Origin: Physcia stellaris
Taxonomy: Eukaryota; Ascomycota; Lecanoromycetes; Caliciales; Physciaceae
Direction of reading: 5' to 3'
DNA: 64,000 bases
Assembly: GCA_018902385.1 (NCBI GenBank)
Contig: JABSSW010000001.1
Span: forward strand, 1,054,001 to 1,118,000
In this document: in pieces, positions 1 to 64,000 of the stretch
How the letters are laid out: each line of letters starts with the position of its first letter
Numbering within the stretch: the first letter of the stretch is position 1
The notes under the pieces: model-generated
The model's database searches: none
The model's input: the letters and a program-made list of their open reading frames with translations, nothing else
What the model was told of the DNA's origin: nothing
Made by a program: the position numbers and the translations under genes

Positions 1-1461
1 AGCTTGAGGACGATACTCGACCAAATTATGCGGAGCCCGATGCGCAGTCCCACCAGGAGTCCTACTCCATTACCCAAGTGGAGGCCGAGTCGGACGCTCA
101 TCGACCTTTACAACGAAAAAGATCGGACGAAATGGTACTGGAAAGCGTCTGCGACCTTGTCCGCTTCGATGATTATGATCGCGTAAGGGGTTTCAAGCCC
201 GAAACATTCTGCTAGAAGCTGACGCCTCCGATGCAGCTTCCTCATTTTCCCCTCGTCCTTCAACGATCAAAGTGATCTTACTGTCAGCAAGATCTCGGCC
301 GGTGTCGTTGCCGGCGTTCTGCTCGCTCTCGGCTTCATAGTCTCCATCGCCCTCCCATTCGTATGTAAGAGCTGGTTGTTCCGACTGGAAACACTCTATC
401 TGTATGTCTACGGGCTCCTATATATATCTTGATTGACTTTGAGCTGACTTGATCGCAGACCATGTCTGTTATCTTGCCTGTTCGGCCTATTCAACGTTAT
501 ATACAGCCTCAGCATCCGTTCTGGCCCACTGCCCCGCCAGCCCCGTTGGAATGCCTCTTCTATCGCCGCAATTACACTCTCCACCATCTCCGCGCTTGCA
601 TACACCGTTTTCTACCTCCTTACCTACCGAAAAGTTTACATGGTCCGTTCCCGCGACGCCATGCACCGTCACAACACTGACGGGGAATCTCTGCTGCCGG
701 AAGACGAAATGCAAAGGCAACAACTCCTAAGGTTACTTCTACAACGAGACGGCAAAAAGGTCAGCTCCGAATTAAGCAGGAGCACCTATCGAATCGATCT
801 CCCCAACGAAATGCGTCGATCGTCCACAACCCACCTGTCAGCCCCACAAAACGTCTACGGCCGAGATGGCCATGACCCCAGAGAAAACTTTTCCAGAAGC
901 AGAAGCGTTCCCAACGTCCCGCTCCTCGATCCATCCATCTACCCCATCCCCCATCACACGGAACCTCCAACCGTCCAAATCCAAGAACCCACAGAGCCCA
1001 CAAATCCCATCTTCCCACAATTCTCACACCCTCCACCCCCCGAACCATCGTTCCCGCAATACCCCGAACCTTTACTCCCATCAGAACAATACCACCCACA
1101 CGCCAACGACCTCGGCATAGAAGGCATCGTGAACACGCATCCCCGCAAAGGCTCCTTCCCAATCGAGAAACAAGAACAGCTCACCCGGGAGCTATCGATG
1201 CGCCATCCAGCCGAACGACCAGATTACCACATCGTCGACTCCCCAATCGTGCAGCCTTCCTCGCCGCTGTCATTCCGGCAGCAGAGCGTCGAGGAGCTGA
1301 ATCGGCTGAGCAGGGAGAGCAGGCGCGTGGAGATCGAGATGGAGGATCGGGGACGCGGGCGCGAGAGGGGGAAGGAGAAGAGAGCGGAGCTGGAGGTTGA
1401 GGGCGTGGAGGTCACGCCGAGGATTGTGAGGGTCGGCACTGATGGGTGGGGCGCGGGTTGA
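1..1461 (+). CDS. Multi-pass membrane protein with proline-rich cytosolic tail, 5' partial
   Basis: I do not recognise the family. The gene runs in from the left edge. A hydrophobic helix lies at about 292-360 (SAGVVAGVLLALGFIVSIAL), followed by an intron 402-458 (GTATGT, branch GCTGAC, CAG) that joins in phase to a second hydrophobic stretch and a third helix at about 560-620. From 640 the protein is a soluble, Pro/Ser-rich tail of about 270 residues ending in a charged Arg/Glu stretch and TGA at 1459-1461. The upstream exon (1-182) reads well in another frame, ends at a good donor (GTAAGG at 183) and needs an acceptor that restores frame. AG at 236 does not; AG at 290-291 would. The 5' splice pattern is therefore unsettled. 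Membrane topology is seen; function is unknown. Confidence 0.6.
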
Positions 1462-2469
1462 GTTTCGGATCCTGTGCTCTCGAGAGAGCGAGAGAAATTC
1501 CATGATTATATCTACATCTATCTACCTTACCTTTCCAAAGACCGAAGGCTACGACGCCGCTGTTCCCGCACCAGGGACCGCGCCGGGGAAGTGAAAAAAA
1601 AAACGATACTCAGATTCCGCACCTAACGTCATCATCTCCGCACCAAGCACCGGGTTTGATGAAAGCACGAAAAACCCCCCAGCTCCCGATCCTTAGTTTG
1701 AGCGGAGGCAATCACGGTACCGGACCGCACAGGGTCCTTCGTCAGCGTTGCGACTGGAGGAATCTTCTCCTACTTCTTATCACCGTTTTTGCTTGTTGTT
1801 ACCATGGTTTTCATCCGGGGTCCTCGCTGCTGGTGTCTGTTTGGCGTAACTGTGAGGGCGACTTACCGTCGTTTTCGTATTTTGGGATGGATATAAGGGC
1901 ATTTTGGGGGAGGTGCTTTGGGGCATACTGGTGATGAGCATATGGTGGGAGCTTGGATTGGCTGGATTTGAATACCTAGGTTTAATTGGAATAGATAGAT
2001 ATATCTCGAACATCTTGTGGCGAACTTGGATTTATTTGTTTGTTGAGCTTTGAGTTGATTGTTTATTGACATCCCGTCTTTGAAGGACTTTGACTTTTTC
2101 TTTTGGGATCGGGGTATATTGGTAGTGGATGTCGTGACTTTGTGAGATGATGGATGCAGTTTACTAGCTTCATTGATGTGAGAACGCTGTTTATATATGA
2201 CATGAAATGTTAAGATATATATGTACAACTAAAACCACAAAAAGTGATAACGCTAGCTAGCTCCCAATATCTACAACCCCTTCCAAAACACATTTCCATC
2301 CCCATCCTCACCCATGAATCCCGTAACTCTACAGCTTACTCCCCCTCCCTTCCCCCTCCTCATCCTGAACTAATCTACAAAGCCCCTACGCAAAGCATCA
2401 GCATATCCTCACCATCTCCCCTCCCCATTTCCCACAATGATAGAGGTTGGTTTAGGTTTAGGCACGGGG
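1462..2469. other. Convergent intergenic region
   Basis: This is the space between the 3' ends of the membrane-protein gene and the thioesterase gene. An open frame of 92 codons at 1656-1934 (+) has no recognisable domain and poor coding character, so I do not call it. The rest is low-complexity and AT-richer 3'-flank sequence. Confidence 0.5.
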
Positions 2470-3906
2470 TTATCTCACCTCCTGGACACAGCTAGCCAGC
2501 AGCACGCCGCTCTTGTTCCAGATGCGTTGCAGCACGAGTCCTCGCCCTTCGCCGGACCAGGGGGACTCCATTTCCGAGAGGAGCCATTCGTCGGCGCGGA
2601 TCTGTTTTGGAGATAAAGGGGGTGATGTTAGTGATTATGCTAAATGTTTGTTCGGTCGATGTCTCTGAAGAGGTGCATGCCAAGATGAGCGGGAGAGATG
2701 GTGAAGAGACTTACCTCCCTCGGCCGATGGAAATATATCGTGTGATCTAGCGAGACCATCATCCCGACTTTCCCCTGAGACTTGCCCGGAGAGCGGGAAT
2801 GTGCAGGGGCGTTTTCGGCGGCTTCCATTGCTGCGAGGCGGGAGACGTGGGTGCTTGTGGTTGAACTGGGTGGAGATGCGGTACTGGGAGATGGTCTGGA
2901 GGCGGAAGGGCGGAGGTTGATCTTCGAGGAAGGACCGCCGAAACGCCACAGGTTGTGGACGCGGGCGACGGTGCCGATGAAGTAGCTGTCTGACATGTAG
3001 GCTAAGGCGGAGAGGTGGGCTCTGTGCAAGGTTGGAAGGTCAGCGTTCCGGGGTTGGGGAAGCGTTGGGTTGTTAGATAGGTCTGGAAATTGCAATAGAG
3101 ACCTTGTGAAGGAGGACAATGGTTGGAAAGGCTCACTGCTGCCCAGCCGAAGGGGAGATCTGTCCAAGCGAGCGGATCCACTGTTGGGGTTTCTTGAGAT
3201 ATGGATGTGGTGAGTCGTCTGATCATCATTGACAAGTCAGCCGTGCTGTGACATGATGTAGATTCTTGCAGACAGGACTTACTGTTCGAAACCCCTAACC
3301 TCCTACTAATAAACGGCCCATGAGTCTGCACCCCGTTTCCCTCCGGGTCCTCTCCTTCCTCGCCTCTTCCCTCATTCTCATCCTCACTGGGCATTAATTC
3401 CGCCACCCCCTCTGGAATTCTCCACGCATGCTCCACCGCCTTCCTCCCTCCACTTCCCTCCCGCATGAAGCTACACGTCGTCGTGAAGATACACCTGCCC
3501 TTTTGCCGCGCCTGTACGGTCCGGGTCATGAAACTTTTCCCGTCCCGCACACGCTCGACGTGATAGAGGATGGGGATCGTGCTGTCGCCTGCGAGCACGA
3601 AGTAGCAGTGCATACTGTGGATGAGATACTCGGGGGAGGAGGAAGGGATGGTGGATTGCGCGGCGGAGAGGCATTGGGCTATCACGGCGCCGCCGTAGAC
3701 GCCCCGAGCGCCGGGGGGGTGCCAGAGTTCGCGGGTGTTGGTGAAGATGTCCTATGAGACTATCAGCTGGAAAGAAAGGGAGAAGACCTAAGCGTATAGG
3801 AAGATACCGGGCCAATGCTACTTAGTGGTGTAAGGGCGAGGACATTCTCAATTGGCGACCTGGAGGGATCAGGAGCGGGAGGGGTGATGAGCGTTGGGCC
3901 GGGCAT
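2470..3906 (-). CDS. Acyl-CoA thioesterase, TesB/ACOT8 family
   Basis: It hydrolyses acyl-CoA to free fatty acid and CoA, typically in peroxisomes in this family. The start at 3906 gives an N-terminus of about 35 residues, an intron 3752-3807, then the first hot-dog domain with GGAVIAQCLSAA, HSMHCYFVLAGD and RVRDGKSFMTR, the hallmark TesB block. A Glu/Gly-rich linker follows, then the second hot-dog domain (LAYMSDSYFIGT, then SLDHTIYFHRP), where family members carry the catalytic Asp in the LDH motif. The last exon, around 2470-2610, supplies the conserved DEWLLSEMESPWSGEGRGLV block and ends in TAA at 2470. Further introns lie around 2611-2720 and 3010-3290. I see no peroxisomal tripeptide: the protein ends QEVR. 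The linker between the two domains is longer and more acidic than in bacterial TesB. Confidence 0.85.
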
Positions 3907-4694
3907 GTTTGCTGCGGAGGTGCAGGCTTGGTTGTCAATCCTGTAGCGGCATTGATGTAGTGAAGGGAAACAATTGGGAGACTAGGAGGCGAATTCTGTC
4001 TTCGAATTCATGGCCTTGGGCTACATGTTGGTCAGGTTTGCTGTTGCTGACCTGCCCTGCCCCCTGCGTGATCTCAAAGTCGCATGGAGTACGGATACCG
4101 AGGTTCATGTCCGAAAGATTATTAGGAGAAGGACAGGGCAAATTCCTTCCTGCCGTCCACTCGCCGCTGGAAAGAACAATAATATCGAAGAATGTCCATT
4201 GCAGAATAGAGAAACGGCAACTCGACGTTGGGAAATGCCACTTCCAAAGCTCCGAGTCACAAGTAAGACTTACAAGAAATATTCCAACCACGGGTAAACT
4301 TAGATCGATGAAAGATCGGCCCCCAGAAGTCACGTTAAGGGCGAGTCCTTTGATGGACAGAGGGCTTCGAATCCTTCCAATAAACTGAAAGGCGTTTTCG
4401 TATCAGGATCAAAATACCATGGTGTTTAGGGTACTTTGTTCTCAAGCTTTAGTAGCTTTCTTCGTTACCTTATTGTGCAACAAACTCACCAGCACCAATA
4501 TGCTCGGACAGCAGTCTTTTCAGAAAACAGGGCAAAGCATATAAAGTGGGGAGGAGTATGGCAATAAAGGGTGCCAGCAGCCAAGCATCGGGTTTCTTGT
4601 TCGACGAGACTACTGATAAAACGAAAATCTCCTTTGAGATAAGAGGATGGTTGATGAGGACTACTCCACCAAATGACAATGACCCAGTATCAGC
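3907..4694. other. Intergenic region, no supported gene
   Basis: The region lies upstream of the thioesterase start and downstream of the next minus-strand gene. Open frames exist on both strands (for example 3935-4333 minus and 4470-4679 minus), but none shows a recognisable domain. The 4470-4679 frame is separated from the neighbouring gene by an in-frame stop at 4695-4697. I see nothing else. Confidence 0.45.
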
Positions 4695-6185
4695 TCATTC
4701 CTTCCGGACACTAATTACCCAGTCGTTTCGACTATGTGTCTTCGTAAAGTCGTAATGTCTGCCGCCGATCTTGAGGTTCGATTCCCCAAAAGGATAGTCG
4801 CCCATTTCGGTACCGTACCTTTCTTCGTAGGCATCGAGCTGTGATGAGAATGACCTAGGTTATCATCCTACATCCTAGATGGTGTAGATGGGTGCTTACC
4901 TCTTCATGAAAACACCATGATTTCCAAGACCTTGTCTCGCCTTCATAAGCCTTCCACCTATTAGGCGCACTTTCTCCCTTCTCTTGAGGGGCCACTACAT
5001 TGTCAGATTCTACATCACCATCTACTTCTTCTTCTTCTTCGTGAAAGCGCTCCGCCAATCCCTGAAACTGCCGCCGAACGGAGTTCAACGGATCTCCCCT
5101 CACACCATGTCCGAAAATATTCATCTCCATGCACATACCCACAAGCGTGGTTTTCCACCCATCCTCGTTATCTCTGCACAGACTGCTCATTGCGACGGCA
5201 AATTCGAGAAAGAACCCTAGTACCAACGTTAGGTTGCGTAGCTGTGTACGCTGCATATCTAGCTGATCCTTCGTGATTAGTAGGTAGAATGCGGTTAGCA
5301 CGACGGTGCCTGTGAGCATCACGAGCTTTGCGACGCGGACGGAGTCGTCGAGCACTGTACAGGTTGGATCAGTATACTATGGCTTCTATTTTCGGGGAAT
5401 GAAGGGCCTCACTATTGAACTCGGGATGATTCCGCAATTGCTTTGTAAGAAGTGCAAGACCCTCCACCTGAGACCACATGCTGTGGATGTTGAGCCGCTT
5501 TTTGTTGTACTCGTGATTGAAAGCGAGGATCTGTCGGGCTCCTAGTTAGTAAGAAACATAGGCACAGGCAGGTGTTGTAATTACGTACAGTGTTCTCAAC
5601 AACCTCAACAGCTGCATATCCATTGTAGTCATTGCCATTATACTCATCGTGTATGTCCTGATCCCGATCTTTCAGCTCTTGCGTCCATTTGACGAAGAGA
5701 TCGTAGCCTTTCTTCGTAATGACTGTCGCGTGGTCGGGATGCACTTGGGGAGACTGAAAGCAGAGGCAAGTCACCCCGCCATCGTGGACCTTTGTGGTGC
5801 GTTTTGTACGCCTGACGTCTTGATCATTGTCGATTCCTGAGCCTCGACTACCGTCTTGCTCCTCTTCGAGCTCCGTACCATAAGCCAACCGCTCGCACAA
5901 GCATACCCAATTCTTGTAGTCTGGGACTTTGCCCTTTGTAGCTACCGATTGAGATGCATTCCTAGTCGTATCAGTAGGATGAAACTTTGATGCTGTTGGC
6001 TCCGGAGGCTTTACACCGGTGTCAGCGTTCGCGGTCTGGAGAAAAAGGGTTACCTAGCCTTATCATACTACGGGCGGTGTCTCCACTTCGACTGCAGGAG
6101 TCTGTTGTATGGTCTTTGCTTTTTTGCTGGGCGGGAGCCTGGCGTTTGGATTTGCATCTGTCAAGACACGCTTCACACGTGCCAT
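4695..6185 (-). CDS. Unrecognised protein with two hydrophobic helices
   Basis: I do not recognise the family. The model has about 420 residues: a start ATG at 6185 with a basic N-terminus (MARVKRVLTD), an exon to about 6070, a short intron with an uncertain donor, then exons 5586-6030, 5400-5550, 4920-5355 and 4695-4850. Splices that fit well include GTACGT at about 5587 and GTGAGG at about 5411. The centre has two helices, VAKLVMLTGTVVLTAFYLLI and TLVLGFFLEFAVAMSSL, separated by a polar stretch. A poly-Glu run follows, and then a soluble C-terminal region ending in TGA at 4695-4697. Cysteine- and acid-rich stretches flank the helices. Membrane location is inferred only from hydrophobicity. 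Confidence 0.55.
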
Positions 6186-7084
6186 TATAATCGTGTAGTT
6201 GCTTTGTGGAGCTGCTAGGTGAGCAGAGGTCGACGCACATCTATTTTCACAAGGAACAGCGCGTAGTAAAAGCGTAGTCATGTGATTCTCTAAGCGACCG
6301 ACTGGATCGCCCCGGACAATCATCCCCATCAAAAAGAGAATGAGGTGAGCAACCGAGAGTTCCATTTGCGAAGTACATCGAATCCAAAGCCCCATTCATG
6401 TCATTCCAGCTTTTAGGTTCAGAGACAAGTAGCCTTCATCTGACGCATAGGCCGCCCTTCTTTTGAGATCTCATCTCTTCAGTACTATGTTTGTCCGGGA
6501 CGCGGGTGACTTTGCAGTCCTCGTCCTGGTCATGGTCAAACTTAGTGCCGATCTTATCATCATTTCATGGCTGCACATGAAAACCAAAACAGTGAACAGT
6601 GGATAGTCTGACTTGGAGAAAGCACCAACCTCAAAGATTCGTTTCTATCCTGTGCTGAACCTACGGTCCAAAGCTGGGCAACCTTGATCGAGCAAAGACT
6701 TTCATCGAGAAAGAAAGCAAAGAGCGAGATGCTGAACCGAGCTACAGTAAATCGGTTAGGATTCGTCTCGAGCTGCGCCACTGACTTTGAGGTTTTCGAA
6801 CAATTCCAAGAGTGATCAACAGACGGAAGTAAACCTACCCAATACAGGAATACCCTAGCAAGCTAGAGAGGATGCAATAGCTGCGTCCTCCATCTTCATC
6901 TCGGTCCATGCAATGTGACCGGATTTGTGACGGCAATCAGACGCATTCGACAAGCATCAGTCTCTACCGTTGTCGAGATCGAGACATTCCGATGATACTG
7001 TGTCCACACTGTCCCGGAGACTGGTACCCTGTTTTACAATTCAACCATTGCACCTTTCCCCGGGCTATTTCCTTCTAACCTCTT
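6186..7084. other. Intergenic region, no supported gene
   Basis: About 0.9 kb lies between two minus-strand genes. It should contain the promoter of the upstream-starting gene at 6185. I see no domain-bearing frame, repeat or structured RNA. Confidence 0.5.
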
Positions 7085-7903
7085 TTAATATTGTTCTAGA
7101 TGTGAGTACCATTCCCAAGAAGATCTCCTATCCGTGGAGAATTCGTATACTTTACCTATTAGAAACCTCTCTTGTTGGTTCAACAACCCTTTAACGGTAA
7201 CTTTTGGTACCGTTCTATTGCGCCGTGCACATCCTTTCGCCAGGGCGCTGGGTAAAAGATATTGTAGGAAGTGCTTAAAGAACGATTCATCCATATGGAG
7301 CAACTGGAGACGGCAGCAGCCGCTAGGACAGGCCAATTCTTCCAAGTCCACAACGACGCTCTGCACCTGCCCGGTAAGGAGCGTCCAGGAAAGAAGATAC
7401 GCTTTGTTCGCCCATTGGGCCTCTATCTTTTCCAAATACTCGGCATGGATATTGACGATCCGTGCGGTGGGTGAGTAGTCGTGCCTTGGATAACTATGAA
7501 TTCTTCGGGAGATCTGCGACTTTTCATCGTTGGGCAGGTCGTGCTGATTAAATACTACCGTTATAGAGAGAAAGTGCTTTGGGTGTTGAAAGAAGATGTT
7601 GCGTAAGAGGTCTGGGCCTGGAGGTAGGTGGGGATTGCCCCAGTCGATTGGGCCTGAAGGTAGGCGCCATGTGTTTTTGGTAAAGATTACCTCCATTGCT
7701 TCGGTGCGGATCTGGTGATTCACGCCAAGTAGTGCAACCGATGGGTAATAAGGCTGTTCGCATTGATACTGCGCACTGTCGCGCTCGTGGGGTGTCGGGT
7801 AGGGAATGATCTCGACATCGACAACAAGGTCACAGTGTGTATAGATCACATCCCTGATCTCTTTGGGTATGGACGTCAATGAAGCCATGATTTGTTTGGT
7901 CAT
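7085..7903 (-). CDS. F-box/2EXR-like protein, paralogue A
   Basis: A single-exon protein of about 272 residues. It starts near the N-terminus with SIPKEIRDVIYTHCDLVVDV, the pattern (LP-x-E-I-R-x-x-I-Y) that opens many fungal F-box-like and 2EXR-domain proteins. The conserved LLGVNHQIRTEA block follows. Function within this expanded fungal family is mostly unknown; an adaptor role in ubiquitination is only inference. It is clearly homologous to the gene at 8627-9531: both share the EI+PYP-x-PHERD block, an SxTVVFxQxD block, a PSGCCR/PGGCCR block and a VKGLLN block near the C-terminus. I chose the ATG at 7903; the open frame extends upstream to 8080 but without an earlier ATG. The two genes face away from each other. 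Confidence 0.65.
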   Translation of the reverse strand: MTKQIMASLTSIPKEIRDVIYTHCDLVVDVEIIPYPTPHERDSAQYQCEQPYYPSVALLGVNHQIRTEAMEVIFTKNTWRLPSGPIDWGNPHLPPGPDLLRNIFFQHPKHFLSITVVFNQHDLPNDEKSQISRRIHSYPRHDYSPTARIVNIHAEYLEKIEAQWANKAYLLSWTLLTGQVQSVVVDLEELACPSGCCRLQLLHMDESFFKHFLQYLLPSALAKGCARRNRTVPKVTVKGLLNQQERFLIGKVYEFSTDRRSSWEWYSHLEQY

Positions 7904-8626
7904 AAAAGGCTTGAACGCTCCAGAAAGGGCAGGGATACTGCTCTGGCACCAATGGTTGAGCCACGAAATTCTTATGGACAGACTGGTCAGTGTGTCTAAC
8001 CCGGTAGCTGCAAGCCCAACTATTGACTTCTGAAGATTTGGATCCTGATGAACATCAGACGGGCCGAAATTGACTATCACAGCTTTGTTTCTAGCATAAA
8101 GATAGCATCCTGAGTCAACGGTATTGAAATAGAAGTTACGATCAAAAATGTTTCAACAAGGGAGAAGACAACGTATGTTGAAGTCCAAAAGATTCCTTTC
8201 ATGAAATTCCGAGTTCCGAAATCAGCAAGCGGATGAATGTCACCACTAGCAACGAAAAGCATCAGTAGAACAGGATTAACAACATCAGATCTAGAACCTC
8301 CAGGAGCTCTAATCTTGCAGATTAGGGGCAACGTTCTACTTATGCCACATCAAAGACTTCTTCATCATACATCACGGTACTGAGGGTCTGGAAGCTACCA
8401 TTCTATTCTTTCCATATTGGAAACTTTGGAAACACAGGCATAGCTCCATCTAGGTGGAGCCAAGAATCAGTAGGAGATTGCTGCTAGGACGACCAGACTC
8501 ATTCTTACTTCTTTGTCGGGCACTTTCCTCTCGCTTGGAATCCGGATAGCTCCTCTACATAACGAATCGCCGCAGCTCTGTGTTGCTCTCCCAGCTCCCC
8601 GACTGGCAAAGAAGCTTGGGTCTGCA
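7904..8626. promoter_or_regulatory. Divergent intergenic region between the two paralogues
   Basis: About 720 bp separates the two predicted ATGs and must hold both promoters. I see no clear TATA box or named operator. The arrangement fits an inverted head-to-head duplication. Confidence 0.4.
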
Positions 8627-9531
8627 ATGAATGACCTAATGGCAATGACTCAGGGCTACGTCGAACAAGGTGGCACATTTGGCTCCTGTCCAACTGAGAT
8701 CCGCAACGAAATCTACCGCTTATGCCTCGTCACACACGTGGAGATAGTTCCTTATCCCCAACCTCATGAGCGGGACATGGATTATCTCTCCGTCAAAGCG
8801 CAGTTCCCATCTCCCGCCCTCCTAGCCGTCAATAGTACGTATTTTACGAGCCTTCTTTTCTTATATGTGGGGAATGGCAGAGTAGCGAGACACGTCACCC
8901 AAGATGTCTACGCAAGGAAAAAGCGTCGCAGCTCAGAGCCTACCCGAGGAACAAATGCTGACTCAGAAACCCAGAGATCTTTGGCAACGAAGCACGCGCC
9001 GTCCTCTACAGCGAGAATGTTTGGCGCCTGCCACCGATCCGACCAGACCCCTCCATGCCAACGATTTATCACAGATACCCCAATCTTTTTCGCTCCGTGA
9101 CTGTGGTTTTCGATCAGCGGGACGTGTCGGAAGAATCCAAGCTTGCGGCCTCCAGGAGTGTACATGAAAAGTACACCACTTTCGTCAAAAGCGCCGCCGA
9201 GATCCATGTTAAATACGCCTACTTATCCTGGATGGTCTGGTCCGCAAAATCCGAGCTGTTACGCTCTCTGCCCCTACTTAGTTCGATAACTGTGCAACTC
9301 GAGAACTTTGCCTGTCCTGGCGGCTGCTGTCGCTATGGCTCCCTTATTGAGACTGGGTGTCTCTATAAGTACTTCCTGAAGGACTTGACGCCTGAAGGAC
9401 TACCTCTGCTGTTCCGTGGCTCTAATGATGGACAACGGAAGCCAAGGGTGGTGGTCAAAGGGCTGCTCAATGCTGCTGAGCGAGAGGTAATTCACGGGAA
9501 ATTCGGGTTTGAGGAGGCGGAAGAGGAGTAA
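8627..9531 (+). CDS. F-box/2EXR-like protein, paralogue B
   Basis: Paralogue of the gene at 7085-7903 on the opposite strand. The N-terminal part contains CPTEIRNEIYRLCL and VEIVPYPQPHERD. It ends at a donor at 8835 (GTACGT); the most consistent acceptor is at 8974, which gives a 140-nt intron and restores the family's conserved NEARAVLYSENVWRLP block. The second exon carries RSVTVVFDQRD, CPGGCCR and VVVKGLLN, in the same order as in the paralogue, then an acidic end EEAEEE and TAA. I took the ATG at 8627 because the frame extends upstream without another ATG. The acceptor is the least certain part. No catalytic motif is seen. Confidence 0.6.
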
Positions 9532-10660
9532 AAAAGGCCGCAGACACCCGCGGACACTTACTTTGGCTAAGGATTGCTACGGGTGGAGAACACTAGACCA
9601 CGAATATGACAAAGCATGGAAGAGTAACCGGAGTAAGAAGTCCACGCTGCTTAAAGCACGAGTTACACAGGCACTGTGCATGCTGCTTCCTCAGAGGAGC
9701 GAAATCGAGATGTCTCAGGTTTTTAAGGCACGATGGCTGTTGCAAGCTTGATGGATTGATCGCAGCTGGGCATATCATTGACGATAAACCAAAACAAGAC
9801 AAAGAAGATAGTGGACCCTTTTGAGCACTTGCATGAGCATACCCTCATACTATTAGTAATGTGGACAGGGACCAGCACCTAAAACAACAGTACATCAATG
9901 AGAATTCTGCGAATCTTTGCGTCCCGGGTTTGGTATTTATCTCTCCTTTTGGTGGTCTAACGGGGTGCATTGAGACCGCACTCTTGAATCTCCTTGTGTA
10001 TCCATATCAGTTCAACTTAGAGAAATTTCGCGCATGCAACAATTATGAGGCTTCACACTTAATCGATGGTGGCAATGGAATCAAGAATAATCCCAATAGC
10101 CGTGAGTTCTTCTTACTCCCCCATTCGAGGCTGGAACAACCCCTTTGCAAACGCTTTCCAGATTGCTGTTAACGTGTCCGTGTTTGCACCGTTAGTCAGA
10201 CACCTCAGGCTCTACTGCAGTCTTCAGTATTACTATCCTATCGCTTGGTCCTAAATGCTATGATTTCTGATGGATAAGGCTTTGCAAACTTGAAATCGTG
10301 CTATTGTCTACTGCATTCACTCCAACATTGACTAAGGTAAATATCTACAACAAACGCGCGATGGTTAGAAAGGCCCCATGAATATGAAGGACAGCGCAAA
10401 CAGGATGAGCTAATGGATGCAGCGTCCCGATCTACCGGCTTTCTTTGAGCTTCCTTCAGTTGTCGAGTTTGCTCAGGTGGTCGTACGACTAATAAGCAAA
10501 CTTTTCTTGTGACTATTTTCTCGTATTACCTGGCATACGCATTTAAGTATCACATCTACCATGATCGTGAAAATGTACCGTTCAGATGTACTGCCTCATT
10601 TGTTGGGTTTAGGATCATCTAAGGAAGACTGCAGGTCATATCAGCATACATCTACAAAGG
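9532..10660. other. Intergenic region, no supported gene
   Basis: About 1.1 kb lies between paralogue B and the CorA-like gene. Frames at 9606-9824 and 9861-10172 are short and lack domains. It should contain the promoter of the gene at 10661. Confidence 0.5.
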
Positions 10661-13344
10661 ATGGACTGCGATGTAGAAAACAATCTGTTGAAAGAGGCTG
10701 AGGACAGCTTAACAGAGCAGAACAAGGTACTCGCAAAAGTCAAATCCTCGAACATCGAGAATCAAGATCCAGCCAGATATGTCTCTGCAGACTCTCAGAC
10801 AACAGAACTTCAGCCAGTGCAAACCTCACCAGTCACCCCACAAGAACCCGAGGATGCAAAATATCATGACCACGGTCAAGGTGATACTGATGTGGAAGAG
10901 CTTGAGCGAAGTTGCCCTTCTGAGTAAGAGACCACCTTATGCTAGTCGCAAGACCACTTTATGTGAGCTAATGGGTCACACAGTGCTCGTCCGAGGTTCT
11001 CCACAGTTCACGAAATCATGGACCATAGGAATCGACACGCAGTGCCTTTCAGGATTGCTTGTGCAAGGGACGACTTGTTTTACGACTTAGAATATTTTCT
11101 TAGACCGCCTGCCTCTCATAACTTACCGAGAAGTAACATAAACATACATATTTCCGGTGAATACAACTCGGCTCCTAGGATATTTTCGCCATTCAAACCA
11201 AGAACAGAGATCAGTGTTGCGGACGATGGTTTGGAGCACCTCCGCAAAGGTCTTGGAGCATTTCAACACCTGCCATGTGATTTCCGACTACACTATTCCA
11301 TAGAGACCCACAACAAGCAAGAGGTGCTGACTCACGTTACACGTGCTACAAATTTTATCCGCTTTCTGAACACTCAGCGAGGCTCCAAGGCGATCAGGAT
11401 CTACGATTGCGATTATAGGACGGGATTACACGCATATTCTGTGACTGAATATCGCAAGGATGAAAGCCGGCGAAAGCCGAGTTCAAATTGTCTGGGAGAC
11501 ATCTGTGCACCATGGTCTCGACTAATGTTTGTATTTGCAAAGCGAGCTCAACATATACATTCGCTAACATAACGATACACTGAAGTGTCTGTGAAGGCCT
11601 TTTAGAAGCCCGGGATCAGCCATCATTTTCCGACTTAAGGTGCTTTTTTGCAAGCCAACCAAAATTTGCGGGAATTCAGCTGGAGAATTTTGTGAAGAAT
11701 CTCGGAGATGGTAGCGGTTTTGGCATAAATATAGGGCAGCTCAACGACTCCACGACAACGATGAGTTTTCAGATGATGAATTACGCGCTGGTTCCCAAGT
11801 CCGAATGGGGGTCCAGCTCGAAAACATCTGGACCTTTATATGGCGACGAAAGCCAACTACTTGCTCATGAGGTATCAGGTGTGAGTTGACTAGTCTTTGT
11901 GATTCGTTCTAGAGCGGCTTGTTGACATTTGGACAGCTTTTTGCGATCTCCGGAGAAGGCTCCCTGTACCAAAAAAATTTGAGTATGAGCTCCTACCCAC
12001 ATTACACTATTTTCTTGGTGCTTCCCCGATCGAAATATGGTGATGAACCGCGACAGCTCAGCGTGACTAGTTCTAGTATGCATTGGCATATTCTGGATAT
12101 TATCTGGAATCTGCTCCGCTCAGCAATAGAGAGCTGGTTTGAGATTCTTTTGCACATGCGGGACCTCTTGCAGGAAGAAGGCAAACCAACTGTCATACTC
12201 ACACCAGAAATGCACGACAGTCTCTTTTTCGAAGATGAACTCTTTTCGCGATCTAGGAAATTCTTTTGGGCTGTCGACGCTTTGGAAACGTTTGAAGGGG
12301 CCATCAAGAGCACGACTCGTGAATGGATTCAGTTTCGGGGGGAATGCATTGAACCATTTCAGCTTTCTGATGGAGTTGTAGGGAGTGTACCCCTCGCACA
12401 GAGCCCGCACTGGGATAATCCAACCGATTTTCTTCGGCGTATAGAAGACTGCGTAGAGAATCTTGAGTCGACTCGAAAGGAGTTTCGGGACCTGCGGGAC
12501 AAGGCTGAGGTTATGAGAAGTTCGGTATGACAATCGAAGATCTTTGTGGCATAAGATTCCTGCTAAAGGCACTTTCACAGTTGTTTAGCGCAAGTGCTGC
12601 TGTTGAGACGAGAGCGGCAACACAGTTAGGTGAGAATGTCCGACTCCTGGCATATGTCAGTATCTTCTATTTACCTTTAGCTTTCTGCACAGTACGTTGC
12701 ACCTAGCGTACTCGTTAGCTTCTGTGTTGTTACTAATACGCTTTTAGTCGTTGTGGAGCATTAATCATATTCCAAGTCAGCCGACCTTCGCTTGTGTTGT
12801 GGTTGCGGTGGCCAGTGCAACCTATTTGGCTGTCTTCAACTTGCAGGGCCTCGTCGCGCTTGTCCGTCGTCCGTATGACGGTTACAAAAGGATGACACTG
12901 AAACAGATGAAGACCGATACCGATCCAAAATGGATTGAGACAGCGCGAAACTTTGAACAATTTAGAGCAAGACGTGAAAGGATGACACCAACGTCCTGGC
13001 TCTTGCCACTATATTCTCTTCTGAGGATTGCGAGCCTCACCGGACTGAGGCGGACAGCGTCCTCTTCAGCTGTACTAGAGTCTGGTGCTGACGCGTCGAA
13101 ACACAACAGCGTGGGGGCTTTAGAGATTGACTTACCATCTTCTGGATCCAAGTCGTCGCTGGTCAGTTGGCTCAGAGCTTGGTCGCCGCTCAAAGGGGCC
13201 AGTAATACTACCAAAGCTGACGCAGACCCTCCGAGTGAGCACATTGAATCTGTTCGTGAGGCGCATCAGTCTGGCTGGATTAGAAGCATCGCCCACAGGC
13301 GTGACAAGACCAATCTAGCAAGCAGCGTACCAGAACTTCCTTAA
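10661..13344 (+). CDS. CorA-like divalent-cation transporter family protein
   Basis: A fungal CorA-like membrane protein. Its N-terminus is polar and unstructured, then an intron at 10924-10983 (GTAAGA, CACACAG) joins in phase to a cytosolic domain. Further exons include 11586-11880 and 11937-12523. A long helical region resembles the CorA stalk (FFWAVDALETFEGAIKSTT, then a Leu/Arg coiled stretch). An intron of about 60 nt at 12524 precedes ETRAATQLGENVRLLAYVSI and a first transmembrane helix ending CTSLWSIN. After an intron from about 12690 to 12748 comes the second helix (FACVVVAVASATYLAVF) and a basic cytosolic tail. The canonical CorA GMN motif is not visible; LWSIN sits in its place, as in many fungal members. 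Transport of Mg2+ or Zn2+ is family knowledge, not shown. The 11530-11590 splice is unresolved. Confidence 0.75.
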
Positions 13345-13622
13345 CGAGCCGGTCCCCCACATGTAAACCGACTTACGCGGCTACCTAAACGGGAGTGGGA
13401 TCTGTGAAGGCGTATGCTGGACGAGGAAGGTTGAAACCCCTATTGGGTGCTGTTCATTTTTTCTCGAAATGCCCTTATTAACTATTCATGAGTTGCGTTA
13501 TTCAGAGATAAAATAGGGAGTTAATGCAGACATCGTAGTGTGTCATTTCTCTATGCTCTATCTACCTAAAATGATCCGCTTCGACTTTGGCAAGTACGTA
13601 CCCCTCACGCACACCTGGAGCG

Positions 13623-14418
13623 TTACACAGCTGAGGGTAGTTTATTCTTAGTATCATTTGATGTCTTCAAATGTTCAATCAAATGAGCTCCGATTGCATT
13701 GCCCATCATTTCATACCCGTCTTCGGTCAGATGCAGCCCATCGTCCCAGATAAGTTCCTGCTTGGCATCATCCATCGAAAAATAGGGGACCGCGGTACAC
13801 AGATCCATCGAGTGCCTTTGTAATCCACCGCGTTAGTGTCTCTGTCATGGCATCGCGGAGAGACATGTGCTTACCAACGATCTTGACTGTGGCTACCGAT
13901 GAGCTCATTCAGCCTATTTCGCCTTTCAATGATGGTGCCAACGCTGGCGGCACATTCAATGACGTTCAAGGCAAGCACATTGGCGCTGTGATCGAGTGCT
14001 AGGTCCCATACTTTTTCTGTAGCAGTACTTAGCATCAAACACTTCAAATTCGCGGCTAGGGCTAGAGTCCAAAATCGATGGACATCAGCGGCATCATACT
14101 TAGATCTTCGTATATGTCCTCCGGCTTTCTTCCCCAGCCAAGATCGTTCGTCCCACCCATCACGATGATCCAATCATAAAATCCACCCTTCTTAACGCAA
14201 GCTCGATTGAGGCGACCTAAATATTGGCCTTGGACTTGAGCTCCGCTCATGCCTTCGACGTCAATATGAATGTCCATCGTAGGAAAAGCTGCCTGCAGTT
14301 TTGCTTTGAGATAGTCCGAGTAGGGATAGTGGAGCATTCCAAAGCGAGAGTATCCGGCTGTCAAGGAATCACCAAAACAGAGGATTTTGAGCGAAGACGA
14401 AGGGTCAATTATCTCCAT
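13623..14418 (-). CDS. GDSL/SGNH-family esterase or acylhydrolase
   Basis: A serine hydrolase of the SGNH fold, acting on ester substrates that cannot be told from sequence. Block I is LKILCFGDSLTAGYS with the nucleophile Ser in GDSL. Block II Gly is in the GMSGAQ region, block III is IIVMGGTNDLGWG with the Asn, and block V is WDDGLHLTEDGYEMMG with the Asp and His. All four catalytic positions are present. Two introns are needed: a short one near 14060-14095 (GTATGA) and one at about 13811-13880 (GTAAGC, with a CTAAC branch). There is no signal peptide, so a cytosolic protein is likely. ATG at 14418 is the first in frame. Stop TGA/TAG region ends at 13623. Its 3' end faces the CorA-like gene. 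Confidence 0.8.
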
Positions 14419-14982
14419 TCTACGTTTGCTTAGGAACACGAGATTGTATGTTAGGATGTATATAGTCTATGGAAAGAGACTGAGTCAAAGAGAGGGAAGC
14501 TCAGCCTGACATGAATGTGAGTAGGTAGGCATCAAGGTACTAGCGGCTCCAGTAAGGAAAGAGCCATTGTATCCACTTCAAGCTGCTCAGGTCACATTGC
14601 CATGTAACTCAGTGATGAATCAATATTCACTCCCATATAGGACTTCAATGGCAGTAATCAGTTTCTTCCTCAATGCAATGATACAGATTTACCTATTGGT
14701 ACTGTACAGTAGTTTTTGCACCTTCAGCCTCGGAGGACACGCTATTACTAATGAAGGCCAAGAGGAGTCCAAGCGTGACGGCGGATAGAATTTAAGCGCT
14801 CGAACCCCGCGGGCTACCCCACATTGCCGAGATCGCAGTCTCGCAAGCGACAACCTGAAAAAGGCCAAAAGAGATATATGCTGCAGTCATACTTGCAGAA
14901 TTGCATCTGCTCCAATTTCCGACTGTGACCCTCCAATTGATTTTCGCCATAAGCTACCTTCCTGCAGAAAATCCCACTCAAA
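14419..14982. promoter_or_regulatory. Divergent promoter region, hydrolase / LEU4
   Basis: About 560 bp separates the start codons of the GDSL hydrolase and the 2-isopropylmalate synthase. It contains a GC-rich patch near 14803-14820. I looked for a Leu3-type CCGG-N2-CCGG element and did not find one. Confidence 0.4.
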
Positions 14983-17205
14983 ATGCCTATGTAGGTGTGT
15001 CTACTCAGGGGGTTTTTCCAAGGGTGACGAAGCTTCCGCGCTGTTTGCGTCTGTTCCGGGCATACCCGAAAAACTCCCCTGAGTACCGCGTCTGGTACTG
15101 CGTGCCGTGCTGATCCTCACTGCACAGGCTTCAAGATCCTTCCAAAAAGTATAGGCGCTTTCAACCACTCGATATCCCAAACCGACAATGGCCCTCGAAG
15201 AGTTTGGAGAAACCGCCACGATGGCTTGCGACGGACTTGAGAGACGGGAATCAGTCCCTGGTCGATCCAATGGTGCGTGGTAGGCATACCTTTCTAGCCC
15301 AAGGATGCCGAAAGATTGAATTCCAGAAGATGATCTGCTAAGTGCTTCTTGCTTTAGGATTCGAACCAGAAATTCCGCTACTTTCAGATGCTGGTTGAGC
15401 TCGGGTACAAAGAGATAGAAGTTTCATTCCCATCAGCATCCGATACAGACTTCGACTTCACCCGCCGCTTGGTCGAAACCTCCGGGGTAGTGCCCGAAGA
15501 TGTGTGGCTACAGGTCCTTTCTCCATGCCGGCAAGACCTGATACGGAGAACAGTCGATTCCCTCAAAGGTGCCAAGAAAGCAATACTCCACCTCTACCTT
15601 GCCACCAGCGAATGCTTTCAGCGCATAGTCTTTGGCTTCACACCAGAACAAAGCCTTGAGCTTGCAGTCAAATGCACTCAATATGCCAGATCTATCACGA
15701 AGGATGACCCGTCTCAAGCTGGTACCGAATGGGCGTACGAATTCTCCCCAGAGACCTTCTCCGATTCCTCGCCCGAATTCGTAATCCGGATTTGCGAAGC
15801 CGTCAAAGCGGCTTGGGAACCTTCCGAAGCGAACCCTCTTATATTCAATCTGCCTGCGACGGTTGAAATGTCCACGCCCAACGTCTATGCGGACCAAATC
15901 GAGTACTTCTGCCGCAACATCTCCGAGCGATCCAAGATCAGCGTCTCCCTTCATCCACACAATGACCGGGGCTGTGCAGTTGCCGCGGCTGAGCTCGCCC
16001 AAATGGCTGGTGCAGATCGAGTCGAAGGGACTTTGTTCGGCAACGGCGAACGTACTGGTAACGTTGACCTCGTCACTTTAGCCCTAAACCTCTACACCCA
16101 AGGCATCCATCCCAAAATTAATTTCTCGGACATCAACCCAGTTATCGACATTGTGGAAGAAAGCACCAAGATCCCCGTGCATGCGCGCGCTCCCTACGGT
16201 GGTCAACTTGTCGTCTGCGCCTTCAGTGGTTCCCATCAGGACGCCATCAAGAAAGGGTTTCAAGAGCGCAATGCAGCGAACGCTACTTCGGAAGATCGAT
16301 GGCAGATGCCATACCTCCCTCTCGATCCGCAAGACATCGGCCGCACCTACGAAGCCATCATCCGCGTCAATAGCCAGAGCGGTAAAGGCGGTGCCGCATG
16401 GATCGTTCATCGTACATTGGAACTAGACCTCCCACGTGGTCTACAAGTTGCGTTCTCTCGTCGTGTACAATCCGAGACCGAGAAATTAGGCCGAGAGCTA
16501 TTGTCGAAGGAGATCCAGACGCTCTTCGAGGATGCCTATCACCTAAAAGAGAACCCACATTTCGTGCTCGTAGACTACAACATCACCGTTGACCGCAGCT
16601 CCTCCCCCGTGCCGCCAGAAAAAGGTCGCGCTCAAAATACGAAGAATCTCAAACGACGTTTTGACGGTGTCGTCGCTGTCGATGGGGTCGAGCATCATAT
16701 CCGCGGCGTAGGCAACGGTCCTATCTCCTCGCTAGCGAACGCAATCAAAACCTTCGGCATTGATTTGGATGTTGCGGAGTACAAGGAGCATTCCATTGGA
16801 GGAAGTAAAAACCAAACCGGCGGGGCTGGTGCGGATGTCAAGGCAGCGACGTATATCGAGTGTACGGTTCAAGGCAGAAACGACAGGGTTTGGGGCGTAG
16901 GGATTCATGAGGATGTGGTGCAGGCGAGTTTGATTGCCCTTCTGAGTGCTGCTAGTTCGGTAAGTTCTGCCCTCAAACCCGTCATATCGTACATTGAGTC
17001 AGATATGATGGGAATCGGGAGACTGACGACTGCGCAGTTCGTCCTCTCGCAACCCAACTCCCCTCTACCCCTCCTAGCGCCGAGCCCGGAGCGACCAAAG
17101 AATAACCTCCTTGAAAAGCTCGCAATCAATGGCACAGTAGCTGCAGCGCCCCCGAGCGGTCCAGATGCGGTCTCGAGGCTAGAAGCCAAGGTGAACGGTG
17201 CATAG
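14983..17205 (+). CDS. LEU4: 2-isopropylmalate synthase
   Basis: Condenses acetyl-CoA with 2-ketoisovalerate, the first committed step of leucine synthesis; mitochondrial and/or cytosolic in fungi. The model has four exons: 14983-14990, 15128-15272, 15358-16959 and 17038-17205, giving 640 residues, close to yeast Leu4. The tiny first exon codes only MPM by a split codon. Exon 2 carries [14 protein letters not shown] with the substrate-binding R-D-x-x-Q motif. Exon 3 holds [17 protein letters not shown], the metal-binding [27 protein letters not shown], and the C-terminal regulatory (leucine-feedback) domain, including GISSLANAI-like [16 protein letters not shown]. An amphipathic presequence is not obvious. 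A 78-nt intron near the C-terminus has no in-frame stop (see findings). Confidence 0.93.
16960..17037 (+). other. In-frame, stop-free 78-nt intron in LEU4
   Basis: GTAAGT donor at 16960, a CTGAC branch-like element, and CGCAG at 17033-17037. The length is 26 codons with no stop, so retention would add 26 residues to the regulatory domain. Removing it brings AASS next to FVLSQ, which fits the family better. Confidence 0.7.
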
Positions 17206-18908
17206 AGTCTGATGATGTCTTAAAAGTTTCGGTTGTCTGTATTTGTCTATAATTTCGAACATACTTCTTACCTGTAGTCAGTCTTGGACTTTTTGAGTTA
17301 CAGCATCGCGCTTCCTCCGAACACTTTATAGGCGTCTATATTTGTAGCAAATGCATACCCGCAGCTTCTTGACCTCCATACTAAACTATCATTGAAAGGG
17401 CAGAAGTTCGTTGCTATAGCTCAAGTTCTTTCCCTGATTTACTGTAGACACCTTCCGTACCCATCGGCATTTTCGTCGCTCTTTTCTCTCCCCTGTCTCT
17501 CAAGGAGCTTCTCACCCGAGATATCTTTACTGTTTACTGCCAGACTTTCCAACTCTATTGCTTGCCTATACCTTATCAACTCATGACGGTCGTTTGTCAG
17601 TTCCGAGTTTCACAAACCAAAGAAACCCCATTTGAGATGCATGATATCGATTCCAGAACAGAAAAGCCGAAATGACAAACCAATCCCAACCCCTTCAAAA
17701 AACGATCAAACAAAAAAGCCCACTCTAATCACAGAGAGCCGGTTCATCTGGCCTCCACCTCTCCATCTCCGTGTACGCCAAAGCACGACATCGCCATGCT
17801 AAATCCCCCTAACACACCCACCATACCCATCGCGTGGTATATATCCTCTCTCACTAGCATACTGAACCTATGCTATTCATCCTTCTGCTCTTCGAATGCT
17901 TAGATCCACTCCCGCTTTCTCGCTTTTGGTGTTGCGGTAGGGGATTCTTGCGAGGGGATGAAGATGAGGAGACTAGGAATAGCAAAGGGAAGGGAAGGGA
18001 AGGGAAGGGAAGGGAAGGGAAGGGAAGGGAAGGGAAGGGAAGGGAAGGGAAGGGATGGGGAATGATGGAGTAGGTAAAGGGAACCAGAAACGGAAAAATA
18101 GAAAAGGGGAATGCATTGTGGAGGGGAGGGAGCAGTGAATCGATGCGGAAAAGGACGAAACCTGATAAAAGCGCAAAGGAATGAAGGAAAGGGCAGCAAT
18201 AAACGCAAACGAGAGATGATGATGCTAAGTAGGCCTTCGATAAAGCATGCCCATTGGCTTTCACCCACGGGTTCTGCTATGCTGCGGGATCTGGAGATAG
18301 ATCGGGGTGCTTGGATCCTTTTTCTAGAGAAGCGCTAGGCTGGGGGAGGCGGGGAAGATAGGGGTTTGGGGTTCGTTGCGCTGCCATGCTTTTTTGCTTA
18401 CTGGTCGTATGTTGGGGAAAAGGGGGCGGGTTGGAAGGGAGTATCGGTTGGTGGTGCGAAATCGGGAGGGAACTGTGATTGGGAGAATGCATGATTAAAC
18501 GGTGTGTGTTAAAAGCTACGAGATTGTATGGATTGCCATGGTACCGTACGATTATCTGCTATCTGATATGAACGTTGTCTCCGCTTTTCTGCGGTTACCC
18601 TCCCCATAATTGCTCCCTTCCCCCTCGTTAGTGGAGAAAGGGCGTTACCTATCGTTCCTGCCCATCAGGCCCCAGTGATTACTACCCCAAACTATGATAG
18701 TAGAGAGTCGTGAATTGCGAGCGTTCAGCCGCAGAGGTAGGCCGTTAATCATCAACTAGATTCCAGCAATGATAAATGGAGGGAAGGACATAAGCCCATA
18801 CATAGTAAGGGCCGTGATTCATTCAACAAGTTAGGAAATGTCATGGCTTTTTTTTTTCGCACAGTGGGATCACCGATATTCAGCTTGGTTCTGTTTATCG
18901 AGATTCCG
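17206..18908. other. Convergent intergenic region
   Basis: About 1.7 kb lies between the 3' ends of LEU4 and the Argonaute gene. It holds the AAGGG tract (17985-18055) and purine-rich flanks. The frames crossing the tract are products of the repeat. No gene is supported. Confidence 0.6.
17985..18055 (+). repeat. (AAGGG)n pentanucleotide microsatellite, about 14 perfect units
   Basis: 71 bp of uninterrupted AAGGG repeats with a G-rich flank. Runs of three G every five bases on one strand could form G-quadruplexes (inference). Confidence 0.97.
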
Positions 18909-21900
18909 CTAGATGTAGAACATGGTGTCCGCGAGCTTATCCGGTCGACCGATGATCTCGTTGGCAGAAGGGTGTACTGTTCTCGTCCATGGTGCAGTGA
19001 ATCCGTTCCATTCGAGTTTTTTGTCAGCTGACTTCTTACCGTCTCCTTTTTCGTCATCCAGGTTTTGATCAACGGGTTTCTCCTTATCTGATTTTGCATC
19101 CTCCGATTTTCTATCATCAACAAAGAGTTCTGGATGCTGGTAGTACTGGTGCAGATAAACCTTGCCACGTTCGCAAGCAAGGTGAGCGTAGTACGCTGGA
19201 GCGCAGATCGAAATCGCCTTAGTGGCACGACCAAAAAGGTAGCTGAACTCATGAGTCTAGAATAACCCAGGGTCAGCCATCTCAAAAAACCTCTTTTCTC
19301 ATATCAATGGTGATGGAACTTACGATCTTTTCAAACGTGCTCGCACTCCATATCTTCGTAGGCATGTCACAACGTAGGATAATGTAATGTGCGGGTTTCG
19401 CAGTCCCCTGGAGGCAATCGTGCGCTTGAAGGTAGAAATCCCAGCCAGTCTCCATGGTTATTCCTCGGTCAACAATGGTGCCCGGCAGAGGATTACCCTT
19501 GCGACTTTTCGCAGTATTGTCGTTGCCACTTTTGTCCGTCTGGTCATGGTTCGTTGGATAGAAACGTGTGTGATGCCGTTTTGCCACAACCACAAGGGCA
19601 ATTTGGAACTTTCCTTTACCGATAAACGCTTGGATGGCCCTTTGGATGCAAGGAAGCTCGTACTGTAAGACATCGTCGTACTGATCCTCAGAAACGCCGT
19701 CCCGATATATGAGGAACTTTTGGGGCAAAGGCTTTCTCCAGGCCTTTAAGCGCTCGGTGACCATTTCTTGCATGGCTTCAACGATCTCAGTCCCTCCTGG
19801 TTGCGTGCGGAGCGAACAAGGCCACTGTGAGAAATCCATGCTCGCTCGGTTCGCAACGACACCCGCGATGCTTTTCGCTCCTCGAAGTTTCGCTTGAGAA
19901 GGATGAGAGACATCAATACCTATGACCATAGTATGTTCTAGCGGTGACGACTTATCGGAGGCTAGCGTATGATTCGTCCCACCTAGTTTCAGATTGAATT
20001 TTGCTGTAGTCTTATAAGCGTGCGTAAGCCCAGCAAGTTTAAAGGTCCAAAAACTCACACGCAAGGTTCCAGGCGTAAGTACCGTCACATTTATCCACTC
20101 CGCCATCCATCTTCTGAGCAAACTTCGACGCCACAGTGCATACCGTGTGAATACCTACAGGAGCTGTTAGCAAGTCGACTAATGACAGAAGAGTGGCCAG
20201 CGTGAAGACCTACCATATTCGGTCTCGGAAATGAATTTTAATCTTGAATAGACATAGGTCTCCTTCTCTCTCAATAGTACAAGAACTATCTTGACTTTTG
20301 ACTGTTGCAAGTCATAGAAGGCTTTGCGGATGGAGTGGTCGATCCCGTGGGGATCGTTGGGTATGTGTAGTGGATACCCTGTCTCGTGCACTGGACGAGA
20401 AGACACAAGACCGCATTTACCAAAGTGTGTGATTAGAGTCTGAATATGCTCCCTTGTCTTAGGCTGGAATGCTCCGCTCATATCGAGATAAGACCAGTTT
20501 CCGATCGTTTCTGCCTTATTGAAACGCTGCCCTCCCATAGTCCAACTTCCCAGCGTTGGATAAACATTTCCCTCGTTCTTGCCGCTTTTGTTATAAACTA
20601 TTTTTGGTGCCGGCAATCTCCGTCCAGAAACTGTGATCAGATTAGGGGAAGCTTGCAACCCAAAACCTTCGAGACAGAGGTTGTCTGAGCTCAAGCCAAT
20701 TATGCGTCCTGCGGCATCAACGATTCTTCTGGCATTCTCTGCGGGTGGTCTTGCTGCAAAGTCCTTCATTTTATCTGTTTCGGCACCTTCCAACTTCTTG
20801 CCATAAGACTGTCCAGGTAGAATATAGCACAACTCGGGAGGCACCAGCTGATAGCGCACCTCATGGCTTGGGGTACCTGTGAGATCTACTTCCTTTGGCC
20901 GCTCAGGGGTCCCAGTGACTTGAACGGATTTTCCCTTGTCCTCTCTGCCGGAAGTGTACCTGCCATCTTTGCTGGGTGTTCTTTTGGCTTCTTTGCTGGG
21001 TGTGCTTTTGCCGTCTTTGCTGGGTGTGCTTTTGGCTTCTTTGCTGGATGTGCTTTTGCCATCTTTGCTGGGTGTGCTCTTGGTGTCTTTGGCCGATGTG
21101 CTATTGCCGTCTTTGCTAGATCTGTCTTGGATAATTCCCAAATTAAGGAGTGGCAAATGCGGGCTCTCAAGCTCCCGTTGCCATCTGTCTCGAAAGTACT
21201 CTCTCACGCTCACTTCTCTGCCACCGAACATCTCGTCTTGCGGCGTAAATCTAGCGGTGTCTGCAGTGAGGAAGGTTTTGCCATCTTTCCCGGGCCGGAA
21301 GCCATATATGGTCTTGAATCTCATGCTTCCCATGTACCTCGTGTAAACACGAAGCTTCTTCAGAAAGGTCTCCGCGTTTTCTCCCTCTTCTTTCATTGCC
21401 GTGTCCGCATATAATCCAAGATTTCTCATCGCCGCATCTACACGACCTTCTTGGTAAAAAGCCGAAGTACAAACATTGAGGTTGATCAACAATCTAGCGG
21501 TCGACGTTCGGACGCTGGTGTAGTAACCCTTCAGAGCGATCACGCAGGCTCTTAGCTCGCTTGATTCTCCAAGCAAAGGGAAGAATTTTGAATTATCCCC
21601 ACCAACAACAAGACTAGAATCCTTGCTCGGCCCGTACTTCATAATGATGTTCAGTGCCTGGACAAGCTCCTTGCTGACCTCGACCGTTCTGGCATCGAAG
21701 CGTGCCGATAGGTAAGACCTCAAGTCCTCTACCGCTAGCTGCTTTTCTAGAGTGATCTGTACGTTAATTCCCTCGGGGTCCTCCGTACCTCCGTCTTCAG
21801 CAGAATAGTGGATAACAACATCTTGAGACAGGTCTAGCTCTTGAGCAGTCAAGACAATAGCAGCATAGTCCGTCGCAACTGCCTTGCCAGCACTCAGAAA

Positions 21901-22744
21901 TATTTGGTGCCGGAGGAGGATATCAAACATCCGTCGTCGCTTCCGGACAAGCCCTTGCTGCGGTTTTTCGTCATTAGATTCCGTGTGGGATGCAGACTGC
22001 AGACTGGTGGACTGAGTGGTGGGAGTTTGACTACTCGGGGTTTGCGCGGTCGAGGATTGAGTGATGTTAGACTGACTGGTGCCAGCCCGTGGATATGCCG
22101 CAGGACTAAGTGGGGGCCCAACCTGGATTGTTGGTCGAGGATCGATCCCTCTCTTTTTCTTGCCATCTCTGAGATTCACTAATTCGCCAATCCTAACGTT
22201 GTATCTATAGATTGTTTGGGATTTCGGCGTCTTTAGATGAAGGTAATTGGTATGAAGAGCGAATGAGGTTGCTGTGCTTCCGGCATAACCAGGTCGTTGT
22301 TGAATAGACTCTTTGAGTACTAGGGAGTTCATCTGCGGCTTGGAAGTATCTGCTTTTGCTTTATCTTCCTGCTGCTGTACATCAACCGAAGGGGTCAAGC
22401 TCGTTCCTGGTCTACAATTGTTAGCTCTCAATGTCATTTGAATTACACGTTCTGCCTTACTTGAATACGTGGCCCTGCGCCCCATTCACCACATGGTCAT
22501 CGGTAAAGATCTCTTCTATTCCTCTTGTTTTTCGCATGGACCCAGAATCTGGCCTCCAATCTGTCTTCCAATCTGGTGAAGCGGTTTTCTGCATTGCATT
22601 TTTTGGCCCTAGCAAGTTAGCTTTGGCAGACACCGAATACAGCGATGACTGACCTGAGCTATCTGAGGGATTGGATAAGGATCCAGTCCCGGCACTTTGA
22701 CCAGCTCCCCTTCCTTTACCTCTGCGTTGAGGCTTGCCTGACAT
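18909..22744 (-). CDS. Argonaute protein (QDE-2-like)
   Basis: The small-RNA-guided slicer of RNA silencing. Start at 22744 (MSGKPQRRGKGRGAGQ, an RG-rich N-tail); an intron at about 22415-22455 joins in phase to the N and PAZ domains. VREYFRDRW and VPPELCYILPGQSYGKKL mark the PAZ region, and the MID region contains RKAFYDLQQSKVKIVLVLL. PIWI holds MVIGIDVSHPS (Asp 1), GGTEIVEAMQEMV (candidate Glu finger), FLIYRDGVSEDQY (Asp 2) and PAYYAHLACERG (His), so the D-E-D-H tetrad looks intact. Other introns are near 20060-20115 (restoring KFNLKLGGTNH), 20122-20200 and 19262-19325. The C-terminus ends TMFYI with the stop at 18909. Two oddities are a Lys/Ser/Thr-rich repeat array inside PAZ and a Lys/Asp-rich loop near the end (about 19035-19130). 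Confidence 0.92.
20861..21129 (-). repeat. 24-bp tandem repeats coding a K-S-T-P-S-K-D-G insertion in the PAZ domain
   Basis: Inside the Argonaute frame, six to seven imperfect 24-bp units (core about 20965-21118) encode alternating KSTPSKDG and KSTPSKEA octapeptides, so the higher-order unit is 48 bp. The insertion of about 90 residues separates PLLNLGI from YQLVPPELCYILPG, which are adjacent in most Argonautes. The reverse strand shows long Cys/Phe/Ala frames that are only shadows. Confidence 0.9.
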
Positions 22745-23968
22745 GGCGTTTGTAAAGGCTTGTGGCCAATAGCTAATCACGTCAAATAAGAAGGTTTGGA
22801 GGCGGCAACTAGGCACTTGCAGACGCCGATGGTTGAGAATTAAGGTGTAGAATATTTTCCACGGATATTGATATGTCACTGACTACCCTGATTGAAGCGA
22901 GAAGGGCCAATGGTGTACCGCACTGCACTTTGATGGAGAAAGAGGACTGATCTGAGAAGAGAGATCAATCATATACCTCCCTGAATGGTTTGCAACTCTC
23001 TGTTTGAAAGATGTCACCGGATTTGCTTACAACATGTGACTACGGGAAGAAACATACAGTTGAGCAAACAAAACTTGACCTATCTCTAATCCCGGGCAAA
23101 TTTTCTTGTCCCGTGCTTAAGTTTACTACTGAGCGAAATTACCTTCGATATCAAACGATATGCAACTCTACGGTTCGGATGGCAAAACTCATCTAGGACA
23201 CTCTCTACCATGACCAGAGTTGAGATACATGACTTACCCCACACGTGAAAGAATGACAACACTATTTGGCTAAGTCACGCGGGGAAAACCTTCAAAGATT
23301 GCCATTCAAAAGTGAGTAAGAGGAGCAAGCTGCAAGCACAGCTTGAAGCATCACGGGGACACAGAGCAACTAATACGAATAAAGCGTACATGGACGTGTG
23401 GTTCAATCGCAGATTGAACGCAAAAAAGGTAAGCAGTGGTAAATAGAGCCGCAGCTGCCAGCGCGTCAGATGATTTGGCGGAAGAGTATGTGATTCGTTC
23501 GTGCGAAAGGGCGTCTGCTTCATTTGGATCTCTGTCTTTTCGAACTGACTGGTCCCGAACAAAGATTGCCGACCTCGAACAGGGGGAAGTGGAGAGATGA
23601 TAGCCCAACGCGTTAGAACATTCGGATTCAGAGCTCCACCGATAATACAGGAAATTGGAACATTTCGAGAAAAGATAGTTGAGGTAATCAGGATGGCGTT
23701 CGACAGATGGAGTCGGCATCCAATAAACTATTTTATGTTTGGCGGTAGGTAAATAGAAAGTTGGCACTAAACTCATTCTGGGTTTTTTCGCACAGCCGCG
23801 TTGGATTTGCTCGCTTTGCATTTACGTGGAACAGGGTGCGGTGGACACGACTCTTACTAATCGTACATTCAGGTACTGAATCTGCACAGGTGAAATCGCA
23901 CGCTGAACATTTTACTATACAGGAATGCACGTCCGACTTCTCAAGCCCTAGATAGGTAACGAATCACT
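22745..23968. other. Intergenic region, no supported gene
   Basis: About 1.2 kb lies upstream of the Argonaute start and downstream of the next gene. Frames such as 23351-23821 (minus) have no domain and coding composition is weak. Confidence 0.5.
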
Positions 23969-24841
23969 CTAATCCTCCCAAACCGCCTCCAAAGCCCCCA
24001 AGTACGTCTCGCCCACAACCCTCCAAATCTGCATCTCCCCACCCTGCATCGTATCCAATCCATACCTCTCCGCCCCGACCCCTCCAACCGTAGATCCATT
24101 CTGTTCCACCACCTTGACCGTATCCCCGTCAACCCCAACAACAATCGCCGTATGTCTCGCCATCCTGATATTCCGCTCGCCACCCCCTTTGATCGGTTCA
24201 CTAACCATACTTCCCGGCTTGAACATCGGCTTCTGCATATCCCCCGCGGCTTCCAAGATCCTGAAGTGCGCGCCGTTGAGCTCGAGGATGTCGCCCCTGC
24301 GGACGTCCGCGAGCTGCAGCATCCCTCCGTTCGAGCCAGGCGACGCACCCGAGACGGAGAGGATCATGACGCCGTGCGTGCGGCCTTGAGATACCAACGG
24401 TGGGACCTGGCCGACTGTTCGGTAGGTGTCTGCGATGTCGGAGAGTGCGTTGTGTATTAGAGTCCAGCATTCGCCGTCCCCAACGCGGGTGCCGACACTA
24501 TCCTCTGCCCATTTGGCGATGTTCTCGCCGTAGGTTTTGCTGGCTTTAAGGAGGTCTTCTTCGGATAGTGCGGAGGGGGCCGGATAGTGTTTTTGCTGCG
24601 CTTTGACGGTGGAGGCTGGGTTAGAGGACTCCCAGCTTAGGAGGAGCTTGGTTGTCGCGAGTGTGTCGGTGAAGCGGATGGCTACTATGAGGGTCTTGGA
24701 GATGCCCTTGTAGGACTGCTCCGTTGTCCAGCTGTATGTATGTGCTGTGGTTCCTGCCGCACGGATGGCTGGAGGCAAGGCTGGCGGTGTCTTGGTGAAC
24801 CAAATGGTCGAGAGAGCAAGGTCAAAGTCCCCGCCTGTCAT
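23969..24841 (-). CDS. Papain-like/NlpC-P60-like domain protein, possibly a Bbc1/AIM3-associated C-terminal domain
   Basis: A single exon of 290 residues. The N-terminal half (DFDLALSTIWFTKTPPALPP) resembles the start of a conserved fungal domain that I remember from AIM3/Bbc1-type cortical-actin proteins. The C-terminal half has VGDGECWTLIHNAL (candidate nucleophile Cys), LADVRRGDILELNGAHF, RMARHTAIVVGV (candidate His) and VKVVEQNG (polar third residue), an arrangement typical of NlpC/P60 or CHAP-like folds. Peptidase activity is not established; the domain may be a binding module. It lies 440 bp downstream of AIM3 on the same strand. It could be a separate gene, or a last exon of AIM3 in another organism's arrangement. 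ATG at 24841 follows stops upstream, which supports a separate gene. Confidence 0.6.
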   Translation of the reverse strand: MTGGDFDLALSTIWFTKTPPALPPAIRAAGTTAHTYSWTTEQSYKGISKTLIVAIRFTDTLATTKLLLSWESSNPASTVKAQQKHYPAPSALSEEDLLKASKTYGENIAKWAEDSVGTRVGDGECWTLIHNALSDIADTYRTVGQVPPLVSQGRTHGVMILSVSGASPGSNGGMLQLADVRRGDILELNGAHFRILEAAGDMQKPMFKPGSMVSEPIKGGGERNIRMARHTAIVVGVDGDTVKVVEQNGSTVGGVGAERYGLDTMQGGEMQIWRVVGETYLGALEAVWED

Positions 24842-25282
24842 ATCGATGGAATTGGCCGCTTACTCGATAATTATATCTAATGAAAGTTGATGAATGCTCT
24901 TGTGTCAAAAAAGAAACTAAGAGACATGCAAACCCTGGAACCATTATATACAAGTTGTGACATGATCAATCTGTCACGTCGTAGTAGCATGACTCTTCTG
25001 TCCTTGATCGGTATTGCAATGACTGAAATTGACACTTGATCACGAATCAGTATGAGGCTAACCGCCATGCACTCTTTCGGTCGTCATGGCGGTATGGCCC
25101 TCGATTGAAGATACAGTGATGCTTACCAAAGAGACATAGATACTTTCTGCTATTGAGCAATTGATGAACATACAGAATGGACAGGAAGGACGTGACTTTA
25201 AGGTACTTTCATCATCCATTCTGACTAATTCTTACAAGGCTGGGTCTCAGAACATTGGAGATCAGTGTCCAGTAAACTGAAA
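24842..25282. other. Short intergenic region between AIM3 and the NlpC-like gene
   Basis: About 440 bp, AT-rich, with stops in every frame. It could contain the downstream gene's promoter. I did not find convincing donor and acceptor sites that would fuse the two genes. Confidence 0.5.
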
Positions 25283-26581
25283 TCACGGACGAGGCCTGCT
25301 CGATAAAGGAACAGGAGGTGGTGGACCCGTAGACTCAGTATCAGCCCCTGTCCCGCGTTTTGGGGGCGGCGGTGGCGGAGGCTTCGTTTTGATATTGAAC
25401 GGTAACGAGTGGGAATCGTCATTAGCGGAAGACGGCGGAGGGACCCCTTCTTTTACGGGTATATTGTTGGTATCACCGCTAAACTGGCCGGCTACATTAT
25501 ACCTCTGGTTGAGTGCATTTGCAGTTTGCAAACTGCTAGCCACTTGACCACCGTGGCGTTCTCGGAAATTTTTAGCTATCGCCGCTGTAGCCTTTGCATC
25601 AGAAAGAGAGACTGAGGTAGGATCTTTGCGAAAAGAGCTGGCTGTCTTTAGTGCAGCTTGTTTCTGGGCGAAGGATGTCCCTCCCGCAGATGCTGGCTCG
25701 GATGCTGATGGTCTCGTTGATAAGGCTGAAAATCGTGTGTGTTGTTCGCCAACTGTCGGCTTCGGCGTAGGTGTCGACTCTGCAGGTCTATTTACGTCTT
25801 CACCTTGACTAGCCTCCGACTGCCCTCCAATATTTAAGCCTGGCACAGATACTCCTGCAGACCCGAGCCTGTTTAGCGCACCGTGGTTGAGTCCGCTGAA
25901 CGCCTGTGGGGATTTCACCGTGCTCGTGTAAGGTGGTGGAGTATCTCGTGTGGGGGTAGCTGCATGTCTAGGAGGTAATCGTGGAGGTAGCGATGGCTTC
26001 GGCTTTGTGGATGGGTGCGCTGCTTGCGGACTAGAATGTGGACTTGATGGATCAGCGGTGTCGATGCGCCGTACTGGTGGCTTTGGTAGATTCCCAGTGG
26101 GTAGGCCAGTCGTGTCTACGCGGTAAGGGACTGGAGGTGGAGGCTTTTGCGCTGCTTCCTCTTGAGCTCGCTTCTCGCTTTCTTCATGTACACTTTGCGC
26201 GTGGATCTCTTCCGCGCTTAGAGGTGCACCCAGTCCCCGTCTGTCGGGTGTGATGACGTTTGGCACTGCTGCACCTCCATGGTAGTTGACATTTTTTGGC
26301 GGCGGCCCAAAGGCTTCTGGATCCTTCAAAGTCGCAAGAGGACGCGATTGGTGCTCCTGGGCTGCTTGGTGAGGATCCTTGCCTTTCCCAACCCAACCTG
26401 CCTGTCACATGGGTTTTAGAAGTCAAGAGTACGGCAAATGTGTTGGGTAATACAGCGAGAGACGATGAGATAAACTTACCACTTGGTTGATGCCTTTGAA
26501 GTCACCTCGCCAAGATTCTTTTTTGCCGTCTTTGCCTGCTGGGTGCCATCCCGACTTTGCGATCCCCTTTGCCTTGTCCAT
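25283..26581 (-). CDS. AIM3: AIM3 homologue, proline-rich cortical actin-patch protein
   Basis: In yeast, Aim3 is a membrane-raft and actin-patch protein that binds the amphiphysin Rvs167. The start at 26581 reads MDKAKGIAKSGWHPAGKDGK; an intron from about 26408 to 26480 (GTAAGT donor) joins in phase to AGWVGKGKDPHQAAQEH and FGPPPKNVNYHGG. The middle is disordered and Pro/Ser-rich, with many short PxxP stretches suited to SH3 partners. The family signature FRKDPTSVSLSDAKATAA, then NFRERHGGQVASSLQTANAL, lies near residue 300. A run of seven prolines and a PPPPVPLSS end close the protein at 25283. No membrane segment is seen. Its neighbour downstream may act in the same endocytic pathway (inference). 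Confidence 0.8.
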
Positions 26582-27102
26582 GGAGTAGCTTTAAGCATGG
26601 AAAGGTGGAGGAAATGAATCGCGATCGAATCTGAATATGCAGGCATACTAAGTAGTCTTTTGCTGACGTGCTGACGACGCTTGGATCGTTCGGACTTTCG
26701 GCGTTACCCATAATTCGTTCCTGCCAAGAGACTAGCATGTGGCGAGAACGGGGAAAGGGACCGGCAAGTGCCGCACGTTTTGTGGAATTACTACCTGAAG
26801 TGCTTACTGAATGATAGCTGTAGATCAGGTTTCGTCAGCCTTCCATTATTGTTAGAAGCGGTGTGCTTTGGAGAGCCGTTCACGTCTTCGCATGGGGATG
26901 AGCTGAGAGATGAATAGGTAATACGATTATTGTGCAATTGAATGAGAACGTATGTTTATGTACATCCTTGGCTTCCTGGCCCAAACAACGTGACCATTTC
27001 ACCATGATCGTGCCCAAATCTATATGGTATCTCTTTTTGCTCCGAAGTCGACAACGCCACGCTGTAATATCGCTAATTTCATGTAAAACCCTTTCTAGTC
27101 CT
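26582..27102. other. Intergenic region, no supported gene
   Basis: About 520 bp holding the AIM3 promoter and the 3' flank of the next minus-strand gene. Nothing else is visible. Confidence 0.5.
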
Positions 27103-28332
27103 TCACACGATTTGGTGTGGATCCATTCGAGAGTCCGTGTCCCCGTCAACCGAGGATACTCTCGAATTTCTCTCGTAGGAGGCAACCCAGGCGGAAGGGT
27201 CAAACGATAACCCCGATACATTTGTAGGGGCAGGACTGGGTGCAGAGAATGGCCCTTGTAGGTTGGCACTAGTGTGAGGTGTCTCTTCAGACGCTTCATG
27301 GAATGGAGACCTTGGTGCCCTCTGAGGAGGCGAAATTGACATTCTCTGTGCTGAAGGCTGTCGTGAAGCTCTACCATCCTGATCTGCTGAAGACAAGACT
27401 TGTGATATAGGAGCGTAGGGGCCTGAAAGCGATTGGATCTCGACAGGCGTTGCTACGAGCAGCTGCGGCGATACTGATCGAGCCGACTGAGGGGTGTCTG
27501 TAAGTTGCTGAGTGGGGATACTTGGTCGAAAGTAGGGGTGTGCTAGAGTCATCGGACGGGTCACGTAGGGCGGTGGAGGATCCTGTATTCCGTCGGTGTT
27601 TGCGAATCTAGAGAGAACACTAAGTGCCGGCCGGCGTATGGCGGCCGGTGGTATTTGAGGCGCCGCCCCTGTCGGCACCCTCACAGGCGGCACCCGAGGT
27701 GTACTAGGTCTGGGTGTTGTTGCTCGTGGACTTCTGGCAGAAATAGCAGAGAGAACAGTTCGAGGTCGAGAAAAGTTGAACTCAAATCCACTAAAAGAAT
27801 TGAGAGGCCGCTGCCAGGTAGCTGGTCCATATTTGCCTTTCGGTCGATACTCCAACTTATCCTGTGGTCGATCCAGCAGCTTCAATTTCTTCGATACAGA
27901 CTGACTACTCCTCCTTTTTCGAGCCCTTCGCTTCCTCCGACATGTGAGTATTGTGAGTATAAAAAGAGGTGCAAGGACGGCAATAAGGACGATTGGGACT
28001 GCGATGGCTATGGTCAATGTTCCCGGCGGGATCCCTGAGCCAGGAGTCTTAATCGAAGCTGCTGGAATATCGGAGCTAGCAGCAGCCAGATATGATGATG
28101 TAGAGGAGCTCGTAGTTATGGGCCGGGTGGGAGTTTGCTTCGCTGAGGCAGACTTGAAAGGCATTGTGTCTGTGACGATTGCCATTACAGTGGTCGTCTT
28201 TGTCGCCGCCGGGCGTCTGGGCGCTGGTGGGGTTGCTGAAGGCTGTGCTCGACCTCTTGCAGGTTTGACGCTCTCGCCAGCAGAAACAGGAGACAAATTA
28301 GAATTTTGTGCGACACGATTGTCGAGGGCCAT
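27103..28332 (-). CDS. Single-pass membrane protein with Ser/Thr-rich ectodomain and PY motif
   Basis: About 409 residues in one exon from ATG 28332 (MALDNRVAQN). I do not recognise a named family. The N-terminal 100 residues are Ser/Thr/Pro/Ala-rich, as in O-glycosylated fungal surface proteins. A single helix follows (TLTIAIAVPIVLIAVLAPLF) and then a strongly basic stop-transfer stretch CRRKRRARKRR. The cytosolic part is Pro/Arg-rich with DPPPPYVTRP, which contains a PPxY ligand for WW domains such as those of Rsp5-type ubiquitin ligases. No cleavable signal peptide is obvious from the chosen ATG. The frame extends upstream to 28548 with an earlier in-frame ATG; that longer form would add a hydrophobic stretch, so the start is uncertain. 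Such Mid2/Wsc-like layouts suggest a sensor, but this is inference. Confidence 0.6.
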   Translation of the reverse strand: MALDNRVAQNSNLSPVSAGESVKPARGRAQPSATPPAPRRPAATKTTTVMAIVTDTMPFKSASAKQTPTRPITTSSSTSSYLAAASSDIPAASIKTPGSGIPPGTLTIAIAVPIVLIAVLAPLFILTILTCRRKRRARKRRSSQSVSKKLKLLDRPQDKLEYRPKGKYGPATWQRPLNSFSGFEFNFSRPRTVLSAISARSPRATTPRPSTPRVPPVRVPTGAAPQIPPAAIRRPALSVLSRFANTDGIQDPPPPYVTRPMTLAHPYFRPSIPTQQLTDTPQSARSVSPQLLVATPVEIQSLSGPYAPISQVLSSADQDGRASRQPSAQRMSISPPQRAPRSPFHEASEETPHTSANLQGPFSAPSPAPTNVSGLSFDPSAWVASYERNSRVSSVDGDTDSRMDPHQIV

Positions 28333-29686
28333 TGTATATTCAAATGTGCAACTGACCAAATTGGGCCGAGACAGACCACACGGCACGGTTAACAGAGTGT
28401 TTCTCACATTAATGAAACTCTTAAAAATGGAAGAAAGGAAGTATACATGGTTTACTGGTGACAACCCAGGCAAAAAGGGACTTGCGGATTTGACGGCTGG
28501 ACTACTTGATCTCCAAGCGCGAAAGAGTGGTTGAAAGGGAAATATCACCTGACACGAATAGCTTCGTGGTAAAGGTGCAAATGGATCTTGAAACGAAATC
28601 GGCTAGTTCGAATGGGAGTAGACTTTAGGCCTCGATGCGCAAGGCGCAGCTGCATTTACGACAGGCTATTGTTGTGTTGTTGTTGTGTCGAATCACGCTT
28701 AAGGGGATAGAGGAACAGGACTTAAGCGAGCTAAGAGAGCCTACCAGAAGCATACTCGTACAAGGCGCCACAGTCCTGGAAGCCGCAAGACATCTACAGC
28801 TATACCCACGCTTACAGGAAGCGAGGGTTGTGTGTGGCAATCCGAGTTGCTGTGGTGTAGAGTGGGAGTTGGGGAAAAGATGAAACTTGTTTGATCGACT
28901 CCAAGTAACCGGCCTAATGACAGAACTAATTTACCCACCAGACAGGGATCATGATATTGGCGCCACTCCTCCAACATCCCTACCGATCAAACGTCTTCTT
29001 ACCCCTACCTCGTACCCAGGAACCAAGATTATCTATCACTACTTAGTCATGACTGAGGCGCTCGAGTTGACTGACCTAAAATCACCATCCCAATGTAATC
29101 TGAGTCTACACTACTCCATACTGGCTTGGATTATTAACGAGCCCCTAACTAGACTCCTGAAGAGGTTCTTCGACGCTTGATTTGCGATTGCAACAACAAC
29201 ATCCTGTTGGTGGCATTCTTCAGACTGCGGATGAGCCGCCTCAACGACTAGGAAGATCGAACATGAACTTCGAGACTGGACAGTACCTCCACCAACAGCA
29301 AGACCAAATGTGGCCCCAATAAGCCAACATCTGCTAGACATCGTGAAGAGCACGGGTGGTCATTCCAACGACGTCGTAGCTGCCCTTGTGATCGAAGCTG
29401 TCCCAAAAGCGGCAGTGTTCAGGCACTGCGTCGCTCCTCTCTCACGCTCATTACTTCCAGGCTGCCGAGATATGTCCGCAGACATGTCGCGGGATCATTG
29501 AAGCTCGTGTAGTAGCTGGTCGTTCACTGTCACTCCTCACGTGACTTAGTTTTAGGGCCGTCGCGTATCCGCTGGTATCCCTGATATATCATCCTGTGGA
29601 GTACACGCAGTGAATCGATCTAAGCTCGACCCCGAGCATGAAGCAGTCTCTACTGATTCTTCATCAAAATCACAACTCCATTTCGT
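28333..29686. other. Intergenic region, no supported gene
   Basis: About 1.35 kb. The only open frames are under 100 codons and lack domains. It includes the promoter of the gene at 28332 and the 3' flank of the gene at 29687. Confidence 0.5.
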
Positions 29687-31616
29687 TCAGCAAAAATAAG
29701 TAGGTAGACGGGCTAGGCCCCTATATCCCTTACTTACCTTGCAAACCCTGTGAGCACTGAAGTGGCTCAGAAGCCCCTTCTCTGAGTAGAAGATCTCCTT
29801 ACATCTTGCTACAGGGCATCTCAGCTCAGTAAGATCTTCGGCATAAGAGGGCTGCATCCGAGTCTCCAACTGAGTCACGAGGACGTGGGGACTGGCACAA
29901 GTCGCTTTGCCGTGTGAAAAATTCGCAACCTGTTCCTTCTCCAAATTTTTTATACAAAGGCTATCCTCCATGGAAGGCTGCTGTCTGTCGACAAATAATT
30001 GTAAAAAATGGATCAAGATTTCGACGTCTTTTCGATTACTCATCGCTCCGAGGCTTATTCGAACGATACCGGTCGGTTTTCCGTTCAGCTCATCGATGCC
30101 GTTGCCACACCGCAGACCTTCGGCGTAGTTTTCCTGCATTTCAGATGGCGTCAAGTCCAGAGCCCATGCAATGCCGCCTGGATTACTATTCATGATTTCG
30201 CAGTCAGCTTTTCAATTCTCGGGTAAGCGTTGAAGTGAAGTATTTTCTATAGCTCGTGAATGGACTCAGGGAAAGGAAGAGGAGGCTCAGAGAATACCTA
30301 CCATACACCTCCAGTCCGAAGCTGGATCCCATTGACGATAGCGAGGTTCTCTAAGTCTGACTTACGGACCCATCCCTCGCTAGCATTTCGTACGTTAAAG
30401 GCAATCGTTGGGCCTTGAGACTTACCCTCGCCATACTGAGACATAGGATCTTTATATATTCGACAAACGGAAACACCATTGTAATGTTGGAGCCGAGACA
30501 TTTCGTCGTACAAGACTTGGCACAGGCTGCTGGTATGGTTAGAAACGTTACGCATGTCACCATACAACATTCGGTGTACATCAACGGCCGGCTCCAATGC
30601 AATGATGCTATGGAAAGCAGGTGTACCGTCCTCCAATGTCTCGTGTAGAGAGGTCTGCTTCTTTGCATGCCATGCATCGGTGATACCGTTAATGACCATG
30701 TCAACCGTGCCACCACCGAAATACTTACGCTCTCGCAAAACGTGGCTGGCTTCTTTCCGGACAATTAAAGCACCGAGGTCTGGAAAGCCAAAAATCTTGT
30801 AGAAGCTCAACGCGATGAAGTCCGGCGCATTACTCTGGTCGCTCAGATCCAGCGGTGCTGTAGCGACGTAGGCTGCAGCATCAAGCATGCTGTATACGTT
30901 CCGGTGTTCCGGTTTTGTTGATCTCCTTAATTCACCAGGCCAATCCTGAGGCAGGCGTCGACCGTTCATATTTGACTGAGCAGGGTATGCGAATAGACCG
31001 ATCCTGGAGGCATCGAAATGAGGCGAAACCATGGAAGGGTCACCAAGCCAATCATAGACTTCTAGATCCGTGGTGAAGCATCTGGAATCTGACCCTGCCA
31101 ATTCTCTAGCTCCCACCAATGAAGTATGAGCAGCCGCATGGTAGCCAAACCAAAAAGACTCATCCGATCGACGAAGGCTATAATCTCTGAGACTCTCCGC
31201 GACCAACTTGATTGCTGCTGTAGCATTGGGTACGAAAATGAGATCGAAATAGTTTGGGTCGGCTTTGAAGAAATCCAGCATTCGACACCTAGCGGCCTCT
31301 ATGCGCTTTGTGGACAGCATTGAAGATGGCGACTGTGAATGAGGATTCCCAAACAACTGCGACGTTAAGTCGTGTGATATTTTTGCAACAAGCGACTTTG
31401 GGTAAAGCGTAGTCCCAGCGTGGTCAAGGTAGGTAGTCTCTGTTCAGGATTGTTAGCAGCGTCTAATTCACAGGCGCATCGGTTGGGACCTTTGAGTAAT
31501 GGATACTCCGTCTTTCTTATTTGGTCTATTGATCTCGGATAGTATCCGGCACTGCCTTTCCTCTTAAAATGCTGTTCCTTATTCCCTGCCCTGAGCCATC
31601 CAGCTTTGTTTGACAT
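29687..31616 (-). CDS. Molybdenum-cofactor-sulfurase-like class V aminotransferase with C-terminal C2H2 finger
   Basis: A PLP-dependent cysteine desulfurase-like enzyme. Start at 31616, a first exon ending YPLLK, an intron near 31438-31492, then YLDHAGTTLYPKS, FGNPHSQSPSS and NATAAIKLVAE. The Schiff-base Lys lies in ALSFYKIFGFPDLGAL. An intron at about 30204-30303 splits a Cys codon and restores RTGGVCNPGGIA, the sulfurase active-site Cys motif known from HxB/ABA3. NGKPTGIVRISLGAMSNRKD follows. Where HxB-type proteins continue into a MOSC domain, this one has about 90 residues with a C-x4-C-x12-H-x3-H finger (about 29741-29826) and ends TYFC. Catalytic residues are intact, so it is unlikely to be a pseudogene. 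The partner that would use the persulfide is unknown. Confidence 0.8.
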
Positions 31617-32911
31617 TGTTTTGATGCCTGATTACGAAGAAAGGAATCGAGTAGCCTTTTTGGTGTGTAGCTTCTGTAATTCGCCGAGGCAAGATGGTTA
31701 CTTTTTCAAGTAGAGGTCTACCACCTCCGGGATGCAGTACTGAATTGTGATATCAAAAAGCTTTGGCTTCTAAGCTTTCCGAATCTTTCCCGAGCCGAAT
31801 ACCATCTGTTCATTCTCTTTTTCTGTCAGTTTTTGTCATTTGAAGCAATAAATTGAGAATAGATCCGGCGCTCAATTCGACAAGTGGCGATTGCGTACAA
31901 GTAATTAGAGCTCATTCGAGTCTCTCTATTCCTCTACAAACGGAGCAGATTGATTGTTGTTGCTATATGTCAGAAGCTTGCGAATACTGCTACATTCCAG
32001 AGAAGAGGATAGATCTAAGCGAGGCAAGAGCAGAGAGTCCTGCTCGACAGCTGAATGATACGAAAACGAAAACGAAAATAAGGACCGGTGGATTAGGCAA
32101 CCCAGTGATCGTTTCAAAGTACCACCAGCGATGCTTATAGTGCTTCGGCTGAAGGGATACCTCGAGCTATCATCATGTTCGTCGTCCATGCTTCTAAAGT
32201 AGGACTGTAGGACATCCCACATCGCCGATCGGTTCGTAGATTCTTTTCTAGCGTGGAGGCTTCGTGCTGCTTCATAGGGGCTACTTGGCGTGGTCTCGTG
32301 ACTACTAAATTCTTTCGAGGCTTTCGTGTTTGACCCAATCCATGGATGGACCTCGGGAAGTAAGCGAATGGTTCCAAAATGGGCTACGTGCAAAAGTCTA
32401 GACCAATGGAATCTCCGCTCAAATGGGGTAGGATTTGGAATCTTCGGCTTACATGTACACATTCGGTCAGCTTACATATTCGGCGGTCAGCTTACACATT
32501 CTGCACCAAATGTCAGCAATAATTGATCGTGTAAATGCTGTCGACCATCGTGCCAAGCCAGGACCTACCGGAAGGAATCTCGTTTTCCCGATACGGGCAT
32601 GAGCCTCAACTTTGGAAAGTCGGGTCTCTGTCAACAAATCTTGGAGTCTATGCCTCTATAAGTATCCTTGGAGCCGGCTGCCATTCTGCTTGAGTTCAGA
32701 GTAGCATCTCAATCTACCATCCACGAAGGACCTTGTACCTAGCTACAACCGTCGGAAGGGCGAAAATTCCACTGAAAGCGCAGTCAATTAGGTTCACATT
32801 GATTCGAGACCTTAAACATTGACGAAACCTGGAGATCCTACCAAGATCGCTAGAACTTTGCGACCACTATCAGAGCCTCCACACTTGTCTTGACAGTAAG
32901 GAGCAGCCAGC
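31617..32911. promoter_or_regulatory. Divergent intergenic region, sulfurase-like / ABCG
   Basis: About 1.3 kb between two divergent start codons. It contains a short direct repeat of GGTCAGCTTACA at about 32464-32500. A frame at 31853-32140 has no domain. No gene is supported. Confidence 0.45.
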
Positions 32912-35481
32912 ATGAAGAAAGAGGCGGCCGCAGACGCCGAGCATGGTGGAAAGCAGGATGACCACCTCATCAATCATACTGTACAGAATATTACGTGGAA
33001 AGCTGTTGATGTCGAAGTCGTGGTCGCCAGTGGGACTTCAAACAAAATATTGTCTGGGGTTGACGGGCTAGTTCCGGCAGGTAAACGCTGTCCATCGGGG
33101 CTCTCTGAGAATCCACTGAAGTTTCTTTCTAGGGGAATTGTTTGCAATCATGGGTCCATCTGGGTAGGCATTGCAAAAAACCTTCCTGCGTTATGTAGTT
33201 TCTATCCAATGATCCAGAAATGTCACGTGAGCAACTTTGCAGGAATTGCCTCGGATTCTAATGCGTACCTGAAGAGAAAAAAAACCGATCCTGACACTGA
33301 GTTTACCTACAGAAGCGGCAAAACCACTCTTCTCAATACTCTAGCTCAGCGTGCGAGTAAGAGGACAAAGTCACATGGCTCAGTTGCCATTAACGGCGTC
33401 AGAGCATCAAGAAGTACCTTGAAGCTTGTCTCCTCTTACGTCGAGCAGGAGGATGCATTGATTGGTTCTCTGACTCTCCGGGAAACAATGGACTTTGCTG
33501 CACGACTTTCACTCCCTAGGTTTGCAATCTCTGCTAAGCTGTCTCAAATATCGCTGACCTAGAAAGCTCGGTGACGGTGGTGGAGCGTGAAAAGCGAGTG
33601 GATGAGCTTCTAGTGGCCTTTGGCTTGCAAAACCAAGCCAATGTGATCGTAGGGACACCGATCAGGAAGGGTATCAGTGGTGGACAGAAACGTCGATTGA
33701 GTATAGCGAGCCAGCTGATTACAGCACCTAAGATTCTTTTCCTCGACGAACCGACGAGCGGATTAGACTCGACAGCCTCATATGAAGTCATCAAATTCCT
33801 CCAGAACGCCGTACGAAAGAATAATGTAAGCGTATACCGCTTCTCCTTCAAATCTCATGCCAACGTTATTCTAGCTCATCGTGATCGCCAGCATTCACCA
33901 ACCATCAACGTCAACGTTTGAGCTCTTCGATAAGCTTTTGCTCTTATCTCAAGGGAGAACCTGTTACAATGGATCCGTCTCGCTGGTAAAGTCATATATG
34001 GAAGCTCGAGGTAGCCCGATGCCGCTGTACATCAACCCTGCAGAATTCTTGCTTGATATTACCAGCTCCGATTTTGCTGGCAGTCACGAGGAGGTGCAAC
34101 AGAACCTTGATATGATTCATACCGACTGGAAAGAGTCTCAAGAAGCAGCCGCACTGATGGCTGCCATACCGGAGGGGATTCAAGAAACCAAGGACATCTC
34201 AGCACATTGGTCGCCAACCACTGGCCACGCCACGGTAAGTTTTTTTCGGTGCTTCTTCTCCATCTCAGGTCTCGATTAAAGAGGCAGGTCTTTTCGCAAG
34301 GCGAACATACAACGGAAGCACGTCGTGCTCCCTGACTTGTGCCCGTCAACGGAAAGGCTGATCTCCGGGTTGGTGGCAGTATCTCCACGTTGTTACCGCA
34401 TTGTTACACAGATCGTTCATCAAGAGCTACCGTGATGTGGTTGCTTATGGTATTCGCTTCGCCATGTATGTTGGCTTGGCAATTATGATGGGCACAGTCT
34501 GGCTACGACTGCCACCCACTCAAGCCTCGATTCAGCCTTTTATCAACGCCATCGTGAGTAGATTTTATGCTTTTGATGTCGAAATTTCTAATTTATTCCT
34601 AGTTCTTCGGATCTGCTTTCATGTCGTTCATGGCTGTCGCCTATGTACCAACCTTCTTAGAAGACCGGGCAACCTTCATCAAAGAACGTGCCAACGGGTT
34701 GTATGGAGCAGGCGCTTTCATGATCGCAAACTTCCTGATTGGAATACCATATCTATGTGAGTGGCCTCTTTTTGTTCCATATCGCAAGGTCGTACATTTG
34801 GTGGCGTAGAAGGCCTGAGGGTTCAATGGTTTTGCAGGCTAAGCCAGAACATGGAATCCAGAGCAAGTAGTTGTTGCTAACATCATAAAGTCTTGATATC
34901 TCTCTTGTTTTCGATTTTAACCTATTTCTTGATCAACCTCCGACCCGGCGGAAGTGCTTTCTTCACCTGGGTCATGTGGCTATTCCTAGATCTTCTAGCA
35001 GGGGAGTCCTTAGTCGTCCTGATGTCGTCGATATTTCCCAATTTCGTGATATCTCTCGCTTTGACAGCGTTTGCCAATGGCCTATGGATGAGCGTTGGGG
35101 GCTTCTTGGTATCGCCGACAATTTTAAATCCTTTTTGGAAATACGTTTTCCATTACATCGACTATGTAAGTCGAAGCCATCATCGATGGGGTTCTTCACT
35201 CAAGAGCAGAGGCAACAATACTAACAGCAGGCTAGCAATCCTACGTCTTCCAAGGCATGATGGTCAACGAGTTTGGCCATCGAACCTATAGTTGCGGCGA
35301 CGGTTGCAACTGCATGTACGATACGTCGTTGGCGTCACAATGCCAGATCGATGGACAAGGGGTTCTAGCAGTGTATGGGTATCGCACTGGGAAAACCGGC
35401 GAATGGGTTGGGATTTCGATCGGTATCCTTATCGTGTATCGATTGCTAGGCTGGATGGTGACAGCCATAAGAAGAAGCTAG
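32912..35481 (+). CDS. ABCG-type (white-brown complex) half-transporter
   Basis: ATP-driven membrane transporter with the NBD before the membrane domain. A 142-nt intron from about 33170 splits Walker A, and removing it gives MGPSGSGKTTLLN. Then come YVEQEDALIGSLTLRE, the signature ISGGQKRRLSIA, Walker B with ILFLDEPTSGLDS, and the H-loop IASIHQPST. A 145-nt intron 34235-34379 (GTAAGT, branch GCTGAT, GGCAG) removes an in-frame TGA and joins HAT to LLHRSFIKSYRDVVAYGI. Membrane helices follow (YVGLAIMMGTVW, GAFMIANFLIGIPYL, SLLFSILTYFLIN, VISLALTAFANGLWM). The last extracellular loop is Cys-rich (CGDGCNCMYD), then a final helix and stop at 35481. Substrate cannot be read; ABCG half-transporters dimerise. 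Several introns are longer than elsewhere in the window. Confidence 0.85.
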
Positions 35482-35928
35482 ATAGGATATATCAGTGACG
35501 GGCGATCTCAACTCGAAAAGTCTTCTCAATATTAATCTTTTGAGTTTCACTGCCCGTTTTTAAATGAGGCTCAAGTGTGGCTTGATTTTTATGTGGCGCT
35601 TAAGGGCTTGGCATACGTACCGCAATTCGCAAACAGCAAGTTATTCGCGTCAGCGCCAAAGCCCCGACAACAACCTCTTCCCCTTTGTCTACCGCGTCCA
35701 AGACTAAGATTTGCTGCCTTGCGTATCTTCAGTCGCTACCTCTTAGTTAAGAGGCAAAGGTGAGTAGTAATACATCCCTACTCCAATCTCTTTTTACTTC
35801 TAAGCTCAGCACGCGCTGAGGAATGCGATCTCTCCAGCTTTCATTGTTGTCCATGCCCTCTCAACCTCCAGTCGCACCAAAAAACCTGACCGGCACCTCT
35901 AACTAATTCGATACCAGTGGTCGAAATC
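35482..35928. other. Intergenic region upstream of the ELO gene
   Basis: About 450 bp between two same-strand genes; probable promoter and leader of the elongase gene. No open frame is supported. Confidence 0.5.
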
Positions 35929-38202
35929 ATGATCCCCACATGGTCAAGCAACGCTGCGACACCGCACGTAACCTATCCACCTGCCTCACTTCTCAACATC
36001 TTCCCACCATCTCCAGAACCAACCGTTCTCTCACCACCCCAATCAGATCGCACGTTTGCGCGACCGTTCAACATAGACCCGGAGATCTACAATGAGCTTC
36101 TCAATGTCGAGTGGCCATTACTGGTTGCGACTGTTTACGCCATCGTTATGTACTTCTTAAATAACGCAAATCGAAACCGACAGAACAAGCCGTGGGCAAT
36201 CAGCAAATCATCGGTTTTCTATATCTTCGTCCTTCTTCATAACATCTTTCTAGCCGTTTTCTCGATATGGACCTTCATGGGCATGACGAACGCGATAAGG
36301 CAAAGCTGGCCAGGTCTCCACGGAGAGCGGAAATGGGCTGAGGCTGCAGACGCCCTCTGCAAATTGAATGGGCCAAGAGGGCTGGGCAGCGCAGCTACTT
36401 TCGATCCAGCAACCAGCAGTTGGGGTTTCACGGACAGCACCATGAAGCTTCTTGACAACACACCAGACAACACAGACGTTGGGCGCCTATGGAATGAGGG
36501 TCTAGGCTTCTACGGCTGGCTCTTCTATGTCTCGAAATTCTACGAGGTCGTCGACACACTGATTATTATTGCCAAGGGAAAGAACAGCTCGTTCCTACAG
36601 ACGTTCCATCATGCTGGCGCGATGATGTGCATGTGGGCAGGCATTCGATATATGTCTCCGCCTATTTGGATGTTTGTATTCATCAACTCTGGGCTTCACG
36701 GACTTATGGTATGCTTGCGATCGCAACCAGGGTTATTTCTTGCTGACTGAATCTAGTACACTTACTACACATTCTCAACACTGGGTGTCAAGGTTCCAAT
36801 GGCTTTGAAGCGGGTCCTGACAGGCCTCCAAATCACACAAATTGTTTTTGGGGTCACTTATGCCCTTGTTCACCTCTTTGTGGCCTACGATATACCAGTC
36901 TCGGTACCGTACCTCTTTACCCACAACCTCTCCTCTGCTATTCCAAGTGCGGTATCTTCCGTCTCTTCAGCTGTCGCTAGCGCTACGGTGAGTGCAAGCC
37001 TTCAAAGCTGGCTAAAGAAAGCCGCGTTGCGCGCCGCTGGAGAGGAAGGCCTGGCCATGAACGTCCGTAATGAGCAGGGTGAAGCATTTGGTATCGATGC
37101 CGTTCATGCGGCAGAATCCGAGAAAGCCCAGGAAGAAACACGGTATAGGACGGAGTACAAGACAATCCATTGCCTCGACACCTCAGGACAAGTCTTTGCG
37201 ATTCTGTTGAACGCGATCTACCTCGCACCGTTGACGTAAGCATCTGTGCTATATACTTGTGCGTATACTAACTGCATATGTAGTTTCCTCTTCCTCCAGT
37301 TCTTCGTCAACAATTACATCCTTGGCACGAAACAGAACGTCCCCCCAGCTTCCAGAACCGAAGTAGCCCAAGATTCCGCCAAAGCCGCTATCCGCGATCT
37401 AGAGCAGGAAATCAAGGAAGCATGGGATAACGCGATGCACGAAGACGAAACGGAAGTCCCGCCAGAGATCAAAGCCGCGATCGAGGAAGCCGAGTCACGT
37501 CTGAAGAGTGCGAAATCCAAGGTCACGCACGCTTCCGAAAGACCGAGAGAGGAGCTCGGAGAGAAGATAGGGGATGCCAAAGATTCAATCTCACAGGGTC
37601 TCGACGCTGTGCATCAAGAGGCGAGGGACATAGCGACGAAGTCCACGACTGATCTGAAGGAAGCCCTGGACGCTATCAAAAAGAAGGCGCAGAATGGCGC
37701 AGCGAAGGCACAAGAGAAAGGCGCCGAGCTCAAGGATCAGGCGGGAACGAAGATCGATGAACTCAAGGACAAAGCTAGCGGGAAAGCGCAGGAGGTCAAA
37801 AAAGAGGCCGAAGAGGGAGGCGAGAAGGCGAAGAACGAGGCCGACGCCGTGAAAGAGGAAACAGATACCAAAACCGAGGATACAAACGGTACGCCGAAGG
37901 AAGAACCAGAACCCGAACCCGCGCCCAGTAAATCGACCGAGAACGCCAAACCCAAAGAACAGAAATCCAAGATCCCGAAACGCGACAAGAGCCCCGTGAA
38001 ACGCGGCTCCAGTCCCGCCAAATCGGACCCGAAGCCCAAGGGGAAAGAGAACGTGAATGGCGAGACGAAGGGGGAGAAAGCGAAGGATGAGGGCGAGGGG
38101 AAGGCGGAGCCGAATGGGCTGGATGAAAGCGCGTATGAGATCAATCCGGATGAGTTGAAGGATGAGGAGGAAGTGAAGGCGGAGAAGGAGATGCAGCCTT
38201 AG
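35929..38202 (+). CDS. ELO-family fatty acid elongase with long LEA-like C-terminal tail
   Basis: Condensing enzyme (3-ketoacyl-CoA synthase) of ER fatty acid elongation. Exons 35929-36708, 36757-37235 and 37284-38202 give 725 residues, about twice the usual ELO length. The ELO core has NKPWAISKSSVFYIFVLLHN, FYVSKFYEVVDTLIIIAKGK, FLQTFHHAGAMMCMW and LHGLMYTYYTFSTLG. The histidine box reads Q-T-F-H-H (residues 224-228), so the first His of HxxHH is Gln. Between the last helices is a Ser/Ala-rich cytosolic loop of about 100 residues. After the final helix (FLQFFVNNYILGTK) a 300-residue hydrophilic tail of Lys/Glu/Ala repeats (KAQEKGAELKDQAG, DKASGKAQEVKKEA) resembles group 3 LEA or amphipathic helices, then Pro/Lys-rich disorder. 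No KKXX retrieval signal is visible. Confidence 0.88.
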
Positions 38203-39339
38203 ATGAAGGGGGATTAAGGCATACCTACTGAAAGATTTTCTTAGCGGTGAAGAGGTGAGATGCAATCAAGTTGATGGTGGAAGAAGAAGACGATATCGGA
38301 CTTTTTGAGAGCAGAGCAGAGCAGGACAAGATACCACGGTTAATTATCAATTTGTTGGATGTGCTGCGGATTACCCCCTTTGCGAGCTAGCTTCCTTTCC
38401 TTGTTTTCATGGCTTTCTCTGTTTCTGGCTTCCTTCTTTGCTTCCCTTTAATCTGCACCTTCGACATAGCTTAGCTACTTAGGCGGAATGGAATGATATC
38501 CCCATCTATCGATCAAGGTACCTGTGGTGCGCCTGAGAGACTTATCTCTCTCCGGCCCCTGGGCTGCTCAACCAATCTATTATCAATCGGTGGTTTTAAT
38601 AACAGTAGATACATATGTTCTAGATGCTGAGTATCGAACCTATGCTCCCTCAAGACCCTACAATTAGTAACATGGACGAATAGTAGAATAGCAAGTCATT
38701 GGGTTGTCAGATGATGGAAGGAATTGAGGGGCGGAGGCGTGGAGGAGCATATACTTCATCAAATGCTCGAATGATTTGAACTACTATCGTAAGAAGCTGG
38801 GAATTGTGGATTTGACAGACCGTGCGCTTGTCGAGACTGTGGGAATGTGAAATTAGGAAAGTCGTGGAATCATCGGCGCCTCGAAGTTGAGACTTTGGGG
38901 GGAAGGCGTGAGGTGGGAAGCTCACTTCGATTGGCGAGATACGGTGTAATGTCGGGAGAATGAATTCAGTTCACTGAGGACATTGGATGGCTGAGCGATG
39001 TAAGATCTTCAGAGAGGATATAGACGACAGCCGTCGAGCGTGATCAGTTTTCAGGTCTGAAAAGATATGAAAAGACATGTGAGATAGTTTTTGCGATGGC
39101 TGCAGTCGGTTCATTCGACATGCTCACCGGCTATCCCGTATGATCATGTGGTGCTATGTAAAGTGAAGCAGAAAAGACTCAATGAGTGGAATGGTTAGCG
39201 TCTCGTTGTATGCCTCCGAATGAATCGTATCTCATTGTGTGCATCCATGTGCGCGCCCCATGTAACCTCAGTCTCGATTCAATCACGAAATACAAAAGAG
39301 CTGAGCTGTTCTCAAAACATGGATGAGATTTTGAACATC
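38203..39339. other. Convergent intergenic region, no supported gene
   Basis: About 1.1 kb between the 3' ends of the ELO and F-box genes. Frames are short and lack domains. I checked the stretch near 38630-38700 for a tRNA and did not find a foldable one. Confidence 0.5.
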
Positions 39340-41119
39340 TCAGACATCGTCGTCGTTATGCTCGATGTCCTGAAGCTCGTCGGTGGTTTTCCAGAAGCAG
39401 GTCGGACCCGCAGGACCAAGCTCATCGTAATCCCTGTCACCGTGTGAGCTACCTGATTTCGCACACAAAGCAGGTCTTACCTATCAAACCAAGTGCCTAG
39501 GACACCACGCGCGGATTGGGGTCCACCGATCTGGATGCCTTCGCTTCTGTAGCGCTCGACGCCGTGAAATATCGACCACGAAGTCCATCTGACCTCGCCT
39601 TGGGGCGTGAGCCGGACCAAGCCTACATCTAAGGGATTAACCGGAATGCTTTGAATCTCGGGCTGGGATCTGGTTACCTTTGATCTTAGACACAGTATTC
39701 GGGTCCCAAGGCGGACGGACCGCGGCCGAAGTGCCCTTGAACCATACAACAGGTAGACCTTTACCCTCGTCCTCGCCTGGCGGCTCAATCTTGGTGATCT
39801 CGAGCTTCATGATGATGAGGCGGAAAGCTTCCTCATTCTCGAGCGGATGCCGTGGCTGATCATTAGGGATGCTACTCGCGAAGTTGAAGCTGTAAAGTTC
39901 GTTGTAGTCTAGGAAGCACACGACGCGCATCCAAGTGCCGGTCACATTGTACGGATCCTGAGCAGCGAGTGGCAGTCTAGGCTCCTTGGGCATTGCAAAC
40001 GCTGGTGAGACGAAACTGTGAGGGGTTGCGCCTGCGAAGGGTTTGTTCCACCTCGGGACCACTGCTTCGTCTGGATGGTAAGTCTCGACGTACTTGTTGA
40101 TGTTATAGCTCATAACGATCATGATGGCCTCGAGCTTCTCCCAGTCGGCATCTTGGGAACCCTGATCGTCAAGGAAGGGACCAAACAGCGTACCCTCGGT
40201 AAACCTTCGGAGATCATAGACCAAAGACCGAGCATAGAGATGTGTTGATCTCGCTTTCAATTCGCTACGGAAGTCATATCGAGGGAAGTTACCAGAGAAA
40301 TTCGGTGCGTATTGGATGGGAATGCCATAGAGGACGTGCAATTTTGCACTTAGTTGTCGGATACGCATCTCGGAGAGCTCCTTCTTCTCGGAGCCCCTCT
40401 CCTTCTCGGAGCCCTCCTTCTTGGGTTTTAGAGAGATGAATTTCAGAGAGACTGCAAACTCATGGCTTCCATCACCCCTGGCCATGCTTCTTGACTCGCG
40501 ATCATTGACGGCATGGATCCATTTAGGACGCCTGTTCAACGTTTCGGCTTTCGCCAAGTTGAAAAGTAGAGAGCTACACATCAGACCGTCGACATTGGAC
40601 GGGTTTTCAAAAAGCATTGACAAGCACTGAACGTTCCGCGAGTTTCCAGATCCAGGGGCAGCATTCGCCAGTAGATGATCAGTGGAAGATAGTATGATAT
40701 CCAAGATCTCCAACTGAGACAGCTGGATCACCTTTTAGTACGAGTGATGGACGAAGGAAGAGAAGTGCCTCACCTTTTTCTTGATGTCGTTCGATCGAAG
40801 GATCTTCTGAAAGCGCACCAACTTGGGCAGTTCGCTTTCCCAGGCAAAGGGCTGATCGGGAGCCAATGAGGGCTCGTCCTAAGGTGGTTTCACTTCTCAG
40901 AAAAGCACAGTCATGGGCAGGATAGTTTCAACATACGAATTGCTTCAGATACAAGTCCTTGAACAGCTGACGATTGTTTCTGATATAATCGTCGAGGGTG
41001 TGACAGCAGCGGAGTCGGGCGATGTCCTGCGGATCCGTCTCGATGAAGATACAATGCAGGATTTCATGAGGAAGGGCAAGCAGATTGAGTGGCATGATCG
41101 TGGGGTGATGGACAGCCAT
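39340..41119 (-). CDS. F-box domain protein
   Basis: Probable substrate adaptor of an SCF ubiquitin ligase. Near the N-terminus, LNLLALPHEILHCIFIETDP, then DIARLRCCHTLDDYIRNNRQ, is a clear F-box that would bind Skp1. Introns at about 40885-40935 and 40737-40770 join in phase to a long C-terminal region. Blocks typical of this dothideomycete family follow: CSSLLFNLAKAETLNRR, PRYDFRSELKARSTHLYARS and VTGTWMRVVCFLDYNEL. Two more introns near the 3' end (about 39620-39685, GTAACC donor, and 39430-39478, GTAAGA donor) bring in WTSWSIFHGVERYRSEGIQI and a last exon beginning DYDELGPAGPTCFWKTTDEL, which ends in an acidic tail with TGA at 39340-39342. I chose ATG 41119; 41095 and 41179 are alternatives. 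The charged KKEGSEKERGSEKKE stretch is low complexity. Confidence 0.8.
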
Positions 41120-42072
41120 GAGAGGTGATGATGGGGAGTATGGTTTCGAGAGAGGGTGGGATAGATGGATGGATACCAAGTCACGGCGGGAAGGGAAGGC
41201 TTAAATCCGAAGATACGACTATCTTTGATATGAATCATAAGTTATAACTCGAATGTCTTGTCAAACTCTTGTATATGCTGCTTGGAAAAGCTTATTACTT
41301 TCATTATTTGCAGTGCACCCCCATGTGTGGAGTTGCTACGGGAAGAACAGGACAAGCACGAGCTACGTGCTGCTTGATCCTGTACATGCAATGTATGTAA
41401 CCGTCTATTTCGGGAAACGCAACTTCTTTGCTAGATCAATCTACAATTGCCCTATTGCGCGTCCTTGCTCCAGGGAATATTTCTTGGGGTTTTTTGGTAG
41501 ATGAAAGAAAAGCTTGATGAAATTCATCGTGTGATTGGTGGTGGTGGTGGGGAGTTGCAGACGGTGCCAAGCAACCCACCTGCCAAGACATAAATCGACC
41601 TACCTCGGAATTCCCGGTACGCCAAACTTGAACTTGCCTTGCTACCAGACACCTTCCTCCTTCATATCTACACTATTCTCAATAACCCTTCCAGAAATGC
41701 CTACCAACACTAACAGCACCAAGCACCAATACCCAGTACACGCGTGAATTCTATTCACCATAAAACAGCATTCCGCACCAAGTTACTGATCTGGTCGAAA
41801 TCTGCAACTTGTACGTGATTGATATCGCTTTCACCCACATCACATAGCCCGAGGGCCCCCAATCGCAAGGATAAAAGAGCCCTTTATTGATTTCATCTAT
41901 GTACCACCGGCAACACCCTTCACTGCGCCTGCAGATGCCACCAGGCTCCTAGCAGAGAGTGTGTTAATCATCCCAGCAACAATCACAAGCCAAATCAGAC
42001 ATCGAAACTTGTGGATCATTAGGGAAAGACGAAGAAGTCCAGGTGAGGGAAGCGATCGGTTGAGACAATAAC
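41120..42072. promoter_or_regulatory. Divergent promoter region, F-box / KAP104
   Basis: About 950 bp separates the two start codons. It includes a short TGG/GGTG-rich stretch near 41535-41555 and pyrimidine-rich sequence near 41620-41700. No gene is supported. Confidence 0.45.
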
Positions 42073-45031
42073 ATGGCGTGGCAGCCGGAGCTAGAGCCCT
42101 TGAGGCAACTCTCAGGCTACTTGAAGGATGCTCTCAGTGCATACGAACCGAATGCTCAGAAGCAAGCAACGCTGGTCAGTACCTCAGGCTCAATCATACT
42201 CCGGCAGCAGATTAGCTGACGCTTCCTGCCGTTGCATAGATGTTGAGTCAAGCCAAGACGTCCCCTGATATCACCAACTATTTGACTTACATTTTCGCCA
42301 ATGGACCTTTACTCCGCCGTCTCAACTTGGGCAATGACGATATGATTCTCATTAGAAGTTCGGCAGCGATAAATCTGAAGAACAGCGTGAGAGCCTCATA
42401 TACCTCTATCCCTGCGGCTGGTCAAGGCTTCATTCAAGCTTCCGCTCTTTCATGCCTACAGGATCCAAACCCACAGATAAGAAACTTCGCTGGCTCGGTT
42501 ATCACCGAAGTGGTACAACGCGGAGGTGTTCTCGGCTGGCCGGCTCTGTTGCCAGAACTGGTTTCGCTAGCTGGTAATGAGAGAGGTAACGCTGCAACGA
42601 CGACTCAGGAAGGGGCCATGGCCGCCTTGGCAAAGGTATGCGAAGACAATAAAAAAGTGCTGGATCAGGAGTACCAAGGCCAGCGGCCCCTAGTGTTCTT
42701 AATACCGAAGTTGCTCGCTATCACCCAGAGTCAACTTCCCAGAGTTCGAGCGTTCGCCCTGGCAAGCCTCAATGCTTTCATTCCCGAGAAATCCCAGGTT
42801 GTGCGCTTATCGCTCGATCCGCTCATGGCACATCTGTTCAATCTCGCAAATGATCCGAGCAATGATGTACGACGCAACGTCTGCCGTTCCTTCGTTCATT
42901 TGGTGGATGTAGCACCTGATAAACTTCGACCACATATGGCAGGACTAGTCGACTATATGATCCTACAGCAGCGAAGCACCGACGATCCAGAATTGGCTTT
43001 GGAGGCTGCCGAGTTCTGGCTTTGCGTCGGCGAGGATGAAAAGATGCGTCCGTCGCTAGCGCCTTATCTCCACAAGATTGTGCCCATCTTACTCGACAGT
43101 ATGATATATGACGAAGAAGATATCCTGAGGCTGGAAGGGGACGAAGATGATGCAGATGTTGAAGACCGAGCGGAGGATGTGAAACCCCAGTTTGCGCACA
43201 CCAGAGTTACGAAGGCAGCAACCAACGGGCAAAATGGCAACAACGTCAACGGGCAGGTTTCAACGCAAATCGTCAAGACAGATGACGGAGGTGATGATTT
43301 AAGCGACGGGGAAATCGAGGAGGATGACGATGCTGTTGATATTGACGATGTCGAAGACCGCTGGAACCTCCGCAAATGCTCCGCAGCCACTCTTGACGTC
43401 TTGGCATCGAATTTTCATGGGCCGGTTTTCGATGTTACTTTGCCTTACCTCAAACAAAACCTTCAACATCACGACTGGCCGTACCGAGAAGCCGCCGTGC
43501 TCGCGATCGGCGCCGTCGCAGATGGGTGCATGGAGACTGTCACGCCTCATCTTCCGGAGCTTATCCCCTACCTGATATCTCTCCTAAATGACAGTGAGGC
43601 AACTGTGAGGGTCATTACGTGTTGGTCTTTAGGCCGCTATTCCGGCTGGGCCTCGAAGCTGCCGAATCCGGACGACAGCAAGCGGTTCTTTGAACCCATG
43701 ATAGAGGGAATACTCACGAGGATGTTGGACAAAAATAAACGGGTCCAAAAGTCTGCTGTCTCTGCATTCGCCAGTCTTGAGGAAAAGGCCGCTTCAAGAC
43801 TGACAGCGTACTGTGCACCAATCGTACAGCAGTTTGTACATTGCTTTCGACGGTACAAGGATCGTAACATGTTTGTGTTGTACGACTGTGTACAAACATT
43901 AGCAGAGCATGTTGGGCCAGCGTTAGCTCGACCAGAAACAATAAGCCTTCTAATGCCAGCTATCATGGAACGATGGCAGAAAGTGTCAGACCAGTCGCAA
44001 GAGCTCATTCCAATGCTAGAGTGTCTCTCCTACGTCGCCACAGCGCTACGCACAGCTTTCCGCGACTTCGCTCTACCAATCTTCCAGCGCTGCGTTAGGA
44101 TCGTCCATCAAAACCTCGAGGATCACGTCAAAGCTATGAATGACACTCTATTAGACAAGCCGAACAAGGAATTTCTAATCGCCAGCTTGGATCTCCTCAG
44201 CGCCATAATACAGGCTTTAGGAGACCGCGACGGAGGGTCAGCCGAACTTGTTAGCGCATGTCAGCCTAGGTTCTTTGATCTACTCATGTTCTGCATGGAG
44301 GACGTCAGCAATGAAGTACGGCAATCATCCTATGCATTGCTCGGAGATTGCGCCGTCAACGTGTTTCTGCAGCTCCAACCTTTCCTACCCTCCATAATGC
44401 CTCTACTCACCAAACAGCTAGAACTCGAGAACATCCGCGATGAGGACTTTGAGAATGGCTTTGGTGTCATCAACAACGCTTGTTGGTCGTGTGGTGAGAT
44501 CGCCATTAAGGAACAGCAAAGTCTGGCTCCTCATGTGGAAAAACTGTACTACAGATTCATCGCCATTGTCAATAATCCCGAGATTCCCCAATCCGTCCAC
44601 GAGAACGCTGCCATCGCGTTGGGCCGGCTTGGTTGTTGGTACTCGGCCGTCGTTGCACCTCACCTGGGAGAATTTGCCGAGTCTTTTCTGCAGATCATGC
44701 GACCTATCGATGACAGTGACGAAAAAACTGGGGCAATATTCGGATTTAACATGATTGTACAGAAGAACCCTCGTGCCTTGGAAGCATGTTTGCTTGAATA
44801 TTTTCAAGCGAGTACTGCCTTTCGGAAAGTTGATATTGACCGTCGTGATCTCGAACAATCTTTTCAGAATGTCAGTATTCCTTGCGAACTCGGTTGAGGC
44901 CATCTACTGACAATTAGTACTTTGAATAGAATCTAGTAGGGTACAAGGCATTGATCCCGAACTTTGACGCTTTTATCCGCCAACTTCCACCTCACGACCA
45001 ATCAACATTGCGGGATCGATTCAAGATCTGA
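42073..45031 (+). CDS. KAP104: Transportin, karyopherin beta-2
   Basis: Nuclear import receptor for PY-NLS cargo such as hnRNP-like RNA-binding proteins; it is released by Ran-GTP. Exons 42073-42174, 42240-44870 and 44930-45031 give 944 residues, the usual length. HEAT repeats run throughout. The importin-beta N-terminal region includes LIRSSAAINLKNSV and NPQIRNFAGSVITEVVQRGG. A long acidic loop (GDEDDADVEDRAED and DGEIEEDDDAVDIDDVED) precedes WNLRKCSAATLDVL, matching the H8 loop that displaces cargo. HHDWPYREAAVLAIGAVADGC and GFGVINNACWSCGEIAI are further conserved blocks. The C-terminus reads LIPNFDAFIRQLPPHD, as in the family, with TGA at 45029-45031. Both introns have GTCAGT donors. Confidence 0.95.
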
Positions 45032-47907
45032 CGATCGCTGCGGGTATGGATCGGCCTCTCGAGGTCTGTGTGCACTTGACTTTGAACAACACTTAAAATG
45101 CGCTGTTATTACAACGGCATGTCTGCTCTGGATGCTCATTCAGCACAAAGATTCTGAATCGAGCTCTTGACGTGGATAAACCATAGCGTCATATTAGTTG
45201 GAAGCATAGCGATGGTAGCATGGCGTCAAGGAGCGTGTTTGGAAGCATTGGGTTGGCGTAATTCTGTGAATATGAAGCCAATACGTCATCAGAAGCTCTT
45301 GTTTTCGGAGGCATAAGTCGCGGTTTAACACAGGAACCCTGTTGTTCATTCTAGCCTCCGAACTAGAATACATCTGGGGAACGGTGATCTAGGAGCTGTT
45401 TGATAAGGTATTTTCTTGCGATAGCCATCGTAGGACATCCTAACAGGAGCTTCATTTTTGATAACTTGAAGGTGACGACGGTGCAAAAGATACAAACGTG
45501 ATACAAGCTGGGCGTTCATCCCGTATCTTAGCACAACGTCCTGCTATTTATCGCCCATTCTATTTCCTGCTCGACGAAATTGGCAGATTAGATTGACTGG
45601 GTTGTATGGCACAGTGTCTTTGGAGAAAAAGGCTTTCCGATGCGATGCGTCTACTGATGTTGTGGAACGAGCGGTAGATTTTGGTAAGCATTGGGCAAAA
45701 CAGTATGATATGGTGCAACTCCGGATTTGTTCCTCGCACAGGTTGGGCGAGGACCTGTACTTCGATCTGTTCGTTCCGCTCGATTTCCATTGATGGTAGG
45801 TCACATCAAGCCACAACAACTGCGGAGATCTCAATTTTACTACCCATTCGGTGCGTCTGTGCCGGAGAAGGTGCACTTAGGTTCGCATCAACGTCATGGA
45901 AAGGCGGTTCATCGCGGGTGTCTATTTATATGTTGCAGGGCCGGCGTCACGCAGCGCTACTTCATGCAACGTAATCGTGATGCAGAAGTATAATGTGACG
46001 GATGAGGCTTAGCGTCATGTCCCCCGACTGACCCAGCAAAATGGATCAATGCGGGTTTCCCCCAATGAAACCCACTAGCCCTGCCAAACTCTCTGCGACG
46101 CTGCGATGTCATAGAGTATGAGACAGGCTTGATGTTGAGGGCTCGATGACGCCTGAGGATCGATTGCGGCGTTTTCTAGAACACACGGCTGACATGGATC
46201 CCCTTCTTGACGGACCTGTCATGGCTTGCATTATTATCCAATCTTGTGTTGTACAACCCAGGCGCACGACAAGATCAAGCGGTCGGAACAGGATCTATTC
46301 TTAGGTAGGGCGGTGCTTGCGCCACTCGGCGGGTAGTCAGCACGAACATTTGACAACGGCTAACTTATAAGGTATCTTTCATCCACCATTGGTGCAACTG
46401 GCTCGCCAGAGCAAGCCCACAACCGTCATAACGACTTAAACCTCGAAAACACTCGACGAACACCTGACTTTCTCTTCGTATTCAGGCACGATTCCTAGGC
46501 GACGGATTGAGACATGGCCAACCCGAAGTAGATCTGCAGGTTCATGCTGGGACTCAGGAACAAGAAATGCTCGGCGAGACTTGCGCCTCGCTTAGCGACT
46601 CGTACCCCACTTGCCGACTCTGGAATGAAAATAACCTTGAGCCAGTGCTTCTACAGGACCACCAGCATCCCCCAATCCAGCAGAATACGAACAATGCCAA
46701 CAATAACAATATCGGAAGGCGCCTCTGCATAGGAAGACAATGTCCACTGTCTTTGGCTTCAGCGGAGTCGTGGAGTGTGTAGTATCGCCCCCAGGCTCTT
46801 TGCTGCTACCAGTAGTTGCTTTCGTCCCATGTGAACAGGGTGATCGCAGGCTCGGCCCGGTTGCGATTGCGCATGCAAAGGGGTGTTTAAAGGTGTTTGA
46901 AAGGAGTAGGAAAAGGCTAATAGATGTCCTTTAGCGAGAGATCAGAGTTGGGCCTGATGCTTAATAATAAGTGGTCGATTACTCGTTTCTGCTCCTGTTC
47001 GCGTGAGCGCAAGACGCGAACTCCGGCCAAGCATGCGTCAGGCATGACTTGACTTATTGTTTGGCACGAAGGATGTTCCATGCTCACCGACATGCCAACA
47101 AGCTACTGCAGAATATCGTCAAACTAATCGCTGCACTGTTACCGACTACCCTTCCCCAACTCGTGGCCTTGCAGGGGAGGCTGACCCAGCTGGCCGCTGA
47201 ACCCCCAGCCAAGACTGCTACCATACGAGACGACATTGACTTATTCGCCCCGTGCGACGTAAAATCAACGAGGGGGCTATGTCATCTTGCTCCTGACTAG
47301 CCCCGGCATGGTACATCGTTGCCGGACACCACGCTACCACATGTGCCCACGGAACATTGCGACCAGGCTAAGATAATCGAATCAACCTCCTCACATCGTG
47401 CAGGTCTATTTTTGATGCCTCAAATGGGAATGAGGTGAAGCTTATTGATATCTCGATCCATCCCATCTCACCCATCAATAAGACACCTGTACTTAACTGT
47501 CATCATTCCTGGAGAGACCACTCTCGGATCAGCAACTACACTCGTTACCATCTCACCAGACTAGCCATTCGTTCATACAACAGTAGGCACGTCGCTGTCA
47601 TCTTCCTCATATCAACCATTCGTTTCTTCTCCCGACTGTTCTATGATCCAACAGAAACGTGCCACACCATCCGCTCGCTTCCCCAAACCTCTTTGATTGC
47701 AGAATCTCTGTCCCAAGGCAGCCGACCCTGAAACACGCCGCTTGCCTGGAAATAACCGCCTGATCACCGCATTCTAGGTTGTCTAGCTTGGCAAAACGCT
47801 TGTGTGTCTTTGTTTCTGTTGTTTTTGATCGACGGGATTCTCGGACACCCGGAGCCAGGGTGTGCAACCGCAATCATTCCTTTAGCCAAACCCTCAACCC
47901 GCGGTAA
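45032..47907. other. Gene-poor gap of 2.9 kb
   Basis: No frame here shows a recognisable domain. The most open pieces are 45544-45876 (minus), 46507-46782 (+) and 47049-47300 (+); all are under 115 codons. Base composition is like the neighbouring genes and unlike the mutated block at the right end. I saw no tRNA, tandem repeat or transposon remnant. The last few hundred bases should hold the promoter and 5' leader of the Zn2Cys6 gene. Confidence 0.5.
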
Positions 47908-49798
47908 AATGGCCGGTCCAGGTGGAGGTCCTCCTCGGAAGAGTCATACCAAGTCCCGCACAGGCTGTAAAACGTGCAAGAAGAGGCACATCCGCTGTGA
48001 CGAGACTGTCCCTCAGTGGTAAGCCAAGTGGCGAGGTTATGTAAGGCGACTCGAAACTAACCATAGATTCAGTCGTAATTGCACAAAGCATAACTGTCGA
48101 TGCGACTATATGGACACTCCGCCAGCAGTGGAAGAGTCTTCGCAGTCTTCGAAGGTGCCAGATCTACTGTGGAGCCCGGAGATTGACAGCGAAATCAACA
48201 ATTGGCATCGCACCGGAGTCTTTCCTTTTCCTGAACTAGGGCTGCAGTCTTTCCAGCAATTCTTTCCTCTCTCTCTTATCGATCTACGACTGGTTTATCA
48301 TGTGTCAAGCATCTATCGAGATCTGCAACGTATCGATTTCGTCCATTGTACCTTGTGGGCCAGCGAGATACCTAGGTATTTCAAAATTTCCGCCACGGGC
48401 AAGTTCTATGGGACTGACAGTAGCATTATAGCTTCCTGGATGCTGCTCTAGGCCACGATTTCGTCATGAGCTCGATACTGGCTTTCTCTGCTACTCACAT
48501 GGCCTGGCAGACTAATAACACCGAAACAAAAAATCTGGCTTACTACCACCGGGGGTTGCGCTGAAGGGCCTGCACGGCGCAATTGGCAATTTCTCTCGAG
48601 AGAATTCAGATGCTATCTTGGCAGCCTCCATCCTTCTGTCGTGGCAAGCTGCTGAATGGTAAGACATTTGCACATTATGGCATGACTTGTGCTAACTCGC
48701 GCCGAAAAGGGGTGGCTGGACATCTCTCATGCGTGGTGTCTCTACGGTAGCTAGTCCTCTCGAAGAGTTTGCCGACCTTTCGCTAATCATCTTCAGGTCA
48801 TTGCTTCTATGAGCCCTTGGAAACATGAATCTAGACTTGCGGCATTCATCGAAAGGCATCCAAAATTCTTCTCTGGAGCATCCATGCAGTCAACGGCACT
48901 GGCTTTCGACCAAGAATCTTTGCTCTTGGCTGGCGATGCACTCCGGAGATTGGTAGCCTCTCCGCCTAAAAGCAATCGACTTTGTCAATGCTTGTCCGAG
49001 ATTGCCGCTTTCACCAACGATATCCAAGCTTATGGGGCAACCATGACAAGTGATCAGATCTTCGAGAAGCTACAGTCGCTTCGAGCTTGGCTGTTCTGGT
49101 TGCCAGTGGCGCTTGTACACGCTGAAAGAATCGACGATGCCGATCTAATCTTACTGGCTCAGCTTTACACCGTGGCATTAGCGGTTGATTCTTCCTTCCC
49201 AGAGCTAGGCGGTGCGGGCCTAGGGTCGTTAACTGCGGATGCGATCGAGCAGATTGATAGCAAGCTCAGGTATCGTCAGTCGTCCAGAATGTCACGCAAC
49301 CAAAACCCTGCAGAATTGGACGAGCTCATGCAGTGTTCCCGCATGATGCTCGCGAAATATCGACTGGAAAGCGCACAACATCCGTCAGCGCCGCAGATGC
49401 AATTGCATGGATCTCCGCAGAGTCCATACGGCTTCGGGCAGCTCAATCTTGGATCTCAACCGGGTACCCCTGGGCTTGCACCGAGCACGCCCGGATGGGC
49501 CCCTGGTACACCGGCAGGCTACCCTCCCGCCGGACTGGCTGGTAGTTTCTCGCTAATGCCGAACCACAGCTTGGAAGACCTCAGCGTCCCTGCTTCCCCC
49601 TTCCTTCTATACAGCGCACCAGTGTCCCGTCGGCACTCTGGTCTTATTGAGCCTCCACCTAGGCTCGACGATCTTTCCTTCGATAACCAGTCCCTGTCAG
49701 CATTCAGTTTTGGGGGGGATTCACCAGCCTATTCCCCAGGATTCTTGGATGAAGATCAATATTTTCCATATCGCGGTCAATCGCCGGGTTATCAGTAA
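47908..49798 (+). CDS. Zn2Cys6 transcription factor (Upc2-like layout) with an apparent frameshift
   Basis: Fungal DNA-binding regulator. The zinc cluster begins GCKTCKKRHIRCDETVPQ; an intron 48019-48072 splits a Cys codon and restores the spacing C-x2-C-x6-C-x6-C-x2-C-x6-C, ending CDYM. The next exon includes LQSFQQFFPLSLIDLRLVYH. An intron of about 57 nt (GTATTT at about 48375, TAG at about 48431) joins to LGHDFVMSSILAFSATHMAW. Then the frame breaks at a run of five G (48551-48555): family spacing HRG-VALKGLHGAIG needs one more G. Two short introns near 48660-48710 and 48752-48797 follow, leading to SMSPWKHESRLAAFIE and the C-terminal region, with a Pro/Gly/Thr-rich tail (GTPGLAPSTPGWAPGTPAG). 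Upc2/Ecm22-like and related members share this layout; the target genes are unknown. Confidence 0.75.
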
Positions 49799-50345
49799 GC
49801 GAGAAGCATTGAATCTACAGTACGAAATACAAATAGAGACTACACTCATCTCAGACACGCCATTATATGACTTGAAACGCGGATGAGCTGCATCGACGTC
49901 CCGCAACGATTTCCTAAATTTTTTTCTTTGTCTTACGATATTGGGCACTGGTTGCTGGACTTTTGCAAATGTACGACCAAATGAAGGATTAATTGACAGC
50001 ATTGAGCGAGGGAAATGATGGGAAAAGTGGATTTCGGAAGCATAGCGCTGGTCGGTCAAGGGCTGTATGATAGCTTTATAGCGTGGCGTCTAGAGATATA
50101 ATGTAATGAATCAGTCCCTCAACGCAATCAGAAACTTGCCTCAAATATCTCGTAAATACGGGTTTAATGACATCGCCAACTCTCTTATCTTTCAAAGCAC
50201 GCAATAAGTTTGTATGAGCGGTGCAGCGCGTCCCTGAACCCTAAGAAAAGAAAAAGAAAAGAAAACGAAAAGCTAGTTCGTCAACACCGTTGCTACCACC
50301 GAGCCTCCTTCCTCGTCCACTCTCGCACGTGGGGTCTTGTAGAGG
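49799..50345. other. Intergenic region, no supported gene
   Basis: About 550 bp between two same-strand genes, with an A-rich stretch near 50243-50272. It probably holds the promoter of the UCH gene. Confidence 0.5.
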
Positions 50346-51467
50346 ATGTCCGGGGGTTGGAACACGATTGAATCAGATGCGGCAAGTGGATCGCCTGGGT
50401 TTCTCAAGGTCCTGTCTCAGGAAGCTAATTTGGTTCTATGCAGGGGGTTTTCACTTATCTCATCGATAACCTGGGCGTCAAAGATGTCCAGTTCGAGGAA
50501 CTCATCTCTCTCGATGCCGACTCCTTGAGACAGCAGAGGTACGACTATCGAAGTCATCCACCTACTGTCAAGATGTCTGAGTCGTACATAGCCCTGTCTA
50601 CGGGGTAGTCTTCCTATTCAAATACCCGACGGGTGAGAAACCGAGCGACACGCCGAAAGACGGGAACTTCGACTTCGAAGCCGCGGAGAACTTCTTCTTC
50701 GCCGCACAAACAATCCAGAATGCATGCGGCACACAGGCTTTGCTATCCGTGCTTTTGAACAAGGAGGATCAAGTCGAGATTGGGCCACAGCTGCGAGAGT
50801 TCAAAGAATTCACGGGAGCATTTCCATCGGAGGTATGTCAGATACTGCGGTCCGTATCTATGGCTCTTCAGCCCTTAATAATTCATCGCAGCTACGGGGC
50901 GAAGCTCTGTCGAATTCCGAAATTATTCGCGACGTCCATAACTCGTTTGCCCGATCCTCGCCCTTCGTAGACGAGCAGCAGCGCTTGGCTACAGAAGAGG
51001 ATGATGTCTACCACTTCATCGCGTACACCTCGATAAACAACACCCTTTACGAGCTCGATGGCCTTCAGCCCGCCCCCATATCCCACGGTAGCTGCAGCTT
51101 CGATGAATTTCCGGACAAAGTCATCCCAGTCCTCCAACGGCGCATTGAGCGGTACCCCGCCAATGAGATAAGGTTCAACCTGCTAGCTATGGTACGAGAC
51201 CTACGATTACGCGCGAAAGAGATCGGAGACCAGGACTGGCTATATCGGGAAGAGCAGAAGAGGACTGCATGGCAGTGGGAGAACGCGCTGAGGAGGCATA
51301 ATTTCATTGGGTTCATTGGCGAGGTCATGAAAGGTGTTGTGGGGGCCAAGCTGAACGAGGGCAAGGGAGCGTATGACAAATGGATCGAGGAAGCGGAGGC
51401 CAAAACTAAGAGGAAGTTTGAGGAGAGGAAAAAGAAGGGCGAAGGTGAGGATTTGATGGAGACGTGA
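50346..51467 (+). CDS. Ubiquitin C-terminal hydrolase, UCH37/UCHL5 family
   Basis: A Cys-protease deubiquitinase that edits ubiquitin chains, proteasome-bound in species that have Rpn13. Exons 50346-50381, 50444-50538, 50592-50832 and 50892-51467 give 315 residues, close to human UCHL5. The order is WNTIESDAGVFTYLIDNLGV, VYGVVFLFKY, the oxyanion Gln and nucleophile Cys in AAQTIQNACGTQALLS, the catalytic His in DVYHFIAYTSINN, and Asp in LYELDGLQPAPI. The UCH37-like C-terminal extension follows: HNFIGFIGEVMKGVVGAKL, then a Lys/Glu-rich helix. All catalytic residues are present. The first intron uses a GC donor (GCAAGT). The sequence 1.6 kb downstream belongs to the mutated repeat block, yet this gene has normal composition. 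Confidence 0.93.
50382..50443 (+). other. GC-AG intron in the UCH gene
   Basis: The donor reads GCG|GCAAGT, the acceptor ATGCAG, with GCTAAT as branch-like element. Only this splice keeps ESDA joined to GVFTYLID; the nearby GT would shift the frame. Confidence 0.8.
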
Positions 51468-51989
51468 GACAAGGGGGCTGTTGGAAGGGCCGGCAGGTGA
51501 TGTACTTCGCGGGACCATGTTACTCATGTTTCTGAACATCTGCAGCTTCGATGGTCCTAAAGTCACTGTAGCAGTACAATGTGAATCCAAGGCTTCACCA
51601 TGTGATACCAGCTGTAATCCTTTGTGAGACTCTTCATATTTTGTGCTTGCTACTTGCACGGGCAAGCGGGAGATTCTTCAGCTGAGACAGTAGAGTCCAA
51701 TCCCAACTATTACGTACAGATACGTATGGCAACCTCGAATTCTGATCATGAGCAACGAATTGCCTTTGAGCGGAAATGATAGGATGAGTAAGTAGGTACA
51801 ACAAGATGTCACGACCGCGCGATGCTTTTCTGGGATGTTTCTATACTGCAGCCGTTTTGTAATTATAGTACCGTTAAATACGTCTAGCTCAGCTCGGATA
51901 ATCTGATGTTGGAGAGAAGTAACAGGAAATTGATTGGAGGACCAATTGACAGATTGCACGTGACTAGTTTTAAATGTTTGACATTCGGC
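51468..51989. other. Intergenic region between UCH gene and mutated repeat block
   Basis: About 520 bp with normal dinucleotide content, including CC and GG. No gene is supported. The composition changes just after CGGCC at about 51986-51990. Confidence 0.6.
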
Positions 51990-52463
51990 CTTTTACATAA
52001 TCATCTGTAGCATTCTTCTGTTTAGTCATAATTGAAATCATTTTACATCTGTTTCATTGATTCTGATAATTGATTTCATTGAATCTCGATTTCGTACGAT
52101 TTACATCTGTGCTAATTATTCTTTTTTCTGATGTTCATTCTCGAAAAACGATTGACAATAAAAATCGTCGTTGATCGCTCATTGTTTATTTTCTAAAAAC
52201 AACAAAATCGAGCTTTTTTACTATACGACAATCATTTTATCGATTGTTTATCTTTTCGAACGACGAAATCTTCTATATCACTACTATCAAATCTCGAAGT
52301 TTCAACTGCATACGATCTGAATTGACGACGAGATTCAAATCAACACGTTGCATTTTTCGTTGTTGAATTTCTCGAATTTAAATCTGTATATTTTCGAGTT
52401 GTTTTTTTGATTTGATATTTTGCATCGTTTGCAAACAAAACATCAAACATATTTTCAAATCGA

Positions 52464-55400
52464 TTGCTGAAATTTTCATTACGAATAATGAAAAAGAACG
52501 ATTACGAAAAACTGTTATTATTGAACAAAATAATTTTTGAAACAATTCAATCAAAACGCATATTCATAAACGACATCAACACGAACATTATATATTGTTC
52601 AACGATCAAAACATTTTTTCTTTACGTTAATGATCAAAAAATTCAAAAATATTATATTGAAAATTACAACGAATTGCTCGAATTGCGAAGTCTTTCGATC
52701 ACACATATATTACGATTTCAAAACTTTTTGCAACGATTGCAAATTTTGAATTACATTTACGAGAAATACAATCAATGAAAATTATTTTCATTTCATTTCG
52801 AAAACATCTACGCAATTTGCAATCGATATTTTTTTTTTCAAAATCTCAATCAACAACGTTCATTCATTCTACTCGTCAATTCTCACGCAAAATGTTTAAA
52901 GAATTTGACGATTTTATGCAAAGATTTCAATGATTCGTGAATCTCAATCACGAACTCAAGCATGAAAATTTGACGTCTGAAAAATACATATTGCAATTTT
53001 GAATTTTGTTCGTTGAAACGTTCAAAAATTGAATTGACAACGATAAAAAAGTTCAAACGTTGATTAACAAAGAAAAAAAATGTCATTGAAAATGACAAAA
53101 AAAAGTTCAAAAAAATTATCTGCGATAAATATTTTGTCAAAAAAAAATTCATTTTCATTGACGACGAACGCATCGATCGAATTTTGAATACAATTCAACG
53201 AACAAATGAAATTTTTCGAAAATATTACGAGCGATTCAACAAAATCTTTGTCGAAAACGACGATCAAAATTACATCGTGAACAACACGTTGACAAAAAAT
53301 GAACGCATGTTTTTGATTTTCTCATCAAACAATTCATCAACGATATACGAAATTTGAAATTACGACAACGAATGTATGCTAGATATATCGAGAACATGAT
53401 CGCAAAAATGAAAAATTTGACAAAAATTTGCGTTTTAACAAAAAAGATGTTCAACGTCATGCAATTTGAAAAACGTCTAAAATTTCAAACTTAAAAAACA
53501 ATAAAGAACGAGCGATTTAAAATTTTCGAATTTTATTTGAAACAGTTGAACTCGATCGATTTCAACGTCAAAACAAAAATAGTCAAAGTCGTGCAAAATG
53601 TGTTGATTGACAGAGAATTTTCTATCGACGTGATATACAACAACAATCGACGTTTTCAACGACAATCAATCAAAATCTCGAGTAACGAACGTATTCAGAA
53701 AATCAATTTCGTCGAATACACAAAATCATTTATTTCAAATATTTCGAGATTGCAACAATACTCAGAATACTTTTTTCAAAATTTTCGAAATCAATCACAA
53801 ATTGTCATATCATTTTCTCGTGACGAAATCAAATGAAAAAAACAACGTGAAAAGACAAATCGAAAATTCAACGTTTAAACTCATTTCAATCGTTTTATCA
53901 ACGAAAATGTGACGTACAACAAAATAAAACACGATATTTATTGTCATACATGCGACGATTGTGATCATATCTTCAAAGAATGCACATGTAACGAGCATCA
54001 GAAATTTATTTCGATCGCAAAACGTCGTTTACAACAAATCACTGCATACAGATTACGTGAAAGAAATTATTACAATTCGATTTTTATACAATCAAAACAA
54101 TTATTTTCAAATATATCATTTGTTTTTACATCATATCAATCAAGATTATACAAATCAAACGAATCAACAATATCATTTTCGCAATCGAATGTATTTCAAC
54201 TTTTTGCGAAATCAATCACATATTATATCGAAATATTCGAAAATCATTTCTTTGCAAATTTCGTCGCATCACTTTTTCTCATCGATTACATATATGAAAA
54301 CGACGATATTTTTGTCAATTGTTGCGAGTTTGCGTTTCGTTTTTTCACAATTGACATTTCAACGAATTACATTGCGAATATCGATACAAAGAACATTTTC
54401 TTTTTTTGCAATTCATTTTGTTTTTCTTCAATCAAATATCATCGATTCAATCGTTCGAACTCAACACTTTGCGATAAACGCAATAAAAAAAAAGTTAAAA
54501 AGAATAATGATAAAAAATCGAATAAAAACTCAATCAAATTTCTCGCGAAATCTTTTGCAACAATTTCGAAACGATCGAAAAAAAAAATGAAACAAAAAAA
54601 CGTTAAAAAGACTTTGAAATTTATTGCGAATATGATTGATCGACAAAAAATTTCGATTGAAAAATTGTTGTTGAATCAAACGATTATTTTGTCGATATTA
54701 CATTTATTTCAATTATTTTCTCATTTTCGCGATGAAACGAAACGTCTTATTAATGCATCTCGAAAATTTCGCAAAAAGAAAATCGAGAAAATCAATCAAA
54801 CAACGACGTCAATGTTCAAAATCAATTTCACATTCGTTCGTTCGAACAAAAATAAACGCGTGCAATGAATAGTCAAAAAATATTATAAAATCGTGAAAAT
54901 CATCAATAGTGCATATGAAATTCTTTGCATATTTTACAAAAATTCGAAATTTTTTCGCATCGATTTATCGTTTGAATCGATCAAAACAAATCAAAATTCG
55001 AATTTTATTATCATCAATGCAAAACTCGCGTCGAACATGAAATTGAACGTTTATTCATCGAAATTGCTCGATTCTAACGAAATGCGCATGATGATGATCA
55101 ATGAAAATCGTCATGAATTGAAATTTTGAATTATTTTGAACATCGAAATTGAGAACATTAAACGTCAAATTTGAATTTTCGTCAACTCAAATCACAATGA
55201 CAACAATACGAAATTGTTACTCGATTTATTTTGATTTCAATCGATGCACGCACAAATTGACATCAAAAACAAAAAAATTCAAATAAAAAATTTCGCTCAA
55301 AGTGAAATGATCAAAAATATCAATTTCAAAATCAAAATTTTTGATTTGACAAAAATGAAACACGTTCATAATTCGAATATTTCATTTGAACGAAAAAAAA

Positions 55401-55939
55401 TTAACGTACAAAAGACGTTCGAACGTATCATCATCAAAAAAAAATCGTTTTCAATGATTTCGAGTTCGAGAAAAATTTGAAAATTCGAATAAAAAGTTTA
55501 ACGAATTTTTTATTTCAAATTTTGATTCAGAAAACGCGAATTTTCAATAGATTTTGTTGACAATTTTAAAGAAAACTCAACGATGAAAATGAAAAACAAA
55601 AAAATTTTCGTCGACTCAAAAAAATGATATATCAACATTTGAATTTTTGCGTAAACTATTCGAATAAAAACGTCGATACATGTGAATCGTCATTTCGTTG
55701 ACACGAAACGAAAAATACAACATTCAAAATCAATAACGCAACATTACAATCGTTCAATGATTTCGATATCGAATTCGAATGCAAATGTGAAATCAAATTC
55801 GCTTGTATATTTCATTGAAATCGTCAAAAAAAAATTCGCATTTACAAAGTTTTTGTCAATCAAACAAATGAATCAAAATGTTGTTGTTCGTTCGAGTACG
55901 TTTGCATATTTCATTGAAACGAACAACAAAATAAATTGA
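52464..55939 (+). pseudogene. Degraded gag-protease region of a first Ty3/gypsy-like element
   Basis: Fragments in one orientation (about 52464-52778, 53537-53836, 53909-54868, 54893-55129, 55244-55480, 55682-55939), each ending in TGA. The 53909-54868 piece carries a Cys/His cluster HTCDDCDHIFKEC, like a decayed CCHC knuckle, followed by a basic region. The pieces at 54893-55480 resemble an LTR-element aspartic-protease region: an INAKLASNMKLNVYSS block and, after a TGA, a SMHAQIDIKNKKIQI block where proteases of this class have a strand ending after the flap. No reverse transcriptase follows before about 57.5 kb, so this element is truncated or its 3' part is unrecognisable. Assignment rests on pattern memory only. 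Confidence 0.5.
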
Positions 55940-57514
55940 AATCAAAATTTTCGATGATTTACTCAAGAAACGTTTTCATAGACGAGAAATCAAATTTTGA
56001 ATTTTTTACTATTCGTCGCATTACTCGTCGCATCATTGACGATACAATGTTTTCAAATTTTTTAAAAAAATGAATCAAAAATGAAAAAATCACGTTGAAT
56101 GACGTCATATCGAATGCAAATATGCGATTGAAAATTTTGCAATTTATTTGAACATATCGTGATGTGAATGCGAAAAAGTTGAAAAATATATCGATTATTG
56201 ATTTTATTGTACATCGAATTTGTTTTCGCTTTGATTTGAAATTTTACAATGCAAAACAACATCGATTCACGTTTGAAAAAAAATGATGATATCAAACAAT
56301 TATACAGAAAAGTTTTGAAATCGACATGTACGAACGTATCGTCATCGTCAATGATCGCATATCTCAATGAAATGTTGCATCTATTTTAATATTCAAAACA
56401 AAACAGATAAAATCAAAATTGTTACAAGCATGTCTGACAGATAAATCTGACAAATAGATAGACGATATAATAGATGATTGAGCAAATAAATCTAAATCGA
56501 ATTATATTTTAATTCTTTGACGAAATTAACGTGATTTGAAACTTGACGTTCGCACATTGTTTGCAATTTTATCATTTTGTACATATTTGTTTTTGCAGAT
56601 TTATTGTTTTCGTTTAATTAATCAATAATACGTTTATTCAAACACGATTTATGATATTACAATAAATTTTCAATTTTTATCGTTCGTCGAGATACGCGAG
56701 CGCTCAAAAATAAAATTTCAAATCGATCAAATTTTTTTGACGTGTTAGAAGTCTGTCGACTATGAAACGAAAATCTGTCTGACGATTGTCAATGACAGAG
56801 TCTGAAAACTAAACGTGTTTGTCGTTGAGAAATAAATCATTTGTCATTATAGCTTTACAATATATATTTCGAAACTTCTTCGTAGAATTAGCAATCAAAT
56901 TTTTTACATCTTTTCACACATTGTTTTTGACAATTTGATAACATCATTCTATCACATCAACGTTGTTTGCATCATTGATTGCAGCAACATCATCAAGACT
57001 CTGTCAGTTTTGCAGTGCATTGTACGCAAGTTTGTCAATTTCTTAAATTTTATTTTTTGTCGTTTTCGCTCTTTTGATGTCGCTGATGCTGTAAATTTTA
57101 CGTCAATTCTATCTATTTGACTGTGAAAGACTTTCATTTCACTTTATTCTATTCTTCGTTTTATCAGTCTGTAAAAGACTTTTCTCATTGCATTTCTGTC
57201 ACTGTACGAGTAATCTGTCGAAAGCTTTCGTCGATCGAAAAACATTCACAGCTAGCTAAATCAGCAGAAAGATTTTCACAACAAGTCAATTGTAGCTCAT
57301 TCTGACGTCAATCTTCAACGAGATCATTCAGTTTGCGTGATTCATCTACGACTTTTTGCAAATCAATCACGTTTTTTGCTCGTTACTCGACGATATTGAT
57401 CGACGTACGATGAAAATTCTGATCGCTAAAATTTTCAAATTTTTCAGAACTCGAGTCAGCGATTCTGCTTATTCATTTCAGTGAATCAACGACGTCGTTT
57501 CGTTTCAAAACGTT
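55940..57514. other. Spacer between the two elements, possible LTR material
   Basis: About 1.6 kb of mutated AT-rich sequence without a recognisable domain. It contains several TCTGAC/GTCTGA motifs and might include an LTR and leader of the downstream element. I could not match it to a second copy inside the window. Confidence 0.4.
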
Positions 57515-58339
57515 TTGACTCAATTTCGTTTTGATATCGAACGCTTTCGCAACTCGAACGTCTTTCGAAATTTTTTGATCAAATTTTCAACTGTAATCAG
57601 TTCAGAATTCAGTGACTCGATTTCATTTTCGATTCTTCGTCTATTCAGATTAGAAACGTCAATCTCGTCAATTTCATCAATATCGTCTGATGCTTTTTTT
57701 TCAAAAAGATTTCGACGCAATAGCGTGTCGAAAGTTCAGATTCTCAATTTCACATTTTCGTCTGTAACACTCAGCTATTCATCTATTATCACGTCAGACA
57801 CGTCGATCGATTCTGCATCTGATTTCAATTCTGTCAACATTCGTGATATTTCAGCTGAGAAAACTATTTACACACAACTCATTGACTCTGCCATGTCTGA
57901 TCAAAGACAAAATCAAGATCAAAATCAGTTTGATTCGACTATTCAAACAATCATTACAGCAACGATCACTGCAATCGTTACTCAAACATTTGTCGATTTT
58001 ACAGCACAACTTCAACGTTTTCAGCAAAATAATATCGAAGATAACAACGAACGTGATAATCGACGTTTTTCTGACTCTGATTCTGATCTTTCGAATGAAG
58101 TTGCGACTGATGCTGATGACGAGAAATCAATTTTGAAAAACTCAAAAAATATCGACTTCTTTGATTCTCGTCGTGAAAATGACAAAAACAAAAATGTCAT
58201 TGTCAACGTTGATCGACATATCTACTACAAAAATGTATTTGTCTTTATTGACAAACTTAAAAATTTGAAAAAAAATTCGTTTGATCACAAAATGCGTGAA
58301 CTTATTGCCGAATGTTTACGTGACGATGCTTTCATCTGA
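57515..58339 (+). pseudogene. Gag-like remnant of the second Ty3/gypsy-like element
   Basis: 274 codons open, ending in TGA. The region is acidic and Gln/Asn-rich, then has a HIYYKNVFVFIDKLKNLKK block typical of fungal gypsy Gag. The translated stretch has no Gly, Pro or Trp at all, a direct effect of missing GG and CC. The Gag frame continues beyond the TGA at 58337 to about 58700. Confidence 0.6.
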
Positions 58340-58978
58340 CACTCACTGAAACTAAATGAAACTGAAAAAAATATGTTTCGTGATGCATCGATGAATCAAT
58401 GATGTCGTGATCTGATACGTCGATTCAAAAAACGTGACTCACAAATTCTCAAGAATCTGCAAACTGAAAAATACATTATGCAAAATGTTCGCAATGATAA
58501 AACGTTTAAAATTTACGTGCAAAACATCATGCGTCACTTTAAAATCGTCGAATTCAATTCTATTTACAATCAGCTAATCATGACGTGAAATAATTTGAAT
58601 TTCAATTTCAAAATGCAAATATCTGAATCAATCACGACTACTATCTTTATTTCATTCTTCGACTCGCTTGACGCCAAAGCTAGTATTTGACAGAAAATGA
58701 CTGTTCATAAATCTATTCAACATGTCAGCTCTAGTTCTGATCAGAGTAAACAACGTCAAATCAGTAAACAAAATCGTGAACGACAAAACGACTATCAACA
58801 GCAATCTGACGCTGACGACTTTCAATTTTCTTACTCTTCGTATGAGTATTGATCATCATCAGATTACAACTCATATCAGTATCAGAATTCGACGTTTCAG
58901 AATAATGCTTATCAGAAATATCAGAAATCTCAATATCAGTTCTCAAGCGCATTTCAAAAAACATTTGTCGTTTTTGTT

Positions 58979-59605
58979 TTGTCAATTGACAGACAATTTT
59001 TGCAACTGATTTTCGAAAACGCGTCAAATTTCAAATTCAAAAATCAATCACAACGTCGACTAGCAAACGACACAGAACAAAATAATCGAAACGAATTTGA
59101 CAATCGTGACGACAAGACTAGAATTTTTGTTGCCGATCAAAATAACAACGAAAAAGAAAAATCTGTGAAAGATTTCCACAATGAAAAGAATGAAAATTAC
59201 TATACTGAGAACGAAAATCTGAATTACTACAATTCGAATCAGAAAAATGAAACTTTCGTCAATTTCACTGCGTCAATAATAGTGATCAAATCATCGCTAT
59301 CTCACTGTCGTCGATGTAAAAAAACTTTCACATCTAACAACGAGCTACATCGTCATCTTCGTGTTGATTGTAATTTGATCTCTTCAGAAAGATCGAAATT
59401 CTTTAGCGACGTCGAAATCTATTTTGTCAAAAATGTCAGCTCATTTACAATCGATGCTACGAAAGAAATCAACGAATCTAGTCAATCGAAAATCGTCACG
59501 TCTGTTGAATTTACGAGCTCATCTACTTCGTTTGAATTTATCATTATTCGCTTTAACGTCGACTCGTTCGCAGATATTGACACGAAATACGAATTTCGTG
59601 ATTGA
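58979..59605 (+). pseudogene. Gag/linker remnant with a preserved C2H2-like finger
   Basis: 208 codons, very acidic and Asn-rich, then CRRCKKTFTSNNELHRHLR (about 59310-59367) which keeps C-x2-C-x12-H-x3-H-like spacing. As I recall, such a finger is common between Gag and protease in ascomycete gypsy elements. The following codons lead toward the protease and stop at TGA 59603-59605. Confidence 0.6.
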
Positions 59606-60361
59606 AATTACGTCAAAATCAAAATTTCACTTGTCGTAATCGTCGTGTCAAAAAACGTGTGTCTGAACATCGATGCTAACGTTTCATTTATGAATCGAAA
59701 CTTCTTCAAAGCACAGACACTCAATATTCTCATTCGTATCATGATCTCGTCACTTCAAATTCGTGATCTAAACACTAATCGACATGAAAACTGAAAATAT
59801 GTCATATGTGATATTCACATGTCTGACACAAAGAATGATCAGAAAATCACGTCGTTGTTCAAACGCGAGATTTATTTCGTTGACAATTTGAAAATCAACA
59901 TGCTTCTAAACAACGACATCATTGAATTCGAAAATTTCGCTATCGATATGACTAAAAAACACGCAATGATAAATAATATCGACATAATCATATCATTGAA
60001 AATACGTTTTTTCAAATTGACGATTCAACGATCTGTTCATTTCAAAAAAATTACAATCATTTCGTCACATGTCGAGATGATCGTCGTCGTTCATCATGTT
60101 GAATTGTCGACTACAAAAAATTTTCTGTTTGAATCGAATAACAATCTCAATTTCATTTTGTATGCACATCTCGTTGACGCGTCTACGAAATCTATTGTTG
60201 TACGCAACGATAAAAAATTTTCAATCATGATTTCTAGAAATTTTCGACTAGACAAAATATTTGAAATTGACTTTTTTAGTGACTTTCATATCGATATCGA
60301 CGATGAAAATGTCAGATATCTCGTCGTCAAAAAATCAAAATTCACTCACAAAAATGATTGA
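59606..60361 (+). pseudogene. Aspartic-protease remnant
   Basis: Across stops, the frame shows a decayed active-site block (LNIDANVSFMNRNFF, about 59662-59706), then VICDIHM and LKINMLLNNDIIEFENFAID, which resembles the region around the second strand of retropepsins. Catalytic Asp is kept but the Thr-Gly beside it is lost. It ends in TGA at 60359-60361. Confidence 0.55.
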
Positions 60362-61151
60362 TTCAAAAAGCTCATTTTCGTTTGCGTCGTGATTTACGTC
60401 GTCGTTGCTGCAATCGATAGTAGTTTTTCGATTACGTTTGTCATCTCATCGTCGCTAGTCACTCTGTCACAAACATCAATCGTCACATCGTCTGTAATCA
60501 TTTTGTCACAAACTTCGATGTCAATTGCTGAATTGCGAAAAATTTTCGCAATCAAAATCGATGCTTAACGATTTCGAGAAATTTTCTACAAACGTTTCTA
60601 TTTCGCTAGTCGAAATCGTTTTGTTTAACGACGTTATCGTTTACAATTTCGACGAGCTAAACTCATTCGTCAAAATTGTTGAAAAATTTTCGACGTTTTG
60701 ACAAAACATCGATTTTGTCGAAATGTCGAAAAAGAATTGAATGAAAATATCATTGAAAAATGACTGAAAGAAGCGTGTAACAAAAAAAACAAAAATGTAT
60801 TTTTTGAATGCAAAAAATCGAAAATTGATAAACAAAACTTTCGACGATTTGCATCGCATTGATCGAATGTTCTGAATTAATCAATCAACGTCATTTTTTT
60901 TTGCTTCTGCGTTTGAAAAGCGTTGACGACGAAAAAAAAATCGTGTAATTATAAACATTAGAAATCTCAATGTCATAACACAATTTAACGCATATTCGCT
61001 ATCATTGCAAACAGATATTATAATCGCAATGCGAAATTGCGACTACATATCAATCATTGATTGCTCAACTTTTTTCTATCAATGACGAATTCATTCAAAT
61101 GATCGACACAAACTTATTGTCGTCAATCATAAAGATCAGAAAAACTTCAAC

Positions 61152-61505
61152 GTGATCGTCATGAATTACAAAAACTCATCGACGTACGTGCAACGTCAAA
61201 TTGATCGACTGTTTCGCGAATATCGTCATTTTGCCAGAACTTATGTGAACGATATAATGATATTCTCTCGTACAAAAATCGAACACGAAACTCATCTGCG
61301 CAAAATATTCTCAATATTAAACAAAAACAACATCTCGATCAAGCTCATCAAGATTTTTCTGAGCTATTCATCAATCTCACTTCTCGATCAAAAGATTGAC
61401 TCACTCGATCTAATCACGTCCGAAAAAAAACTCAAAACAATTGTCAAATTTCGATTTTCTCGTATTTTTCGACAACTCGAAACGTATCTTGACTTGACTG
61501 ACTGA
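61152..61505 (+). pseudogene. Reverse-transcriptase remnant
   Basis: The stretch includes FARTYVNDIMIFSRTKIEHE, in which the RT box YVDDI has become YVNDI, followed by a HLRKIFSILNKNNI block. The upstream part of RT (about 60362-61150) is too decayed to read. The changed Asp and several TGA codons make it inactive. Confidence 0.75.
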
Positions 61506-61628
61506 CTACGTGATTACATCGCTCACTATGTTGACATTTTCAAATCGTTACAAAACAAAAAGACAAAGTTTTTGCGTAACGAATTTATTTGCAAAAAATG
61601 TTAGACGCGTCTATTTTCAAAAACACGC

Positions 61629-62150
61629 GTGCAGCATTCTACGACAGAAAAATTGATTTCGTTCGATGTTTTGCAAATCGTTTTGACAAAATCTTTCTAT
61701 TTAATACATTCGAATTTCAAACGTCAATTATTCATTGATTTGAATGTTAGCAAAAAATTCGACTTCGATGTCATGCTATACTATGTCAAAAAAATTTTTT
61801 CGAGTCAAACAAATATCTTTTCGTCACGTTATAAAATCGATACTTTTTCTTAGTCGATTACTCATCGATGTCGAGACAAAATATTGATTCATTGAATTGA
61901 AAATAACAAACATTGTGTGAATATTCAAAAAAAAAAGACATATTGTCGAAATTCGTCGAACAAAACAATCGTCTATATTGATCATGAATTTGCATTCGAC
62001 ATTGCTAATCAAACAACGATGACAACAATCTCGATCGACAAGCTCAATTTACGCTTTGTTCGCGCTTCAGATTACATTCAGCGTTTCAATCTCGATATTC
62101 GACATAAGTCAAACAAGCAGCACATTGTTTTTGACGTTTTGTCACGTTGA
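61629..62150 (+). pseudogene. RNase H and connector remnant
   Basis: Two open pieces, 61629-61853 (ends in TAG, the one clear non-TGA stop) and 61917-62150 (ends in TGA). LFIDLNVSKKFDFDVMLYYV resembles the start of RNase H; RVRASDYIQRFNLDIRHKSN-like spacing (here FVRASDYIQRFNLDIRHKSN) precedes the VLSR end typical of gypsy RNase H. Confidence 0.6.
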
Positions 62151-62305
62151 TCAGTGACAATATCAACGCGTCAATGATCAAATTTTGATGAAAATGAACT
62201 TGATGTTTTGTTCACAATTTCACTAATCGAAATGAAAAAAACTTTCGCAATCGAATATTCGATGACTACAAGACAGATTTAAATTGACAAAAGATCAGTC
62301 AAGTA

Positions 62306-63523
62306 TTGAATGCTGACGACGAGAACGTCGCAAAGCTGTCTTTTTATAAAAAAAAAAATGATTTGATTTTTCGTTCAAATGATTTTATCATTGATGATCA
62401 TGTTTACGAATTTCGTCGACTTTGCATTTTTCATTTCGTTGTATCAAACATTTTACGATTAATTCATGACGATGAACATTCGAATTACGCAAAATGTTTC
62501 GAAAAAATGTTCGTTTCATATTATATTCGCGATTTGTTTCGTTATTTGCGTGATTATTTAAAACATTGTTCGAAATGTCAAATGTATCAAATCAAAAAAC
62601 ACGCATCGTATGATTCGTTACAATTCATATTAATTTCATCGATTTCATTTCATACAATCATCATTGATTTCATTTTGATTTTATTTGTTTTCGATGACGA
62701 ATTGAATATCGCGATGTTTGTCATTTGCAAATTCACGAAACGATTCACATTCGTTGTCGACAAAAAAACTTGATTTGTCGCTGAATGAAAAATCGCGTTA
62801 ATCGACAAACTAAATATTGTTGATTGAAATATATCGAAAATCATAATCTCGAATCGAGATCGCAAATTTCTGTTTGATATGTGAACAACAATCTTCAAAA
62901 ACTCGAAGTTCGTTTATTTTATTCAACTGCATATCATTCTCAAATTGACGATCAATTCGAACGAACTAATCAGATGATTGAAATTGTTTTCGATTCTATC
63001 TGATTACAATGAAAAATTCAATTGAATGATTTCAAAATATTGTTCAGATTGCAACGTCATTTTAACAATTTCATTTTGTCACTACTCACAAAACATTCAA
63101 TGAAACGTTTTACGAATTTATTTTTTTGCAATTTTGAACATGTTGCGTCAATTCGTTACATTTGATTTCATTGACGATTTGAAAAAGTTTTTCGCAACTG
63201 ACAATCGAAAATTTTTCGCAAAAATTTTTTTCAATGCAATTATTCGTGTTCGTTTTGAAATGATTGACGTCATTGCATTTGTTCAAATGATCAACAAATA
63301 TTATTATGATCGCAAACATCAATTTTTGTTCATGAAAATTGACGATTATGCATTGATTAAATTGCATCATGATTACAACATATCGACAATTGAAATTTTC
63401 GATAAAAAATTGAGTCAACAATATATCGATTTTTTCAAAATTCTTGAGAAGATTGATAATCTGACATATCGATTGGAATTTTCGAATCACCGACGTATAC
63501 ATTTTGTTTTATTCATATTGTGA
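62306..63523 (+). pseudogene. Integrase remnant with C-terminal region
   Basis: 62306-62773 carries the H-H-C-C zinc-binding region (IHDDEHSNYAKCFEKMF, then LKHCSKCQMYQ) and the start of the catalytic core (SFHTIIIDFILILFVFDDEL, first Asp kept). After 62773 the frame continues through several TGA codons at positions where family members carry Trp. 63134-63523 shows the late integrase region (LIKLHHDYNISTIEIFDKKL, then SQQYIDFFKILEKIDNLTY). The protein cannot be made as it stands. Confidence 0.75.
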
Positions 63524-64000
63524 AATCTGTTCTTTCATCAATGAACGATTTTTCAATCGTTCGCTCAAATCAGCCAAATTTTGTTTTCGTTGAAAAAAGA
63601 CACGAATCGAAGTCAAATTATGAAAAATTGAAAAATTTATCAACAAACGTCAAATCAAACGTCGTAACGACGAGTATTTTGTCAAATGAAAAAAATTGAA
63701 AATCACAATACGATGAATGACGAAATTTATCAGAACTCGACGACGTTCAAAATTTTGTACAGAATTACGAAAACGTTTTGCGTTCAACGATGTTTTTGTC
63801 AAATCGTTTGCATAAATTTTTCATTTTATCGATCAAGATTATCATTTCGTTCAAGTTTTTTCGATTTTAAACAGTTTTCGCAGTCATTTCATTGATTAGA
63901 AAATTTTTCACAATTATTTTCTCGACGTCGACGTTTGTCAATCAATTTTCAACAAATCAACGATTCGCGATCGTTATTTCACGTAAATCGAACACGACAT
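63524..64000. other. Continuation of the mutated block to the window edge
   Basis: Low-GC sequence with the same dinucleotide pattern. It may hold the element's C-terminal (chromodomain-like) region or the start of its 3' LTR, but I cannot recognise either. Confidence 0.4.

Follow-up and report, generated by a model that had tools for sequence, protein, structure and literature searches.

C-to-T mutation of repeats before pyrimidines, CpC foremost, in the genome of Physcia stellaris

In a 64,000-nucleotide stretch of the Physcia stellaris genome (assembly GCA_018902385.1, contig JABSSW010000001.1, positions 1,054,001 to 1,118,000; hereafter the window), gene-bearing DNA gives way at a sharp edge to a block almost free of CpC and GpG, and the question is which process emptied it. 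An earlier note on this DNA had proposed that C was heavily mutated to T on both strands where a C, and partly where a T, followed, through a methyltransferase or a deaminase pathway.

Composition and extent of the depleted block

Dinucleotides were counted over positions 51990-64000 (12,011 bases), with window positions 1-51989 as internal control. The block contained 9 CC (observed/expected, o/e, 0.03) and 1 GG (o/e 0.00), exactly the handful of CC and about one GG that the earlier note had estimated, compared with 3021 CC and 3125 GG (o/e 0.96 each) in the control. Six of the 10 surviving sites were GCC, and the last CC/GG site before the block, at 51989, was followed by the next only at 57891. 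CT (386, o/e 0.57) and AG (239, o/e 0.41) were likewise depleted, and CpT o/e fell as low as 0.00 in some kilobases of three other loci (L022, L023 and L041). CA (947, o/e 1.28) and TG (679, o/e 1.26) were retained, and CG reached 693 (o/e 2.54), so that the suspected sparing of CpA and CpG was borne out. The G+C content was 30.4% in the block versus 49.6% in the control. Chance or biased composition was rejected on the dinucleotide counts of block and flank.

TA was found 582 times (o/e 0.40) and AT 1440 times. The TpA/ApT index was 0.40 in the block versus 0.70 in genes, and (CpA+TpG)/(ApC+GpT) was 1.35 versus 1.24. The block is therefore scored as unmutated, as predicted, under the usual thresholds of >0.89 and <1.03, which are given in the consulted part of PMC3897900 for a genome that scores RIP-positive on these indices.

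Judged by its sequence, the block consists of decayed LTR retroelements, of which further copies lie elsewhere in the 44 Mb genome; the remnants on which this rests are listed in Table 1. It continues beyond the window end, on contig C1 to at least position 1138000. The initial ~83 bp of the LTR, adjoining unique DNA, retain CC/GG (51911-51989) despite being repeated, and CpC loss becomes near-total within about 75-95 bp of the unmutated edge.

Table 1. Features located in the window
Feature	Positions	Strand	Basis
Gene-bearing flank, normal CC/GG (o/e 0.96), internal control	1..51906		dinucleotide counts
Outer LTR of retroelement, start TGTTGGAG	51907..52132	+	second copies in contigs C57 and C43 (matches of 223 and 226 bp)
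CpY-depleted block (CC/GG almost gone, CT/AG depleted, CA and CG retained)	51990..64000		dinucleotide counts
Remnant reverse transcriptase (RVT_1) frame	61086..61505	+	profile match, E 1.9e-8
Remnant integrase zinc-binding domain (Integrase_H2C2)	62288..62773	+	profile match, E 4.9e-8
Remnant Tf2-1-like SH3 domain, Ty3/gypsy-type integrase	63104..63523	+	E 2e-6; 28.2 bits, slightly under the curated cut-off of 30

The same mark was observed elsewhere in the genome. CC and GG o/e values were at most 0.10 in all 17 matching loci (L005-L021; 13 separate places, the window included). Across 20 stretches of 10 kb, 127 of the 160 AT-rich kilobases were without CC or GG and 149 had no more than two CC+GG, the maximum of 39 belonging to a border kilobase; all 38 kilobases with a G+C content of at least 0.42 in these stretches carried 72-198 CC+GG. 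CpG was enriched across the block and the sampled stretches, with o/e mostly between 1.9 and 8. Within the roughly 0.2 Mb of chosen stretches and the window, the sampled AT-rich DNA was mutated and the adjoining genic DNA was not.

Immediately before the LTR, a 0.95-kb stretch without transposable elements (50961-51906) matched the beginning of contig C68 at 98.1% identity, with 3 substitutions and 15 gap columns, and showed no CpY mutation. The match may reflect a second allele or a duplicate made in assembly; a genuine duplication would have escaped mutation.

Direction, context and strand of the change

Copies of the repeats were compared in 76 HSPs among 12 regions, which are not independent of one another. 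C/T differences were found in 196 of 254 CpC columns, 4869 of 6216 CpT, 3561 of 23146 CpA and 2106 of 20712 CpG. The contrast was sharper between the window copy and a less mutated copy on contig C43, with differences at 25/30 CpC, 288/362 CpT, 22/562 CpA and 16/471 CpG; in all 25 differing CpC columns the C stood in C43 and the T in the window. CpA-to-TpA was not the main change between copies, and CC and GG were far from expectation, the two outcomes that would have spoken against the mutational reading. In transversion columns, A/C differences stood before a pyrimidine in 17% and A/T differences in 72%, against a background of 50%.

The direction was read independently from a dispersed rDNA relic, at strongly conserved rRNA positions and with poorly aligned blocks set aside. 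C was changed to T at 73 of 78 CpC, 46 of 78 CpU, 1 of 58 CpA and 0 of 62 CpG positions, and conserved A/U was unaltered in 458 of 466 cases. In the poorly aligned blocks alone, conserved A/U was unchanged in only 59 of 82 cases, and changes to U were seen at 5/10 CpC, 4/12 CpU, 4/15 CpA and 0/2 CpG; with these blocks included, the totals become 78/88, 50/90, 5/73 and 0/64, respectively. Neither the relic nor the low TpA/ApT value of the block fits canonical CpA-type RIP, in which CpA/TpG is preferred and TpA/ApT is raised.

The rule is thus CpY, with CpC > CpT >> CpA and CpG. In the copy alignments and in the rDNA relic, C:G to T:A changes affected both strands alike, and the 3' neighbour decided the outcome while the 5' neighbour had little effect. 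The two-strand change that the earlier note had suspected was accordingly found, and its context is better named CpY. Five alignments showed no strand-coordinated runs of the kind left by single RIP events (z -1.0 to -1.7), so that single mutation events are not visible.

CpG methylation decay, with CpG lost and TpG/CpA gained, was rejected on the CpG enrichment of the block and the intact CpG positions of the rDNA.

Stop codons were also counted in the retroelement remnants. The 150 RVT_1 matches contained 250 TGA, 3 TAG and 33 TAA, and the 137 RVT_2 matches 401 TGA, 3 TAG and 101 TAA. Such an excess of TGA is expected if TGG is changed to TGA with CAA/CAG mostly spared; TAA was nevertheless not rare overall (134 versus 651 TGA). 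Ten of the RVT_1 and four of the RVT_2 matches were free of stops, and some elements may escape mutation.

Candidate enzymes and competing explanations

We consider it probable that the mark was left by a RIP-like, repeat-directed process changing C to T on both strands where a pyrimidine follows, with a RID-class or DIM-2-like enzyme as the putative catalyst. CpC would be converted fastest and CpT more slowly, CpA and CpG being nearly untouched. The mark is carried by LTR retroelements and the dispersed rDNA unit and is absent from neighbouring genes. The process would sense duplication. By analogy with Neurospora, it may act in the sexual cycle; the MAT1-1 alpha-box gene in the genome only allows a premeiotic action.

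A PF00145 profile search of the genome gave four matches in three genes: one DIM-2-like (L002) and two RID-class, with EQT and EET, respectively, in motif VI. Both RID-class genes encode PPCQ and a motif-X-like NAVPP besides this triad; the gene class associated with RIP is present. The catalytic cores of the two proteins agree at 40% of 174 aligned positions. When both were searched against the Protein Data Bank, C5-methyltransferases of a general kind were listed and no RID-type structure by name. Taken together, the RID-class, DIM-2-like and MAT1-1 genes very probably mark a filamentous ascomycete, in keeping with Pezizomycotina. The EET triad is reported in B. cinerea Rid and P. destructans in the part of PMC6709928 consulted, and by itself would be a weak pointer to Leotiomycetes. 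The catalyst would be one of the two RID-class methyltransferases, the EQT or the EET paralogue, with a changed recognition of its target, and the DIM-2-like enzyme would be the second choice.

The DIM-2-like gene could instead belong to a slow vegetative methylation-deamination with CpY specificity, maintained in heterochromatin rather than acting as a burst-like premeiotic RIP. Old relics that remain CpY-free, such as L041 with zero CC+GG in 10 kb, are what such upkeep would give. Ordinary 5mC decay would, however, remove CpG first, and both the near-total CpC loss so close to an intact edge and the 702 transitions against 8 transversions between C43 and the window (both strands counted) resemble fast targeted mutation. 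The Dim2 enzyme of Zymoseptoria tritici promotes mitotic C-to-T mutation in repeats, but in a CpA context, according to the passages compared (PMC8016269). We regard this explanation as unlikely.

Far less credible is a sequencing or assembly artefact in which modified C in CpY was read as T. A single assembly was analysed; the mutated relic is the only rDNA unit found (5.8S search, 39 of 2644 candidates scored), and the differences between C68 and the window are mostly CpT (145 of 225 C/T columns). Against this, the degree of CpY loss is graded between copies of one sequence, the single rDNA unit sits within a 457-kb contig and not in an array, and common platforms are not known to convert entire C classes to T.

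If anything, mutation of repeats or of retroelement intermediates by an AID/APOBEC-type cytidine deaminase is more improbable still. Such an enzyme would yield C-to-T changes on repeats, and APOBEC3G does act on CC. APOBEC3G alters the second C of CC, however, and the APOBEC context lies 5', whereas here it lies 3' and the second C stays: it was intact in 27 of 27 CCA and CCG in the rDNA relic and changed in 0 of 35 CCA in the copies. Both strands were mutated alike, and the rDNA was affected as well as retroelements. No PF08210 match was obtained in one Pfam search, a weak negative as the control was empty. APOBEC3G-like targeting is largely refuted by the 3'-neighbour rule. Of the two pathways first proposed, the methyltransferase therefore appears favoured, since the 3' neighbour decides, three methyltransferase genes are present and no APOBEC-type match was obtained in that one search.

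An unmutated but unusual base composition, inherited within a single aberrant retroelement lineage, is compatible with the window block taken alone, but it is refuted by the marked rDNA relic, and copies of one element vary in degree and a copia-type reverse transcriptase (contig C26, 529578-530273, in locus L037, CpC-free except at one site) is affected as well as the gypsy-type window remnants; its probability is negligible.

Relation to known systems and significance

The process works like RIP, except that its target preference is inverted and comes near the reverse of textbook fungal repeat mutation. As here, Neurospora crassa combines two-strand C:G to T:A change in repeats with RID-class and DIM-2-like genes, and its rDNA relics are mutated (PMC5555474, in part). 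Its order is CpA>CpT>CpG>CpC in the consulted passages of PMC5496416, so that the least preferred dinucleotide there is the most preferred here. Trichoderma reesei also shows repeat-directed C-to-T change in crosses, with CpA~CpG first and CpC last in the same passages, unlike here.

CpT dominance alone has already been reported in other fungi. In the passages compared for Botrytis, Sclerotinia, Magnaporthe, Monilinia and Anisogramma (PMC4352252, PMC8022979, PMC10998396), CpT to TpT is common and sometimes predominant, and one or two RID genes are present. Unlike here, CpA is also a main target there, the exception being M. vaccinii-corymbosi, for which only CT to TT is named, and these passages describe no sparing of CpA. 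CpC-to-TpT double mutations alongside CpA are mentioned for Monilinia in part of PMC8959702. In Stagonospora nodorum repeats, CpC and GpG are depleted as here, but so are CpA, TpG and CpG, and the dominant change is CpA to TpA (PMC2621366, passages compared), whereas CpA and CpG are kept here.

Among basidiomycetes, CpC is the closest-spaced CpN mutation class in Rhizoctonia solani AG8 (214 bp, versus 370 for CpG, 422 for CpA and 491 for CpT). These are heterozygous SNPs between nuclei, in genes and repeats alike, which the authors read as CpG-biased, and the consulted passages describe no CpC erasure (PMC4014442). In Microbotryum and rusts, context-specific C-to-T change in repeats falls at CpG or TpCpG (PMC4352252, in part); here CpG is enriched. 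No CpY-type RIP was found in the passages of the open-licence PMC literature compared; in those of PMC5602860, CpC denotes strain numbers.

To our knowledge, no eukaryotic methyltransferase has a 3'-pyrimidine, CpC-first specificity. We tentatively propose, as a possibility somewhat short of an even chance, that one RID-class C5-methyltransferase of this lineage, perhaps the protein with EET, recognises a pyrimidine on the 3' side of its target, CpC foremost. RIP target choice would then evolve as paralogues diverge, and saturated CpY-RIP may lie hidden in genomes that TpA/ApT scores as RIP-negative.

The damage to coding sequence is shifted accordingly, stops arising chiefly via TGG to TGA and not via CAA/CAG to TAA/TAG. 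TpA/ApT-type indices as used in genome surveys yield no signal here, which is a blind spot. A 2025 survey with 1,239 proteomes states, in the part consulted, that RIP-like defences share a CpA preference (PMC12543289); CpC-saturated repeats that retain CpA and CpG contradict this generality. They suggest that RIP can exchange one target dinucleotide for another almost entirely. The genome also provides two RID-class paralogues with which target recognition could be mapped.

Boundaries of the mutated block

The final 12 kb of the window (51990–64000) consist of decayed retroelement DNA virtually devoid of CC and GG. By dinucleotide count, CC occurred nine times in this block and GG once, corresponding to observed/expected (o/e) ratios of 0.03 and 0.00, compared with 0.96 for both across the first 52 kb. 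Further ratios in the block were 0.57 for CT, 0.41 for AG, 1.28 for CA, 2.54 for CG and 0.40 for TA. The edge was abrupt, the final CC/GG before the block lying at 51989 and the next one only at 57891. Beyond the window end the block extends for at least 20 kb (loci L022 and L023), with two CC/GG in these 20 kb and CT/AG low to zero. Six of the ten CC/GG left in the block (57891–63574) were GCC, and a 5′ G seems to protect C slightly.

At the left edge, the outer 83 bp of the LTR keep CC/GG, and a 0.95-kb near-duplicate was unmutated. The copy on contig C33 likewise retained CC/GG in 83 bp at its outer end, and the 8-kb copy on C57 at both ends (94 and 76 bp), with six CC/GG from 6650 to 14400. 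In the less mutated C43 copy, 25 of 55 CC/GG were located within the outermost 250 bp.

A 17-kb stretch including the genic edge is present twice in the assembly (window 50961–68190 and C68 1–17275, 96–98%), differing mainly by single-base gaps in the genic edge and mainly by CpT/TpT in the repeat part; segmental duplication would account for this, as would an alternative haplotype. The genome also possesses an RNA-silencing gene, an Argonaute (ArgoN, ArgoL1, PAZ, ArgoL2) encoded at window 20179–22485 on the minus strand, with 30 kb separating it from the mutated block.

Features of the window and of other loci in the assembly
Feature	Location	Characteristics
LTR start	window 51907	beginning TGTTGGAG; matched at two further loci by second copies of 223–226 bp
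Reverse transcriptase, integrase and Tf2-type remnants	window 61–63.5 kb	
CpY-mutated rDNA unit	C41, about 41.1 to at least 51.0 kb	5.8S match
DIM-2-like gene	L002	GSPCQ, ENV, DUF7893 domain
RID-class gene	L003	PPCQ, EQT in motif VI
RID-class gene	L001	PPCQ, EET in motif VI

Direction and context of the changes

The mutation proceeds from C to T at C before a pyrimidine (CpY). The sole 5.8S match found in the assembly (39 of 2644 candidates scored) sits in a dispersed, CpY-mutated rDNA unit, for which strongly conserved (upper-case) Rfam consensus positions served as the direction reference. Leaving out poorly aligned blocks, changes to U were observed at 73 of 78 CpC, 46 of 78 CpU, 1 of 58 CpA and 0 of 62 CpG positions (Fisher p 2.5e-43 for CpY vs CpA and CpG; p 4e-7 for CpC vs CpU), and conserved A/U was unaltered at 458 of 466. 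Including these blocks, where conserved A/U was unaltered at only 59 of 82 positions, the counts were 78/88, 50/90, 5/73 and 0/64, respectively. In CCA and CCG, the second C was unaltered in 27 of 27 cases; thus, the target is the first C of CC, set by its 3′ neighbour.

The SSU of this relic (C41 41001–51000; L044, L042, L045) contains large extra stretches of about 60 to 330 bases, which may be relics of rDNA introns. Such introns are frequent in ascomycetes that form lichens and in some that do not; an Rfam search at E 0.001 listed no intron family here.

Copies from 12 regions were compared in 76 overlapping, non-independent pairwise alignments, restricted to columns whose neighbouring bases agreed. 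C/T differences amounted to 77% for CpC, 78% for CpT, 15% for CpA and 10% for CpG, with little influence of the 5′ neighbour. Relative to the C43 copy, C was replaced by T in the window copy at 25 of 30 CpC and 224 of 362 CpT columns (the reverse direction at 64 more), while 22 of 562 CpA and 16 of 471 CpG columns differed. Runs of C/T or G/A changes, looked for in five alignments, were not found, both kinds being intermixed. Transversion columns conformed to this CpY rule, a pyrimidine following only 17% of A/C differences and 72% of A/T differences (background 50%).

Extent in the genome and stop codons

The assembly comprises 43.97 Mb in 147 contigs, the window being C1:1054001–1118000. A 2-kb query yielded 17 matches, namely the window itself, six close copies (88–98%, one partial) and ten distant partial ones, and CC and GG o/e was at most 0.10 in all 17 loci (13 places). 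Twenty more 10-kb stretches of this one assembly were picked non-randomly, around copies and downstream of the window. AT-rich kilobases (G+C <0.36) made up 160 of their 200; 127 of these 160 had no CC or GG and 149 had two or fewer. CT/AG o/e in the AT-rich kilobases ranged between 0.00 and about 0.9, and most CpG o/e values fell between 1.9 and 8. The 38 kilobases with G+C ≥0.42 contained 72–198 CC/GG each, and two lay in between. Locus L041 had zero CC+GG across 10 kb, and because such CpY-free relics are kept up, repeated action is suggested.

The CpY rule predicts that TGG-to-TGA changes, more than changes of CAA/CAG, give rise to stops in retroelements. With 150 of 527 RVT_1 and 150 of 165 RVT_2 candidates scored, 287 reverse-transcriptase (RT) domain matches contained 651 TGA, 134 TAA and 6 TAG, and 14 were stop-free.

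The stop-free RVT_1 matches were located on C52, C5, C12, C39, C57, C11 (twice), C24, C7 and C31, and the RVT_2 matches on C69, C8, C42 and C7. Six of the 14 lie in open frames >800 aa. Since these matches lack stops and C5 and C12 score equally, some may be escaped or recent elements; in part, they may be other RT genes.

Comparison with known systems and proposed process

The preference is CpA>CpT>CpG>CpC in N. crassa and CpA~CpG with CpC last in T. reesei (PMC5496416), whereas CpC is the prime target in the Physcia stellaris repeats examined, CpA and CpG being largely spared. CpT signatures are described alongside CpA in Botrytis, Sclerotinia and Magnaporthe (PMC4352252), and in Monilinia vaccinii-corymbosi CT to TT dominates (PMC8022979). 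Stagonospora nodorum repeats are depleted of CpC together with CpA and CpG (PMC2621366), unlike those of Physcia stellaris, in which the latter two are kept. For Rhizoctonia solani, the SNP spectrum is CpC-dense but extends beyond repeats (PMC4014442), and a CpG context is known from other basidiomycetes (PMC4352252). Across the kingdom, a 2025 screen concluded that CpA preference is shared (PMC12543289). CpC as the main target with CpA and CpG spared was not found described in the text consulted from open-licence PMC papers.

A profile search of the assembly gave four PF00145 matches, representing three genes. The EQT and EET triads correspond to those reported for Masc1/RID enzymes in PMC6709928. 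Both RID-class genes, 40% identical in the core, are readable to a motif-X-like NAVPP across short GT-AG introns whose junctions allow alternatives. The genome comparison in PMC4352252 detected RID-type genes among Ascomycota but in none of the Basidiomycota it covered. The Physcia stellaris assembly also carries a MAT1-1 alpha-box gene; APOBEC_N was not found by profile search of the assembly, in which the control was likewise empty.

Canonical CpA-type repeat-induced point mutation (RIP) failed the context test in this genome, and the process is therefore classed as working like RIP, apart from the canonical type. Most likely, it is a RIP-like, repeat-directed process. The mutation itself, with its direction and CpY context, is shown by the data; it would follow the sensing of repeats, presumably in the sexual cycle, and would be carried out by a methyltransferase-type enzyme that has come to recognise a pyrimidine instead of A immediately 3′ of the target C.
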